Shown here: piece by piece, positions 1 through 64,000 of the stretch
Position numbering within the stretch: position 1 is the first letter of the stretch
Layout of the letters: the number at the start of each line of letters is the position of its first letter
From: Onthophagus taurus
Lineage: Eukaryota; Arthropoda; Insecta; Coleoptera; Scarabaeidae
Length of the DNA stretch: 64,000 nucleotides
Assembly (NCBI RefSeq): GCF_036711975.1
Contig: NC_091976.1
Location: 32,798,001-32,862,000, forward strand
Reading direction: 5' to 3'
Translations under genes and position numbers: made by a program
The notes under the pieces: model-generated
What the model was told of the DNA's origin: nothing
The model's database searches: none
The model's input: only the letters and a program-made list of their open reading frames with translations

Positions 1-165
1 TGGCGGACTCAGCATATTTGATCCAGCACATAGTGTTATGCCAAGCGACCTTGGCTTATTATAAAAAGTACAATGTCATTTTATTAAGCCAACATCTCTT
101 ACAGATGCCATATTTGATATTAAGACATAGTGTTATGCCTCAAGCGACCTCGCCTTAGTTAAGAC
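1..165. repeat. Two-copy direct repeat in the last visible me31B intron
   Basis: Two related segments, about 8-60 and 108-165, share 'catatttgat', 'cacatagtgttatgcc'-like text and a GCGACCT core. The core 'caagcgacctcgcc' resembles the arms of the GC-rich palindromes at 44750-45530. No coding signal is seen; the final me31B exon must lie beyond position 1. Confidence 0.5.
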
Positions 166-233
166 ATAAAGTACCAAATTACGAATTTGATATCATATTA
201 AACTTCACAAAAAATAATAATTTTAGTATTTAC

Positions 234-1390
234 CTCTGGTAAATAAATCTGAACTGACAAGATTCCTACAGAGTCCAGCTCTGAAATCATGGAAAACTCT
301 GTTACGATGAGCCTGTGCCATTTTAGCGTGAATATAATAACAGCAATAGCCGAGTTCTGTGATTTTCTTGGCGAGCAATTCAACGCGTTGAGTCGAATTG
401 CAAAAAATGATGCTCTGATTGATTTGTAATTTGGAGAAGAGCGTGTTCAGGCAGTGCACTTTCTGACGTTCCTGGACGAAAGCGTAATACTGGGTGACCC
501 CTTTCAGGGTCAATTCTTCCATTAAATTAATTTCGTACGGATCGCGCAGATGCTTCTCCATAAATTGTTTCACCGTCAGCGGGAACGTCGCCGAAAAGAG
601 AAGGATTTGTCGCTCCTTAGGCAACCGGGAGATTACGTGGTCGAGCATTCCCTTAAAATCTTGCGAGAGGAGTTTATCGGCCTCATCAAGAACCAGCATT
701 CGACACTGATCCATATTCGCAACCTGTTTATCCATCAAATCTAAAATACGACCCGGCGTTGCTATTATCACCTGAACTTTTTGGTAAATACGCATTATAT
801 CGTCGCGTAAATTTGTTCCACCCGTCGTTACCATCACTCGGACAGGGTGCATGTGTTTTGCGAGTTCTATACAAATCTGGGACGTTTGTAATGCTAATTC
901 TCTTGTTGGGACGATTATCAATGCTTGTATACAATCTTTTTTTGGATCTATTTGTTCCAGTACAGGAATACTATACGCTCCAGTTTTTCCTAAAAAAATT
1001 ATTTATTTAAGTATTAATAAATTAAAAATAAGGAGTTATATTTATCTAGACTGTATGTTTTTCTTGTTATCTTATCAATTATTAGTTTTAAAATCAACAA
1101 CTATACAAAAACAAACATAAATTATCTCGCATATCTTTTCCCCTAAAGTTTGAAATGGATTCAATCCAAACCAGGTCTAGTGACATGCTATATTTGAATT
1201 TAAAAATAATAATAATAATACCTGTTCCGTTTTTAGCTCTTGCCAAAACATCCTTTCCAGATAAAGCGATTGGAATGGAGGCTTCTTGAATAGGGGAAGG
1301 TTTTTCCCATCCTTTCTCAAATATACCCATCAACAATTCCCTCTTCAAACAAAACTCCTCAAATTCGTTGCCTCGCGTATCAGTGACATC
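234..1390 (-). CDS. me31B: DEAD-box RNA helicase Me31B/DDX6, exons 3-4 (partial)
   Basis: ATP-dependent RNA helicase of the DDX6/Me31B/Dhh1 family, which represses translation and promotes decapping in cytoplasmic P-bodies. Exon 3 is 1222-1390 and exon 4 is 234-989; both have AG acceptors and GT donors and the phases join exactly. Visible motifs, numbering from the ATG at 6047: Q motif GWEKPSPIQ (72-80), Walker A AKNGTGKT (97-104, split by the 70-codon-region intron 990-1221), PTREL (129-133), TPGR, DEAD (about 203-206), SAT (about 234-236) and IIFCNST. The visible part ends inside motif V (DLFTRG, phase 1). The remaining roughly 80-100 C-terminal residues are outside the window. The near-identical motifs make the family call secure. 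A Ser sits where I expect Cys in the NLVCSDL segment. Confidence 0.96.
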
Positions 1391-2599
1391 CTAAACAATT
1401 TTTATTAAAAAAAAAAAATTAATCACAAGTTTTATTTAATACAAAAAAGATTTAAAAATTAAATTATTATTCAGAATAGGATTTATCATTTATTTGTTTA
1501 AAATGAAGGGGAATCCACAAATCATCATATTAACCATTCTAAAAATCCTTCATACATAAGAAACGTTAAGATAATAAATTAATCTGCTGAACAAAGCGAA
1601 ATGTGTTGAACAGATGGTTACTATACAAACAAAAAGAAAGAAAGACGGATTAAAATATCTTTATTTTCAAAACATCACCTCGATAATGATAAGAACAGAG
1701 AATTAAAAGATTCATTACCAAGCATGACGCGTTATATTTGAAATGTTAAGAGTTACGTGAAAGTTTGCAAAAATTCTTTTTATTAGAAAGTGTTGATTAA
1801 AAAAAAAACTTTCTAATTAATTTATTGTCTAGAAACGGTAATTTTCGAAAATGAATTGATATGTAATCAAATGTTATCTGTATCGCGTATCGATTATTAA
1901 AGTTGATATTATATTATCGAACATTAAAACAATGATTGATTGAATTGATCGGTTAAATTTTATAAATTGAAGTTTTGATGCTGCAATTAATCAATATCTA
2001 TATATTTAGATTTTATATTAAATTTATATCTCATTATATAAATTGAAGATGTTTTTATCCTGGAAGATAGATTATTTCAGTTTTTGAGTTGGAGAGAGAA
2101 GCAATTCAGAAATTTACGAAGATTCAAGCAAACGGAAACGAGGAATCAATTACTTTGTTATATTAGAAAGAAAGAATAAATTCGCTAACAATGTTAGAGT
2201 AAAGAGAAAATGGGTAAACTGCTTACTTAGCTTAGAATGATACTGAGGAACATCTTTATACTGAGTTCAATACATGAGAAGGCGATACAAAGAACTTAAC
2301 CACTTGTTCAAAGAAGAGCTTATCGCAGAATTCGTCAGGTTGCAAAGACCTGAAATAGAACGCTAAAAATGTTCTTAAGCAGCAGAATGCAAGGAGACCA
2401 AGAGGAAGGACATAAACTTGGAAGAAAGTAGCTCTTGATCGGCAGTGTTGGAGGCAAAAGATAAAGGAGGCTCAATTTGGGTTTTAAGGCCCAAAATACC
2501 ATCACCCCCAAGATGATTTCATTAACCAGCGACTTGGGGAGATTGATCATTGATTGTTGCAAATAATACATCTAATTTAGACAAGCTGGAATTGTGATT
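1391..2599. other. me31B intron, no recognised feature
   Basis: AT-rich sequence inside the long me31B intron (1391-5850). I see no conserved coding or repeat signal. The minus-strand open frame at 2335-2571 has no recognisable domain. Confidence 0.5.
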
Positions 2600-3060
2600 T
2601 GAAAGTTATCATTAAATGTAATGAATTGCAAAAATCCCAAAATGTTGTTTGTCACTCAGAAAAATTTCATGGTGCAGTCTCAATTTGGTGGCTATCATTT
2701 CGCTTCTAAAAGCTTTGTGGCTTTCTGTGGTTCCTAAGGTTTCAAAAGTTTCCTTGGCCAGTTGCATTGATTTGTCAAGGGTGTTAAGGTCATCTGTATA
2801 ACTCATTATTATGGTAGATTTGTTCATCAAAATTAGCTTTAGATCAAATCTGAGTTTTCTCATAATATGTTGAAAAAGTGTATGAGTTGGGTTGGCCCAT
2901 TTCCTTATTTCAGTCCCAAAAATTAAAGTGTTCTTATTCGCTTGAGAGTTCCCTTTTCTATGCATTTGATCAGAATCACTAATTTGGATAGTACATTGAT
3001 GTCGTCCATTATGGTGTAGAGCAAGGCTTTCCAACCTTGTTTTTAAGCCTCACCAGATTT
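2600..3060 (-). pseudogene. Decayed non-LTR reverse transcriptase fragment
   Basis: The minus-strand open frame at 2612-3034 contains MSYTDDL followed by a helical segment (AKETFETLG), matching the YADD catalytic box and downstream helix of non-LTR reverse transcriptases, with Ala replaced by Thr. No endonuclease or second RT block is in frame nearby, so this is a fragment. The RTE-like affinity is inference from the text around the box. Confidence 0.5.
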
Positions 3061-3554
3061 TCTTTGATATAAGAAATAATCTCGCTCCAAGTATCACGAA
3101 CAATACTTATGTAGCCACAGTATCGCCCACCGTTTGGGAAATCCTGGTGTAGAGTTAATCCAAACTCATTTGAAAGTTACTGCTTTTTGGTGTCTATCTC
3201 AGCCTAATGTCCTTCTAATTTATCTCTGATAATTGGAGTGAGTACTTTATATTTGTCAGCACTCCCATTATTACTACGTATTATATTTGTACTTTTAATA
3301 TAAGAAAAAAGATTCACTTATCTTTATTATCACTCTAATTTTCAATTAATAATTTATTCATTACTGTTTGATAATAAATAATGGTCTCCATGTACAATAA
3401 ATAAGATAGACAGAATCAACTTTTCTTTATAATAGTTATCTAATTTTTTTTCTTATCTATTAGTAAATATTTAAACAATTTATTAAACAGAATTTGTAAA
3501 GAAACTTTGAAATATTCATTCATATTTCACAACATTAAAGTGTCAATGTCAAAA

Positions 3555-4632
3555 TGAACTAGATTCAATGGAACTTGATAAATTGGTTACAGAGATGATT
3601 ATTGGTCAAAATTTGCCCTTTAATTTTGTGGAAGGTGTCTTTTTTAAACGATTACTGCAGGCAACGTCACCCAAATATAAATTAAGAAGTAGCCAATTTT
3701 TTACAGACATTGTGTGTGATGAGATTAAAGTGAAACAATAGCTTAACGAATTTGAAAAGCTAACATTCACTACAGATATTTGGTCTGATCCCAGCGCAGG
3801 CGTTTCACTTCTAACCCTAACAGCTCATGGAATAACGGAAGATTTAAAAAAAAAGTTAACATGGTTTTAAAATGTGAACCGATTGATAAACTAAGCTTAA
3901 TGCTTAAAGAGTGGAACATAAGTGAAAAGGTTCACTCCTATATTCACGATGTTCAAATTTATTTAAAAATCAAGATGCCATAAAAATCGTTGAAAAATAC
4001 CAAAAAATTGCAACCCATTTTAATCATTCCACGCTGGTGAAAGACGAACTACATAAAATTCAAACCGAAAGACTTGGCCAATCTTTCTTATCAATAATTC
4101 AAGACTGTCCAAGAAGGTATGATGGAACGTTTCTTGAAAATAAAAGATTCTATTCTTTATTTAAGTACTAACAATAGAATATCAGTATTGGTATCTTCTG
4201 AACACTGGGAAATTATGGAAAAATGTGTGAACATATTGAAGAACTAACTAAAGAATTAAGTAGTTACTCAACATACATCAACTGCCACCTCAAAATCAGA
4301 TCATTCCAATATTAAGGATGTTTTGAAATATTTATTAGGCTCAAGTAGTGAGGAAGACAATGAAGAGGAAATGGTTATGAATGACACACATCCCAATACT
4401 GCATGAAGTCTCTTTTGTGGACTCTAATAAGCAGAAAAAAATACAGCTTTCAGAAAATCACTTGTTATGGTGGTACACTAATAGATTAAAGTACAAAGAG
4501 AACTAGTGAACAGTTGTTTAGCTGTGCTGATTTAGTATATGATCCTTTAAAAAATCAACTTAATAGTGATAAAGCAGCAACACTCCTTTTTCTAAAATAC
4601 AATCTTTTTTTGTTTAAGTTTAATTATTAATT
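3555..4632 (+). pseudogene. hAT-superfamily transposase remnant
   Basis: Read in plus-strand frames with several stops and shifts, the stretch gives a BED-type hAT transposase order: an N-terminal segment with FNFVEGVFFKRLL, then FTTDIWSDPSAGVSLLTLTAH (the hAT catalytic-core beginning TTDxW), and near 4500-4630 SEQLFSCADLVYDPLKNQL followed by DKAATLLFLKYN, the hAT C-terminal dimerisation motif. In-frame stops (for example after VKQ near 3738) show it is dead. No terminal inverted repeats or 8-bp duplications were found. Confidence 0.8.
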
Positions 4633-4759
4633 TGTTAAGTAGTAAAGTTAGTTACCAACAAAACATTTAATAGAATACTATATTAAGTAAAACTTATCTT
4701 TTGTGTTTTTTAATTTTGTTAAATGTTTTTCCTGTAATATTTTTGTTTAAAATTAGTAA

Positions 4760-5240
4760 CAACCATAGTTCTAGTTCTGCACTAGAACACAAGACCTAGA
4801 ACTAGAAACATTCGGGCTTAGAAGGCTCAAGAGACGCATGGCTGTATTGTTGTGCAGCGCTGACATCACGAGCGGGCCTTCAAAACATACGCAATTAAAA
4901 TAACACCAACGCATTATGAATATAAAATGCTTGTACCTCAATTAGCTTTTGGAATATACATAAAGATATTTCCATAGAAACCAGGGCGTACATAGAAACC
5001 TACTTACTCTGTGCCATATAAAATGTAACATGTCAGAATGTTTCTAGTTCTATGTCTAATGTTAGTTCTAGTGATAGTGGTAGCGCTAGTTAATGTTACA
5101 TATTTTTGTTGAAGTAAAAGTAGAACTAACACTAGAATTAATACAAGACCTATAACTAGAATCATTCATCAACCCTAGTTCTAGTTCTGTACTAGAATTA
5201 GCACTAGACCTAGAACCAGAACAACGCCATGCGTCTCTAA
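4760..5240. repeat. CTAG-rich palindromic repeat block 1
   Basis: Multiple copies of CTAGTTCTAG / CTAGAACTAG with 'acattcgggcttag' and 'gagacgcatggctg', the degenerate form of the repeat that dominates 51355-52910. Inverted copies face each other around 5040-5210. Confidence 0.75.
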
Positions 5241-5277
5241 AAACGGTCAAAAAACTCAGGGTTGTCATAAGGAAGTA

Positions 5278-5591
5278 GGTAAATAATTTAAAATTTGAAT
5301 CTGTACTTTTAAACTGGTTTTTATTTAATATAAGTCTAACTAGTTTCGTCCCTTGGCCATCTTCAAAGGCTATTTCTTATTAAAGAGGTCACAAATCGAA
5401 ATTGAAGGTCATACCATTAATTACTAAATTTTGAAAATTAAAGTCCAACAAATTGTAAATTAAATTTAAGGACGAATTGTTGCACAGGTTGAAATTTAAG
5501 AAAGTTCTTATATTTTAACATGGACTTTAATTGTAAATTTTAAACAAGTTTAAAAGTACAGATTCTAACTTCAGAATTTAAATTATTTACC
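5278..5591. mobile_element. MITE with ~40-bp inverted ends, TA flanks
   Basis: The left end GGTAAATAATTTAAAATTTG is mirrored at 5550-5591 (reverse complement GGTAAATAATTTAAATTCTG), and the match continues through 'aatctgtacttttaaact'. TA dinucleotides flank both ends (5276-5277, 5592-5593), fitting a Tc1/mariner-type non-autonomous element. No coding capacity. Confidence 0.7.
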
Positions 5592-5850
5592 TATTTCAAA
5601 ATTAAGAACTGGTAGAATGGATTTCAATTACAATTCTTGTTATAAGGACCTTACATTTTTCCAAGCAAAACTTTTCCTTTGCAAAAATACCCAATTATTA
5701 TTAAGCTATGCCATATTTTATATGAAACAATGCAAATGCATAGTAGTTTTGTAACTATGGTTATTGCATTCATGTATTTCAAATTACATGAAATTCCTGG
5801 TATATCATTGCATGAAAGATGGTAAATATATCATACAAAAAATAACTTAC

Positions 5851-6047
5851 ACTGGTTTTTATCCTTTTGTCCTTGGGCGGTATTTTCAGTTTGGACTTCC
5901 AACCAATGTCGTCGACTTTTTCCATGTCCCTAAATCCCAAGGAACAAAAAAAAAACTTAAAAAAAAATTAATTTAATGAATAAAAACTTACAACTTCGTC
6001 TGTACAGGCATAACATGATTGTTAGCAGCAATCGACTCGGTCATCAT
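5851..6047 (-). CDS. me31B: Me31B/DDX6, exons 1-2 (N-terminus)
   Basis: Exon 1 (5992-6047) starts at tandem ATGs (MMTESIAANNHV...) and ends at a consensus GTAAGT donor. Exon 2 (5851-5929) encodes DMEKVDDIGWKSKLKIPPKD and also ends at GTAAGT. Together they give 45 codons and join in phase 0 to exon 3 ([13 protein letters not shown]) at 1390. The WKSKLK-PPKD segment is the conserved N-terminal signature of the DDX6 family in animals. A plausible 3' splice site (GTGTATAG) lies about 14 nt upstream of the ATG, suggesting a separate non-coding first exon. Confidence 0.92.
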
Positions 6048-6641
6048 CTTGTTTTCGTTTCTATACACTTTTGCAAAAGTAAAAATGTTTAAATGGGTTT
6101 ATAAAACCCGCAAAAATCTGGGTTTCTACAATATGTAGGCTATATAAAATGTAATTCTCTTCTGTAGGGCTTTTATCTCTCTCTTTCTCGCTCCCCTGTA
6201 AAAAAAAAAGACAAAGAACATTCTGTTCCCGTACAAAACTCGAAACTCACGTGCGTTGAACTATCCACAAAGAGAAAATAATCCGTTAATAAATTTATTT
6301 ATAGATTATTCTACGCAGTTTTATGGATAAATGCAATATTTTGATAGATGACATAAATTCTCTCTTTGTGTCTCAACGGTTTTATGACCCAAAAATTAAC
6401 AAATATGAAAAAAAAATTATGGATTTAGGTCGAACGTAAAAATACACGTTGACTAATAATGGATGATAATACAAAAAACGAAATTTTAACGTTAAATAAT
6501 CGATAATAATAATAAGAAACGTGATGATTAAGGATATAATCTGAACTCACAAATTTAAGATGGCTTCGTGAGTATTGCAAAAAGAGACCAACCAATATAA
6601 CGCATATTTGTAAAAAATAACGTTTCCTCATATTTACCTCT

Positions 6642-6870
6642 TTCTTAATCTAATCTACGTGGAACGCTGCAAATCCGTATGAGACGTCCGCGCATTTCAA
6701 GCCACCAGAGTTCGTTTTTTAGCAGTAAACCGCTACTAAAAATTATAGTTTGTCGCGAATTGAACAAGTATCACACACCTTTCTTCGTCGCCAGGAACAA
6801 AATGATTTTTATCTACCAACCCGGACAGATGTTGCGAACTCTAACGTCCGTTTCCTCAAACAACCCATAT
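6642..6870 (-). promoter_or_regulatory. Candidate non-coding first exon / promoter region of me31B
   Basis: This block is more GC-rich and CpG-containing than its surroundings and ends on the minus strand at AAAGAG|GTAAAT, a fair 5' splice site that could join the acceptor at about 6060 just before the me31B ATG. With BAF starting at 7150 on the other strand, the 6050-7150 interval looks like a divergent promoter. No transcript evidence. Confidence 0.4.
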
Positions 6871-7149
6871 CCCGCGGTTATTTAAAATTTTAACATTTCA
6901 AAATCGAAATAAACTTGGAAACCAACTTATTTTATCAAATCATTCAATTATATACAAATAAGTTACATTTAAATTTCATCTAATTTATTATACTAAATTA
7001 AAATGTAATTATTTATTAATTATTAATTTAATTCATCTTTTCAATCATAGATGTCACTTAATTTCGACAACTGTCAAAACTCCCGCTTAAGCGATACTTA
7101 ACCGCAAATTTCTTTTAATAAGAGTTTCTTTTAAATTTCCACCATAAAA

Positions 7150-7477
7150 ATGAGTACATCACAAAAACATCGAAATTTTGTCGTTGAACCCATGCAAGAA
7201 AAACCCGTTACGGACCTCGCTGGTGTAGGTGATGTTCTGGGTAGAAGATTAACGGAAGCTGGCTTCGATAAGGTTAAGTTTTTTCTTGATTAATCATTCA
7301 TATTAATTAACTCATTTTCTTTTATTTTAGGCTTATGTGGTTCTAGGTCAATTTTTGGTATTGAAGAAAAACCAAGAGTTATTCCAAGAATGGATGAAGG
7401 AAGTTTGCCAAGCGAACGTCAAACAATCATTGGATTGCTATACTTGTTTGAAAGATTGGTGTGATGAATTCTTGTAA
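7150..7477 (+). CDS. baf: Barrier-to-autointegration factor (BAF)
   Basis: A small chromatin-bridging protein that binds double-stranded DNA as a dimer, contacts LEM-domain proteins of the inner nuclear membrane and is needed for nuclear assembly after mitosis. Exons 7150-7272 and 7331-7477 (intron 7273-7330, GTTAAG...TTTTAG) give 89 residues, the standard length of animal BAF. It begins [11 protein letters not shown], has the helix-hairpin-helix [13 protein letters not shown], the [10 protein letters not shown] segment, and ends KDWCDEFL. Poly(A) signals follow. It is divergent from me31B, with about 1.1 kb between the start codons. Lengths, motifs and clean splicing make this secure. Confidence 0.97.
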
Positions 7478-7611
7478 ATAGGAGTTGTTTTGAATGTGCT
7501 TAATGCAATCATTATTTTGAATATGTGTAATAATTATGTGAAAACATCTTATTCTCTAACAAATTTGTACTAAAGTTTTTATTTTAAAAGAGTTTTGTAA
7601 TAACTATATTT

Positions 7612-7617
7612 AATAAA
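7612..7617 (+). terminator. BAF polyadenylation signal
   Basis: AATAAA 135 nt downstream of the BAF stop; a second AATAAA lies about 50 nt further on. Confidence 0.7.
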
Positions 7618-8059
7618 TATCCACGAAATGAAATAATGTAACAAATAATACATAATAATTTATTTTAATAAAGTATTGTTGTAACTTTATTTTTTCTAAT
7701 TTAATCTAGATTTTGTATAACTTAATTCTTGATCCATTCAAATGGTTTATGTTATCTTGGAAAATAATTTTTTTTTGGATCAAAAACAAGCATGATTTTA
7801 AGTTTAACTAAATAGAACTCTCCAAAATAATTTCTATAGTAAGCACAAAACGTAATTATATGATACTTTGAGCCTTGAAGAACTGGCTGCTATAATTACC
7901 AATTAAAAAATATTTTTGTGTTTTCTTTTCAAAACGGTACTTCGCATATAAATACAGAATTGATGTCTCTTGTTATCACAGCAGTATGGAATAAAAGTCT
8001 CAAAGTACAAGAACTCACCCTAGAAACAAATTAACAACCTCTAAAATAAAGAATTGACG

Positions 8060-10940
8060 TCTTTTAATTCTGTAGCTCACGCTGCCAACTAGTTGGCAGA
8101 CTGTAGAACATAGTATAGATGTTTTAAAGTACAAGAACTCATGCTGCCAATAAGTTGATAGTTTCTAGAAAGCAGGATTGATGTCTGTTTACAATAATCC
8201 ATGCTGCTAACAAGTTGGCAGTGTCTAGAATGTAGGATTGATCTCTGCTGATCTTATAACTCATGCTTCCAACAAGTTGATAGTCTCTAGAATGCAGGAT
8301 TGATGTCTATTTACAAGAACTCATGCTGACAAGAAGTTGGCAGACTATAGAATGTAGTATAGATGTTACAAAGTACAAGATTTCATGCTACCAACAAGTT
8401 GGCAGTCTCTAAAATACAGGATTGATCTCTGCTGATCTTATAACTCATGCTTCCAACAAGTTGGTAGTCTCTACAATACAGGATTGATGTCTGTAGACCT
8501 CACAACTCATACTGCCAATAAGTTGGTAGTCTCTAGAAAGCAGGATTGATGTCTGTTTACAATAATCTATGCTGCTAACAAGTTGGCAGTGTCTAGAATG
8601 CAGGATTGATCTCTGCTGATCTTATAACTCATGCTTCCAACAAGTTGATAGTCTCTAGAATGCAGGATTGATGTCTATTTACAAGAACTCATGCTGACAA
8701 CAAGTTGGCAGACTATAGAATATATATAGTATAGATGTTACAAAGTACAAGATTTCATGCTACCAACAAGTTGGCAGTCTTTAGAATGCAGGATTGATGT
8801 CCGTTTACAATAATCCATGCTGCTAACAAGTTGGCAGTGTCTAGAATGAAGGATTGATCTCTGCTGATGTTATAACTCATGCTTCCAACAAGTTGGTAGT
8901 CCCTAGATTGCAGGATTGATGTCTATTTACAAGAACTCATGCTGACAACAAGTTGGCAGACTATAGAATATATATATAGTATAGATGTTACAAAGTACAA
9001 GATTTCATGCTACCAACCAGTTGGCAGTCTCTAAAATACAGGATTGATCTCTGCTGATCTTATAACTCATGCTTCCAACAAGTTGGTAGTCTCTACAATA
9101 CAGGATTGATGTCTGTAGACCTCACAACTCATACTGCCAATAAGTTGGTAGTCTCTAGAAAGCAGGATTGATGTCTGTTTACAATAATCTATGCTGCTAA
9201 CAAGTTGGCAGTGTCTAGAATGCAGGATTGATCTCTGCTGATCTTATAACTCATGCTTCCAACAAGTTGATAGTCTCTAGAATGCAGGATTGATGACTAT
9301 TTACAAGAACTCATGCTGACAACAAGTTGGCAGACTATAGAATATATATAGTATAGATGTTACAAAGTACAAGATTTCATGCTACCAACAAGTTGGCAGT
9401 CTTTAGAATGCAGGATTGTTGTCCGTTTACAATAATCCATGCTGCTAACAAGTTGGCAGTGTCTAGAATGAAGGATTGATCTCTGCTGATGTTATAACTC
9501 ATGCTTCCAACAAGTTGGTAGTCCCTAGATTGCAGGATTGATGTCTATTTACAAGAACTCATGCTGACAACAAGTTGGCAGACTATAGAATATATATATA
9601 GTATAGATGTTACAAAGTACAAGATTTCATGCTACCAACCAGTTGGCAGTCTCTAAAATACAGGATTGATCTCTGCTGATCTTATAACTCATGCTTCCAA
9701 CAAGTTGGTAGTCTCTACAATACAGGATTGATGTCTGTAGACCTCACAACTCATACTGCCAATAAGTTGGTAGTCTCTAGAAAGCAGGATTGATGTCTGT
9801 TTACAATAATCTATGCTGCTAACAAGTTGGCAGTGTCTAGAATGCAGGATTGATCTCTGCTGATCTTATAACTCATGCTTCCAACAAGTTGATAGTCTCT
9901 AGAATGCAGGATTGATGTCTATTTACAAGAACTCATGCTGACAACAAGTTGGCAGACTATAGAATATATATAGTATAGATGTTACAAAGTACAAGATTTC
10001 ATGCTACCAACAAGTTGGCAGTCTTTAGAATGCAGGATTGATGTCCGTTTACAATAATCCATGCTGCTAACAAGTTGGCAGTGTCTAGAATGAAGGATTG
10101 ATCTCTGCTGATGTTATAACTCATGCTTCCAACAAGTTGGTAGTCCCTAGATTGCAGGATTGATGTCTATTTACAAGAACTCATGCTGACAACAAGTTGG
10201 CAGACTATAGAATATATATATAGTATAGATGTTACAAAGTACAAGATTTCATGCTACCAACCAGTTGGCAGTCTCTAGAATACAGGATTGATGTCTGTAG
10301 ACCTCACAACTCATACTGCCAATAAGTTGGCAGTCTTTAGAATGCAGGATTAAGGTCTGTTAATCTAACAACTCATATTGCCAACAAGTTGGCAGTCTTT
10401 AGAATGCGGGATTGATGTCTGTTTACAAGAACTCATGCTGCCAACAAGTTGGCAGACTGTAGAATATAGTATAGATGTTACAAAGTACAAGATTTCATGC
10501 TGCCAATAAGTTGGCAGTCTCTAGAATACAGGATTGATCTCTGCTGATCTTATAACTCATGGTTCCAACAAGTTGGTAGTCTCTACAATACAGGATTGAT
10601 GTCTGTAGAGCTCACAACTCATACTGCCAATAAGTTGGCAGTCTTTAGAATGCAGGATTAAGGTCTGTTAATCTAATAACTCATATTGCCAACAAGTTGG
10701 CAGTCTTTAGAATGCGGGATTGATGTTTGTTTACAAGAACTCATGCTGCCAACAAGTTGGCAGACTGTAAAATACAGTATAGATGTTACAAAGTACAAGA
10801 TTTCATGCTGTCAATAAGTTGGCAATCTCTAGAATACAAGGTTGATGTCTGGTAATCTCACAGCTCATGCTGCTAACTAGTTGGTAGGTTTTAGAATACA
10901 GAACAGAAATGTTAAGGTTGGCAACTGCTAGAATGCAACA
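8060..10940. repeat. ~62-bp satellite with a 622-bp higher-order repeat
   Basis: Tandem monomers of about 58-72 bp built around TGCCAACAAGTTGGCA, a 7-bp palindrome with AA spacer, followed by 'tctagaatgcaggattgatg'. Between about 8560 and 10260 ten monomer types recur as a block: the marker 'aataatctatgctgctaac' starts at 8561, 9183 and 9805, a spacing of exactly 622 bp. Copies differ by only a few bases, so the higher-order unit has been recently amplified. Monomers outside the block (8060-8500, 10300-10940) are more diverged. Confidence 0.93.
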
Positions 10941-12853
10941 ACGATGTCAGTAAAATACAGTAAATGTCAAAAAGTGAAGTGTCTGAAGTGATACAGAAAT
11001 AAAAAAAAAGTTTATGTAAAAGGAAAAAATTTCCTCTAACACAACAAATAAAAACTCTCATTATTCTTGTATATAGATATATCTTTACTTTCATTTTTTT
11101 TCATTAATAGGGCGAAGAAATACAGTTTTTTTATAATTCTTTATTTAAAATCTAAAAAAAAACTCATCGCGAGCTTTTTCATTCTATTATTGGAGGTGTG
11201 TGATGCATTAAGGTATGTATACAATATAATTTATATATATATTTTTTAATATACTCAGCACTGTATCTTTTTTATTACGTTTTAACAAAAAAACGACTTA
11301 ACCAACAATAGTCACAAGGGACCCTCTTTGCATATCTTTTTTTATTAATAATTCAATAACAGTCACAACAAACGAACGAACGCAAAGCACTCGATGCGAC
11401 GACGCTACTTAATAATAAAAAAAAGTAAACTTTTTAATAATAGCATCGGCGTCTGCTTCCTAGTGTCATTACATTTTTTTTTAATTTAAAAGCATTCGTT
11501 TTTTTTTAATCATTATATTTTTTTTTTCATCATATTTTTTTTTCGGATAGAAAAATACACGTTTCCGTAATACCTCTATGTCTCTACGATAATAAATTAC
11601 ATAGTTTAGTCACCCTTCGTTAAACATCACAGACTACAATCATTTTTTTTTCGCTTAAATTTTGTTAATCGCTAGGGGTTAGTTTAAAAATCAAATTATA
11701 ATTAAAAAGTTAAAATTTCAAAAAAAATTAATTATAATAAATCGAAGCTAAAACGAACATTTTAAAATAATAACGGTAAAACGGACTATTTTATTTTTAT
11801 ATACGTATATCGCCGTGTATAAAAAAAATAAAAATTAATTAATTAAAAGAAAAAATCGATTATACAACTTAAAATCTAAAACCTGATTTATGTGTTTTTT
11901 ATCTTTATACAATTAATTAATTAAAGTCGGTGTGATTACTTATTTTTTTATCCCTTACATATTAATTGTACATTTTTAAACATTTTATGTTTTTGCAAAT
12001 TAATTCATATAAACAAATGATGCAATTAATGAAAAATTAAAACCGAAAATTTGAATAAAATCCTGCTTAAATATCATACCCTATTTTCTTTTTTCGTCAT
12101 CATCTAATCATTCCCTACATCTATTATTTTAACTAATATCTATTATTATTATCCATAAAACAATTATTTTTTTTATTACTATGTAGAGGGAGAGAGAGAG
12201 AGAGAAAAAAAGGTGAGCTTTGCATGCAACAATGTTCTTTTTATCTAACTGTATGTAATGTACTCGTATCTAACCTGTATTATTAATTTATATTTTTAAT
12301 TATTTGCGGAGATTATTATTTCATATCGACGTGATTCTCATATTGTATAATGCGTTTTGGATTGCACTGATTCATTTGATATATTTTTTTATTAATATTG
12401 CGAAATCGTTTTTATTGAGTAATGGTGATTGCGAAATTAACAAAACAAATAGGATTAAAATCAATAAATTATATCTTAAATCTCGATTAAAATGGAATGT
12501 TATTATAAAATAGAAAGAAAAATATAATTAAAAAAAATTATTAATTAAAATAATAAAAAAAAACTGGTGTTTCATTAACGCTACAAAAGAAAAAAAAAAA
12601 CTTAAAGTACAATTTAATTAAATAAGCTTGGTGCAATGCAGCTTGACAAAAAAAAATAAAAACAAAAAACCTATCAGTCAGATCTATACAAATGTAATAA
12701 TACTGATTTGATAACCTAAATGGGGCGCATTATTTAGTTCTAATTATTTAAATTTTTGTTAATGATCCAAGTAATGATTAAAGGACGGCCCCTTTTTGTC
12801 ATAAGTAACTCTTTAATTAATTAAAAAAAACTTACACAAGATATCAAATTATA
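10941..12853. other. AT-rich intergenic spacer, no gene seen
   Basis: Long poly(A)/poly(T)-rich stretch between satellite blocks. All open frames are short and low-complexity. The only distinct feature is a (GA)n microsatellite at 12188-12204. Confidence 0.6.
12188..12204. repeat. (GA)n microsatellite
   Basis: About eight uninterrupted AG repeats in an otherwise A/T-rich spacer. Potential GAGA-factor type sequence, but no promoter context is visible. Confidence 0.8.
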
Positions 12854-14525
12854 CAAGGTGATTATCAACCTATATGTGTAAACTTGATGAAAAAAATTGT
12901 AGTAAAAGTCATCAAGGAGATGTTACAAAGTACAAGAACTGCTGCCAATAAGTTGGCAGGCTGTAGAATATAGTACAGATGTTACAAAGTACAAAAACTC
13001 ATGCTGCCAAATATTTGGCAGACTGTAAAATATAGTATAGATGTTACAAAGTACAAGAACTCAAGCTGCCGACAAGTTGGCAGACTGTAGAGTATAGTAT
13101 GGATGTTACAAAGTATAAGAACTCATGCTGCCAACAAGTTGGCAGTTTTTAAAATTCCTTATTGATGTCTGCTAACAAGAACTTATGCAGCCAACAAGTT
13201 TCCAGCCTCTAGAATGCGTGATTGATGTCTGTTCACAAGATCTCGTGCTGCTAACAAGTTGGCAGACTGTAGAATGTAATATAGATGCTACAAAGTACAA
13301 GAATTCATGCTGCCAACAAGTTGGCACTCTCTAGAATACAGGATTAATGTCTGTTGATCTCACAACTCATACTGCCAACAAGTTAGAAGTCTCTAGAATG
13401 CGTGATTGATGTCTGTTTACAAGAACTCATGCTTCCAACAAGTTGGCAGTCCTTAGAATGTAGTATTGATGTCTGTTTACAAGAACTCACGCTGCCAATT
13501 AATTTGCAGGCTGTAGAATATAGTATAAATGTTACAAAGTACAACAAATTATGCTGCAAACTTGTTGGCAGCCTCTAGAATGCAGGATTGATGTCTGCTG
13601 ATCTCACAGGTCATGCTGAAAATTAGTTGGCAGACTGTAGAATATAGTATAGAAGTTATAAAGTACAAGAACTCATGCTGCCAACAATTTGGCAGACTGT
13701 AGAATATAGTATAGATGTTACAAAGTACAAGAACTCAAGCTGCCAACAAGTTGGCAGACTGTAGAATACAGTATGGATGTTACAAAGTATAAGAACTCAT
13801 GCTGCCAACAAGTTGGCAGTTTTTAAAATTCATGATTGATGTCTGCTAACAAGAACTTATGCAGCCAACAAGTTTTCAGCCTCTAGAATGCGTGATTGAT
13901 GTCTGTTCACAAGATCTCATGCAGCTAACAAGTTGGCAGACTGTAGAATGTAATATAGATGCTACAAATTACATGAACTCATGCTTCCAACAAGTTGGCA
14001 GTCTCTAGAATGTAGTATTGATATCTATTTACAAGAACTCACGCTGCCAATTAATTTGCAGGCTGCAAAATATAGTATAAATGTTACAAAGTACAAGAAA
14101 TCATGCTACAAACTTGTTGACAGCCTCTAGAATGCAGGATTGATGTCTGCTGATCTCACAGGTCATGCTGAAAATTAGTTGGCAGACTGTAGAATATAGT
14201 ATAGAAGTTACAAAGTACAAGAACTCATGCTGCCAACAACATTTTTCGTTGGAAGTGCGTTGACATCTAAATAATGTAATTCCCTGAAGATGGATAGATT
14301 GAGGTTGCGATTGGTCGACCTAAATCCTCATGATTTTTATTTTTGAATTTAATACTGAACAAGAATTGCGAAATCGGATATTTGCTGTTATTGAGACAAT
14401 CCGTCAATACTGAAGAAAAAGAAAAATTTACGGAATTACAATTTTTTGCATCTATTGCTCATTATTTTTAACTTAATTTTTTTTTTAATCCCCAAGTTTA
14501 TGCGTATAGGTTGAGAATCATCCTG
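12854..14525 (+). mobile_element. Mariner-like element with a satellite-filled interior
   Basis: The left end CAAGGTGATTATCAACCTAT and the reverse complement of the right end CAGGATGATTCTCAACCTAT match at 17 of 20 positions and continue through 'A.G..TAAACTTG', about 34 bp in all. TA dinucleotides flank both (12852-12853, 14526-14527), as for Tc1/mariner insertions. Just inside the right end (about 14295-14420) a broken frame reads like the mariner C-terminal motif (D/N-PHDFYF, cf. SPDLxPxDFFLW) with stops. Nearly all of the interior (12905-14240) is tandem ~67-bp satellite monomers. Confidence 0.75.
12905..14240. repeat. Satellite array inside the mariner-like element
   Basis: About 20 monomers of the AACAAGTTGGCAG family of 8060-10940, here with a larger ~664-bp internal duplication (the segment with 'agaactcaagctgcc' recurs near 13055 and 13730). 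Monomers are more diverged than those in the 622-bp block. Confidence 0.88.
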
Positions 14526-15516
14526 TATATCGTCGGTAGCACAAGAAAAACTCTAAAATACGTAAAATTTTATCGCTACTTATTTTTAATACATTTTTAG
14601 AGATCACAAAGTTGGATTTTAACTTGGTTATCTCAAAAACGTTTTTTAAGAGTCGTCATTTCAGTAATATTGGTTCAGTTTCAAATCTTGATTCGTATCA
14701 TAACTCATCTTCATTTACATCAACAGCAATTAACACAATAACTAGCTGTTACTGTACTCAAAATAGTGACGAATGTGATGTTAAAGAAAACGACTATAGA
14801 CTACAAAGACTCTAATATAAAAACTTTCAGATTAGATTTGCAAACAGTACTATTAGCACATCCTTTGCAGAGTAAAAATGTTTAGGGAAAATTATAATCA
14901 TATACTGTGATAGTAGTTAGATAAAATATAACAATACTTTTGCGTTTTTTTTTGTGCTACCGATATCTTGGACATATGAATTATTATAACAACATTAACT
15001 CAAGAAATATCAAAAAATTTTAATCGATCAAGTTTCCAATTAATGAATAATAAACGTCCCTTTTTTAATAAATTCTTTTCTCTTGATATTTCTAGTGTTA
15101 AATAACAATAAAACAACCTGAAAATATTGTTTAAAAAGAATGGCAAGTAACCAATGCGCAAGTCCCGCTTACGCTTTCATTTTGATTCTAGTCTCTCACA
15201 ATCAAACAAAGACAAATTAATTAATAATACAAAAATCAAAATTTAAAGCCCTGTTATAAATTTCAATTTTAAATTTACCTTTTATCATCCGCTAAAATAC
15301 TTAAGTACTTCTACGTTTTATTTTATTTTATATTAGTAAATTTTTTTTCACTTAAATCTTATTGTTATGTGATTGATTTCATACTTCTTTGTAAATATTT
15401 TGTACGTTTCATACTCTTGTTATTATTTACTTTTTATTTTATTATTTTTTTTTTAGATTTAAAAGATATCTTAATCTTTTTTTCTTAATTTTTAATAATT
15501 AAAAATTTCTTTTAAT
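14526..15516. other. 3' flank of menin, no gene seen
   Basis: AT-rich. The open frame at 14612-14815 is Ser/Thr-rich without a domain. The menin 3' UTR probably occupies the upper end. Confidence 0.5.
15433..15443 (-). terminator. Candidate menin polyadenylation signals
   Basis: Two overlapping AATAAA hexamers on the minus strand about 75-85 nt past the menin stop codon. Confidence 0.5.
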
Positions 15517-15809
15517 TTATTCCCGCCTTGTTCGTTTAGGTCGAACGTTACCATCCTCACCCCGACTCTTTTTACCAATTTGCACCTGCGATTGTGCCGT
15601 TAAATGCAACGAAATCGCGTGCGTATTTAATTTCTCCGCCAATAACAAACCCTTTAATTCTTTCATTTTTTGACTATGCAAAATAATCGTTGGTTTAGAT
15701 TTATCGGGAATATCAATTGGTTTTTCTTCTTCTTTTTCGATAATCTCCTTTTTCTCCTGAACTTTTGATGTACTTGGACTCATTCCATTCGTTTTTTCTT
15801 CATCACCAC
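15517..15809 (-). CDS. Mnn1: Menin, exon 4 (C-terminus)
   Basis: The last coding exon of menin: acceptor TTAG at 15810-15811, stop at 15517. It encodes an acidic/lysine-rich linker, then HSQKMKELKGLLLAEKLN and LHLTAQSQVQ, which match the conserved C-terminal segment of animal menins, then a basic tail (KKSR ... RPKRTRR) typical of nuclear-localisation signals. It joins in phase 1 to exon 3 (…PFMG|GDEEK) across a 6.2-kb intron. Without exon 4 the protein would lack its C-terminal NLS and DNA-contacting tail. Confidence 0.93.
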
Positions 15810-15999
15810 CTAACACACATAAATTAATTTTAATAAAATAATCCGCTCCTGGTATTTTAACAAGGAAACACGCGCGTAAATCGTACAGGAATAATAAACG
15901 TACAGTTTTGGAAAGATCATCGGACGATATGGAAAAAGAAAAAAAGAGACGTCCTATAAATCAAAAAACTAAGTGTAGAAAGAAGAGGAGACTTTACTG

Positions 16000-17756
16000 A
16001 GGATGCAAGAAGAAAATAGGAGAGTTATAAAGATGGGGACGTGGAATATTACAACTTTAACGGGAAAAGAAAGAGAAATAATGGAGGAGATGTTTGGGAT
16101 AGAAATAATGGGAATTAGTGAAGCTAAAAAGAAATGAAGGCATACAATTATCAAATAATTGTAGTCAGGAGTCGAAGAAATACGTTTGTGGCAGAAGAAA
16201 GGAATGCTAAGAGTAGTATTGATTACATCACATACACCTGGAATCTCCAAAACAAATTCCAGGAGGTAAAGACTGAAGCAGAAAGAGAAATGGGAACCAA
16301 CCACAGACTAGTCATGTTAACTATTAATAATATAGAAATCGAAAATAATACCAAGAAAAAACAAACAACGAATTTCAATAACTAGAACAAACAGAGAATT
16401 TAACACTGGAGGAAAAGTGGAGAATTTTTGAAAAGATAATGTGAAATAAAGCTATGGTAGTGTGTAGAATGAAGAGGTCCGACAGAGCAAATCCGAACGA
16501 GCAGAGATATAGCTAAGAATATGGTAAAAGAGGCATAAAAGAAAAGTTGGGAAGAATTAGGAACAAGCTTAAATGAAACATACGGATCAAATAACAGGAA
16601 ATTCTGGAATAAAATAAGAAAAGTGAAGGGAGATCAAAGGAAACATATAAAAGCCGTTAAAGATAAAAACAACGACGTAAAGACAACTACAAGGAAAATT
16701 CTGGACATATGGGCGGATTTTTATGCAGAAAAGTTCAAGGACGGAAAACAGGCACAAACAATGGAGGAGAGAAGAGAAGATCAGATAAGGGAAGACACTA
16801 CAGACATAGTAACTACTGAAGAGTTAACAATGAAAGAATTAGGAGAAGCAATGATGAAGATGAAAATACACAAGGCTTACAGCAAAGACAAGATAGATCC
16901 AGAGATCACAAAATATTTGGCAATAAAAGGAAAGGAGTGGTTTCTAAGTATATATAAAACCGTAATACATAAATAAAAGAAGTTACTTGAACTGTGAAAA
17001 TTACAGAGCCATATGCCTATCATCTACAAGTTACAAATTGTACACATAGATAATAGAAAAAAGGTTAAGAAGAGTATTGGAAAATAAACTAGAAGATGAA
17101 CAAGAAAACGAACGAACAATAACATACATGTAATCCGAAATATCATTGAAAGGAAAATAGAGACAAACTAAAACAATTAATGGTACCACAAAAACTAACA
17201 AAAATAATTGAAAACCTGTACAAGAAAGTCAAGGACATAGTACAAATGAAGGGAGAAACATCAAAATGAGCAAGGGAATAAAACAAGGCGATATCCTAAG
17301 TCCCTTGTTATTTATAATATTAATAGACAGAGTGATAAAAAATACAAAAACAAGAACAAATAAATATCAAACAGTAAGAGGTTATAAAAGTTTGGAACCA
17401 GTAAAAATAGATAATTTACTATATGCTGATGACATAGTGCAAAAGGCAAGGAAGTTGGTTGAAATATGGACAGAAGAAATTGAAAAGATGGGCCTAGAAT
17501 TGAACGTAAATAAATATAAAATCGTGATAATAAATACAAAGGATATAAAAAATAACCAGAAAGAAATAGTTATTAAGGAACAAAAGATAGAAGAAGTATC
17601 ATCATATGAGTACTTGGGCATTCAGTATCACATGATGGAAGGATAGACTTAGACATAAATGCAAGAATAAGGAATACAAACAACGTATATCATACTCTAA
17701 ACAAGACAATTTTTGGGAAGAAGGAGATAGATAAAAAAATAAAATTGAAAGTATAC
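16000..17756 (+). pseudogene. Non-LTR retrotransposon remnant, 5' part
   Basis: Lies in the menin intron. The frame near 16000-16135 reads KMGTWNITTLTGKEREIM...ISEAKKK, the start of an apurinic-type endonuclease. 16623-16976 is a linker and the frame at 17266-17646 holds SKGIKQGDILSPLLFIILID and LLYADDI, the RT catalytic region, followed by the EYLGIQY motif. Numerous stops between these blocks show decay. The endonuclease text resembles RTE/CFDP2-type elements. The coding frame is cut at 17756 (…KLKVY) by the insertion of 17757-21628. Confidence 0.85.
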
Positions 17757-17789
17757 AGGGATGGCAAATTTGGGTGTTATTATAGGCTA

Positions 17790-18228
17790 TTTCAGAAACT
17801 ATAAGAAATAGGAAAAAAGTAGGGGAGATCTTCTTTTCAAATTTTCGTGATTTCAAAAAATGCTCATATTTCGTTTATTTTTGAAATTAGAGAAATGGGG
17901 TTGATACGTTCTTAAGACACTTTTTTACTTGATGATTTTTGAAATACAACGCAAAGTTGTATTTTTTTAAATACAAACTATAGTTGATGTTATTGAAAAG
18001 AGCATATTTATAGCTTTCCAATGATGTATCGAATGTAAACGTTAATTTTCAGTTCTAAAATAGTACCTAAGCGCCAATATTCAAAATTTTGATAAAAATT
18101 TGACTTTTTAGCTATAACTTAAAAACAAAAGAAGATAGAGGTTTAGTCTTTGCGGGATTGGATTAGTCTCGAAAAAAGAGACCGGGACATGGGGCCCACT
18201 TTTTTTGTATCTCTTATAGTTTCTGAAA
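17790..18228. mobile_element. 439-bp MITE with perfect 17-bp TIRs
   Basis: TTTCAGAAACTATAAGA at 17790-17806 is perfectly mirrored by TCTTATAGTTTCTGAAA at 18212-18228. The interior is non-coding. It sits between the outer element's left end and the 574-bp repeat unit. Confidence 0.75.
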
Positions 18229-19156
18229 TTAGTATATTAAAAAACAAGTTTCGTAAGACACGCTTGAAACGCACGAATTAAAGTTGAAAAACGAGTGGCG
18301 AAGCCACGAGTTTTTTAATGAGTGGGTTGCTTGAAGTCTTATGAAACGTGTTTTTTATGCTATTTTTTGTAATTCGCGTTTTCATCCTTTTTTTTAACAA
18401 AAATAAAATAAATTTTGACAATGTAGGGAAATAGGTATGCAGCAGTTGGTAACACCGTAACACTTGAAAATCGAAATTTGAATTGACAATTAAAAAGTGT
18501 CAAAACACAAAATGTATTCACATGAAAAAAATGTTTCATGTACACCTCCCAAAATAAGAGAAATTGCTCAGTGTTCAATGTCCTCATCATTGTGGACCTT
18601 GTATTCGATGCTAAGAACGTGTTTAAACATCCATAGACAAACATTGTCACATTGACAACTATACTCCGTTTTTAAACCAGGAGGAGTATTTTAAATTTGT
18701 CACCAGATTGACCTTGCACGTGATTGGTTGAATGCGAGGAAGGTTCGCACACAGGCAATTTTGAATTTGAATTTGAAGGTTAGGTAATTGATAATTCGAC
18801 AGTTTCGTGTCATTATTGTATATTTTGTGTTCTTAAACCCTTTTTTATTATATTTTGAAATAAATACACTCATAACTTCAATGTTAATTTGTATGTATAG
18901 TGTTGACGATAACAAACGAAAATAAATACAATAATAAGTAAATAAATAATAATTATTAATTTAAATTTACCGTCAAAATATCTAGTGATATTTTCTGGTG
19001 ATTTTTTCCAGTGTAAATCTGACTTTCGCGTTTACTCTTCCTGGTTTAAAAACAGAGTATAGTTCTAGTGCAAGTGTTAGTTCTAGTTTTAATTGTTATT
19101 CAGCGCTAAGTTGTATATTTTTAAGTTTCGGGTTTAGCCCTGTGTCTTCAGACGCT

Positions 19157-19435
19157 GAATGTTAGGTAAGGTTAGTTTTGTTTACAAACATTAATTATAC
19201 CATGAAGTATTCTTTGGCAATTAGTAATGGCAATTATAGCGTGAAGTTTTCTTTTGTAATGTCAATTATAGCGTGAAGGAATGTGAGGTAAGGTTAGTTT
19301 TGTTTACAAACATTAATTATACCATGAAGTATTCTTTGGCAATTAGTAATGGCAATTATAGCGTGAAGGAATGTTAGGTAAGGTTAGTTTTGTTTACAAA
19401 CATTAATTATACCTTGAAGTTTTCTTTGGCAATTA
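19157..19435. repeat. Short tandem repeat (91-122 bp units)
   Basis: Three copies beginning 'aatgttaggtaaggttag' near 19157, 19279 and 19370, each continuing through 'tgtttacaaacattaatt' and 'ggcaattatagcgtgaag'. Lies between composite elements A and B. Confidence 0.85.
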
Positions 19436-19668
19436 TACTCTGTTTTTAAACCAGGAGGAGTATTTTAAATTTGTTACCAGATTGACCTTGCGCGTGATTG
19501 GTTGAATGCGAGGAAGGTTCGCACACAGGCAATTTTGAATTTGAAGGTTGGCTTATTAGGTTTGTTCCAACCAGCGATTTGACTCGTCGTGGACTCGTCA
19601 AATGCAATCACACAGTTAAATAATGCAATGAAATCCGCTGAAATGTGACGACATTGTTATGACGAATA

Positions 19669-19707
19669 GATCCCCAAGTTTATGCGTACATGTTGAAAAT
19701 CACCCTG
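19669..19707 (+). mobile_element. Solo right end of the mariner-like element family
   Basis: 'ccccaagtttatgcgtacat' to 'aatcaccctg' matches the right terminus at 14490-14525. No partner end is found nearby, so it is a relic inside element B. Confidence 0.6.
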
Positions 19708-20269
19708 TGTTATAAGAGAACACTAGCAACTAGATAACTTATTTGATCGACTTTGATGATATATTTATAGGCATTTAGCTTATTCATATCAAGGTTGTTT
19801 TGATTCGTTTTGGCTTCAATTCTTGGACTTTAACGAGTTTGTTAAAAGAACAAAGAGGGTTGTCACACACATTGTGCAAAAAACGAATATATTAGAATAT
19901 CCAAGAGATGATTCTTTTTTTTGCAAAGCTTTTATCTGCGTTTCGATTTTTACACCATATCATGTGGAATTCATAATGGATTCTTCTAATTCTTGGGTCT
20001 TTCTTGGATTGTCGTCAACCTTCGCCGAATGATCCGTAGCTTCGTCCTGCTACAGCTTTTACAGTCTCTATCTAGTCTCCCATGTCGTGGCTTAGTGTCT
20101 CTCTATCCTTGCGGTATCTCTTCAACCTTTTTCATTCATAGACAATCTCATTCCAGACACTATCTCCTCAATATAGACCTATTTTAGCTTTTATAGTATC
20201 TTTTCAGTCTCTCTTCTCATCGCATAATATTTTTCTTACCTGCTTGGTGTTTCTTTTGCTTTTACAGTC

Positions 20270-21155
20270 TCTTGTCAGGCTCCCACTTCGCTGCTCAGTC
20301 CCTTTTGAAGTTATTTCATGCATTATCAACTCTCTGCAAGATTTGTTCTCCTCTACCTAAGCCTATTTTTGCTTTAATAGTTCTTTTTCAGTCTCCTGCT
20401 TCGCTGCTCGATGTCTTTCATTCATTATTTGCTTTGACAGTCTGTTTTCAGTCTCCCTGCTCGCTGCTCAGTGTCTGTCTTGTTCTTTCAGTATTTCTCG
20501 AAGCATTTTCATCTATGACCAGCATCTCTCCAGGCTTCTTCTCCTCTACCTGCACCTACTTTTGCATTTACAGTCCTTTTTAGGCTCCCAATTCGCTGCT
20601 CAGTATCTTTTGAAGCTTTTTCATGCATTACCAACCTTTTTGTAAGATTTGCTCTCCTCTACCTGAGCCTATTTTTGCTTTAATAGTCCCTTTTCAGTCT
20701 CCTGCTTCGCTGCTCGATGTCTTTCATTCATTATTTGCGTTGACAGCCTGTTTTCAGTCTCCCTGCTCAGTGTCTATCTTGTTCTTTCAGTATTTCTCGA
20801 AGATTTTTCATCTATTACCAGCATCTTTCCAGGCTTCTTCTCCTCTACCTGGACCTACTTTTGCTTTTACAATCTCTTTTCAGGCTCCCAATTCGCTGCT
20901 CAGTATCTTTTGAAGTTATTTCATGCATTGCCAACCCTTTGCAAGATTTGTTCTCCTCTACCTGGGCCTATTTTTGCTTTAATAGTCTTTTTCAGTCCCC
21001 TTCTTCGCTCTTCAATGTTTTTCATTCATTATTTGCTTTGACAGTCTGTTTTCAGTCTCCCTGCCCGCTGCTCAGTATCTGTCTTGTTCTCTCAGTATTT
21101 CTTGAAGCTTTTTCATCTATTACCAGCATCTCCCCAGACTTCTTCAAGACTTGAC
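20270..21155. repeat. ~300-bp CT-rich tandem repeat, three copies
   Basis: Units starting at 'caggctccca(c/a)ttcgctgctcag' near 20276, 20581 and 20881. Each has internal ~75-bp sub-repeats ('cagtctcc(c)tgcttcgctgctc'). Open frames persist because stops are rare in CT-rich DNA; no protein domain is seen. Lies inside composite element B. Confidence 0.8.
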
Positions 21156-21633
21156 ATGTACGATTGCATTTGACGAGTAACGGAATTCGACAGTTTCGTG
21201 TCATTGTTGTAAATTTTGTTTAAACCTTTTTGCGTCTTCAATTTAATTGAGTGAAATCTGTTCTTTTTAGAACATGGTATGGATCGTGACCCTAATAGTC
21301 GTTCACAACAAATTTCACAATAATAAGTAAATAAATAAATAATTATTAATTTAAATTTACCGCCAAAATATCTAGTGATATTTTCTGGTGATTTTTCCTA
21401 GTGTAAATCTGACTTTCGCGTTTACTCCGCCTGGTTTAAAAACAGAGTATAGAAAAATTAATGATCCAATGTCACCAACTTGAACTGATTCCATAAAATG
21501 TTACTAAAATCTCATTACAGCATCGGATGTTGTAAGGAGTTTTATTACAGCACAGTTTGAGTACTGTTAGAGCTTTCATTACCGTCGCGAATTACAAAAT
21601 AGCTTATAACATCCAAATTTGCCCACCCTATGC

Positions 21634-21990
21634 AACTCGGTGGCAGTCCCAATATTAACATATGCCAGTGAATAAGATAAACAAGAAGGAAAGATCACTG
21701 CAATGGAAATGAAATTTTTACAGAAAATAGTGAGGAAGGCGAAGTGGGATAGGATAAGGAATGAGGAAATAAGACTGGGAGTAGATGAAGAAGAGATAAT
21801 CAGCAAAATAGAGAGAAAGCATAATGGAACATAGCACAATAGTAAAATGGGGAATTGAAGGAAAGAATAAAGATAAGAAAAAGAAGTTGGGAAAAAGAGA
21901 GGGATGACTCCAGCAGATATAAAGGAATTTGCCAGGAACTGGAGGGAGTGGAAGAGGTGGATGGAGAAATAGATGGAAGATAAAATAATT
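21634..21990 (+). pseudogene. Non-LTR retrotransposon remnant, 3' part
   Basis: Continues the LINE cut at 17756: NSVAVPILTYASE, then ITAMEMKFLQKIVRKAKWDRIRNEEI, the usual C-terminal segment after the RT domain, then a decayed tail to about 21990. Several stops and a frameshift show it is inactive. It ends close to the menin exon 3 donor. Confidence 0.85.
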
Positions 21991-22011
21991 TTAATTAAAA
22001 TAAAAAAATAC

Positions 22012-23639
22012 CCATAAAAGGTGATCCACCTCCTTGTAATAAATACTCAGGGTTTAAAATTTTTTCTGAACACCCCGCCGTAAGGGCTTCAATACTTGGA
22101 TGAAGATTTTCTTTAGTTTCTTGATCCCCTGTTTTATTTTTCGGCTCTTCAGATATACAATAATTATTGTTATTAAAACAATTAACACTGTTTCCATTCG
22201 TTTTATTAATCGATTTATCTTCATTAACGGGTTCCGCCTCGCAAACGATATTAACTTGAGCTCGAACGTCCGCATCGAATTTCGAAATCGTATTCACTAA
22301 CGGCTTAGCCCACCCAATATGTAAAACCGGGGTGGCACTACCTTCCTCCCACTGACAAATTCCATCATAAAAACGTAATAAATTTGCGAAACATTCGGGT
22401 TTTTTAAGAATTGTGTTTGCACTAAAACCAGAACTTTCAATTTTCATGATATACGGGATTAATTCGTTGGCTATTTCAAGAAATTCTTTATAAATTTCTT
22501 CGTCGTCTCTTGAATAATTGTATCTATAAAAGAAAAATTATTATTAACAAAAAAAATTTGGATTAATAATGTTCTTACGATCGAATCACATCGCTACCGT
22601 TTGCCCAACTTTCAAAAGCTTCTTTATACATTTTATTACGATAAAAATACCCTCCTTGATACGTATATGGATAAACATGTTGATTATTATAATAAGTTCT
22701 AGATGAAAGAATCGCCTCTTGAAATAAAACGCTGCAAGGAACCCTCCCGGGAGTTGGAGCAATTTCCTCCAAGTCACCCAAATTTCCAATCGCCATCGGA
22801 TATCTACTTAAATGCCCCAAATCGTATAATAACCACAATAATTCTTGTTGAAGAGTTGCAACTTCGCTTGCATCATGTGTTGCATCCAAAGATGGATTTA
22901 TAGCAGAAACTAAAGCGACTACTTCCATGGCTCTTGTACAAACTACAGGTTTATTATTAACATATAACCAAGATCGTGCTGAGACTCCTTTCCCAATTTC
23001 TTGGCCGCGTTTATCTTCATTTCCTTTCCCATGCCAAGTCACCTCAGCTGTTTCTGTACCGTGTTCACCAAAAACAACCCATGCATGATCTTCTGATAAA
23101 GCTAAATGGACGTCTGCAAATCCTAATGAAAAAATAATCAAAAAAATTTGTATTCACATAAAATTTGAAATTTTACCTAACGCTTGACATCCAGCAACTA
23201 CAGCAAAAGCAACTCCAAAACAATCCAATTTATTACCCGTCATTAAACTATACAAACTCTGCAAATGAGCTCTGTCTTTATAATAACTCCTCGTAAGAGT
23301 ACTCCAGATGATATCGGATACTTTCTTGATAAGTTCCCTGGTGCACGGTTTATTCTTATGGTCAGATACATCAACTGAACCGTTTAAAACGGCGTGAAAT
23401 TTATGATAAAGTGTTTCGATGGTTGCAAGTTCAATAATTGGAAGGGACATCTGCTCGGGTACCTGCATGATGCGCGTGGACCGGCACGTGAGGGTGTTCT
23501 CGACGGCGCCGGCGATTATCGATAAAAGCGTCAAGTCCGGTTCGAAGTTACTTTCAAGTTGATTTTTGAATATTTCAACGACGGACCCGATACCTTTTAA
23601 TGGAAATAGGGCTTTGTCGCGCTCGGTAAAGCCCGCCAT
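22012..23639 (-). CDS. Mnn1: Menin, exons 1-3
   Basis: Nuclear scaffold that links MLL/Trithorax H3K4 methyltransferase complexes, JunD and other factors. Exons 23177-23639, 22579-23122 and 22012-22523, plus exon 4 at 15517-15809, total 1812 nt: 603 residues, close to human menin. Recognisable blocks include [61 protein letters not shown] and [18 protein letters not shown]. All splice junctions are GT-AG and in phase. The first in-frame ATG is at 23639; an upstream in-frame TTG is not used. Human menin's MLL-binding pocket residues lie in the conserved blocks. Head-to-head with the pogo-derived gene, 228 bp between start codons. Confidence 0.96.
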
Positions 23640-23867
23640 GTCGGGTATCACATTTTCTGTCAAACGTCAAAAAAAGCGTCGAACAGGTAAGGCCGGTTAG
23701 TTACTTTTATATCTTTTAAAACGACGGTTGGTATTAAATTGATATAAAATGACATTTATAAAACGTTGATTGAGGTTATGTTATTAATTACTCTAAAAAT
23801 AATAAAAACTTAAAGAAATCAAGATATAAAATAGATATTAACTATAAGTACACGAATTAAAGTGGTT
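23640..23867. promoter_or_regulatory. Putative bidirectional promoter, menin / pogo-derived gene
   Basis: Only 228 bp separate the start codons of two divergent genes. The menin-proximal side carries a minimal upstream ORF: ATG-TGA at 23653-23648 on the minus strand, 8 nt before the menin ATG. No TATA box is evident at a fixed distance. Confidence 0.5.
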
Positions 23868-23966
23868 ATGTCGACCCGAAAATCGTTTACAATTCAAGAA
23901 AAAGCTGAAGTTATCAAATTGTTAGAAGCTGGGGAATCAAACGGATCAGTGGCGAAGAAATTTAAG
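23868..23966 (+). CDS. Pogo/Tigger (CENP-B-like) transposase-derived protein, exon 1
   Basis: Encodes 33 residues, MSTRKSFTIQEKAEVIKLLE through VAKKFK, the first half of a psq/CENP-B-type helix-turn-helix. It ends in phase 0 at AAG|GTAAAT. The HTH is completed only by joining exon 2 (MSSSTISTIW at 31338): the typical family text is AxxFGVSxSTVSxIxK. The intron therefore splits the DNA-binding helix-turn-helix and is 7.4 kb long, packed with transposons and the THAP gene. Autonomous Tigger elements normally lack introns here, so this looks like an acquired intron in a domesticated gene (inference). Confidence 0.85.
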
Positions 23967-24302
23967 GTAAATTTATGTTTACAATTGAAATAAATAATGA
24001 TTTAAATAAAATCTTTTTGTTTTTATGGTGTGTTGTGTATATGTGATGTGGAAAGCCAAAAGGGACCAGTTGTCTAAAAAAAATCAAATTTTTTTACACC
24101 AAAACAAAGTTGATATATTAATAAGTATCTTAGTTATACCTAATTTTAATGTATCAGACAGGACAAAGGGCATTTTGAGAGAAATGTGTTTAAAGTTTTC
24201 ACACTTTATTTTTCATATTTAAGAAACAAGTAGTAATACATCAAATTCCTGTTTTAAAACAACACAATATGATCACATTATGATTTAGAACATTGAATCT
24301 GT

Positions 24303-24790
24303 CTATATTAAATGGATCATTTGTTGAGGTTCATTAGGATCTTCAACTACTTCAGGAATGTCAACAGGTGGGCATAGAATGCTCTTTGATTCTTCTTTAC
24401 AGTACTTCCTTATATTTTTATAAAGATACTGTTTCCTTTCTTTAGTCATTCCTAAAAAAAATTTAATTAAAATGGTTATGAGGAGAAAATTAGTTTTTAA
24501 ATACAAATTAATTTAACTTACCTGGTGGTGTTATTTCTTTTGGAAATCCTGAGGAACCTGTTCTGATGTGAAAATTGTTTCTATGGATATTAGTTTTGCA
24601 TAGTACTTTTCCTTTGTTGTTTTCATTGAACTCAAAATAATTGTACTGAGTGATGAGAAGTATTTTCTTGGATTTAAAATCCTTAAAAAAGTTTAGCCAG
24701 TCAAATACCTGGATCTTAACATCGCCCTTTTCCAGAGTTTACTTCAGAAGTTGGCGTAAACTGAAATACGTAATCAATCAGTTCTTAGAT
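24303..24790 (-). pseudogene. C-terminal part of an unrecognised TE-like gene
   Basis: Minus strand, two in-frame segments separated by a short intron (about 24452-24519, GTAAGT...TTTTTTAG): KGDVKIQVFDWLNFFKDF...GFPKEITPPG and then MTKERKQYLYKNIRKYC...CPPVDIPE, ending at a stop at 24303. The PxGMTxERKxYLYxxIRxxC pattern resembles the C-terminus of a widespread, poorly characterised invertebrate family that also carries the blocks seen at 25420-26480, so I treat both as one locus interrupted by the LINE at 24790-25290. No function is assigned. Confidence 0.5.
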
Positions 24791-25290
24791 GTACATTGTT
24801 CAGAACTTACCAGGCACCATAATAGAGGTGATAGCATTTTAGTCAGCGACTCGCCTCCCAGACTGGCTATGATCTGCCGACTTTTCAACATGGTTATACA
24901 CCATTTTATTGTCTTTTTTATTATCTTTTACGTTTAGAGCCTTCTCTTTGGGTTCATAGGAGGTGTTATCAAACGCACCCTCTATGTCTATGAAAGCACA
25001 TAAGGCTATCTCTTTGGTTGCAATTGCCTCCTCTCAAGTGCTAGTCAAAGCATGGAGAGTAGTAATTGTTAATTTTGCTTTCTGGTAAGCATGTTGGCTA
25101 GGCTGGAGAGGATTAGTGACAAGCACTCGATTCCTAAGGTATTGATCGATTACCTTTTCCATCCCTTTGAGGAGAAATGAAGTTAGGCTAATTGGTCTGT
25201 ATGCCTTGGGGTCGGCAAGCTTTGAACCTTTAATAGAGCTTACACTTTCTGGGATTAGGTAGTTTGCCTGTTTATTAGTTGCTTCACACA
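24790..25290 (-). pseudogene. Non-LTR reverse transcriptase fragment
   Basis: Minus strand: ADPKAYRPISLTSFLLKGME (RT block 2), then a lost frame to IALCAFIDIEGAFDNTS (block 3, catalytic-Asp region) and ESLTKMLSPLLWCLV (block 4, QGxxLSPLLW with substitutions). The lineage text resembles R1/Jockey-group elements. Stops and frameshifts show decay. It splits the TE-like gene on either side. Confidence 0.8.
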
Positions 25291-25419
25291 TAACCCTCCA
25301 AAATTCTGATCTTAAACAGCACCAAAAAATAAATTGGGCCAGGTTGTAAGAGGTTGCTGGGAACGTGAACTTGTTGGGCCATATCGAAACTGTAAAGGGC
25401 ACTTGTCTCATGCGGCTTA

Positions 25420-26480
25420 TCAAGACAGTCTGTGGTCGTTTTTATTGTATTTTTCTAAAACATTGGCTATTTTCTCTTTTTCACTTGCAACCACCATAAC
25501 AGCCCCAGAAGTATAATGTTTTAGGCAAAAGGAGCACAGGCCTGAGTTTGGTCTCATGATGACAATGGTGGAGCATGTTTCTCGCCAAATGTTTGTGAAC
25601 ACAGTCAATGATACAGATTTTTTCTTGCTATCACTAGAAGGCAACAGTTTTAGATTGGTGTTATATACAATACTACTTCTGGCAGATAAATCGCATGTTG
25701 CTCAGCATAATTGTTCAGGATCTTCACAACGTACTTTCTGTCAGTAACTGAAGTAGCATTCTTATCAATTTTGTTGCAGCCTTTGCAACAAATCCACTGT
25801 CATTGTATATTTTCAAAATTCGTTTTCATCTCTTTGTTTTGATTTGGTGACAAAACATGTAAGTATCCCTACAGACCTGCTGACCTTTGATTAAATAAGT
25901 GTTTTGTAGTTGATTTCTGACAAAATTTTCTTCATTTTTCAAACATCGCAGTTGGCCCAATATTACTTGATCCAATATGTTTACGTTATTCCAGTATGGT
26001 CGATTTCAGCAGCTTCAAGACGCATTTTTGAATAGGTATTTATTGAGAATTTAGTTGCGCACACTTTCTCCAAAAAATCTACAATTAGCTGGCGGTCATT
26101 TTCACTGGCAAAGCTGCCTAAATTAACATTAACTTTTTCTAAAGCTACTATTTCGAGACCTTCGACATTTTCATCAACTATTTCTAGGTCATTTTGATTT
26201 GCTTCAATTTCTATTACAACATTTTCTTCAACAATAGGAATGTCGTCATTATCGAAATCCGCAGAATCCAATGTCGGTACTTGATCAAGAAAGTCATCTG
26301 TCAGTAGGCTTTGGCCAACATCCTGTTCAGCCTTTTCATTGTTTTCACTTGATTTGTCACTATTTCCTGATTGCACATCAAAATAATCATGATAAGCTTT
26401 AAAATCTTCCTCATTTACTGCTTTTTTCGGTCATACTGAAAATTTTACTCTACCGACAACTGGTCCCTTTTTGATTTCCG
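25420..26480 (-). pseudogene. N-terminal and middle part of an unrecognised TE-like gene
   Basis: Reading on the minus strand: an acidic N-terminal segment (AVNEEDFKAYHDYFDV, then many Asp/Glu, 25981-26376), then VCRDTYMFCHQIKTKR, then LLPSSDSKKK-type text and RPNSGLCSFCLKHYTSGA with a CxxC pair. Frames shift between blocks. The order (VCRxTF, PGR...LLPSS, LCxxCxxH) recalls a family repeated in many invertebrate genomes, probably transposon-encoded, but I cannot name it. Decay is clear, so no active product is proposed. Confidence 0.45.
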
Positions 26481-26503
26481 CATCATATATACTTAAAAAT
26501 ATA

Positions 26504-26794
26504 GTGTGTCCATAAAGTCATGGTGCACTTTTCAACAGTTCACAGGAAAGCAACATAGAATTGCGAAATCTTCATCAATTAAAAGAAAAACTCTCCAAGT
26601 CGCGTGTACAACGAAGCACCGCCACATAAGAATAAGAATAGTTTGTTGTTCTTGTAGGCCATCACTAAGTGTTGAGTCATTAAAGGAAAGCTACCTAAGG
26701 AATTCTCAAATGTCTATGATTCATAAGTACACAGAACAGGAGATCTATTTTCCTTTATTGCTTTCCTGTGACTGATTATGACTTTATAGACACC
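26504..26794. mobile_element. 291-bp MITE, TA flanks
   Basis: The left end GTGTGTCCATAAAGTCATGG and the reverse complement of the right end GGTGTCTATAAAGTCATAAT match, with a further shared block 'cacaggaaagcaa' on both sides. TA flanks at 26502-26503 and 26795-26796 fit Tc1/mariner-type insertion. Non-coding. Confidence 0.75.
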
Positions 26795-26850
26795 TATAAA
26801 ATGAAAAAAATTAAAAAAAAATTAATTTAATTTGAAGTAAATCCAAAAAA

Positions 26851-26949
26851 TGACGTCAGTAACGGACCTGTGTCACTCTCAATCAGCTGTTGTTGTGTTC
26901 ATTGTGTGCTTTTAGGTAAATCGCAGATATATTTATCCTTCTTTCTAAA
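26851..26949 (+). promoter_or_regulatory. Likely first exon and promoter of the THAP gene
   Basis: Contains a full palindromic CRE, TGACGTCA (26851-26858), and an E-box CAGCTG (26884-26889). It ends at CTAAA|GTAAGT, a near-consensus 5' splice site at 26950. The terminal A would supply the first base of the THAP start codon (A|TG). The transcription start is not determinable from sequence alone. Confidence 0.5.
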
Positions 26950-27048
26950 GTAAGTTTATTTTGGAATGACTTTAAGCTAATATTTACCACAAGTACGTTT
27001 TATTAATTAAACTTTACATTTATGTGCTTATAATCAATATACTTATAG

Positions 27049-27276
27049 TGCCAGGCCGGAATTGTGCCGTTTCAACCTGTAAGAACAGTTATATGAAAAG
27101 TAAGAAGGAAGGAAAATCAATAATTTATCATAGTTTTCCAAAAGATCAAAAAATGCAAAAATTGTGGGCAAAAAAAACCGGATGTACTAATGAACGGAAC
27201 TTCAAGAATTGCCAGATTTGTTCCGATCATTTCTGCGAAGACGATTACGAGAGGGATTTGAGAAATGAATTATTAG
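27049..27276 (+). CDS. THAP-domain protein, exon 2 (zinc-coordinating part)
   Basis: THAP domains are C2CH zinc-finger DNA-binding modules also found in P-element transposases. This exon begins TG CCA GGC CGG right after a TATAG acceptor; with the A left by the upstream GTAAGT donor the start codon is A|TG, giving MPGRNCAVSTCKNSY. Zinc ligands: C-x4-C (NCAVSTC) and C-x2-H (CSDHF); the conserved Trp is in KLWAKKTGC. It ends NELLG at a GT donor in phase 1, matching exon 3 at 31018. The whole protein would be 136 residues: a THAP domain with a short basic tail. Autonomous THAP gene, or an alternative 5' part of the pogo-derived gene. Confidence 0.85.
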
Positions 27277-28584
27277 GTATCGATTAAATTGATTAACCCT
27301 TTTAGTGCCGGGCGAAAAACTATATGTATATAATTCAAAAAGCAGTGTATTAAGGATGACAAAATGATGACACAAATTTTTCTATATTCATTGAAAATTA
27401 TATAAATAGTAAAGGTATAAAATATAATAAAGAAAGTAAAAGATGAGTTCTCTCTTACAAAACGTATTTGTAAATATGAAAAGTCATCTTTACATCATAA
27501 CTTTATATGGATCATTTATTACAAAGTATATGCTTTGAATTTCTAAGATATTTTGTAACAAAATAAATAATATTGGATGGGAAAAATAAAGAATAACTCC
27601 AAGGTACTTACATGATAAGTAACATTTCTAGGGTTCTGGCCAAAATAAAAATTTAAGAATTCAGACTTAAGTATTATCAATTGCGTTCATTTCGACTAAA
27701 ATATTTTCAGATTTCCAGCACTTCCGGTTATACCGGATATCGCCACTTATTTTATTTTTTAAATGGAACACCTTGTATATTTTTACATATTTGGATTTGT
27801 CTATTTTCAAGGTTTATGAATAACTTTATTTTTTGCAATTTGATTCGGCCGTTCTCGCGTTATTCGAATTTTTCTAGAAAAATCTGCTCTAGCAGACATT
27901 TATTCAAAAAATCAGAGAACACTCGATTTTTGGGATATCAATTTAGGATTCAGAACATGCTTAAGCAACATGATGGAGTATGTTTTGGTGCCGAGAACGG
28001 CTGTCTAGAACGTTTGGTCACTTTACTATGGCACGTTAAGTTTTCGAAATTTGGAAGTACCATAACTTCATTTTTTTAAATGGCACCTCTCATATTTTAT
28101 TACTTAGTCGTCTTCGGTGTCTCATTCTACATCTTTTATATCCCATGTGTCTCATACTTAACATTAATAGTTTGGGAGATAATTAGGGTTTTTTGAAAAA
28201 TGCACACATCATATGGATATTTAGCTTAATGTGCCAACCCCAGAACCGTCTAATGACCGGTCTCGCTGAGACACCCTGTATATTTGTGATATAATTTGGC
28301 ATAATACTTCATTATCATAACATAAATATTTATATTTAGATATTGTAATGTGTAATATGCAATTCTTTATTGCACCTATTGCAAATTGTGCATGATTTTC
28401 GTTTTGGTCCACCATCCTTTATGCTGGTGGATGTTTCAGCCAATTTTTACTGTCATCCATTCTCTGGTTATCGACTGAATAATATCGATTATAAATTCGA
28501 GTCGTGTTTAGATTCTGCCTTCTGTATTTTGCTAATACAAGATGTAAGAACCATTCGGAAGAAAATGGCGAAAACTACTTTTTT

Positions 28585-30145
28585 GTAATTCGCGACGGTA
28601 ATGAAAGCTATTACAGTACTCAAACGGGTGCTGTAATGACACTCTTTACAGCATCCGATGCTGTAATGAGATTTTAGTAACATTTTATGGAATCAGTTCA
28701 AGTTGGTGACATTGGGTCATTAATTTTTCTAGTTGTCAATGTGACAATGTTTGTCTATGGATGTTTAAACACGTTCTTAGCATCGAATACAAAGTCAACA
28801 ATGATGAGGACATTGACTCTGAGCAATTTCTCTTATTTTGGGAGGTGTACATCAAACTTTTTTTTTCAGGTGAATATATTTTGTGTTTTGACAGTTTCTA
28901 ATTGTCAATTCAAAGTTTCTATTTTCAAGTGTTACCAACTGCTACATACCTATTTCCCTACATTGCCAAAATTTATTTTATTTTTGTTAAAAAAAAAGGA
29001 TGAAAACGCGAATTACAAAAAATAGCATAAAAAACACGTTTCATAAGACTTAAAACACTCATTCATTAAAAAACTCGTGGCTTCGTCACTCGTTTTTCAA
29101 CTTGAATTCGTGCTTTTCAAGCGTGTTTTACGAAACTTGTTTTTTAATATACTATTTTGTAATTCGCTACGGTAATGGAAGCTATAACAGTACTCAAACG
29201 GGTGCTGTAATGAGACTCCTTACAGCATCCGATGCTGTAATGAGATTTTAGTAACATTTTATGGAACCAGTTCAAGTTGGTTACATTGGGTCATTAATTT
29301 TTCTAGTTGTCAATGTGACAATTTTTGTCTATAGTTCGTTTTTTTTCTATAATACTTGTCAATGTAAATTATTTAGGGTTTCTGTTGGTATTATCTAGGA
29401 CCCTTATAAAATTTATGTTGTTTTCATGATTTTTAGTAACATTAACACTAATTAGTTACTGACATAATTAGTTGAGGTTAAAATACTAATAAATTTTTAG
29501 ATAAATACGATTTTGACGAAGTACATATTTGTTATAAAAACGTGCTACAAAGTAATTAAATAGAATAAAATACCTTTTCTAGGTAAGTAAATGGCAAATA
29601 AAAACCCCACAACACTTTTTATGCACCTTTTCTTTTTGAATAACGAAAGCTCAAACGTCAATGTGACATATTTACTTCAAAACATGATAAAACAAAACTC
29701 CCTGTTAATTTTGCCAACTTTACAACAATTTGACAGGTATTATAGAAAAAAAATGAACTATATGGATGTTTAAACACGTTCTTAGCATCGAATACAAAGT
29801 CCACAATGATGAGGACATTAACTCTGAGCAATTTCTCTTATTTTGGGAGGTGTACATGAAACATTTTTATCAGGTGAATACGTTTTATGTTTTGACAGTT
29901 TCTAATTGTCAATTCAAAGTTTCTATTTTCAAGTGTCACCAACTGCTACATACCTATTTCCCTACATTGCCAAAATTTACTTTATTTTTGTTAAAAAAAA
30001 AGTATAAAAACGCGAATTACAAAAAATAGCATAAAAAAACACGTTTCATAAGACTTAAAGCACTCATTCATTAACTTGAATTCAACTTGAATTCGTGCAT
30101 TTCAAGCGTGTCTTACGAAACTTGTTTTTTAATATACTATTTTCC
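28585..30145 (+). repeat. Tandem dimer of the 574-bp repeat unit
   Basis: Copy 1 starts at 28585 ('gtaattcgcgacggtaatg') and copy 2 at 29159 ('gtaattcgctacggtaatg'), 574 bp apart. Copy 2 is interrupted by the MITE at 29332-29760. Each contains 'aaaaaactcgtggcttcg' hairpin sequence and ends in 'cgaaacttgttttttaatat'. The long open frames at 28687-29025 and 29766-30029 are the same repeat read in one frame, not genes. Confidence 0.88.
29332..29760. mobile_element. 429-bp MITE with 33-bp TIRs and a proven TA insertion
   Basis: TAGTTCGTTTTTTTTCTATA at the left and the reverse complement TAGTTCATTTTTTTTCTATA at the right; inverted ends match at 31 of 33 positions (…ATACTTGTCAA / …ATACCTGTCAA). 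The flanks are 'tttgtcTA' and 'TAtggatg'; the sister repeat at 28751-28762 reads 'tttgtctatggatg' with one TA. Direct empty-site evidence. Confidence 0.93.
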
Positions 30146-30149
30146 AATA

Positions 30150-30870
30150 TTTGAGAGTTCTTCTTTCATCCAAATAGGAATATAACATCATGCCTGATGT
30201 GTCTACACTTCCCATATGTTTATTATATTCAATCATAATAGCTGAGTGTTTTATTGAGCCTTTTTCTATGTGGACAAGTTGTTTCGGGCGCCCTCTTGCA
30301 ATTTCTGCTTCATAAACGGTGGAACATAATATTTTCTATTACTACGGATTGTGCCAGTCAGTTATGTCTGTTTTTCGAACTATGATCTTGCTACTAAGAT
30401 GCTTGTAAATAAATTGTCGGCTTCCACATGATACCCTTTCATAAGATAATTGCCCATATTCAATAATTTATGCACTACGATGTAGCTAAGATCGTTTTCT
30501 CTTAACTGCATCAGTCAGCATTCAAAATTTTATGCCCCATTTACGATACTTTTTATTTGGAAGATATTGACTCAACGACGTTCTACATTTCGTGCCGACT
30601 AACGATTTCAATACTCAAATGTTGATAATTCGAATGAATGATATTTGAATTTATTATTTACGTGGGTTACAACTGGTTCAAATTTTGCTGTAGAGTCATA
30701 TCCTGGGCTATCACGTGTTGCTAATTTGTTATTATCTACAACATGGAAAAACGCGCAAATTAATTGAAACCTAATTCGGCTAAACATTTGGCCAAACCAT
30801 GGTTTGTTGACCAATAACTGAAAAGTGTCCGGCTACGTGCGATTCCTATTTTTAATAGAACGGCAGTAAA
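30150..30870 (-). pseudogene. piggyBac transposase remnant
   Basis: Minus strand: MVNKPWFGQMFSRIRFQLIC, FFHVVDNNKLATRDSPGYD (30608-30814), the N-terminal DDE_Tnp_1_7 text of PGBD4-type transposases, and further along ARGRPKQLVHIEKGSIKHS then MIEYNKHMGSVDTSG, the block around the third catalytic Asp (YNxxMGGVD). The middle of the catalytic domain is scrambled and carries stops. Inactive. Confidence 0.9.
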
Positions 30871-31017
30871 AGCCCTCATTTCTGACACTTTGGTTGTCTT
30901 CTGATTTGTTTCACTCTTCAATAAGCTCTATTTTGATGGCATAAGTTTAGGCCTATCAGCCTTCGGTACTAAAAGGGTTCAAATTGATTACAATAAATGA
31001 TTTTATTTGTCATTTAG

Positions 31018-31199
31018 GAATCCCTCCACGAAAAGTTTTAAAAAAGACAGCTGTACCATCACTCAGATTAGAAAATGCGAATCAAGCAGAGGTGGAATAC
31101 GCAATTACAAAAAGAAAAAAGCCACAACATGAATTTGATGACCAGGTTAAGTATTTAATATTTAGAATAAATCAAATACGCTTAAAAAACACTAATTGA
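31018..31199 (+). CDS. THAP-domain protein, exon 3 (C-terminus)
   Basis: Acceptor CATTTAG at 31011-31017, phase matching exon 2 (…LLG|IPPRK). IPPRKVLKKTAVPSLRLEN supplies the end of the THAP domain (AVPSL corresponds to the conserved AVPTF), followed by a basic KRKKP. The frame runs to a stop at 31199, 13 nt before AATAAA (31213-31218), so a complete 136-residue protein is possible. Alternatively the CAG|GTTAAGT at 31145-31146 can be used as a donor: the message up to there is 119 whole codons and would enter the pogo-derived exon at 31338 in frame. Confidence 0.8.
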
Positions 31200-31212
31200 T
31201 AAATATTTTTAT

Positions 31213-31218
31213 AATAAA
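31213..31218 (+). terminator. THAP gene polyadenylation signal
   Basis: AATAAA, 13 nt after the THAP stop and 120 nt before the pogo-derived exon 2. Confidence 0.65.
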
Positions 31219-31337
31219 GTTTTATTCAATACAAGATCTGCCTTTTATATTACATTTTGATACCATGGTTTAATTAAAACTTTGTAATTATCCCATTTTA
31301 ATCATAAAATAATAATAAAATTTTATTATTTGTTTAG

Positions 31338-32678
31338 ATGTCTTCATCAACAATTTCGACGATATGGAAAAGTCGCGATACCGTAAAACAAGTTTTTGAA
31401 AATAGCCCAGCTGCAAAAAGATTACGTCCTTGCAATGAAGTCTTAATAGATAAAGCTTTATTAAAATGGTTAAAAGCTCAAATGAGTAACGATATTGAAG
31501 TAACCACAACCGCTTTGCAAGAGAAAGCAAAAGAATGCGCTTTAGAAGTAGGAGTCACCGATTTTCAATGCACTGGTAGTTGGATTCAACGTTTTCGTAA
31601 AAGATACAAGAATATTTGCGGCAAAAAAAGCGAAATCGTGGATGTACCAGAAGAATTAAGCGTTAATTGGTTATCAACAGTTTGGCCAAGTTTAAGAAAA
31701 TCCTACTTAGATGATGAAATTTACAACGCGGTTGAGGCAAGTTGTTTTTATGGATTTTCTTCAAATAGATCCTTTGTAACGAATGAAATTAATCCGCAAA
31801 TTCGTCGCGATTTTTCAAAGGAACGCTTAACCATTTTAGTAGCAGCTAATATGACGGGGACAGATAAATTGAAACCTTTTGTTATTGGAAAATGTAAAGA
31901 ATGTTTTTTTAACTCTTTACTCGTTGATTATGAATATCATCCGAAAGGATCGATTAATTCAAATATATTTGAGAGAATAATAAAAAAATGGGACGATAAT
32001 TTTTATCAGCAAAAAAAGAAAATACTTTTACTTCTTGATAAATCCTCAATGCGTTTGATGTTGGACGATTTAGAAGCGATTGAAGTTGTATTTCTCCCCA
32101 CAAATATAAAATCACCTTTCAAAACGGGCAAAAAATCATCAGAATCAGTTATAATAACCGTAAGAAATGATTTTAGATCATTAGAAATTAAAAAATTTCT
32201 CGAAAATATAGACAATTCAGATACTCCAAAGCAAATAAATATCGTTGAAGCTTGCGATATGATTTCAACGGCTTGGAATAACATTTCCCAAAGCTCCATA
32301 TCAAACAGTTTCATCACCGGCGGTTTTAATGTTGACGCAAAATTTCAAGAATGTTCCAATGAGCCTTTACCCATAGAAGTGTGTCTTACTCCTTCGATAA
32401 AAGAAGAATTTATGGAGGAAGATAACGAAATTAAGATCAAAGAGGAAAATGAAATAAGTATAACTGAAAATCAAATTATACCAGGGAATAGTATCAAAAT
32501 TAAAGATGAGGTTGATTCGGAAATTGTTCCACCAACGCTCGAAGATGCAGCTTTTGCAATTCAAACTTTAAGAAACTTTTTTACGTTTAATCAAGGATCT
32601 GATTATGACAGAACAACGAGTGCAATTTCTTATTTAGAAAATTTAATTGAAGATTCAAAAGTATTAAATAAAATGTAA
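31338..32678 (+). CDS. Pogo/Tigger (CENP-B-like) transposase-derived protein, exon 2
   Basis: 446 codons after a TTTAG acceptor; with exon 1 the protein is 479 residues. Order: second half of the psq HTH (SSSTISTIWK), a CENP-B/Tc5-type HTH (about residues 64-135, ending TGSWIQRFRKRYKN), then a DDE_1 domain. The first catalytic Asp (normally NxDET) is replaced: YNAVEASCFYG, Val at about 165. The second is kept (LLLDKSSM, about 267). The third box (LQPLDxG) is absent (SPFKTGKKSS). The C-terminal third is acidic with three psi-K-x-E sites (SIKEE, KIKEE, KIKDE). An intact reading frame with a lost catalytic triad suggests a domesticated DNA-binding protein. Confidence 0.88.
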   Translation: MSSSTISTIWKSRDTVKQVFENSPAAKRLRPCNEVLIDKALLKWLKAQMSNDIEVTTTALQEKAKECALEVGVTDFQCTGSWIQRFRKRYKNICGKKSEIVDVPEELSVNWLSTVWPSLRKSYLDDEIYNAVEASCFYGFSSNRSFVTNEINPQIRRDFSKERLTILVAANMTGTDKLKPFVIGKCKECFFNSLLVDYEYHPKGSINSNIFERIIKKWDDNFYQQKKKILLLLDKSSMRLMLDDLEAIEVVFLPTNIKSPFKTGKKSSESVIITVRNDFRSLEIKKFLENIDNSDTPKQINIVEACDMISTAWNNISQSSISNSFITGGFNVDAKFQECSNEPLPIEVCLTPSIKEEFMEEDNEIKIKEENEISITENQIIPGNSIKIKDEVDSEIVPPTLEDAAFAIQTLRNFFTFNQGSDYDRTTSAISYLENLIEDSKVLNKM

Positions 32679-32729
32679 TTAATAAGATTATTTTTCTATA
32701 TATTTTTTTTAATTTTACCCCGTTATGAT

Positions 32730-33085
32730 TATAGTCCTGAAATGACATCCATTCTGTGCGAATTTACTTTATTCTGGTACTACATCTTGCACATTTTCTT
32801 CGCGTACTGCGTTTAGGTTGGTGATCGGAATTTATGGTTTTAATTTCTTCTGAAATCGTTCGTTTATGTTTGTTTATATCCATTTTTTGTGCGTTAACAA
32901 AACTAACTTTTCTGCCAGTAATCCATCAATCTTGCTTTCGAAAATCTTTATGCTTTATGGAATTGCCTAAAAGTTTGTACACAATAAAAGAATTCACTAC
33001 ACTGGCATCTAAACAATGAAAGAATATATGATGCCACAATTTCTGACTTTTTCTGTCCAATTCATAATTTAACTTTAATTGGTCA
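32730..33085 (-). pseudogene. piggyBac transposase C-terminus remnant
   Basis: Minus strand: LNYELDRKSQKLWHHIFFHC, DASVVNSFIVYKLLG and RSTRRKCARCSTR, the C-terminal domain and Cys-rich finger of PGBD4-type transposases. It ends about 50 nt after the pogo-derived gene stop. The matching N-terminal half lies at 41765-42475, across the satellite block. Confidence 0.8.
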
Positions 33086-33109
33086 AACTTGGTTTCGTTA
33101 TAATCTATA

Positions 33110-34882
33110 ATAGTGATTTTTCAAAACGGCTTTTTGCATTAAAAAGAGGATACTTTAATTAATAATTGGTGATATTTCCACAAGGATTCTTCAAGAAATT
33201 AATTTTATAGCTAATTTTGAAAATTATCGATGAAAATTGCAACATCGAAAATTTTATCAAAACTTCAAATATTGTTTTCTCAAAAACTAAAAGTTATTTT
33301 TCAAAATGGGTTGGTTCATTGGAAAGAGGACACTTTTATTAACACTTTGGGAAATTTTCATACTCATATTCCAAGAAATCGATTTTATACGAATTTTTAA
33401 AACTTAATCGGCGAAAATTGCAAAATTCGAAAAAATTATCGATCATTTCAAAAATTTATTTCTCAAGAACTGAAAGTGATTTTTCAAAACGGCTTTTTGC
33501 ATTAAAAAGAGGTTAATTTAATTAATAATTGGTGATATTTCCACAAGGGTCCTTAAAGAAATTAATTTTATAGCGAATTTTGAAAATTATCAATGAAAAT
33601 TGTAACATCGAAAATTTTATGAAAATTCCAAATATTGTTTTCTCAAAAACGAAAAGTTATTTTTCAAAACGTGTTGGTTCATTGGAAAGAGGACACTTTT
33701 ATTAACACTTTGAGAAATTTTCATAGTCATATTCCAAGAAATCGATTTTATAGGAATTTTTAAAACTTAATCGGCGAAAATTGCAAAATTCGAAAAAATT
33801 GACGATTACTTCAAAAATTTTTTTCTCTAAAATTTAAAGTGATTTTTCAAAACGGCTTTTTGCATTCAAAAGAGGATACTTTAATTAATAATTGGTGATA
33901 TTTCCACAAGGATCCTTCAAGAAATTAATTTTATAGCGAATTTTGAAAATTATCGATGAAAATTGCAACATCGAAAATTTTATCAAATATTGTTTTCTCA
34001 AAAACTAAAAGTTATTTTTCAAAACGGATTGGTTCATTGGAAAGAGGACACTTTTATTAACATTTTGGGAAATTTTCATACTCATATTCCAATAAATCGA
34101 TTTTATACGAATTTTTTAAACTTAATCGGCGAAAATCGCAAAATTCGAAAAAATGATCGATCATTTCAAAAATTTATTTCTCAAGAACTGAAAGTGATTT
34201 TTCAAAACGGCTTTTTGCATTAAAAAGAGGTTACTTTAATTAATAATTGGTGATATTTCCACAATGGTCCTTCAAGAAATTAATTTTATAGCGAATTTTG
34301 AAAATTATCGATGAAAATTGCAACATCGAAAATTTTATCAAAACTTCAAATATTGTTTTCTCAAAAACGAAAAGTTATTTTTCAAAACGGGTTGGTTCAT
34401 TGGAAAGAGGACACTTTCATTAACACTTTGGGAAATTTTCATACTCATATTCCAAGAAATCGATTTTATACGAATTTTTAAAACTTAATCGGCGAAAATT
34501 GTAAAATTCGAAAAAATTGACGATTACTTCAAAAATTTATTTCTCTAAAATTTAAAGTGATTTTTCAAAACGGCTTGTTGCATTAAAAAGAGGATACTTT
34601 AATTAATAATTGGTGATATTTCCACAAGGATCCTTCAAGAAATTAATTTTATAGCGAATTTTGAAAATTATCGATGAAAATTGCAACATCGAAAATTTTA
34701 TCAAATATTGTTTTCTCAAAAACTAAAAGTTATTTTTCAAAACGGGTTGGTTTATTGGAAAGAGGACACTTTTATTAACATTTTGGGAAATTTTCATACT
34801 CATTTTCCAAGAAATCGATTTTATACGAATTTTTAAAACTTAATCGGCGAAAATAGCAAAATTCGAAAAAATTGTTAATTAT
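33110..34882. repeat. 355-363-bp satellite, left part
   Basis: Dimeric units of two ~180-bp halves. 'aaaacggctttttgcatt' starts at 33123, 33486, 33849, 34204 and 34567 (steps 363, 363, 355, 363). One half has 'ctttttgcattaaaaagagg', the other 'ggttggttcattggaaagag'. The array is continuous with 39222-41760 once the Jockey element is removed. Confidence 0.93.
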
Positions 34883-35024
34883 CAGTCTTCTCAAGACATT
34901 TGCACGAGTCACGCATGCTCTTGCTTTTCTCGGCTTTAGCGTGTTTAATAGCAGTGGTTTAATTAAATTTTAGTTTACTACCTACGTGAACAATTTTCCT
35001 ATCTGTGGGGGTGTGATCACAACT

Positions 35025-36347
35025 ATGGAAACGCAAGGTTCGGGGGCTTCGGCCTCGGAATCCGACCAGGACCCGGACGGTGAGTTCAGACTCCCTAACA
35101 AAAAACGCGGCCGCCCGAAAAAATACACACACACGGATCGTCCTCACAAAAAACAAAACACTAGCGGCAGTGATTCCGCATTTAAAGTTCCGCATCCACC
35201 TAAAAATAAAAATTATCCACCGCAAACACCAACAATTTTTCGAACTCCACGTGCTCCAGCCGCTAACCGGTTCTCTGATCGCCCGCTTACGTACCAACAA
35301 CAGACAAAAATCTACAACTCGGTGTTCTTCATAAAAACAAGTCTTCCGCTAAGCAGGATTCAGTTGTCCGAAATTTGGACGAAACACTCACTTAATCCAC
35401 GTGACATTATAATAAAAACAAAAGAGGGCTTTATTATTAAATCGGAAAATTCCAAACCACAACAAACCATCAATTTAAATCTACTAAAAAATCAAAACAT
35501 CATCTCAGAGTTTTCTGAATCAAGAAATTTTACACCATCTATTAAAAAAATTCCATCGGCCTCATACTCTGCAGTTATTGCTTCCGTTGATCTTGAAATT
35601 ACAGATCAAGAAATTAGCGAACATCTGAACTCGCTTAATATATCACACAGATACTGTAAAAGAATTATCTCTAAAGCCACAGATAAGCCCACCTATAAAA
35701 TTAGGATAATTTCCGGGTGTGTCGACTCCTATCAAAAGCTTCTGCAAGCAGGAGTATTCTTCAAAAACAACCACTTTCCTGTGTTTGAAAGCCGCGCTCC
35801 ACCGCCAATGCCGATCCCGTGTAGTAGATGCGACGAATTTTCTCATACCTCAGACAAATGCACTGCCACAGTGCAGTGCTCAAAATGCCTCGGCCCACAC
35901 AGTACCACTAAATGCACCTCACAGCTACCTGAGAAATGTAAATCCTGCGGCCTAGAGGGACACAGTGCCTGGTCACTAAAATGCAAGAACCGCCCCACAG
36001 CTCCCATTCGAGGAGTCCCTAACGTTAGAATAAAATCGGCTAATAAAAAATCTGACCAAATTTCTACAAAAACAAAAGAAACACGCATACATAAACCAAT
36101 CACCATTCACGACCACATTATTGATACCTACCTCTCAAAAATTAACTCACCCAAACCACGCGATCGTCAAGAGCTTATCAATTCCCTCAAACGGAAATTT
36201 GTAGAAAACTACCAAATCGATACGATTGTCGCATTTTCTGGAAGTTACATGTACGTTATCATGATTGATCTTCAGGACACCTCTAAGCCATCTCCTACAG
36301 AACCTATCCACGGCTACCAATCCTCGATTCCGCAAGATCAACAATGA
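35025..36347 (+). CDS. Jockey-type element ORF1 (gag-like nucleic-acid-binding protein)
   Basis: 440 residues from the ATG at 35025 (an upstream in-frame GTG at 34986 is not a credible start). ORF1 proteins of Jockey-clade elements package the RNA into ribonucleoprotein. N-terminal acidic patch, then KKRGRPKKY, an AT-hook core (GRP flanked by basic residues), then Pro-rich linker. Near residues 265-325 are CCHC-type knuckles: CSRCDEFSHTSDKC, CSKCLGPHSTTKC and CKSCGLEGHSAWSLKC. The stop TGA overlaps the ORF2 start as ATGA, suggesting termination-reinitiation. Confidence 0.92.
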   Translation: METQGSGASASESDQDPDGEFRLPNKKRGRPKKYTHTDRPHKKQNTSGSDSAFKVPHPPKNKNYPPQTPTIFRTPRAPAANRFSDRPLTYQQQTKIYNSVFFIKTSLPLSRIQLSEIWTKHSLNPRDIIIKTKEGFIIKSENSKPQQTINLNLLKNQNIISEFSESRNFTPSIKKIPSASYSAVIASVDLEITDQEISEHLNSLNISHRYCKRIISKATDKPTYKIRIISGCVDSYQKLLQAGVFFKNNHFPVFESRAPPPMPIPCSRCDEFSHTSDKCTATVQCSKCLGPHSTTKCTSQLPEKCKSCGLEGHSAWSLKCKNRPTAPIRGVPNVRIKSANKKSDQISTKTKETRIHKPITIHDHIIDTYLSKINSPKPRDRQELINSLKRKFVENYQIDTIVAFSGSYMYVIMIDLQDTSKPSPTEPIHGYQSSIPQDQQ

Positions 36348-39037
36348 CCAGCATAAAATTATTGTACGCAAACATTAACAGCTACCACCCGAAATCACAC
36401 CTGATCGGAAACTACATCATTGACAATCATATCCGTTGCGCAATGTTTGTGGAAACAAAATCGAAGTCTTCCATCACATTTAGAAACTGGACGTCAATCC
36501 AAAATCACGGCAATATTATAAATAGAGGAGTCAGAGGAGGAGCGGTGGCTATGGGCCACCCCGCGATACAATTGAGAAAATCCAACCCCCCCGCAATCAA
36601 CTCTCCATTAAATAATGCACTTCATTTTTGTATCACTATCGGGACAGACTTAATACATGTTTTCTTAATTTATATCCACCCGTTTAGTAAAATTGAAGAA
36701 TCCATATTTAACATGGCCTCACTGCACGACAAATGTCTCATAATTGGTGACTTCAATCCGAATCCAACCAAAAGGAAACACATAAGACATTTCCTGAATA
36801 TGTCCAATTTCGTACAAATCACGACTCCCCCCACGTACGTTATGGAAAACAATCCGAACTCTACTCCTGATCTACTGTTCTGTACAAGAAACATCCGCGG
36901 TCTAATTACACAGGTAGAAGTTGTTCCGGATTTATGCTCCGATCACTTGGGCATTTTAGTTTATGTCAACGTCACAACCAACATACCTAAACCTGTTCCG
37001 ACTTTAATTAAAAACTATAAGCTTTGCGACATGGAGACAGTTAACTCAATAATGAAAGACTTCATAGAAGCACATCAGACAATCACAGTTGACACGATCT
37101 CAAGGTTTAACAAATGTCTTAAGGAGTCAATAGACAAAGCGAGCCCATCCAGAACCACCAAACACTACAGTTTTCCGCTACCTCCATTTATTATCAGACT
37201 CATCAAGGAGAAAAGACGCCTATATCGAGACTTCAGGGTATATGAAGTGCCTGAGTTGAAAAAGAAGTTTAATGAGTTCAACAAAAAGATACAGAAACTA
37301 ATTCAGCAATACAGAACGGAAAAGTACATGGAAGCCTGTGACAAAATAAAACTGTGTAAAGGAAGAAACTATTGGCACGAAATTCGAAAACTATCAAGAT
37401 ACCAAAAGACACCTGGAACGGAGGAGCTCATTGATCCTACCGATGGCGGTGTGCACTCCAACCCTGAAGAGATTGTCAACATACACGCTGACTACCTAGA
37501 AGGTGTATTCACCTTTACCGAGGATGTTTCGTTTTGTCCCCACAATAAAAACATTATAGATAATTGGTACGAATCCGCATTTTTGACACCGTTCGAGACA
37601 CCCGAAGATGCTCTCATGTTGGAAGACGAATATTTTACTCTTCTTGGACAGGGAAAAGATACTGCTCCCGGTTATGATAACATCACAAGGAAACTGCTTA
37701 GAAGTCTAGATCTTAACATCCATGGCTTTATCAGAAAAATAATTAACTTTTGCCTTACGACTCAGCATTTCCCGCGCGACTGGAAGACGTCTATTATAAC
37801 TTGTATTCCCAAGAAGGATTCTTCTCTATCTGATCCAGCCAACTATCGCCCCATCTCACTGCTCCCCGTAATTGGAAAACTCTTCGAGACGCACTTGAAG
37901 AACAAGCTCCTGGCTGCGGTATCAAAGAAAATTCCGCCTTACCAATTTGGCTTCCAATCCGGCAAATCAACATCCCAGCCACTAACTATTCTGGTTTCCA
38001 ACTTCCAGGCGGCACGTTTTATAAAACTGAAATCTGCAGCAGTTTTTCTGGACGTCCGAAAGGCCTTTGACTCCGTGTGGCACAAAGGATTGCTATTTAA
38101 ACTGGATAAGCTAAAAACGCCATACTATCTTCTAACCCTGATAAACCAATTCCTGTCGAATCGCTCCTCCATCGTGAAGTTGAAAAATCACTTCTCCCAC
38201 AGCTTCTCCGCTCAGCAAGGCCTTCCTCAGGGTTCGCCTATCTCTCCCTCTCTATACAATCTTTTCTGCCACGATCTTTACAACGACAACCCAGACGCCT
38301 TGAACCTCACTGCATACGCACTACTTTATGCCGACGACACAGCATTGGTCTCGCACAGTAGGGATATCACTTCCTCGGTCCGTAAGCTGCAGACGCTCAT
38401 AAACGAAACGGAAAATTGGTACCGAAAATGGCGCATCCTACTCAATCCCACAAAAACACAATTTTTTGTCCCATTCCTCTCACCTCGCTCTCCCTCTCCC
38501 ACAATTACAATCCAATCAACGGCAATCTCCGTCTCACCAACCTGTAAGTATCTTGGCATAATACTTGACAGAACGCTTAAGTTTTCCACGCATGCAACCA
38601 AGGTGAAGATGAAAGTAAAGACACGCGCCAAACACTTTAAATCTCTTTCGTTCAGCGGTCGCGGAATCTCTACCTCATGTGCCTCGCACATCTACAAGAC
38701 CATATGCAGGCCCATCATAGAATATGGATCAATACTGCTAAGCAACGCACCAAGAAGAACGAAGTACCACCTGGAAGTAGCGGAAAGATCTGCACTGAGA
38801 TCCATCACCCGAATTAGGAACCCCCGTAATCCCCTCTTTAACCCTAGCAATGATCTGCTATACCAACTTACCGATATACCCCCTATCCATACCCGTCTTC
38901 AATCTTTGTCCGATAAATCCATTCTAAATTTTCCTACCAACGCCTTGCAACACACGCTTATAACGCCTCGATTACTCCACCCTCGCAACAACCCACCTCT
39001 TCTCTTCCAAAAACTCCTGGCCGTCAGAGAAGACTGA
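36344..39037 (+). CDS. Jockey-type element ORF2 (endonuclease-reverse transcriptase)
   Basis: 897 residues. N-terminal apurinic-type endonuclease: YANINSYHPK, FVETKSKS, IGDFNPNPTK and CSDHLGI, the last holding the catalytic Asp-His. Central RT: YRPISLLPVIGKLFE, AVFLDVRKAFDSVWHKGL, QQGLPQGSPISPSLYN and ALLYADDTALVSH (catalytic YADD), then CKYLGIILD. The C-terminus (LLSNAPRRTKYHLEVAERSA, LRSITRIRNP) is the usual Jockey/CR1-group tail. It has no stops or frameshifts across 2.7 kb. It starts inside the ORF1 stop (ATGA). Confidence 0.96.
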   Translation: MTSIKLLYANINSYHPKSHLIGNYIIDNHIRCAMFVETKSKSSITFRNWTSIQNHGNIINRGVRGGAVAMGHPAIQLRKSNPPAINSPLNNALHFCITIGTDLIHVFLIYIHPFSKIEESIFNMASLHDKCLIIGDFNPNPTKRKHIRHFLNMSNFVQITTPPTYVMENNPNSTPDLLFCTRNIRGLITQVEVVPDLCSDHLGILVYVNVTTNIPKPVPTLIKNYKLCDMETVNSIMKDFIEAHQTITVDTISRFNKCLKESIDKASPSRTTKHYSFPLPPFIIRLIKEKRRLYRDFRVYEVPELKKKFNEFNKKIQKLIQQYRTEKYMEACDKIKLCKGRNYWHEIRKLSRYQKTPGTEELIDPTDGGVHSNPEEIVNIHADYLEGVFTFTEDVSFCPHNKNIIDNWYESAFLTPFETPEDALMLEDEYFTLLGQGKDTAPGYDNITRKLLRSLDLNIHGFIRKIINFCLTTQHFPRDWKTSIITCIPKKDSSLSDPANYRPISLLPVIGKLFETHLKNKLLAAVSKKIPPYQFGFQSGKSTSQPLTILVSNFQAARFIKLKSAAVFLDVRKAFDSVWHKGLLFKLDKLKTPYYLLTLINQFLSNRSSIVKLKNHFSHSFSAQQGLPQGSPISPSLYNLFCHDLYNDNPDALNLTAYALLYADDTALVSHSRDITSSVRKLQTLINETENWYRKWRILLNPTKTQFFVPFLSPRSPSPTITIQSTAISVSPTCKYLGIILDRTLKFSTHATKVKMKVKTRAKHFKSLSFSGRGISTSCASHIYKTICRPIIEYGSILLSNAPRRTKYHLEVAERSALRSITRIRNPRNPLFNPSNDLLYQLTDIPPIHTRLQSLSDKSILNFPTNALQHTLITPRLLHPRNNPPLLFQKLLAVRED

Positions 39038-39210
39038 AACAAGCCGCCGACTACAAAAATCACGGGCAGAAAGACCCTGGTCGGTAGCCCTATTCTCACC
39101 CCTTCACTTTTTTATTTTTGTTATATACACATATTATAGATATTTATATTGTTATTCTTATTTTTTTTTTATGTAGTGGGTACTGAATAAAATTTGTTTT
39201 CTTCTTCTTC

Positions 39211-41765
39211 TTGTTAATTATTTCAAAAATTTATTTCTCAAGAACTGAAAGTGATTTTTCAAAACGGCTTTTTGCATTAAAAAGAGGATACTTTAATTAA
39301 TAATTGGTGATATTTCCACAAGGATCCTTCAAGAAATTAATTTTATAGCGAATTTTGAAAATTATCGATGAAAATTGCAACATCGAAAATTTTATCAAAT
39401 ATTGTTTTCTCAAAAACTAAAAGTTATTTTTCAAAATTGGTTGGTTCATTGGAAAGAGGACACTTTTATTAACATTTTGGGAAATTTTCATACTCATATT
39501 CCAATAAATCGATTTTATACGAATTTTTTAAACTTAATCGGCGAAAACTGCAAAATTCGAAAAAATTGTTAATTATTTCAAAAATTTATTTCTCAAGAAC
39601 TGATAGTGATTTTTCAAAACGGCTTTTTGCATTAAAAAGAGGATACTTTAATTAATAATTGGTGATATTTTCACAAGGATCCTTCAAGAAATCAATTTTA
39701 TAGCTAATTTTGAAAATTATCGATGAAAATTGCAAAATCGAAAATTTTCTCAAAACTTTAAATATTGTTTTTTCAAAAATTAAAAGTTATTTTTCAAAAT
39801 GGGTTGGTTCATTGGAAAGAGGATACTTTTATTAACATTTTGAGAAATTTTCATACTCATATTCCAAGAAATCGATTTTATACGAATTTTTAAAACTTAA
39901 TCGGCGAAAATTGCAAAATTCGAAAAAATTATCGATCATTTCAAAAATTTATTTCTCAAGAACTGAAAGTGATTTTTCAAAACGGCTTTTTGCATTAAAA
40001 AGAGGTTACTTTAATTAATAATTGGTGATATTTCCACAAGGGTCCTTCAAGAAATTAATTTTATAGCGAATTTTGAAAATTATCAATGAAAATTGCAACA
40101 TCGAAAATTTTATCAAAACTTCAAATATTGTTTTCTCAAAAACTAAAAGTTATTTTTCAAAATGGGTTGGTTCATTGGAAAGAGGACACTTTTATTAACA
40201 CTTTGGGAAATTTTCATACTCATATTCCAAGAAATCGATTTTATACGAATTTTTAAAACTTAATCGGAGAAAATGTCAAAATTCGAAAAAATTGTTGGTC
40301 ATTTCAAAAATTTATTTCTCTAAAACTAAAAGTTATTTTTCAAAACGGCTTTTTGCATTAAAAAGAGGATACTTTAATTAATAATTGGTGATATTTTCAC
40401 AATGATCCTTCAAGAAATCAATTTTATAGCTAATTTTGAAAATTATCGATGAAAATTGCAAAATCGAAAATTTTCTCAAAACTTTAAATATTGTTTTTTC
40501 AAAAATTAAAAGTTATTTTTCAAAATGGGTTGGTTCATTGGAAAGAGGATACTTTTATTAACATTTTGGGAAATTTTCATACTCATATTCCAAGAAATCG
40601 ATTTTATACGAATTTTTAAAACTTAATCGGCGAAAATTTGCAAAATTCGAAAAAATTGTCGATCATTTCAAAAATTTATTTCTCAAGAACTGAAAGTGAT
40701 TTTTCAAAACGGCTTTTTGCATTAAAAAGAGGATACTTTAAATAATATTTGGCGATATTTCCACAAGGATCCTTCAAGAAATTAATTTTATAGCGAATTT
40801 TGAAAATTATCAATGAAAATTGCAACATCGAAAATTTTATCAAAACTTCAAATATTGTTTTCTCAAAAACGAAAAGTTATTTTTCAAAACGGGTTGGTTC
40901 ATTGGAAAGAGGACACTTTTATTAACATTTTGGGAAATTTTCATACTCATATTCCAAGAAATCGATTTTATACGAATTTTTAAAACTTAATCGACGAAAA
41001 TTGCAAAATTCGAAAAAATTCACGATCATTTCAAAAATTTATTTCTCTAAAACTAAAAGTTATTTTTCAAAACGGCTTTTTGCATTAAAAAGAGGATACT
41101 TTAATTGATAATTGGCGATATTTCCACAAGGATCCTTCAAGAAATTAATTTTATAACAAATTTTGAAAATTATCGATGAAAATTGCAACATCGAAAATTT
41201 TATTAAAACTTCAAATATTGTTTTCTCAAAAACTGAAAGTTACTTTTCAAAACGGGTTGGTTCATTGGAAAGAGGACACTTTTATTAACATTTTGGGAAA
41301 TTTTCATACTCATATTCCAATAAATCGATTTTATACGAATTTTTAAAACTTAATCGGAGAAAATTGCAAAATTCGAAAAAATTTACGATCATTTCAAAAA
41401 TTTATTTCTCAAGAACTGAAAGTGATTTTTCAAAACGGCTTTTTGCATTAAAAAGAGGATACTTTAATTAATAATTGGTGATATTTCCACAAGGGTCCCT
41501 CGAGAAATTAATTTTATAGCGAATTTTGAAAATTATCGATCAAAATTGGAACATGGAAAATTTTATTAAAACTTCAAATATTGTTTTCTCAAAAACTAAA
41601 AGTTATTTTTCAAAACGGGTTGGTTCATTGGAAAGAGGACACTTTTATTAACACTTTGGGAAATTTTCATACTCATATTCCAATAAATCGATTTTATACG
41701 AATTTTTAAAACTTAATCGGTGAAAATTGCAAAATTCGAAAAAATTATCGATTATTTCAAAAATT
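39211..41765. repeat. 355-363-bp satellite, right part
   Basis: Continuation of the array at 33110-34882, about seven further dimeric units with small differences (for example 'gcgaattttg' versus 'gctaattttg'). The array ends around 41760 where piggyBac-derived sequence begins. Confidence 0.93.
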
Positions 41766-42475
41766 TATTTTTTATTTTTTTGGTTTCTGCGCACATTTTG
41801 CATTTTGGCTTCTTTTATCCCTCCATTTGAATCAACATCGCCTTATTTCATATCTATATCATGTCTCATTTGTAGTATACACTTTCTTGTATTATTTATT
41901 ATACCACAAAAACACACTTTTTATCTCCTAATGTCCAAACTTTGTAGCCTCTTTTTATAGGTTTTTTTTTGCATCATTGTTTTATATTGCTTTTACCCTT
42001 GGATTTGATCATCGATTCATCGATAGCCAAAAATTCATCCAGATTCAAACATTTTTGAAAATTGTACACCAAGTCATTTAGAAACGCACATACTTTGTAT
42101 AATTTGTCGAAATCAGGTGAATTTAGATTTGGGAGGAGAGTAAAATCGTTAAATCGATTCACTGGCATGAATTAACTAAGGTAACTATCATGTAGGGCAG
42201 AACTTAATCTTCAAAAATCTGTACAGCTAGATAACTGTTTTATTCCCATTAGAAGATTTAATCCTAAAAATATTTTGATTTCTGTACTATTTGTACACTT
42301 GAACGATTTTTCAGGTGTTGGGTTTGTAATTTCTTTGACAATATCCGTTATTCCAACTATTTTCATAAAATCATTAAGATCCAAATCAATAGATATGTCG
42401 TGCCAGTATGGACTTGGTTGAGTTTTTTGAACATTACTCTTAAAGCAAGAGGGTATGTTTTTATAAATAACCAAA
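41765..42475 (-). pseudogene. piggyBac transposase N-terminal half remnant
   Basis: Minus strand: DIVKEITNPTPEKSFKC and IKIFLGLNLLMGIKQLSS (42211-42474), then MPVNRFNDFTLLPNLNSPDF, YNFQKCLNLDEFLAIDESM (first catalytic-Asp region, VDESM) and, after a stop, KPIKRGYKVW. The frame decays toward 41765, where the satellite begins. The C-terminal part is at 32730-33085, so the two probably belong to one element split by the satellite. Confidence 0.85.
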
Positions 42476-42735
42476 TGTTTCTCGTTCTAGGTCTAATGTT
42501 AGTTCTAGTTTTATACTAGCAGTGTTGCTGGAACTAACATTATACCTAGAACTAGAATCATTTGGGTTTAGCCGTCTTGAGAGATGTGCGGCTAAATCCA
42601 ATTGATTCTAGTTCTAATGTTAGTTCTAGTTTTACACTAGTACTGTTGCTAGAACTAACACTATACCTAGACTAGAATCATTTTGATTTAGCAGTCTTGA
42701 AAGACGTGCGGTTAAACTCAAATGTTTAGTGATTA
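42476..42735. repeat. CTAG-rich palindromic repeat block 2
   Basis: Two units of CTAGTTCTAG...CTAGAACTAG with 'gggtttagccgtcttgagag' between, the same family as 51355-52910. Confidence 0.85.
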
Positions 42736-42785
42736 TGCAAGTGTAGAACGTATCAAAAGTATTAAATAAAATTGTTTAAAATTTT

Positions 42786-42791
42786 TTTATT
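42786..42791 (-). terminator. Candidate Cda4 polyadenylation signal
   Basis: AATAAA on the minus strand 133 nt downstream of the chitin deacetylase stop. Confidence 0.55.
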
Positions 42792-42923
42792 CATACTTAA
42801 AAAATATGAAACAACAAATAACTTATTATTTAAGAAACCTAAACGAACAAATTACTTATTGAATAAAGATTGTATTTTTAAGAAAGAGAAATAAAAAGAA
42901 AACACCTAAAGAAAAATTAAATA

Positions 42924-44680
42924 CTATTTCCTAACATTATCAGGAACGTAATTGTCCTTATTTGGTATTCCCGTACCAGCGGCATCGCCCAACCACGGAT
43001 ATTGATTGGGACATTCCGCGCAAGTTTCCAAATATCTCGTATCGGTGAAGTTAGAATCGGCTTTTCGGAAAGGTAATGCGCATTTACTTGCGTTGTTGCA
43101 CCCTTTCGGGGGATAATTATTATTTTTTTTGCAATCCCAAGGTTCGTAATTATTGCCTTTAATCTTTTGGGGTTCTCTAACCCATTCTAAAGCTTGCGAT
43201 ACAGTTACAAACCAAACGTTATCTCTAAAAAAAAAAAAATTAATTAAAAAATAAGTATTTATAAAAAAAAATGATTCAAACTCACAAAGTAGTAACCCAA
43301 TCTAAAAATTTATGTAATCCTTGTTCTAATTCTTTAATCGAAAACCAATTGGTGTGGAACGGCATCATATAGGGCGCTTTATTTTGATCGTAATATCTAC
43401 TAAAATCTTCTTGAAGCCATTCCAAGACGTCATCGGCGTCGTGATTGTGAAGAACGCATTGATCTAAATAAGGGCAATGTCCGCCTTCGTAATCTTCAAC
43501 GTAATGAGCGTTTAACGGTACTTCCCAGATACCTGAAAAACTATGATTTTGAGCATTTTAATTAATAAAATGTGACGATGTGGGATGTTGAACCTGGGTA
43601 TGTTTTAGATGGGCAAGTTCCCGATTTACATTCATGTGGGATTTTATAATCTAAAGTGTAAGGCCAAACTGGTACGGGAGATGGTGGAACACCTATTGAG
43701 CTATCATAAACATAACCAAAGTCTTCGAGAACCTAAAAATTAAAAAAAAATGATTTTGAGATTATTTTGATTTAAATTAATTTACTTTATATTGAGTATT
43801 TCTCCCCGGTTTTAAAAACGGGGCTCTCATCCCGATTACATCAGCTGTTGAAACATTAGAAAAGTGTTTTAAAATTTCTCTCATCCCAATCATTTCTCCA
43901 ACCCATTCTTCGTAACCTTTATCTTGTAACCCTTGTTGCAATCTAAAAAAAAATTAATTAATACAATTATTAATAAATAATTTTTAGTAACACACGAAAT
44001 TGTTTCAGTTGCTATTTCATGTCCTTCACTGGCTAGTTCTTGTATCATATGATAATTACTGTATTCGTGGGAGATAAAGAATGTTCCTTTTATCGCGCAA
44101 CCATTAGGATTAAATCGCTTCTTATTAAAAACTTTTCTGTAATGATCGTAATTGTTTAAGTTAACCGCTCCGTCGAATGTCAATAGCATCATTTGTGGTG
44201 TCTAAAAACTTAATGTTACTTTAATCGCCCCTTTCCTCACTTTTAAAAAAATAAATTCAAAAAAAACATACATCTTCAGCATCGAAACCTCCCGGAATGA
44301 TCGTTCCATCTTTTGAACAGAAACAATATGGTAATTGGCATTCGGATAAATCACATTTTGTGGCTAAATCGGTGGGTGGTTCCGTTATAGGTGCTGGAGC
44401 TGTTAATATAAAAAAATTAAGATCAGTTAAAAAATACGGGGAAAAAATTATTTACTTGTAGCAATTGGCCCGCATCTTGCTTCATTTTTAAAAGTACAAA
44501 ATTTGCTTATATCATCGAAATAAAGTCCTGATGGGCATCTATTTACGTAAGGATAACCATCGACGCATTGATAAAATCTTCTACATGTTTGGGGATCTGC
44601 AAAATTTCCATTTCCTACGCCTTGAGGACATTCAAATTCTTTTTGTTCTTGTTTTTCAGGTTCTTTTCTTTGGCAATGTA
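42924..44680 (-). CDS. Cda4: Chitin deacetylase (Cda4-like), exons 2-8
   Basis: Secreted cuticle/gut chitin-modifying protein of carbohydrate esterase family 4. Exons: 44456-44680, 44272-44399, 43996-44201, 43786-43942, 43594-43732, 43286-43532, 42924-43224; all junctions are GT-AG and in phase. With exon 1 (48956-49022) the CDS is 1470 nt, 489 residues. Residues 40-92 form a CBM14 chitin-binding domain with six Cys (40, 55, 61, 71, 84, 92). No LDLa module follows, which places it in the CDA4/5 groups. The deacetylase domain has LLTFDGAVN, RAPFLKPGRN and FHTNWF. The usual TFDD reads TFDG and no HxxxH follows GHEIATETIS, so metal binding is doubtful. CDA4 rather than CDA5 because it is short. 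Confidence 0.92.
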
Positions 44681-44749
44681 CTGAAAAATAAATATATCTT
44701 TATGTAATGATGCAAAATATTCAACACTCTTATAAGAAGACATGATGTA

Positions 44750-45530
44750 TCATCACTCCGCCGAGGTCGCTTGCGGGCGAGGCGCTGGGTTTGATATATT
44801 AACATAAATTCGTCAGGTTTGGAAGGTTGTAGCGCCTCGCTCGCAAGCAACCTTGACAAAACTTTTTGTACATTTTGTACATCTTGCTAAAGATTAAATG
44901 TTTCTTATGATAAGATATTAACAGTAACTCCGCCGAGGTTGCTTGCGGGCGAGGCACTGGATTTGAGATATCAACACGAAATCATAAGCTTTGTAACATT
45001 CTAGCATCTCGCCCGCAAGTGACCTCGGCGATTTGAGCCAAAATCACTCTTTATACATCTTTGTGTAACGATGCAAAGTATTCAACACTCTTATAAAACA
45101 ACATTTACTTTCTCTCCGCCGAGGTCGCTTGCGGGCGAGGCGCTGGGTTTGATATATTAACATAAATTCGTCAGGTTTGGAAGGTTGTAGCGCCTCGCTC
45201 GCAAGCGACCTTGACAAAACTTTTTGTACATTTTGTACATCTTGCTAAAGATTAAATGTTTCTTATGATAAGATATTAACAGTCACTCCGCCGAGGTTGC
45301 TTGCGGGTGAGGCACTGGATTTGATATATCAACACGAAATCATAAGCTTTAAAACATTCTAGCGTCTCGCCCACAAGTGACCTCGGCGATTTGAGCCAAA
45401 ATCACTCTTTATACATCTTTGTGTAAAAATGCAAAGTATTCAACACTGTTATAAAACGACATTTATTTTCACTCCGCCGAGGTCGCTTGCGGGCGAGGTT
45501 TGATATATCAACACGAAATCATAAGTTTTA
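44750..45530. repeat. GC-rich palindromic tandem repeat in Cda4 intron 1
   Basis: Units of about 360 bp (copies start near 44756 and 45115) each with facing arms: CCGAGGTCGCTTGCGGGCGA and GCCTCGCTCGCAAGCGACCT. Between arms is 'tttgatatattaacat' type sequence. A third, shortened unit ends near 45510. The arms are far richer in G+C than anything around them. Confidence 0.85.
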
Positions 45531-45590
45531 AGTGGGAGTAAATGTCTTTTTATAAGAGTAATGACTACTTTAGATCTTTACACCACGATA

Positions 45591-45898
45591 TACAGTATGT
45601 CCCAGAATAGATGTTACAAGAGGTATAATGACTTAAAAAACTTTGATTTTTATTTTAAGGCTGAGGAATTAAGACCTGCTTGGTGTGGAGAGAATTTTAA
45701 GTATATTTTCATATTTTGAAAATCAACTCGGCCTTGACAGTGAAGTGAAAACTATTTTTAGTTCTGGTAAAGTAAGCTTTTTGTTCCTGATACGGCAAAA
45801 TATCATTAAGAAAAATTGTTCAGAAGGGGAAATTATGGCACTATGCAAAATTTCAAGTCATTATACCTCTTGTAACATCTATCTTGGGACACTCTGTA
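45591..45898. mobile_element. 308-bp MITE with ~42-bp TIRs, TA flanks
   Basis: TACAGTATGTCCCAGAATAG at the left is mirrored at 45855-45898 (reverse complement TACAGAGTGTCCCAAGATAG), with the match extending through 'atgttacaagaggtataatg'. TA flanks at 45589-45590 and 45899-45900. A second right end of the family lies at 46945-46984. Confidence 0.85.
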
Positions 45899-48000
45899 TA
45901 AAGAGTGACTTTGACACTGAGACATTGATTATTCGATTATTAAATTAGTTATTTTTTTTTATTACAAAAATATGGGGTTAGATAGGTCTATTTCTTATTG
46001 TTTTAGAATAAAGCTAAAAATAAACTTTTTTTTAGTGTCGTGAAAGAAATTTAGTTTACAGTTTCCTGTAAATTACGGTACTATAACTAACAATTATTCT
46101 ACTAAAAATTTATATAAAATTTACTTTATTGTCTAATATGTAACATTCTAACATGTTAAACTTTTCGTAATTTTCATAATCCAGCTTAAAAAACAGGATT
46201 TTTAATTTGACACTTTAGAAAATTTTTCGAATTAAATAAAATAAAGCGCCATCTATCAATAATTTATCAAGTCACTTAATAATAATATTAAATATTAATA
46301 AAAATTGTGAAATAATGCAGTTTATTCCAACTTTTGTGTAAAACAAATATAAATTAAATAGTTCAACAAATGTATTTGTTTCAAATATCAGAAATATGTT
46401 TCTTTAATTTTTAGTTATAATTTACAGGAAACTGTAAATTCAATTTCTTTAACGACACTAAAAAAAAGTTTATTTTAAGCTTTATTCTAAAACAGTAAGA
46501 AATAGACGTGTATTTTTGTAATCACTAAAAAATAACGAATTTAATAAGCGAATAATCAGTAGTTATTTCCATTTAAAAAAACCAAAATTGTCATGATAAC
46601 TCAAAATCTAAAACCGAAATTTTTTTTGACTACGTCATGTCCATATAATGTTTTAGTTATAATACTTCACCTATAAAAATAACCAAGATTATTGGACTTG
46701 TTGGTTTTACGATATTTACAGTGTTGGCCTTTAGGGGAAAAACAAAAGACACGCACTTAATTTAGAACAGGCTGTATAAGGAACATTTTTCTTCTCTTTG
46801 AACTCACTTTACAATTCCCTTTTTAGTTACAACTTATGTACTAAAATCAACATTTCAAATTCTGAAGCTATTGTATCTTCCATTTTTAAACAAAGTTACT
46901 TTAATTAGTGAAAATTGAAAATGAAAAGTGATCGCATTTTTAAGTCATTATACCTCTTGTAACATCTATCCTGTGACACACTGTATAAAGAGTGACACTG
47001 AGACATTGATAATTCGATTATTAAATTCGTTATTTTTTTTATTACAAAAATATGGGGTTAGATAGGTCTATTTCTTATTGTTTTAGAATAAAGCTAAAAA
47101 TAATTTTTTTTTTAGTGTCGTGAAAGAAATTAAGTTTACAGTTTCCTGTAAATTACGGTACTATAACTAACAATTATTCTACTAAAAATTTATATAAAAT
47201 TTACTTTATTGTCTAATATGTAACATTCTAACATGTTAAACTTTTCGTAATTTTCATAATCCAGCTTAAAAAACAGGATTTTTAATTTGACACTTTAGAA
47301 AATTTTTCGAATTAAATAAAATAAAGCGCCATCTAGCAATAATTTATCAAGTCATTTAATAATAATATTAAATATTAATAAAAAATGTGAAATAATGCAA
47401 TCTATTCCAACTTTTGTGTAAAACAAATATAAATTAAATAGTTCAACAAATGTATTTGTTTCAAATATCAGAAATATGTTTTTTTTAATTATTAGTTATA
47501 ATTTACAGGAAACTGTAAATTAAATTTCTTTAACGACACAAAAAAAAGTTTATTTTAAGCTTTATTCTAAAACACTAAGAAATAGACGTGTATTTTTGTA
47601 ATCAGAAAAAAATAACGAATTTAATAAGCGAATAATCAGTTGTTATTTCCATTTAAAAAAACCAAAATTGTCATTATATCTCAAAATCTAAAACCGAAAA
47701 TTCTTTTTGACTACGTCATGTCTATATAATGTCTTACAATTAGTTATAATACTTCACTTATAATAATAATAACCAAGATAATTGCACTCTAGGGGAAAAA
47801 CAAAAGACGCGGACTTAATTTAGAACAGGCTGTATAAGGAACATTTTTCTTCTCTTTCAACTCACTTTACAGTTTCCTTTTTAGTTACAACTTATGTACT
47901 AAAATCAACATTTCAAATTCTGAAGCTATTGTATCTTCCATTTTTAAACAAAGGTACTTTAATTAGTGAAAATTGAAAATGAAAAGTGACCGCATTCTTT
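45899..48000. repeat. ~1.08-kb tandem duplication carrying long-TIR sequence
   Basis: Copy 1 (about 45899-46982) and copy 2 (about 46983-48000) are nearly identical along their length; 'ctgtataaagagtgac' marks each start. Within each, a ~130-bp arm ('gtttacagtttcctgtaaat' and 'cttattgttttagaataaag') is mirrored about 450 bp away, giving a foldback-like element of about 590 bp. No coding potential. Confidence 0.85.
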
Positions 48001-48955
48001 TCCGCCGTATTTGAACGATGGAAAAGCAGAAAATAATAGAAAGCAAGACGAACGAATTTTCAAATAAAGAATTTTTTGTGTAGATATAAATCTTGGAATG
48101 TTTATTTACGTGTTAACTTCTCTTTGGTTAGGTAAGGAACGTGTTATACATACATAATGGAACTAGAAGTCGCACCTTGGCATGTAAAGTATTTTAAATA
48201 TAAAACAAGGTTAGACACTGCGATAGCAATGACCTCTACCGGTTTGCACTTTATATATATATTGAAAACGTCGCTTTTAAATCGAATTCAAAACGAAAAA
48301 CAAGTCAGATCGTTACTACTTTCTACTGCAACCTCGTTTCATTGCCGGTACTTTTCAAGGTCCTCATATGAAAAAAGTTTTTAATCACAATCATCGTTAT
48401 TATGTTTTAATGACATATTCTACGCCATTTTTCTTTTGATTTAAGTTAAAACTTTTTTAACCCGCTTGACCAGTTTTAACAAAGTTTTTATTTATATACA
48501 CCATCACTTTTCCCAAATTACAAGGTTATTCTGCGGCTTTAATATTAATTCCAAACATTTCATAATCAACCTAACACACTAACTCGTAAATAAAAGAACG
48601 TTTTTAATTAACAACTTTTTAAAAAATGTTGACTTTTAAAAAAGAAAGTCCGCGAAAAAAGAATCGTTTAAGATTTAATTATTTTTTTATCCCTCCTTTT
48701 TTAGTTATAAGTGAAAATTATCGTTTTGTATTCTCTTCTTTTAGAAAGGAATCCAATTCAAAAATTTCTTCGTCACTGTATATTTCTTTAGGTAATTATT
48801 CGGTGAAATCAAATTTCGTTTACATAACGGAGAGGTTGCAAGATCGTTTTGCTCCTCCTACGGGTATTGTACCATAAAATTTTGAACATATGTCTGATTT
48901 CTCTGTCCGGTTTTATATTCGAATGGGTCACAGGTGGCACTCGAGAATAACTTAC
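48001..48955. other. Cda4 intron 1, upstream part; no feature recognised
   Basis: The plus-strand open frames at 48157-48384 and 48626-48877 show no domain, and the first is AT-rich with no splice or poly(A) context. I annotate neither. Confidence 0.4.
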
Positions 48956-49022
48956 CAACGGAAATCACCAACAGCACCACCATCACGTTCCAGAACACAT
49001 CTCTTCGCCGATTCAACAACAT
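48956..49022 (-). CDS. Cda4: Chitin deacetylase (Cda4-like), exon 1 (signal peptide)
   Basis: ATG at 49022, 22 codons plus one base, ending at a GTAAGT donor. It reads MLLNRRRDVF then WNVMVVLLVISV, a basic n-region and hydrophobic core typical of a secretory signal. The leftover G joins 'TA' of exon 2 to give Val-His-Cys, exactly in phase, although the intron is 4.3 kb. A GC-richer, CpG-containing stretch (48960-49150) covers this exon and the presumed 5' UTR. Confidence 0.85.
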
Positions 49023-49199
49023 TCTTTCGCGGTCGTCTTCTGCTGCTTACTGAAAACCGAATCGAACCAAAGTCGTTCCGACCGCCTTCTACCTCCACTT
49101 TTTCTTCTTTACCACTTTTCACCTTCGCAATCGATCAGGTTTTCTTTCAATCGACGTGGAAGAGGTGCATCAAATGCATAAGATATGTTATAAGAGTTA

Positions 49200-51354
49200 T
49201 ATCGATTTAAGTTAAATACTCTTTGGTGGTGAGAAAGAAATAGAAAGTATTTTCAAAGTTACTTTCACTCGATTACCTTAGTAATACTTCGGTTATTTAG
49301 TGAATATTAATTTTTTTTATTTCGAATTCATTTGGTGACGTCAAATTGTACGTTGGGTTGTATTAGAAACTTTAATTTTATTGATTCAAAAAAAAGTATT
49401 GGCATTATATAATGAGATAATTCAATTTCTGCAATATTATAATACTTAACACATAAAAATACAGTTTTAAAATATTCCAAATAAGTTATTGAATACGATA
49501 AGTACTCATATTCAAAATTTGGCAATGAAATAAAAATGTTTCGCGGTTTTGAACACATTTTCCACAAAATGTTAGGAAATTAATTTTAAGCAAAAATTAT
49601 TGGGTTTAAAAACACCATCGCAAAATTAACACGTTAAACATGGGTGTAGAATAAATTTTCTTTCACTAAGGACTGCAAACTATTTTGATAGTATTTCATT
49701 TGGAAAAAATTTATAATAAATGTTTTTATAATATATATTATTTTGAAGTTTTGTCATAAATGCTCATAAAATACACTGTAATTATGAAACATGTATAAAT
49801 ATTCGTGACCAACTAATATAAATTGTTCGTACAGACGGTGGATTTTGAATATTGTAGTGTGGCAAATAGGAAAGTCATGCCGTCTTTTTGAATTTATGAG
49901 CTGAGGCACTCATTGATGTCACGCCAGTCAAAGTAGAGCAGCCAGTGAGGCACTAATGCTGTACCACGCCATGCCGAACGTGTTAATAGATCATTAATTC
50001 ACCCAGTTATCCGTTTCCTCTAAAATGCTTAATATCGAAGGATTTTGCAAAGCTGGGATGCACTTATCGTGCTCTATTTTATCTTAAAATGTTTAAAAAG
50101 ACTTATTGAACACGATGAGTACTCACAATCCAAATTTGGCAATGGAATAAAAGAGATGGGTGTTTTTGAAAATTTGTTGTAACAGCTCAAATCGTATTCT
50201 ACTGATTTCTCTGTAACCCAAAACGGTCTGCCAATCAGGCGTAAACTAGAATTTTGATTTTATTTAGAAATCATCTCCAAAGCATCCATATTTGAAGTAC
50301 CTAAGTACTATGGCAAAGTAAGCATCATCGGGTCTGATGGCAGAAAGATAAAACGGGAGTATTCGGCTCAATTCTGCTAAGTTGTCCAATGTAGCCATCA
50401 ACCATTACAACAAGTTTGCCGGGTATTTTCATCAGTTGCATATTCCTCTCAAGTTTATTCCTGTCAATGCTGTCAAAGGTTTTTGTTTGATACAAAATGT
50501 GGTTCGGTATTGGTCAGATACTGACGTTTCTGGATTACAAAAAAATCAAAGATGTGGTAGTCTTTTTAGATTCTACCGTCTTTGGTTGAAAAGCTGTTTA
50601 CCGATTGGGGTTGGACAAGTTATACCAGTGATTGCTCATTTACCCGCTTTCTACAAAGAAGAGGTGCAAATTCTGACTTTTCCTTCATTAAGATTAAGAT
50701 CAAAAAGCATTGCTTAATGCCATCAGAGATTTAGAAGGTATATTAATTATAAATTATATAAAATTTGATCTAATGTTCTGCTATCATAATGTATTAGAAT
50801 GAAATTGGATATTGAAAAAACAATCCATGAAATACTACAAAAACTATCAATAGTGTCAGAAAATTAATCGCGCAAGTTCCCAAACAAAAACACTACTGTC
50901 TAATGACTAAACCAGATCATTGAAAACTAATTTGGCAAGCTTATCTGATTTCGAGATGTATTATTATATTTATTATTCATATCCTTAGTATCTGTTTTTA
51001 TCGATTTTAATTTTCGAAGCAATTCCAAAGCGATAAGGAAGAAGCAGGACAACAGTTAACAATAATTGTGAAGTTCGCGCTATCTCTGCAATTAAAGCAT
51101 TTCCAAAATAGACTATCAGTTCCATAATGTACTAATTCTCGTTAAAAAATTTTAACGCAAACGGCATGGAAATATTTGTCGCATCCTCCTCAATGCTGTA
51201 GATGTAGATGTGTTGCAGAATAAGATTTGTTATTTTGGAAATTATGCCAAAGGCACAGAATAACCAGAAGTGACACTGGTAGTATTCCGCCAAATTTTTA
51301 AAACCAATAGCAGCATATCTTGGCAACTCATTATAATATGGAGTCAGATTTGGT
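49200..51354. other. Intergenic; a diverged duplication, no gene recognised
   Basis: A segment around 49465-49560 ('gataagtactcatattcaaa','tttggcaatgaaat') recurs diverged at 50085-50175. The plus-strand frame 50382-50717 (MSNVAINHYNKF...) has no recognised domain and no strong coding signal. Nothing else supported. Confidence 0.4.
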
Positions 51355-52910
51355 TATTCTGTGACTAGACCTAGAACTAAAAACATTTGGGTTTAGCCGT
51401 ACGTCTCTTAAGATGGCTAAACCCGAATGATTCTAGTTCTAGGTCTTGTGTTAGTTCTAGTGATAGTGCTAGTGCAATACTAGAACTTACACTAGACCTA
51501 GAACTAGAATCATTCGGATTTAGCCGCACGTCTCTTAAGACGACTAAACCCGAATGATTCCAGTGCTAGGTCTTGTGTTAGTTCTAGTGATAGAGCTAGT
51601 GCAATACTAGAACTAACACTAGATCGAGGATTAGAAACATTCGGATTTAGCCGCACGTCTCTCAAGACGGCTAAACCCGAATGATTCTAGTTCTAGGTCT
51701 TGTGTTAGTTAATTCTAGTGCAAAACTAGAACTAACACTAGACCTAGAACTAGAATCATTCAGATTTAGCCGCACGTCTTTCAAGACGGCTAAACCCGAA
51801 TGATTCTAGTTCTAGGTCTTGTGTTAGTTCTAGTGCTAGTCTAAAACTAGAACCAACACAAGACCTGGAACTAGAATCATTCGGATTTAGCCGCACGTCT
51901 CTTAAGACGGCTAAACCCGAATGATTCCAGTGCTAGGTCTTGTGTTAGTTAATTCTAGTGCAAAACTAGAACGAACACTAGACCTAGAACTAGAATCATT
52001 CGGATTTAGCCGCACGTCTTTCAAGACGGCTAAACCCGAATGATTCTAGTTCTAGGTCTTGTGTTAGTTCTAGTGCTAGTCTAAAACTAGAACCAACACA
52101 AGACCTGGAACTAGAATCATTCGGATTTAGCCGCACGTCTCTTAAGACGGCTAAACCCGAATGATTCCAGTGCTAGGTCTTGTGTTAGTTAATTCTAGTG
52201 CAAAACTAGAACGAACACTAGACCTAGAACTAGAATCATTCGGATTTAGCCGCACGTCTTTCAAGACGGCTAAACCCGAATGATTCTAGTTCTAGGTCTT
52301 GTGTTAGTTCTAGTGCTAGTCTAAAACTAGAACCAACACAAGACCTGGAACTAGAATCATTCGGATTTAGCCGCACGTCTCTTAAGACGGCTAAACCCGA
52401 ATGATTCCAGTGCTAGGTCTTGTGTTAGTTCTAGTGATAGTGCTAGTGCAATACTGGAACTTACACTAGGTCTTATGTTAGTTCTAGTGCTAATCTAAAA
52501 CTAGAACCAACACAAGACCTAGAACTGGAATCATTCGGATTTAGCCGCACGTCTCTTAAGACGGCTAAACCCGAATGATTCCAGTGCCTAGGTCTTGTGT
52601 TAGTTCTAGTGATAGTGCAATACTAGAACTTACACTAGACCTAGAACTAGAATCATTCGGATTTAGCCGCACGTCTTTCAAGACGGCTAAACCCGAATGA
52701 TTCTAGTTCTAGGTCTTGTGTTAGTTCTAGTAATAGTGCTAGTGCAATACTAGAACTAACACTAGATCGAGGATTAGAAACATTCGGATTTAGCCGCACG
52801 TCTCTCAAGACGGCTAAACCCGAATGATTCTAGTTTTGGATCTTGTATTAGTTCTAGTAATAGTGCTAGTGCAATACTAGAACTAACACTAGACCTAGAA
52901 CTAAAAAGTA
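51355..52910. repeat. CTAG-rich palindromic satellite, main array
   Basis: About 12 units of 119-123 bp, arranged in ~240-bp pairs ('gattccagtgctagg' recurs at about 51917, 52157 and 52397). Each unit is itself an inverted repeat: GGCTAAACCCGAATGATTCT and AGAATCATTCGGATTTAGCC flank facing CTAGTTCTAG / CTAGAACTAG runs. The centre is 'gccgcacgtctcttaagacg'. The restriction-like CTAG tetramer recurs every few bases. Confidence 0.93.
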
Positions 52911-52974
52911 TCAGACACACGGTTATCAGAAATATATTTTTGTGTATTGCATTTTAAGTGAAATTCCCGCTATG

Positions 52975-53105
52975 GGAAGAATGGCATTGAACAGCGACAT
53001 CTGTTGTTAAGTAGTTGCAACGATAAAGTTATAAATAGAAAGAATGTTATTGAACAGCGACATCTGTTGTCAAGTAGTTGCAAGATAAAGTTATAATAAA
53101 TATAA
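52975..53105. repeat. Two-copy ~62-bp direct repeat
   Basis: 'attgaacagcgacatctgtt' followed by 'aagtagttgcaa' and 'gataaagttataa' occurs at about 52985 and 53049. Confidence 0.8.
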
Positions 53106-53261
53106 TATAAAAACCTTTAAACATTTTTTTTTATTAAACTTACAAATTATAATACTTAACATTCAAATTAAAATTTAAACATAGTCAATACATAATTAAT
53201 TAAAAAAATAAATAATAAAAATTATCACAAATAAAATAAAAATTATAACCTTACAATTTTA

Positions 53262-54893
53262 TTAAACTCTATAATTAGGTGTGGGCTCATAAACGGTGCC
53301 CCAAAACAACGTTAACCGCGTTTGTTCGTTTCTAATGAAGAACAAAAATGGAACGTCGACCCTAAACGTAACGATATCTCCTCCTCTGTACAAACTGGTC
53401 GATGTAACGGCGGCCGCTTCAGTCCCAGTTTCAGTAATATCAATATAAACTTTATGTAAAACTTTATCGGCGTAAAGTCCCGGATTTTCAACGTTTAATT
53501 TACTCGGATCGCCGTTTAAAACACTCCTTAATTTATCCAAAGAATCGATTCCGATTTGTCTTGTAACTCTTCGTCCTACTTTATCTCCAAATTTTTTATA
53601 CGTCACTTGTTTGTGGGTTATTTTATCAACCTCTTCGCATCTTGTTATGTTGCTATTAGGATCAAAAATTTGCGTACAATTTGTTTCCGAATCGTTCGAT
53701 TCATCATCATCATCGTTTCCAAATCGGTTGAATATAAGAAATTCGTTTCGATTATTTTTATGATTTTGCGGTATAACCGGGCTTCGATTTTCTAAATTAC
53801 CAGGCCCGGGTGAAAGGAGAGCCAAATTAGCTAATTGAGGATTAAATAAAGCATTTACACCGAGGTTTTGTAAAGTTCCTTTTAAACTCATCGTCGATTC
53901 TAATCGCATTTTAGGAAAAAGAACCACGGAGCTTCGATATTTTGTGTTTGAAATTAATCTTTCGATATCGTTAGCTGTTAATCTCCTTTCGAATTGTTTC
54001 AAAACTTCTTTGTTGGATCCCGAGGGCATAATTACGTATAAAGTCGTTTCGTTTCCTTTGTAGGGGAATCCCATTATTTCGCAATTAAGCGATTGATCTT
54101 TGTAATAAGGAAATTGACCCCCATTCGCCATCATTTCCGCTTGAATATTCGATTGGGATTTTCTTCCGTTTGGGTAAAAATTTCTCCTTCTTGTGCTACC
54201 ATCGAAAAAAGGCATCTCCCAAGCTCCGTTAAAATATAAAGCACTCACTATGATTACTTTTGTATCAGCCGGTGGGGGTTCATCAATTATGTTAGTGATT
54301 TTACCGTTGGTTTTTTCGTTAACCCAATTGTTAATTACGTTTTGGGCGTAACCTGGTTGGCTAGAAAATCCTAAATTTCTTATTTCCGTGCGATAAATAC
54401 TCGTGCTTGTGTCTTTGTACAAACTCCTTATTGGGAAATAATTTTCAACAAAAATAGCAGCTGCGATTCTTACAATCCCATTAAAATCAGCAGAGTTTCT
54501 TTCTAAAGTTTTAAATAATTGTCCTAAATGCTCGTGAACATCTTGTGTGCGAGAAGAAACGTTTATGCCAGAACTTAGCCCCATTACATTCGTTAATTCT
54601 TGAAAAGTTCTTCCATTTGACGCCAACAAAAGCAAAGCTAACGCACTCGCTATGCTAACTGGCGAAAAAACGACGTTTTTATTCTCGTTTAAATTTAAAT
54701 TATTTATTGAAATCGCCAAATTTGTTATTCCCTGCGATAAAAGCAAATCGATTTGATCGTTTGTGTTGATTCCTCGAGCTTGTTGAGTTGATGTGGGAGG
54801 TGATCCAAAAATATTTAAGACTCTATCATCTGGATAAACCAACTGGGCCAATGAAACGTGATAAAAAAGTATCGTTGTTATTATGACCTTCAT
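53262..54893 (-). CDS. Secreted serpin with a large insert before the reactive loop
   Basis: Serpin: a suicide-substrate inhibitor, in insects usually of haemolymph serine proteases controlling melanisation and Toll. The ATG at 54893 gives 543 residues beginning MKVIITTILFYHVSLAQ (signal peptide); a TTTTTCAG acceptor abuts it, so 5' non-coding exon(s) exist upstream. Family text: NVVFSPVSIASALALLLLAS, VSALYFNGAWEMPF, FPKMRLES and FRVDVPFLFFIRN. The reactive-loop hinge (about 488-497) is ETGTEAAAVT, matching inhibitory serpins; a scissile Arg in SLYRGG is possible. An extra ~100-residue segment (about 375-475) with an acidic DDDDESNDSE run and two Cys precedes it. Length and insert recall Spn28Dc-like serpins; orthology is unproved. 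Coding part is intronless. Confidence 0.93.
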   Translation of the reverse strand: MKVIITTILFYHVSLAQLVYPDDRVLNIFGSPPTSTQQARGINTNDQIDLLLSQGITNLAISINNLNLNENKNVVFSPVSIASALALLLLASNGRTFQELTNVMGLSSGINVSSRTQDVHEHLGQLFKTLERNSADFNGIVRIAAAIFVENYFPIRSLYKDTSTSIYRTEIRNLGFSSQPGYAQNVINNWVNEKTNGKITNIIDEPPPADTKVIIVSALYFNGAWEMPFFDGSTRRRNFYPNGRKSQSNIQAEMMANGGQFPYYKDQSLNCEIMGFPYKGNETTLYVIMPSGSNKEVLKQFERRLTANDIERLISNTKYRSSVVLFPKMRLESTMSLKGTLQNLGVNALFNPQLANLALLSPGPGNLENRSPVIPQNHKNNRNEFLIFNRFGNDDDDESNDSETNCTQIFDPNSNITRCEEVDKITHKQVTYKKFGDKVGRRVTRQIGIDSLDKLRSVLNGDPSKLNVENPGLYADKVLHKVYIDITETGTEAAAVTSTSLYRGGDIVTFRVDVPFLFFIRNEQTRLTLFWGTVYEPTPNYRV

Positions 54894-54954
54894 CTGAAAA
54901 AGATTTAACAATAAATATTAAATATTAATAATATAAGTACGTATGCTTTTACGG

Positions 54955-55075
54955 CCGGTGTTAATTAAACTAAAACTAGTACTAACACTAGACCTAGAAC
55001 TAGAAACATTCGGGTTTAGCTGTCTTAAGTGTTGGTTCTATTGATGGTGTTAGTACTAGTTTTAGTTTAATAAAT
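54955..55075. repeat. CTAG-rich repeat block 3
   Basis: 'ctagacctagaactagaaac','attcgggtttagctgtct' and a mirrored 'ttagtactagttttag'; the same family as 51355-52910, single degenerate unit. Confidence 0.8.
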
Positions 55076-55269
55076 ATTAAGTTTACAAGAAAAATAAAAG
55101 ATATAATCAATTTTTCTATAATGATGATTGTTTTCGTTCAAACAAACTCAACGCGAAGGTTGAATTTGAATTGGTCATATGAATAGATAAAATGGAATTG
55201 TTGTTACATGACTGTGGTAAATGAATTTATTTATTTCGTTCTTTCTGATTTAATTTAAACATGTAATTC
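55076..55269. repeat. Spacer duplicated at 58620-58830
   Basis: 'taataaatattaagtttaca','actcaacgcgaaggtt' and 'gttgttacatgactgtg' recur in the same order at 58620-58830 with few changes. Confidence 0.85.
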
Positions 55270-58200
55270 AAAAAGTCGATGTGACCGTATTTGTGGAAAT
55301 TAAATAATGATTTATATATCAAATTAAAGCGAAAACTGTCTATTTTGGGATGATATATAATAATTTGTGTATTAACTCTATGAAATTTTGAGATATACGG
55401 AGATAACGATGCTCTCGTTCGCTATTTTTATTAAAAAAAAATGATGTAATTCAAAAAATCGTACCGATTATATTTATGGAAATTAAGTAATGACTTATAT
55501 ATCAAATTAAAACTAAAACTGTCTATTTTCAGATGATATATAATAATTTGTGTGTTAACTATATGAAATTTTGAGATATCTGGAGATAACGATGCTCGCT
55601 TTAGCTATTTTTATTAAAGAAAATGAGGAAATTCAAAAAATCGTACCGATTATATTTATGGAAATTAAGTAATGACTTATATATCAAATTAAACCTAAAA
55701 CTGTCTGTTTTGAGATGATATATAATAATTTGTGTGTTAACTATATGAAATTTTGAGATATCTGGAGATAACGATGCTCGCTTTAGCTATTTTTATTAAA
55801 GAAAATGAGGAAATTCAAAAAATCGTACCGATTATATTTATGGAAATTAAGTAATGACTTATATATCAAATTAAACCTAAAACTGTCTATTTTGAGATGA
55901 TATATAATAATTTGTGTATTAACTCTATGAAATTTTGAGATATACGGAAATAACGATGCTCTCTTTCGCTATTTTTATTAAAAAAAAATGATGTAATTCA
56001 AAAAATCGTACCGATTATATTTATGGAAATTAAGTAATGACTTATATATCAAATTAAACCTAAAACTGTCTATTTTGAGATGATATATAATAATTTGTGT
56101 GTTAACTATATGAAATTTTGAGATATCTGGAAATAACGATGCTCTCTTTCGCTATTTTTATTTAAAAAAAATGATGTAATTAAAAAAATCGTACCGATTA
56201 TATTTATGGAAATAAAGTAATGACTTATATATCAAATTAAACCTAAAACTGTCTATTTTGAGATGATATATAATAATTTGTGTGTTAACTATATGAAATG
56301 TTGAGATATCTGCATATAACAATGGTCGCTTTAGCTATTTTTATTAAAGAAAATGAGAAAATTCAAAAAATCGTACCGATTATATTTATGGAAATTAAGT
56401 AATGACTTATATATCAAATTAAACCTAAAACTGTCTATTTTGAGATGATATATAATAAATTGTGTGTTAACTATATGAAATTTTGAGATATCTGGAAATA
56501 ACGATGCTCTCTTTCGCTATTTTTATTTTAAAAAAATGATGTAATTAAAAAAATCGTACCGATTATATTTATGGAAATTAAGTAATGACTTATATATCAA
56601 ATTAAACCTAAAACTGTCTATTTTGAGATGATATATAATAATTTGTGTATTAACTCTATGAAATTTTGAGATATACGGAAATAACGATGCTCTCTTTCGC
56701 TATTTTTATTAAAAAAAAATGATGTAATTCAAAAAATCGTACCGATTATATTTATGGAAATTAAGTAATGACTTATATATCAAATTAAACCTAAAACTGT
56801 CTATTTTGAGATGATATATAATAATTTGTGTGTTAACTATATGAAATTTTGAGATATCTGGAAATAACGATGCTCTCTTTCGCTATTTTTATTTTAAAAA
56901 AATGATGTAATTAAAAAAATCGTACCGATTATATTTATGGAAATAAAGTAATGACTTATATATCAAATTAAACCTAAAACTGTCTATTTTGAGATGATAT
57001 ATAATAATTTGTGTGTTAACTATATGAAATGTTGAGATATCTGCATATAACAATGGTCGCTTTAGCTATTTTTATTAAAGAAAATGAGAAAATTCAAAAA
57101 ATCGTACCGATTATATTTATGGAAATTAAGTAATGACTTATTATCAAATTAAAGATTAAACTATCTAATTTGAGATGATATATAATAATTTGTGTGTTAA
57201 CCATATGAAATTTTGAGATATCTGGAGATAACGATGCTCTCTTTCGCTATTTTTATGTAAAAAAAATGATGTATTTAAAAAAATCGTACCGATTATATTT
57301 ACGGAAATTAAGTAATGACATATATATCAAATTAAACCTAAAACTGTCTATTTTGAGATGATATATAATAATTTGTGTGTTAACTATATGAAATTTTGAG
57401 ATATCTGGATATAACAATGGTCGCTTTAGCTATTTTTATTAAAGAAAATGAGAAAATTTAAAAAATCGTACCGATTATATTTATGGAAATTAAGTAATGA
57501 CTTATATATCAAATTAAAGCTAAAACTGTCTATTTTGAGATGATATATAATAATTTGTGTGTTAACTATATGAAATTTTGAGATATCTGGAGATAACGAT
57601 GCTTACTTTAGCTATTTTTATTAAAGAAAATGAGGAAATTCAAAAAATCGTACCGATTATATTTATGGAAATTAAGTAATGACTGATATATCAAATTAAA
57701 GCTAAAACTGTCTATTTTGAGATGATATATAATAATTTGTGTGTTAGTTATATGAAATTTTGAGATATCTAGAAATAACGATGCTCTCTTTAGCTATTTA
57801 TATTAAAAAAATAAAGTAATTCAAAAAATCGTACCGATTATATTTATGGAAATTAAGTAATGACTTATATATCAAATTAAACCTAAAATTGTCTATTTTG
57901 AGGATGATATATAATAATTTGTGTGTTAGTTATATAAAATTTTGAGATATCTGGAGATAACGATGGTCGCTTTCGCTATTTTTATTATAAAAAAATGATG
58001 TAATAAAAAAAATCGTACCGTCTATATTTATGGAAATTAAGTAATGATTTATATATCAAATTAAAGATTAAACTATGTATTTTCAGATGATACATAATAC
58101 TTCGTCTGTTAACTATATGATATTTTGAGATATTTGAAAATAACGATGCTTGTTTTAGCTTATTTTAATAAAAAAAATTGATACTACTATTATTTAAAAA

Positions 58201-58310
58201 ATCGTACCGACTATATTTATGGAAATTAAGTAATGATTTATATATCAAATTAAAGCTAAAACTATCTATTTTGAGATGACACATAATAATTTGTATGTTA
58301 ACTATATGAA
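55270..58310. repeat. 182-bp satellite, array A
   Basis: About 17 copies of an AT-rich ~180-183-bp unit with 'aaaatcgtaccgattatatt', 'atggaaattaagtaatgact' and 'gagatatctggagataacga'. Subtypes alternate (for example 'tatctggaaataacgatgct' versus 'tatctgcatataacaatggt') in a repeating order near 56000-57060, suggesting a higher-order unit of about four monomers. Confidence 0.93.
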
Positions 58311-58620
58311 ATTTTAATTCTAGCGCTAGAACTAACACTAGACCTAAAACTAGAAACATTCGGGTTTAGCCGTCTTAAGAGATGTACGACTAAACCCGAA
58401 TGGTTCTAGTTCTAGGTCCAGTGTTAGTTCTAGTTTTAATTGCAATTCAGGGTTAGATTGTTCTATACTTTTCATTGAATTAAAACTAGAACTAACTCTA
58501 GACCTAGAATTAGAAACTTTCAGGTTTAGCCGCGCGTCTCTCAAGAGGGCTAAACCCGAATGTTTCTAATTCTAGGTCTAGTATGAGTTCTAATGATAGT
58601 GTTGGTTCTAGTTTTAGTTT
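58311..58620. repeat. CTAG-rich repeat block 4
   Basis: Two inverted units with 'gggtttagccgtcttaagag' and 'gtttagccgcgcgtctctca' as centres. Confidence 0.88.
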
Positions 58621-58830
58621 AATAAATATTAAGTTTACAAGAAAAATAAAAGATATAATCAATTTTTCTATAATGATGACTGTTTTCATTTAAACAAACT
58701 CAACGCGAAGGTTACATTTGAAATTGATCATATGAATAGATAAAATAGAATTGTTGTTACATGACTGTGTTAAATGAATTTATTTATTTCGTTCTTTCTG
58801 ATTTAATTTAAACAAGTTTTTCGTTTAATT

Positions 58831-59690
58831 TCATAGTTTTTTTTTGGTTAATTTGGAGTGTGTTCATTTAGATTGAGGTCACATCATCAACGAGAAGGTC
58901 GTTGGTATTTACATAAATTTAAATTTAGAAAGTATTATGCATGCACACTTTACAAAAATTGTTACGACTTGTTTTACAAAGTTCTTTTAGTAGTGATGTT
59001 TCAAAGAAATGAATAAATTAAAAAACTTACATTTAGTATTTCTCAACATCAATTTCTTTCTTTAACTTCTTTTTTCATTAAACTGTTTGTTTCACACAAA
59101 ATCAAAATGATTTTTTTTTGGTCACGTTCCTTTCTGCGACCGCTCGCAACACATGAATGACTCTCGGACATGTGCAACCTCTGGTTTGTACACCAGTTGA
59201 CCTTCCCCACTAAAACTTGATGACGCTCTCGATTTTTGCCTGGAATTTATCTAATTTTTGCTTTGCGCATATTATCTCAACAGCATCCACTCCTTTTCAG
59301 AGTACAAAAACCTGTTCTACCAAACTTAAATGTTACTCAATTTTTGTTTTATTTCGTCTTGGTCCAAACCTTGACTTCAGTTTTTGAAGTGCTAAAAACT
59401 TTACCGTAAATCGCCCCAGGATACTTAATTTTTTTTATGCATGCGGTGATGAAGAGGTGATCTGTTAATTCTAAAGAAACGCGGGGATTTCTTTATCATA
59501 TCATTTTTCCTTTCTTATGGTAATTAGTTTAATTTTTTTATTGGACTTTAAAAGTTTTTGTGACGTTAATTTCTTATTAACGCAATTTTCTCGGAGATTA
59601 AATGTAATTCTGCAGAAAATCTTTCTTCTAAGAATCAGTTTTTTTGTGTAGTGTGGTCTGAGTCATAATTGGTTTAAATTAGGCTTTATT
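58831..59690. other. Spacer between satellite arrays; possible 5' exon of the serpin
   Basis: 59110-59260 is more GC-rich and less repetitive than its surroundings. It could hold a non-coding first exon of the serpin (which needs one), but no convincing donor is seen. No open frame is recognised. Confidence 0.3.
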
Positions 59691-62600
59691 TTTTTATATC
59701 AAATTAAAGCTTAACCAATCTAGTTTCAGGTGATATATAACAATTTGTATGTTGGATGTATGAAATTTTAAGATAACCATGCTCGTTTTAGCTCATTTTG
59801 ATACAAAAGTTAATAAAATTCAAAAATTCGTTCTGACTATATTAATGGAAATTAAGTAATGATTTATATATCAAATTGAAGCTAAAAGTATCCATTTTCA
59901 GATGATATATAATAATTTATATGTTGAATGTATGAAATTTTGAAATATCCAGAGATAACGATGCTCGCTTTAGCTTCTTTTTATATAAAAAAATGATGTA
60001 ATTCAAAAAAATTGTACATACTATATTAATGGAAATTAAGTAATGATTTATATATCAAATTGAAGCTAAAAGTCTCTACTTTAAGATGATATATAATAAT
60101 TTATATGTTGAATGTATGAAATTTTGAGATATCCGGAGATAATGATGCTCACTTTAGCTTTTTTTAAAAAGAAATTGATGTGATTCAAAAAATCGAATTT
60201 GTGGAAATTAAATAATGATTTATATATCAAATTAAAGCTTAAACTATCTATTTTGAGATGACACATAATAATTTGTATGTTAACTATATGAAATTTTGAG
60301 ATATCCGGAGATAATGATGGTCGTATTAGCTTCTTTATAGAAAAAATGATGTAATTCAAAAAGTCGACGTGACTGTATTTGTGGAAATTAAATAATGATT
60401 TATATATCAAATTGAAGCTAAAACTATGTATTTTGAGATGATATATAATAATTTGTATGTGAATTATATGAAATTTTGAGATATCCGGAGATAACGATAT
60501 TTGCTGTAGCATATTTTTATTAAAAAAAATGATATAATTCAAAAAATCGTACCGATTATACTTATGGAAATTAAGTAATGACTTATATATCAAATTACAG
60601 CTTAAAGTATGTATTTTGAGATGATACATAATAATTTGTATGTTAACTAAATGACATTTTGAGATATCCGGAGATAACTACGCTCGCTTTAGCTTATTTT
60701 CATTCGAAAAATGATGTAATTCATAAAATCGTACCGACTATATTTATGAAAATTAACTAATGACTTATATATCAAATTAAAGCTTAAAGTATGTATTTTG
60801 AGATGATACATAATAATTTCTGTGTTAACTATATGAAATTTTGAGATATCAAGAGGAAACGATGTTCGCTTTAGCTTCTTTTTATAAAAAAAATGATGTA
60901 ATTCAAAAAATCGTACCGATTATATTTATGGAAATTAAGTAATGATTTATATATCAAATTAAAGCTAAAACTATCTATTTTGAGATTATTCATAATAATT
61001 TGTGTGTTAACTATATGAAATTTTGAGATATCCGGAGATAACTATGCTCGCTTTAGCGTCTTTTCATATAAAAAAAACGATGTTATTCAAAAAATCGTAC
61101 AGACTATATTTATGGAAATTAAGTAATGATTTATATATCAAATTGAAGCTAAAAGTATCTACTTTAAGATGATATATAATAATTTATATGTTGAATGTAT
61201 GAAATTTTGAGATATCCGGAGATAATGATGCTCACTTTAGCTTTTTTTAAAAAGAAATTGATGTGATTCAAAAAATCGAATTTGTGGAAATTAAATAATG
61301 ATTTATATATCAAATTAAAGCTTAAACTATCTATTTTGAGATGACACATAATAATTTATATGTTAACTATATGAAATTTGGAGATATCCGGAGATAACGA
61401 TGGTCGTATTAGCTTCTTTTTGGAAAAAATGATGTAATTCAAAAAATCGACGTGACTGTATTTGGGGAAATTAAATAATAATTTATATATCAAATTGAAG
61501 CTAAAACTATGTATTTTGAGATGATATATAATAATTTGTATGTGAACTATATGAAATTTTGAGATATCCGGAGATAACGATGTTTGCTGTAGCATATTTT
61601 TATTAAAAAAAATGATATAATTCAAAAAATCGTACCGATTATACTTATGGAAATTAAGTAATGACTTATATATCAAATTACAGCTTAAAGTATGTATTTT
61701 GAGATGATACATAATAAATTGTATGTTAACTAAATGAAATTTTGAGATATCCGGAGATAACTACGCTCGCTTTAGCTTATTTTCATTCAAAAAATGATGT
61801 AATTCATAAAATCGTACCGACTATATTTATGAAAATTTACTAATAACTTATATATCAAATTAAAGCTTAAAGTATGTATTTTGAGATGATACATAATAAT
61901 TTCTGTGTTAACTATATGAAATTTTGAGATATCAAGAGATAACGATGCTCGCTTTAGCTATTTTTATTAAAAAAAATGATGGAATTAAAAAAATCGTACC
62001 GATTATATTTATGGAAATTAAGTAATGACTTATATATCAAATTAAAGCTTAAAGTATGTATTTTGAGATGATATATAATAATTTGTATGTTAACTATATG
62101 AAATTTTGAGATATCTGGAGATAACGATGCTCGCTTTCGCTTATTTTTATTAAGAAAATGATGTAATTCAAAAAATCGTACCGATTATATTTATGGAAAT
62201 TAAGTAATGATTTATATATCAAATTAAAGCTAAAACTATCTATTTTGAGATTATTCATAATAATTTGTGTGTTAACTATATGAAATTTTGAGATATCCGG
62301 AGATAACGATGCCCGTTTTAGCGTCTTTTCATATAAAAAAAACGATGTAATTCAAAAAATCGTACAGACTATATTTATGGAAATTAAGTAATGATTCATA
62401 TATCAAATTGAAGCTAAAACTATCTATTTTGAGATGATATATAATAATTTGTATGTTAACTATATGAAATTTTGAGATATCTGGAGATAACGATGTTCGC
62501 TTTAGCATATTTTTATAAAAAAAAATGATGTTATTTAAAAAATCGTACCGACTATACTTATGGAAATTAAGTAATGACTTATATATCAAATTAAAGCTTA

Positions 62601-62890
62601 AAGTATATATTTTGAGATGATACATAATAATTTGTGTATTAACTATATAAAATTTTGAGATATCCGGAGATAACGATACTCGCTTTAGCATATTTTTATA
62701 AAAAAAATGATGTAATTCAAAAAATCGTACCGACTATATTTACAGAAATTAAATAATGACTTATATATCAAATTAAAGCTAAATCTATCTATTTTCAGAT
62801 GATACATAATACTTTGTGTATTAACTATATGAAATTTTGAGATATCCGGAGATAACGATGCACGCTTTAGCTTATTTTTATAAAAAATGT
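59691..62890. repeat. 182-bp satellite, array B (diverged copies)
   Basis: About 17 copies of the same unit as array A with more sequence divergence ('gatatccggagataacgatg'). A long internal duplication relates 60090-60900 and 61170-61950. Repeated minus-strand open frames (HKYSRYDFLNYIIF, SPDISKFHIVNIQI) are the satellite read in one frame, not proteins. Confidence 0.93.
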
Positions 62891-63417
62891 GTAAAAACTG
62901 TAAAAAAGAAACAACCAAATATAACTATAACTGCACAAATAGTTCTTGGAACGATTCTCATTTAAATAAATACGTAACTTATTTTAATATTTGCTTTACC
63001 CAGATATTTCGGTGACACGCTTTGGTAAATTTACAGTTTGTCATTCATATCGCTGCAGTATCCACTTGGAAAATCCATCCCTTTTATTTTAGTTTCTTTA
63101 TTCTCGTATAACTCACCATTCCGATTGTTAACTTTTACGGTGATATTGCGTCATTCTTTGTTTTGTTGTTTTCTAATCTCTTTTTAAAACCACAAGATTA
63201 AATCTTATCGCTTCAGAAATTAATTGAATAAAAACATATTTTCGTATCGTTTCACGTTTTTTTATGTGCAAAACGTGTTAATTATTGAATAGGTTATAGA
63301 TTAAATTAAAAAGAAACATGTGTTTTTATCAAGATTAAATTTAAATAAATTTTTATTCTGATTATCAAGAAATTAATATAAATTTTTATATAAACTTTAA
63401 TTATAACTTAAAAAGTT
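62891..63417. other. Intergenic, nothing recognised
   Basis: AT-rich sequence between the satellite and the DUF4806 gene; no coding or repeat signal. Confidence 0.5.
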
Positions 63418-63945
63418 TTAATTTTTTTTAGATTTGAGTCGTAGACGATCTTGAGCATGGGAAAACCACAACATCGTCGCTCTTTGAATATCGCATTCTT
63501 TCGCGTTAGCATGCGTCATTAAAACAGCGTCTCTAACAGCGTTATTTAGTTTCATATTTCTTAGGCAGTGTTTTCCATTCGCTCCGGTCCAACATATTTT
63601 TGCGGCTAATGTTGTGGTACAAAGTTTGTTCCAAATTTTTCTTGTTGTTGCTTCGACGGTTTTTCCCCCAATTTTTCCCATGATTACTACCTAAATTTAA
63701 AAGATAAAATTTAAAATAATCAACAAATTATTTATTAAGTACTAATTCGTTGTAATTCCATTTGATTTTGATGTATTCCTCGATCGCCAAGAATTCTTTT
63801 AAAGAGTTTGCTGGTTGGGAAAAATCAATCTCTGGGATATGTTCACCACAAGCTACAGAAAGTATAAGATCAACACTTTTTTGAAGTTTTATTAACATCG
63901 CCTTGTTTTCGATCACGTTTTGAATCAAATTTTCAAGGATTATTT
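63418..63945 (-). CDS. DUF4806-domain protein, last two exons (partial)
   Basis: Exon 63743-63945 reads EIILENLIQNVIENKAMLIK...FSQPANSLKEFLAIEEYI and ends NEL at GTACTT; exon 63418-63690 continues VVIMGKIGGKTVEATTRKIW, KICWTGANGKHC, NNAVRDAVL and ends with basic KSKKN. A PxxxLxEFxxxEExL segment, then GGKTVxxTxRxIxxKL, WTGANGK and the final helical block is the insect DUF4806 domain, of unknown function and often found in proliferated, sometimes transposon-linked families. The N-terminal exons are beyond 64000. Phases join exactly (exon begins with two bases completing a codon). No function is assigned. Confidence 0.82.
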
Positions 63946-64000
63946 CTAAAAAAGACCAATTTATTAACACATTTTAGACCAATTTTGAATTTCTTACTTA

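Follow-up and report, generated by a model that had tools for sequence, protein, structure and literature searches.

Exons at the pogo and THAP locus

The window analysed, a stretch of 64,000 nucleotides from Onthophagus taurus, contains a two-exon gene derived from a pogo transposase. Exon 1 (23868..23966, plus strand) carries the start codon and the first half of a CENP-B_N helix-turn-helix and ends in phase 0 at AAG/GTAAAT, the slash marking the exon end. Exon 2 (31338..32678, plus strand) comprises 446 codons and the stop, and encodes the second half of CENP-B_N together with HTH_Tnp_Tc5 and DDE_1. According to Pfam, all three domains lie in one open frame. The ATG of exon 1 is 228 bases away from that of menin on the minus strand, as read from the sequence with menin identified by Pfam.

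The pogo-derived gene is single copy: with 95 of 285 candidates scored, the other 94 matches listed were 24-39% identical to it, and no near-identical mobile sibling was found among them. When collections of viral, bacterial and archaeal records were searched for relatives of the pogo body, 11 pattern stretches in viral contigs and 85 in genome contigs were retrieved, none of which was confirmed. For the telomere repeats of insects, a TCAGG 25-mer matched at 0 places and a TTAGG 25-mer gave three overlapping hits at one place, a pattern that points to no insect order. At the first aspartate of DDE_1 the gene has valine; all 27 relatives that could be aligned at this position (29 loci were given) have aspartate. 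The second aspartate is retained, as it is in 18 of the 27, and the third catalytic residue is apparently substituted, in alignments judged by eye. By sequence, at least one catalytic residue has been lost, and the DDE body is probably dead.

The exons of a THAP unit lie between the two pogo exons on the same strand (27049-27276 and 31018-31199), exactly as the initial annotation had placed them. They are preceded by a P-type leader exon (about 26851 to 26949, plus strand; donor AAA/GTAAGT), and the start codon is split, with its A at 26949, the last base of the leader, and its TG at 27049. The THAP exon (27049..27276, plus strand) starts with this TG and continues through codons 2-76 to the first base of codon 77. 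Left unspliced, the exon beginning at 31018 runs to a TGA at 31197-31199, 13 nt before an AATAAA, and the resulting frame of 136 amino acids matches the Pfam THAP domain (4.8e-15) and, among PDB entries, THAP1 (5.8e-6). The pogo intron also harbours a transposon-like segment (24037..26492) bounded by 38-nt inverted repeats of 89% identity, whose minus strand gave a weak reverse-transcriptase match (3.5e-4) below the curated cut-off.

P-element origin of the THAP unit

The THAP unit matches P-element copies elsewhere in the genome. From about 27030 onward, DNA identity is 75-76% to the copy at C11:10463.8k and 78% to that at C15:4612.3k, and the matches span the end of the first intron, the THAP exon, the P intron and the next exon. 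The open reading frame of the C15 copy encodes Tnp_P_element and TNP-like RNaseH/GBD domains. The THAP unit and the P copies share their layout, with an acceptor before a split A/TG start and an intron at the same codon. In the window, the left part of the fragment (26840..27296, plus strand; 5' limit approximate) contains the leader, the first intron and the THAP exon, together with the beginning of the P intron, and the right part (30978..31155, plus strand) contains the rest of that intron, the exon from 31018 and the last P-homologous bases. Since homology ends near 31155 and the P transposase body (HTH, RNaseH, GBD) is absent, this is a truncated 5' fragment rather than an element, and the final ~13 residues of the 136-residue frame are non-P sequence. 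Thus, the description of a THAP gene nested in a pogo intron with a route to fusion holds for the architecture and the possible frame, but homology to P copies shows the 'THAP gene' to be a stranded P-element 5' end. Its orientation is sense with respect to the single-copy pogo-derived gene whose intron houses it.

A host THAP gene of independent origin, nested in the pogo intron, would agree with the intact frame and with both coding exons lying on the pogo strand. However, the end of the first intron, the split ATG, the intron position and the sequence running into the next exon are all common to P copies, and the leader has repeat matches at six places (L075-L080), one of them within the P copy on C3. 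We therefore rejected this explanation, which is highly improbable. Of these leader-repeat matches, only the C3 copy was seen joined to a THAP exon, from 26997 on; for the leader upstream of about 26997, matching repeats elsewhere were not seen joined to such an exon. As regards terminal inverted repeats and an 8-bp target duplication, the leader start is common to L079 and L080. Within the window, the sequence TGACGTCA occurs only at 26851 and 49336, so that no 3' end to match it was seen next to the P fragment.

P debris is common in this genome, as the open reading frame of the C15 copy finds matches at E <= 1e-10 in at least 90 places. The four copies nearest by DNA (C11:10463k, C15:4612k, C3:16250k and C2:22883k) are all broken by stops, a frameshift, a deletion or an insertion; the THAP frame in the window is intact. 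At one locus (L030, C2:22.883 Mb), a pogo-type HTH piece is preceded on its own strand, at a distance of ~0.5 kb, by a P-type THAP piece, which prompted us to consider a transposon family that already combined THAP and pogo. Both pieces are broken by stops and form no continuous frame, and they were therefore treated as chance neighbours.

The P intron was itself a target of later insertions. It contains a piggyBac-like insertion (27297..30977, minus strand) with the termini CCCTTTTAGTGCC and GGTACTAAAAGGG and with transposase pieces in three frames; the target TTAA is at 27293-27296, and the right copy reads TTCA (30978-30981). Nested within the piggyBac is a younger high-copy element (27622..28236), used as a minimum clock: it has diverged by 5.2% from the majority sequence of four others, which themselves are at 0.5-2.1%. 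A further nested, repeat-rich insert (28576..30150) has two-copy direct repeats that are ~95% alike. As judged from this nesting, a decayed piggyBac bearing younger elements entered the small P intron after the P fragment.

Possible splice routes between the THAP and pogo exons

It had been proposed that CAG/GTTAAGT ends the THAP message at 31145 after 119 whole codons, that the pogo exon begins in phase 0 at 31338, and that the THAP domain would replace the half helix-turn-helix of exon 1. The first two points were borne out, and the third holds for the predicted frame. The THAP-unit exon up to the candidate donor (31018..31145, plus strand) carries the rest of codon 77 through codon 119, and joining it to 31338 would yield an open THAP-pogo frame of 565 amino acids. 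In this predicted fusion Pfam recognizes THAP, HTH_Tnp_Tc5 and DDE_1, without CENP-B_N, and half of the broken helix-turn-helix is retained. The candidate fusion intron (31146..31337, plus strand, 192 nt) holds the TGA at 31197-31199 and AATAAA at 31166, 31314 and, in agreement with the initial annotation, 31213. The acceptor at 31337 is already required by the pogo gene. Joining pogo exon 1 to the THAP exons leads out of frame, with stops at amino acid 49 or 41; hence, of the combinations tried, only that from THAP to pogo via the exon at 31018 is open.

Four of the five GTs in 31018-31199 would give an open THAP-pogo frame (exon ends 31034, 31052, 31091 and 31145), and the match in phase is therefore weak evidence for a fusion. 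By arithmetic from the Pfam limits, the whole THAP domain is kept only with the exon ends 31091 and 31145. With a simple matrix built on assumed frequencies, the donor at 31145 scored 4.15 bits, an ordinary value reached by 8.3% of GTs. Its predicted pairing with U1, with a bulged U, is -9.4 kcal/mol, which is equalled or bettered by 0.32% of all GTs in the window (6246, counting both strands). Bulge registers are linked to alternative 5' splice-site selection (PMC9311317).

We considered whether this donor was newly built for the fusion. At the same place, related P copies read GAGGTTAAATATT (L026) and TAGATTAAGTATT (L027); L026 shows GAGGTT and AAGT is present as early as L027, leaving at most one change (the C at -3) clearly specific to the window copy; even with G at -3, the site pairs with U1 at -8.0. 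CAG/GTTAAG is thus inherited P coding sequence, which weakens the idea of a donor made for the fusion. P homology crosses the candidate donor and ends ~10 bases downstream, near 31155; homology and frame keeping both end ~10-14 nt past the donor.

Transcripts might instead terminate with the AATAAA at 31213, encoding a stand-alone protein of 136 amino acids that competes for P-element termini in the manner of the truncated Drosophila repressors KP and 66 kDa, with pogo exon 2 uninvolved. This would fit the open frame, whose TGA lies just before that signal, the concentration of constraint in the THAP domain (see below) and the many P relatives in the genome to be repressed. P proteins with a THAP domain but without the transposase end are repressors (PMC7776569). 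However, the last ~13 residues do not derive from P, and nothing else of the P protein is present. There are 16 AATAAA signals in 26801-33000 (6.2 kb), so one near the THAP stop is weak evidence for a THAP-only message, and the signal at 31213 would not be dominant, as pogo transcripts must cross it to make an mRNA. We consider such a mini-gene unlikely.

Constraint on the THAP frame and a possible second head for the pogo body

Compared with L026, dN/dS was 0.33 over 91 THAP codons and 1.3 over codons 93-119 just before the donor (27 codons), the latter indicating no constraint, and the branch length was 0.12 for the window copy versus 0.34 for the C15 copy; in these comparisons the relatives are dead copies from one genome. 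The non-synonymous deficit over the whole frame was borderline (P 0.036). The P intron flanks are conserved at least as well as the exons (46/54 versus 267/355 matched sites).

A dead fossil would account for several of these observations. The P piece would simply be decaying, its frame of 119-136 codons being open by luck or because the P lineage was active until late, and the route to pogo would be a coincidence. The abundance of P debris, the high proportion of in-phase GTs, the conservation of the flanking P intron and the ratio of 1.3 in codons 93-119 all point in this direction. In a simulation that used assumed mutation ratios, the frame survived by chance with a probability of ~0.11 if residency corresponds to only 3% neutral change. 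On the other hand, the same simulation gave ~0.024 for survival of the frame together with eight chosen THAP residues at 5% neutral change, and 0.0008 for the frame at 10%. Moreover, the THAP frame is still open although the younger piggyBac inside the unit lies in pieces in three frames, the branch of the window copy is short, and the four nearest P copies are all broken. A fossil is thus possible, though we are inclined to doubt it. The open THAP frame and the short branch suggest, without proving, a retained function.

We tentatively favour, at somewhat less than even confidence, that the P 5' end was exapted and offers the domesticated pogo gene an alternative, THAP-bearing front end. The P body is missing; what remains, from the leader with its split ATG through the THAP exon to the beginning of the exon after it, may still work as a captured promoter and THAP cassette. 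Transcripts starting there would read on through the pogo exon, with splicing from CAG/GTTAAGT (31145) to the pogo acceptor (31337) in at least a fraction of them. The predicted product of 565 amino acids would carry a P-type THAP zinc finger in place of the CENP-B_N helix-turn-helix, followed by the second helix-turn-helix and a DDE body that is probably dead. From the upstream promoter near menin, an ordinary CENP-B-type protein would be made with the same last exon. The locus would then have two DNA-binding heads and one body, all from transposon parts. Besides the P origin, the intact frame, its age and the short branch, the good U1 pairing, the acceptor already in use and the end of P homology and frame keeping soon after the donor speak for this reading. 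The ordinary matrix score, the inherited donor, the many in-phase GTs, the ratio of 1.3 in codons 93-119, the conserved intron flanks, the borderline deficit, the retained half helix-turn-helix and the leader repeats lacking a THAP exon speak against it. The stronger proposal, that it chooses between a CENP-B-type head from pogo and a THAP head from the captured P element on a dead pogo body, the P insertion thereby re-targeting a domesticated transposase, seems rather unlikely on present sequence evidence.

Domesticated P neogenes are known in Drosophila; in the montium group, exon exchange between P families is said to have given alternative DNA-binding heads. Such neogenes are reportedly the subject of Pinsker 2001 and Quesneville 2005. 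PMC7776569 describes KP (207 aa) and a 66 kDa protein as truncated P repressors of Drosophila, and THAP9 as a gene homologous to P-element transposase with an N-terminal THAP domain. Truncated repressors and neogenes likewise have an immobile or truncated P 5' part that encodes a THAP DNA-binding domain, but at the beetle locus the P part is cut much earlier (~122 codons) and lies inside an unrelated transposon-derived gene. THAP9 is alike in its N-terminal THAP domain and its relation to P, yet it is homologous along the whole P transposase, whereas here only the THAP front is left.

In host-transposase fusion genes such as SETMAR and CSB-PGBD3, a transposon supplies an exon that splicing can join to a resident gene, as a rule by adding a transposase end to a host domain. 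At the beetle locus, in contrast, transposases gave rise to both parts, and it is the insert that would provide the front end. Host-transposase fusions are treated in PMC8700633, which cites work on CSB-piggyBac. POGK, POGZ and CENPB are domesticated chimeric pogo genes in which a pogo body acquired an extra functional domain (PMC7386202). The beetle locus is alike in combining a pogo transposase body with an extra domain, although the joining is only a candidate; those genes gained a KRAB, ZNF or dimerization domain in vertebrate hosts, whereas the candidate THAP head comes from a second transposon. No THAP-pogo gene was described in the papers listed by the literature searches, as judged by titles and the beginnings of abstracts, with subscription papers thinly covered.

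If the unit is only a fossil, the locus is a caution that, where dead transposons lie in AT-rich introns, open frames and donors in phase are easily come by. Should the junction be real, transposon DNA-binding domains would have been caught in an exon-level swap between two superfamilies, at a locus whose history is still legible from the related P copies, from the empty piggyBac target and from the order in which later elements inserted. It would then be a natural case in which to ask how a DNA transposon in an intron turns into an alternative first exon, and whether a single insertion is enough to re-target a domesticated transposase.

The pogo-derived gene and its surroundings

The locus was analyzed against the 290.8-Mb assembly (33 contigs), in which the window is G000:C11:32798001-32862000. 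The pogo-derived gene lies on the plus strand, and the phase-0 join of exon 1 (23868-23966) and exon 2 (31338-32678) gives a product of 479 residues with CENP-B_N, HTH_Tnp_Tc5 and DDE_1 domains (Pfam). As read from the sequence, 228 bases separate its ATG at 23868 from the ATG of a minus-strand gene identified as menin (Pfam Menin, 1e-51 and 2.3e-93). The pogo body is single copy, as the other 94 of the 95 genome matches listed (95 of 285 candidates were scored) are 24-39% identical. In the window gene, the first catalytic aspartate is changed to valine, while all 27 relatives aligning there (29 loci given) carry aspartate. The second aspartate is retained (aspartate in 18 of the 27 aligning relatives), and the third catalytic residue appears replaced in alignments judged by eye. 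Given the lost first aspartate and the intact frame, this would most simply be a domesticated, catalytically dead pogo gene. Nine of the 29 relatives, several of them near-identical copies and one weak (E 0.001), align without interruption over the exon 1/exon 2 junction, and the intron is therefore unseen in those copies.

Several repeats lie elsewhere in the window. Two tandem arrays with related units and an equal period of 363 bp (33112-34873 and 39220-41770) flank a LINE-like pair at 34974-39037, made up of a 916-aa ORF, in which RVT_1 is accompanied by an endonuclease-like domain, and a 457-aa ORF without a Pfam match, as if the LINE had landed inside a single satellite array. Tandem 62-bp repeats form two blocks at 8076-14239, with higher periods of about 122 and 248 bp. 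At 55288-62887, arrays of an AT-rich unit of about 183 bp show a 365-bp higher period across 7.6 kb; long minus-strand open frames in them (LSPDISKFHIVNIQ...) are probably repeat artefacts. A serpin open frame (53262-54917; Pfam 1.1e-87, two stretches) has its core and C-terminal part set apart by an acidic stretch estimated by eye at roughly 100 residues.

P-element origin of the THAP exons

The initial annotation had placed a nested THAP gene in the pogo intron. On re-reading the window sequence, the THAP exons (27049-27276 and 31018-31199), the CAG|GTTAAGT at 31145, the stop and the AATAAA at 31213 were all located correctly, and the THAP start codon is split between the leader exon (A at 26949, AAA|GTAAGT) and TG at 27049. 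A six-frame genome search with the THAP protein gave close relatives at C15:4612302 (56%) and C11:10463617-10464051 (52-60%). At the DNA level, identity to the C11 locus is 76% over 27040-27296 and 75% over 30978-31155, and identity to the C15 locus is 78%, with shorter matches at loci on C2 and C3. Downstream of the C15 THAP exon, a 508-codon open frame encodes Tnp_P_element, TNP-like RNaseH_N, GBD and RNaseH_C domains, indicating that the THAP exons come from a P-element-family transposon, of which they form the 5' end. The THAP unit and the P copies have in common the acceptor TATAG|T(G/A)CC, where the intron lies, and the coding sequence beyond the donor. Repeats at six places match the region of the leader and first intron (26840-27041). 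One of them lies within the C3 P copy, where the repeat is joined to a THAP exon from 26997 onward; among the DNA matches in this genome, no joined THAP exon was found for the part upstream of 26997. P relatives are abundant (with the C15 ORF as query, at least 90 matches at E <= 1e-10), and several have long open frames of 600-925 codons. It is established that the pogo-derived gene contains, in sense orientation, the 5' end of a truncated P element whose THAP frame is intact. What the initial annotation observed is confirmed, and its interpretation is partly supported. At a second P/pogo neighbourhood, L030 (C2:22882116-22885226), decayed pieces of both kinds lie on one strand, the P-type THAP piece about 0.5 kb upstream of the pogo-type HTH piece, and a joint open frame is absent there.

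Stacked insertions and retention of the THAP frame

The P intron, short in the C11 copy, measures 3.7 kb in the window and is broken at TTAA by a segment with the termini CCCTTTTAGTGCC ... GGTACTAAAAGGG, which we take to be piggyBac-like. Three DDE_Tnp_1_7 pieces in this segment follow profile order (33-68, 70-120, 293-333) in three different frames, with E values of 0.0019, 9.5e-5 and 0.0063, none of which reaches the curated cut-off; an additional piece was without a profile match. For 30150-30985, a single other genomic place was found, in three pieces of 72%, 87% and 94% identity. A nested high-copy element (27622-28236) was compared with four further copies, chosen from the best of 133 matches: it differs by 5.2% from their majority sequence, and each of the four differs by 0.5-2.1% from its own. 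The order of insertion is P, piggyBac, high-copy element, and the last sets the minimum neutral change since insertion at roughly 3-5%. Also in the pogo intron, a 2.4-kb segment (24037-26492) has 38-nt inverted repeats and, on its minus strand, weak similarity to reverse transcriptase.

Despite these insertions the THAP frame is intact, and the four nearest DNA copies are broken, by stops or a frameshift in C11, truncation of the THAP exon in C15, stops plus an insertion in C3 and stops in C2. In simulations using assumed mutation ratios and requiring zero stops, zero frameshifts and eight chosen residues kept, the probability of neutral survival was 0.11 for 3% change, 0.024 for 5% and 0.0008 for 10%. 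The window branch in a 17-row THAP tree was 0.12 versus 0.34 for the C15 copy (pair support 84/88; of the 14 inner branches, 9 are open). When both were scored against 26 other loci, counting repeats, the window THAP was higher than the C15 THAP at 24, lower at 1 and equal at 1; this count omits the window and its close P copies (12 loci) as well as 3 loci that lacked a C15 match. After manual merging of repeated places, it was higher in 14 of 16 (lower 1, tie 1). The dN/dS versus L026, a related P copy, was 0.33 over 91 compared THAP codons and 0.37 or 0.42 (two alignments) over the whole frame, compared to 1.4 between the two dead copies; with a P copy as the reference, the measured constraint also takes in time within a mobile lineage. 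Across the whole frame, non-synonymous changes are only marginally fewer than expected (their share is 0.684, and 0.757 on average under neutrality; P 0.036). Against retained function count codons 93-119, with a dN/dS of 1.3, and the P intron flanks, which are no less conserved than the exons (46/54 versus 267/355 matched sites). A fossil P fragment is a rival reading only slightly less likely than the favoured one; on balance, the THAP unit is somewhat more likely than not still functional.

The candidate donor and a possible THAP-pogo fusion

The initial annotation also proposed an in-frame splice from 31145 to 31338. P homology runs through this candidate donor and ends about 10 nt beyond it, so that the final 13 or so residues of the unspliced THAP frame are not P sequence. 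Identity to P is 76.6% over 31018-31145 (3-nt gaps only), 59% to 31199 (1-nt gap) and about 50% further on. The donor position reads GAGGTTAAATATT in L026 and TAGATTAAGTATT in L027, another related P copy; judged from this homology, the candidate donor is old P coding sequence. By simple donor scoring it is ordinary, its score being reached by 8.3% of GTs. It is nevertheless predicted to pair strongly with U1 through a bulged U (-9.4 kcal/mol, a value equalled or bettered at 0.32% of 6246 GTs), compared to -4.2 for the L026 form and -8.0 for a form with only G at -3. Bulge registers are reported to accompany alternative 5' splice-site selection (PMC9311317). The phase match tells little, since 4 of 5 GTs in the exon keep the frame; joining pogo exon 1 to the THAP exons breaks the reading frame. 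As transcription of the pogo gene has to continue beyond the AATAAA at 31213, THAP transcripts would often reach the pogo acceptor too. The predicted 565-aa fusion contains THAP, HTH_Tnp_Tc5 and DDE_1 and lacks CENP-B_N (Pfam), and in the PDB it matches THAP1 by sequence, as well as the CENP-B DNA-binding chain over residues 37-129.

The intact unspliced frame would also suit a stand-alone, repressor-like THAP protein, and truncated P repressors (PMC7776569) are known relatives in kind; we regard this alternative as rather unlikely. Literature searches of open-licence papers found no description of a THAP-pogo gene among the titles and abstract openings listed. The most likely reading, which we hold tentatively, is that the P 5' end has been exapted as an alternative THAP front end that may, at least sometimes, be spliced into the pogo body. 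Such a candidate THAP-pogo gene would have relatives in kind among the chimeric pogo genes that have gained KRAB or zinc-finger domains (PMC7386202).
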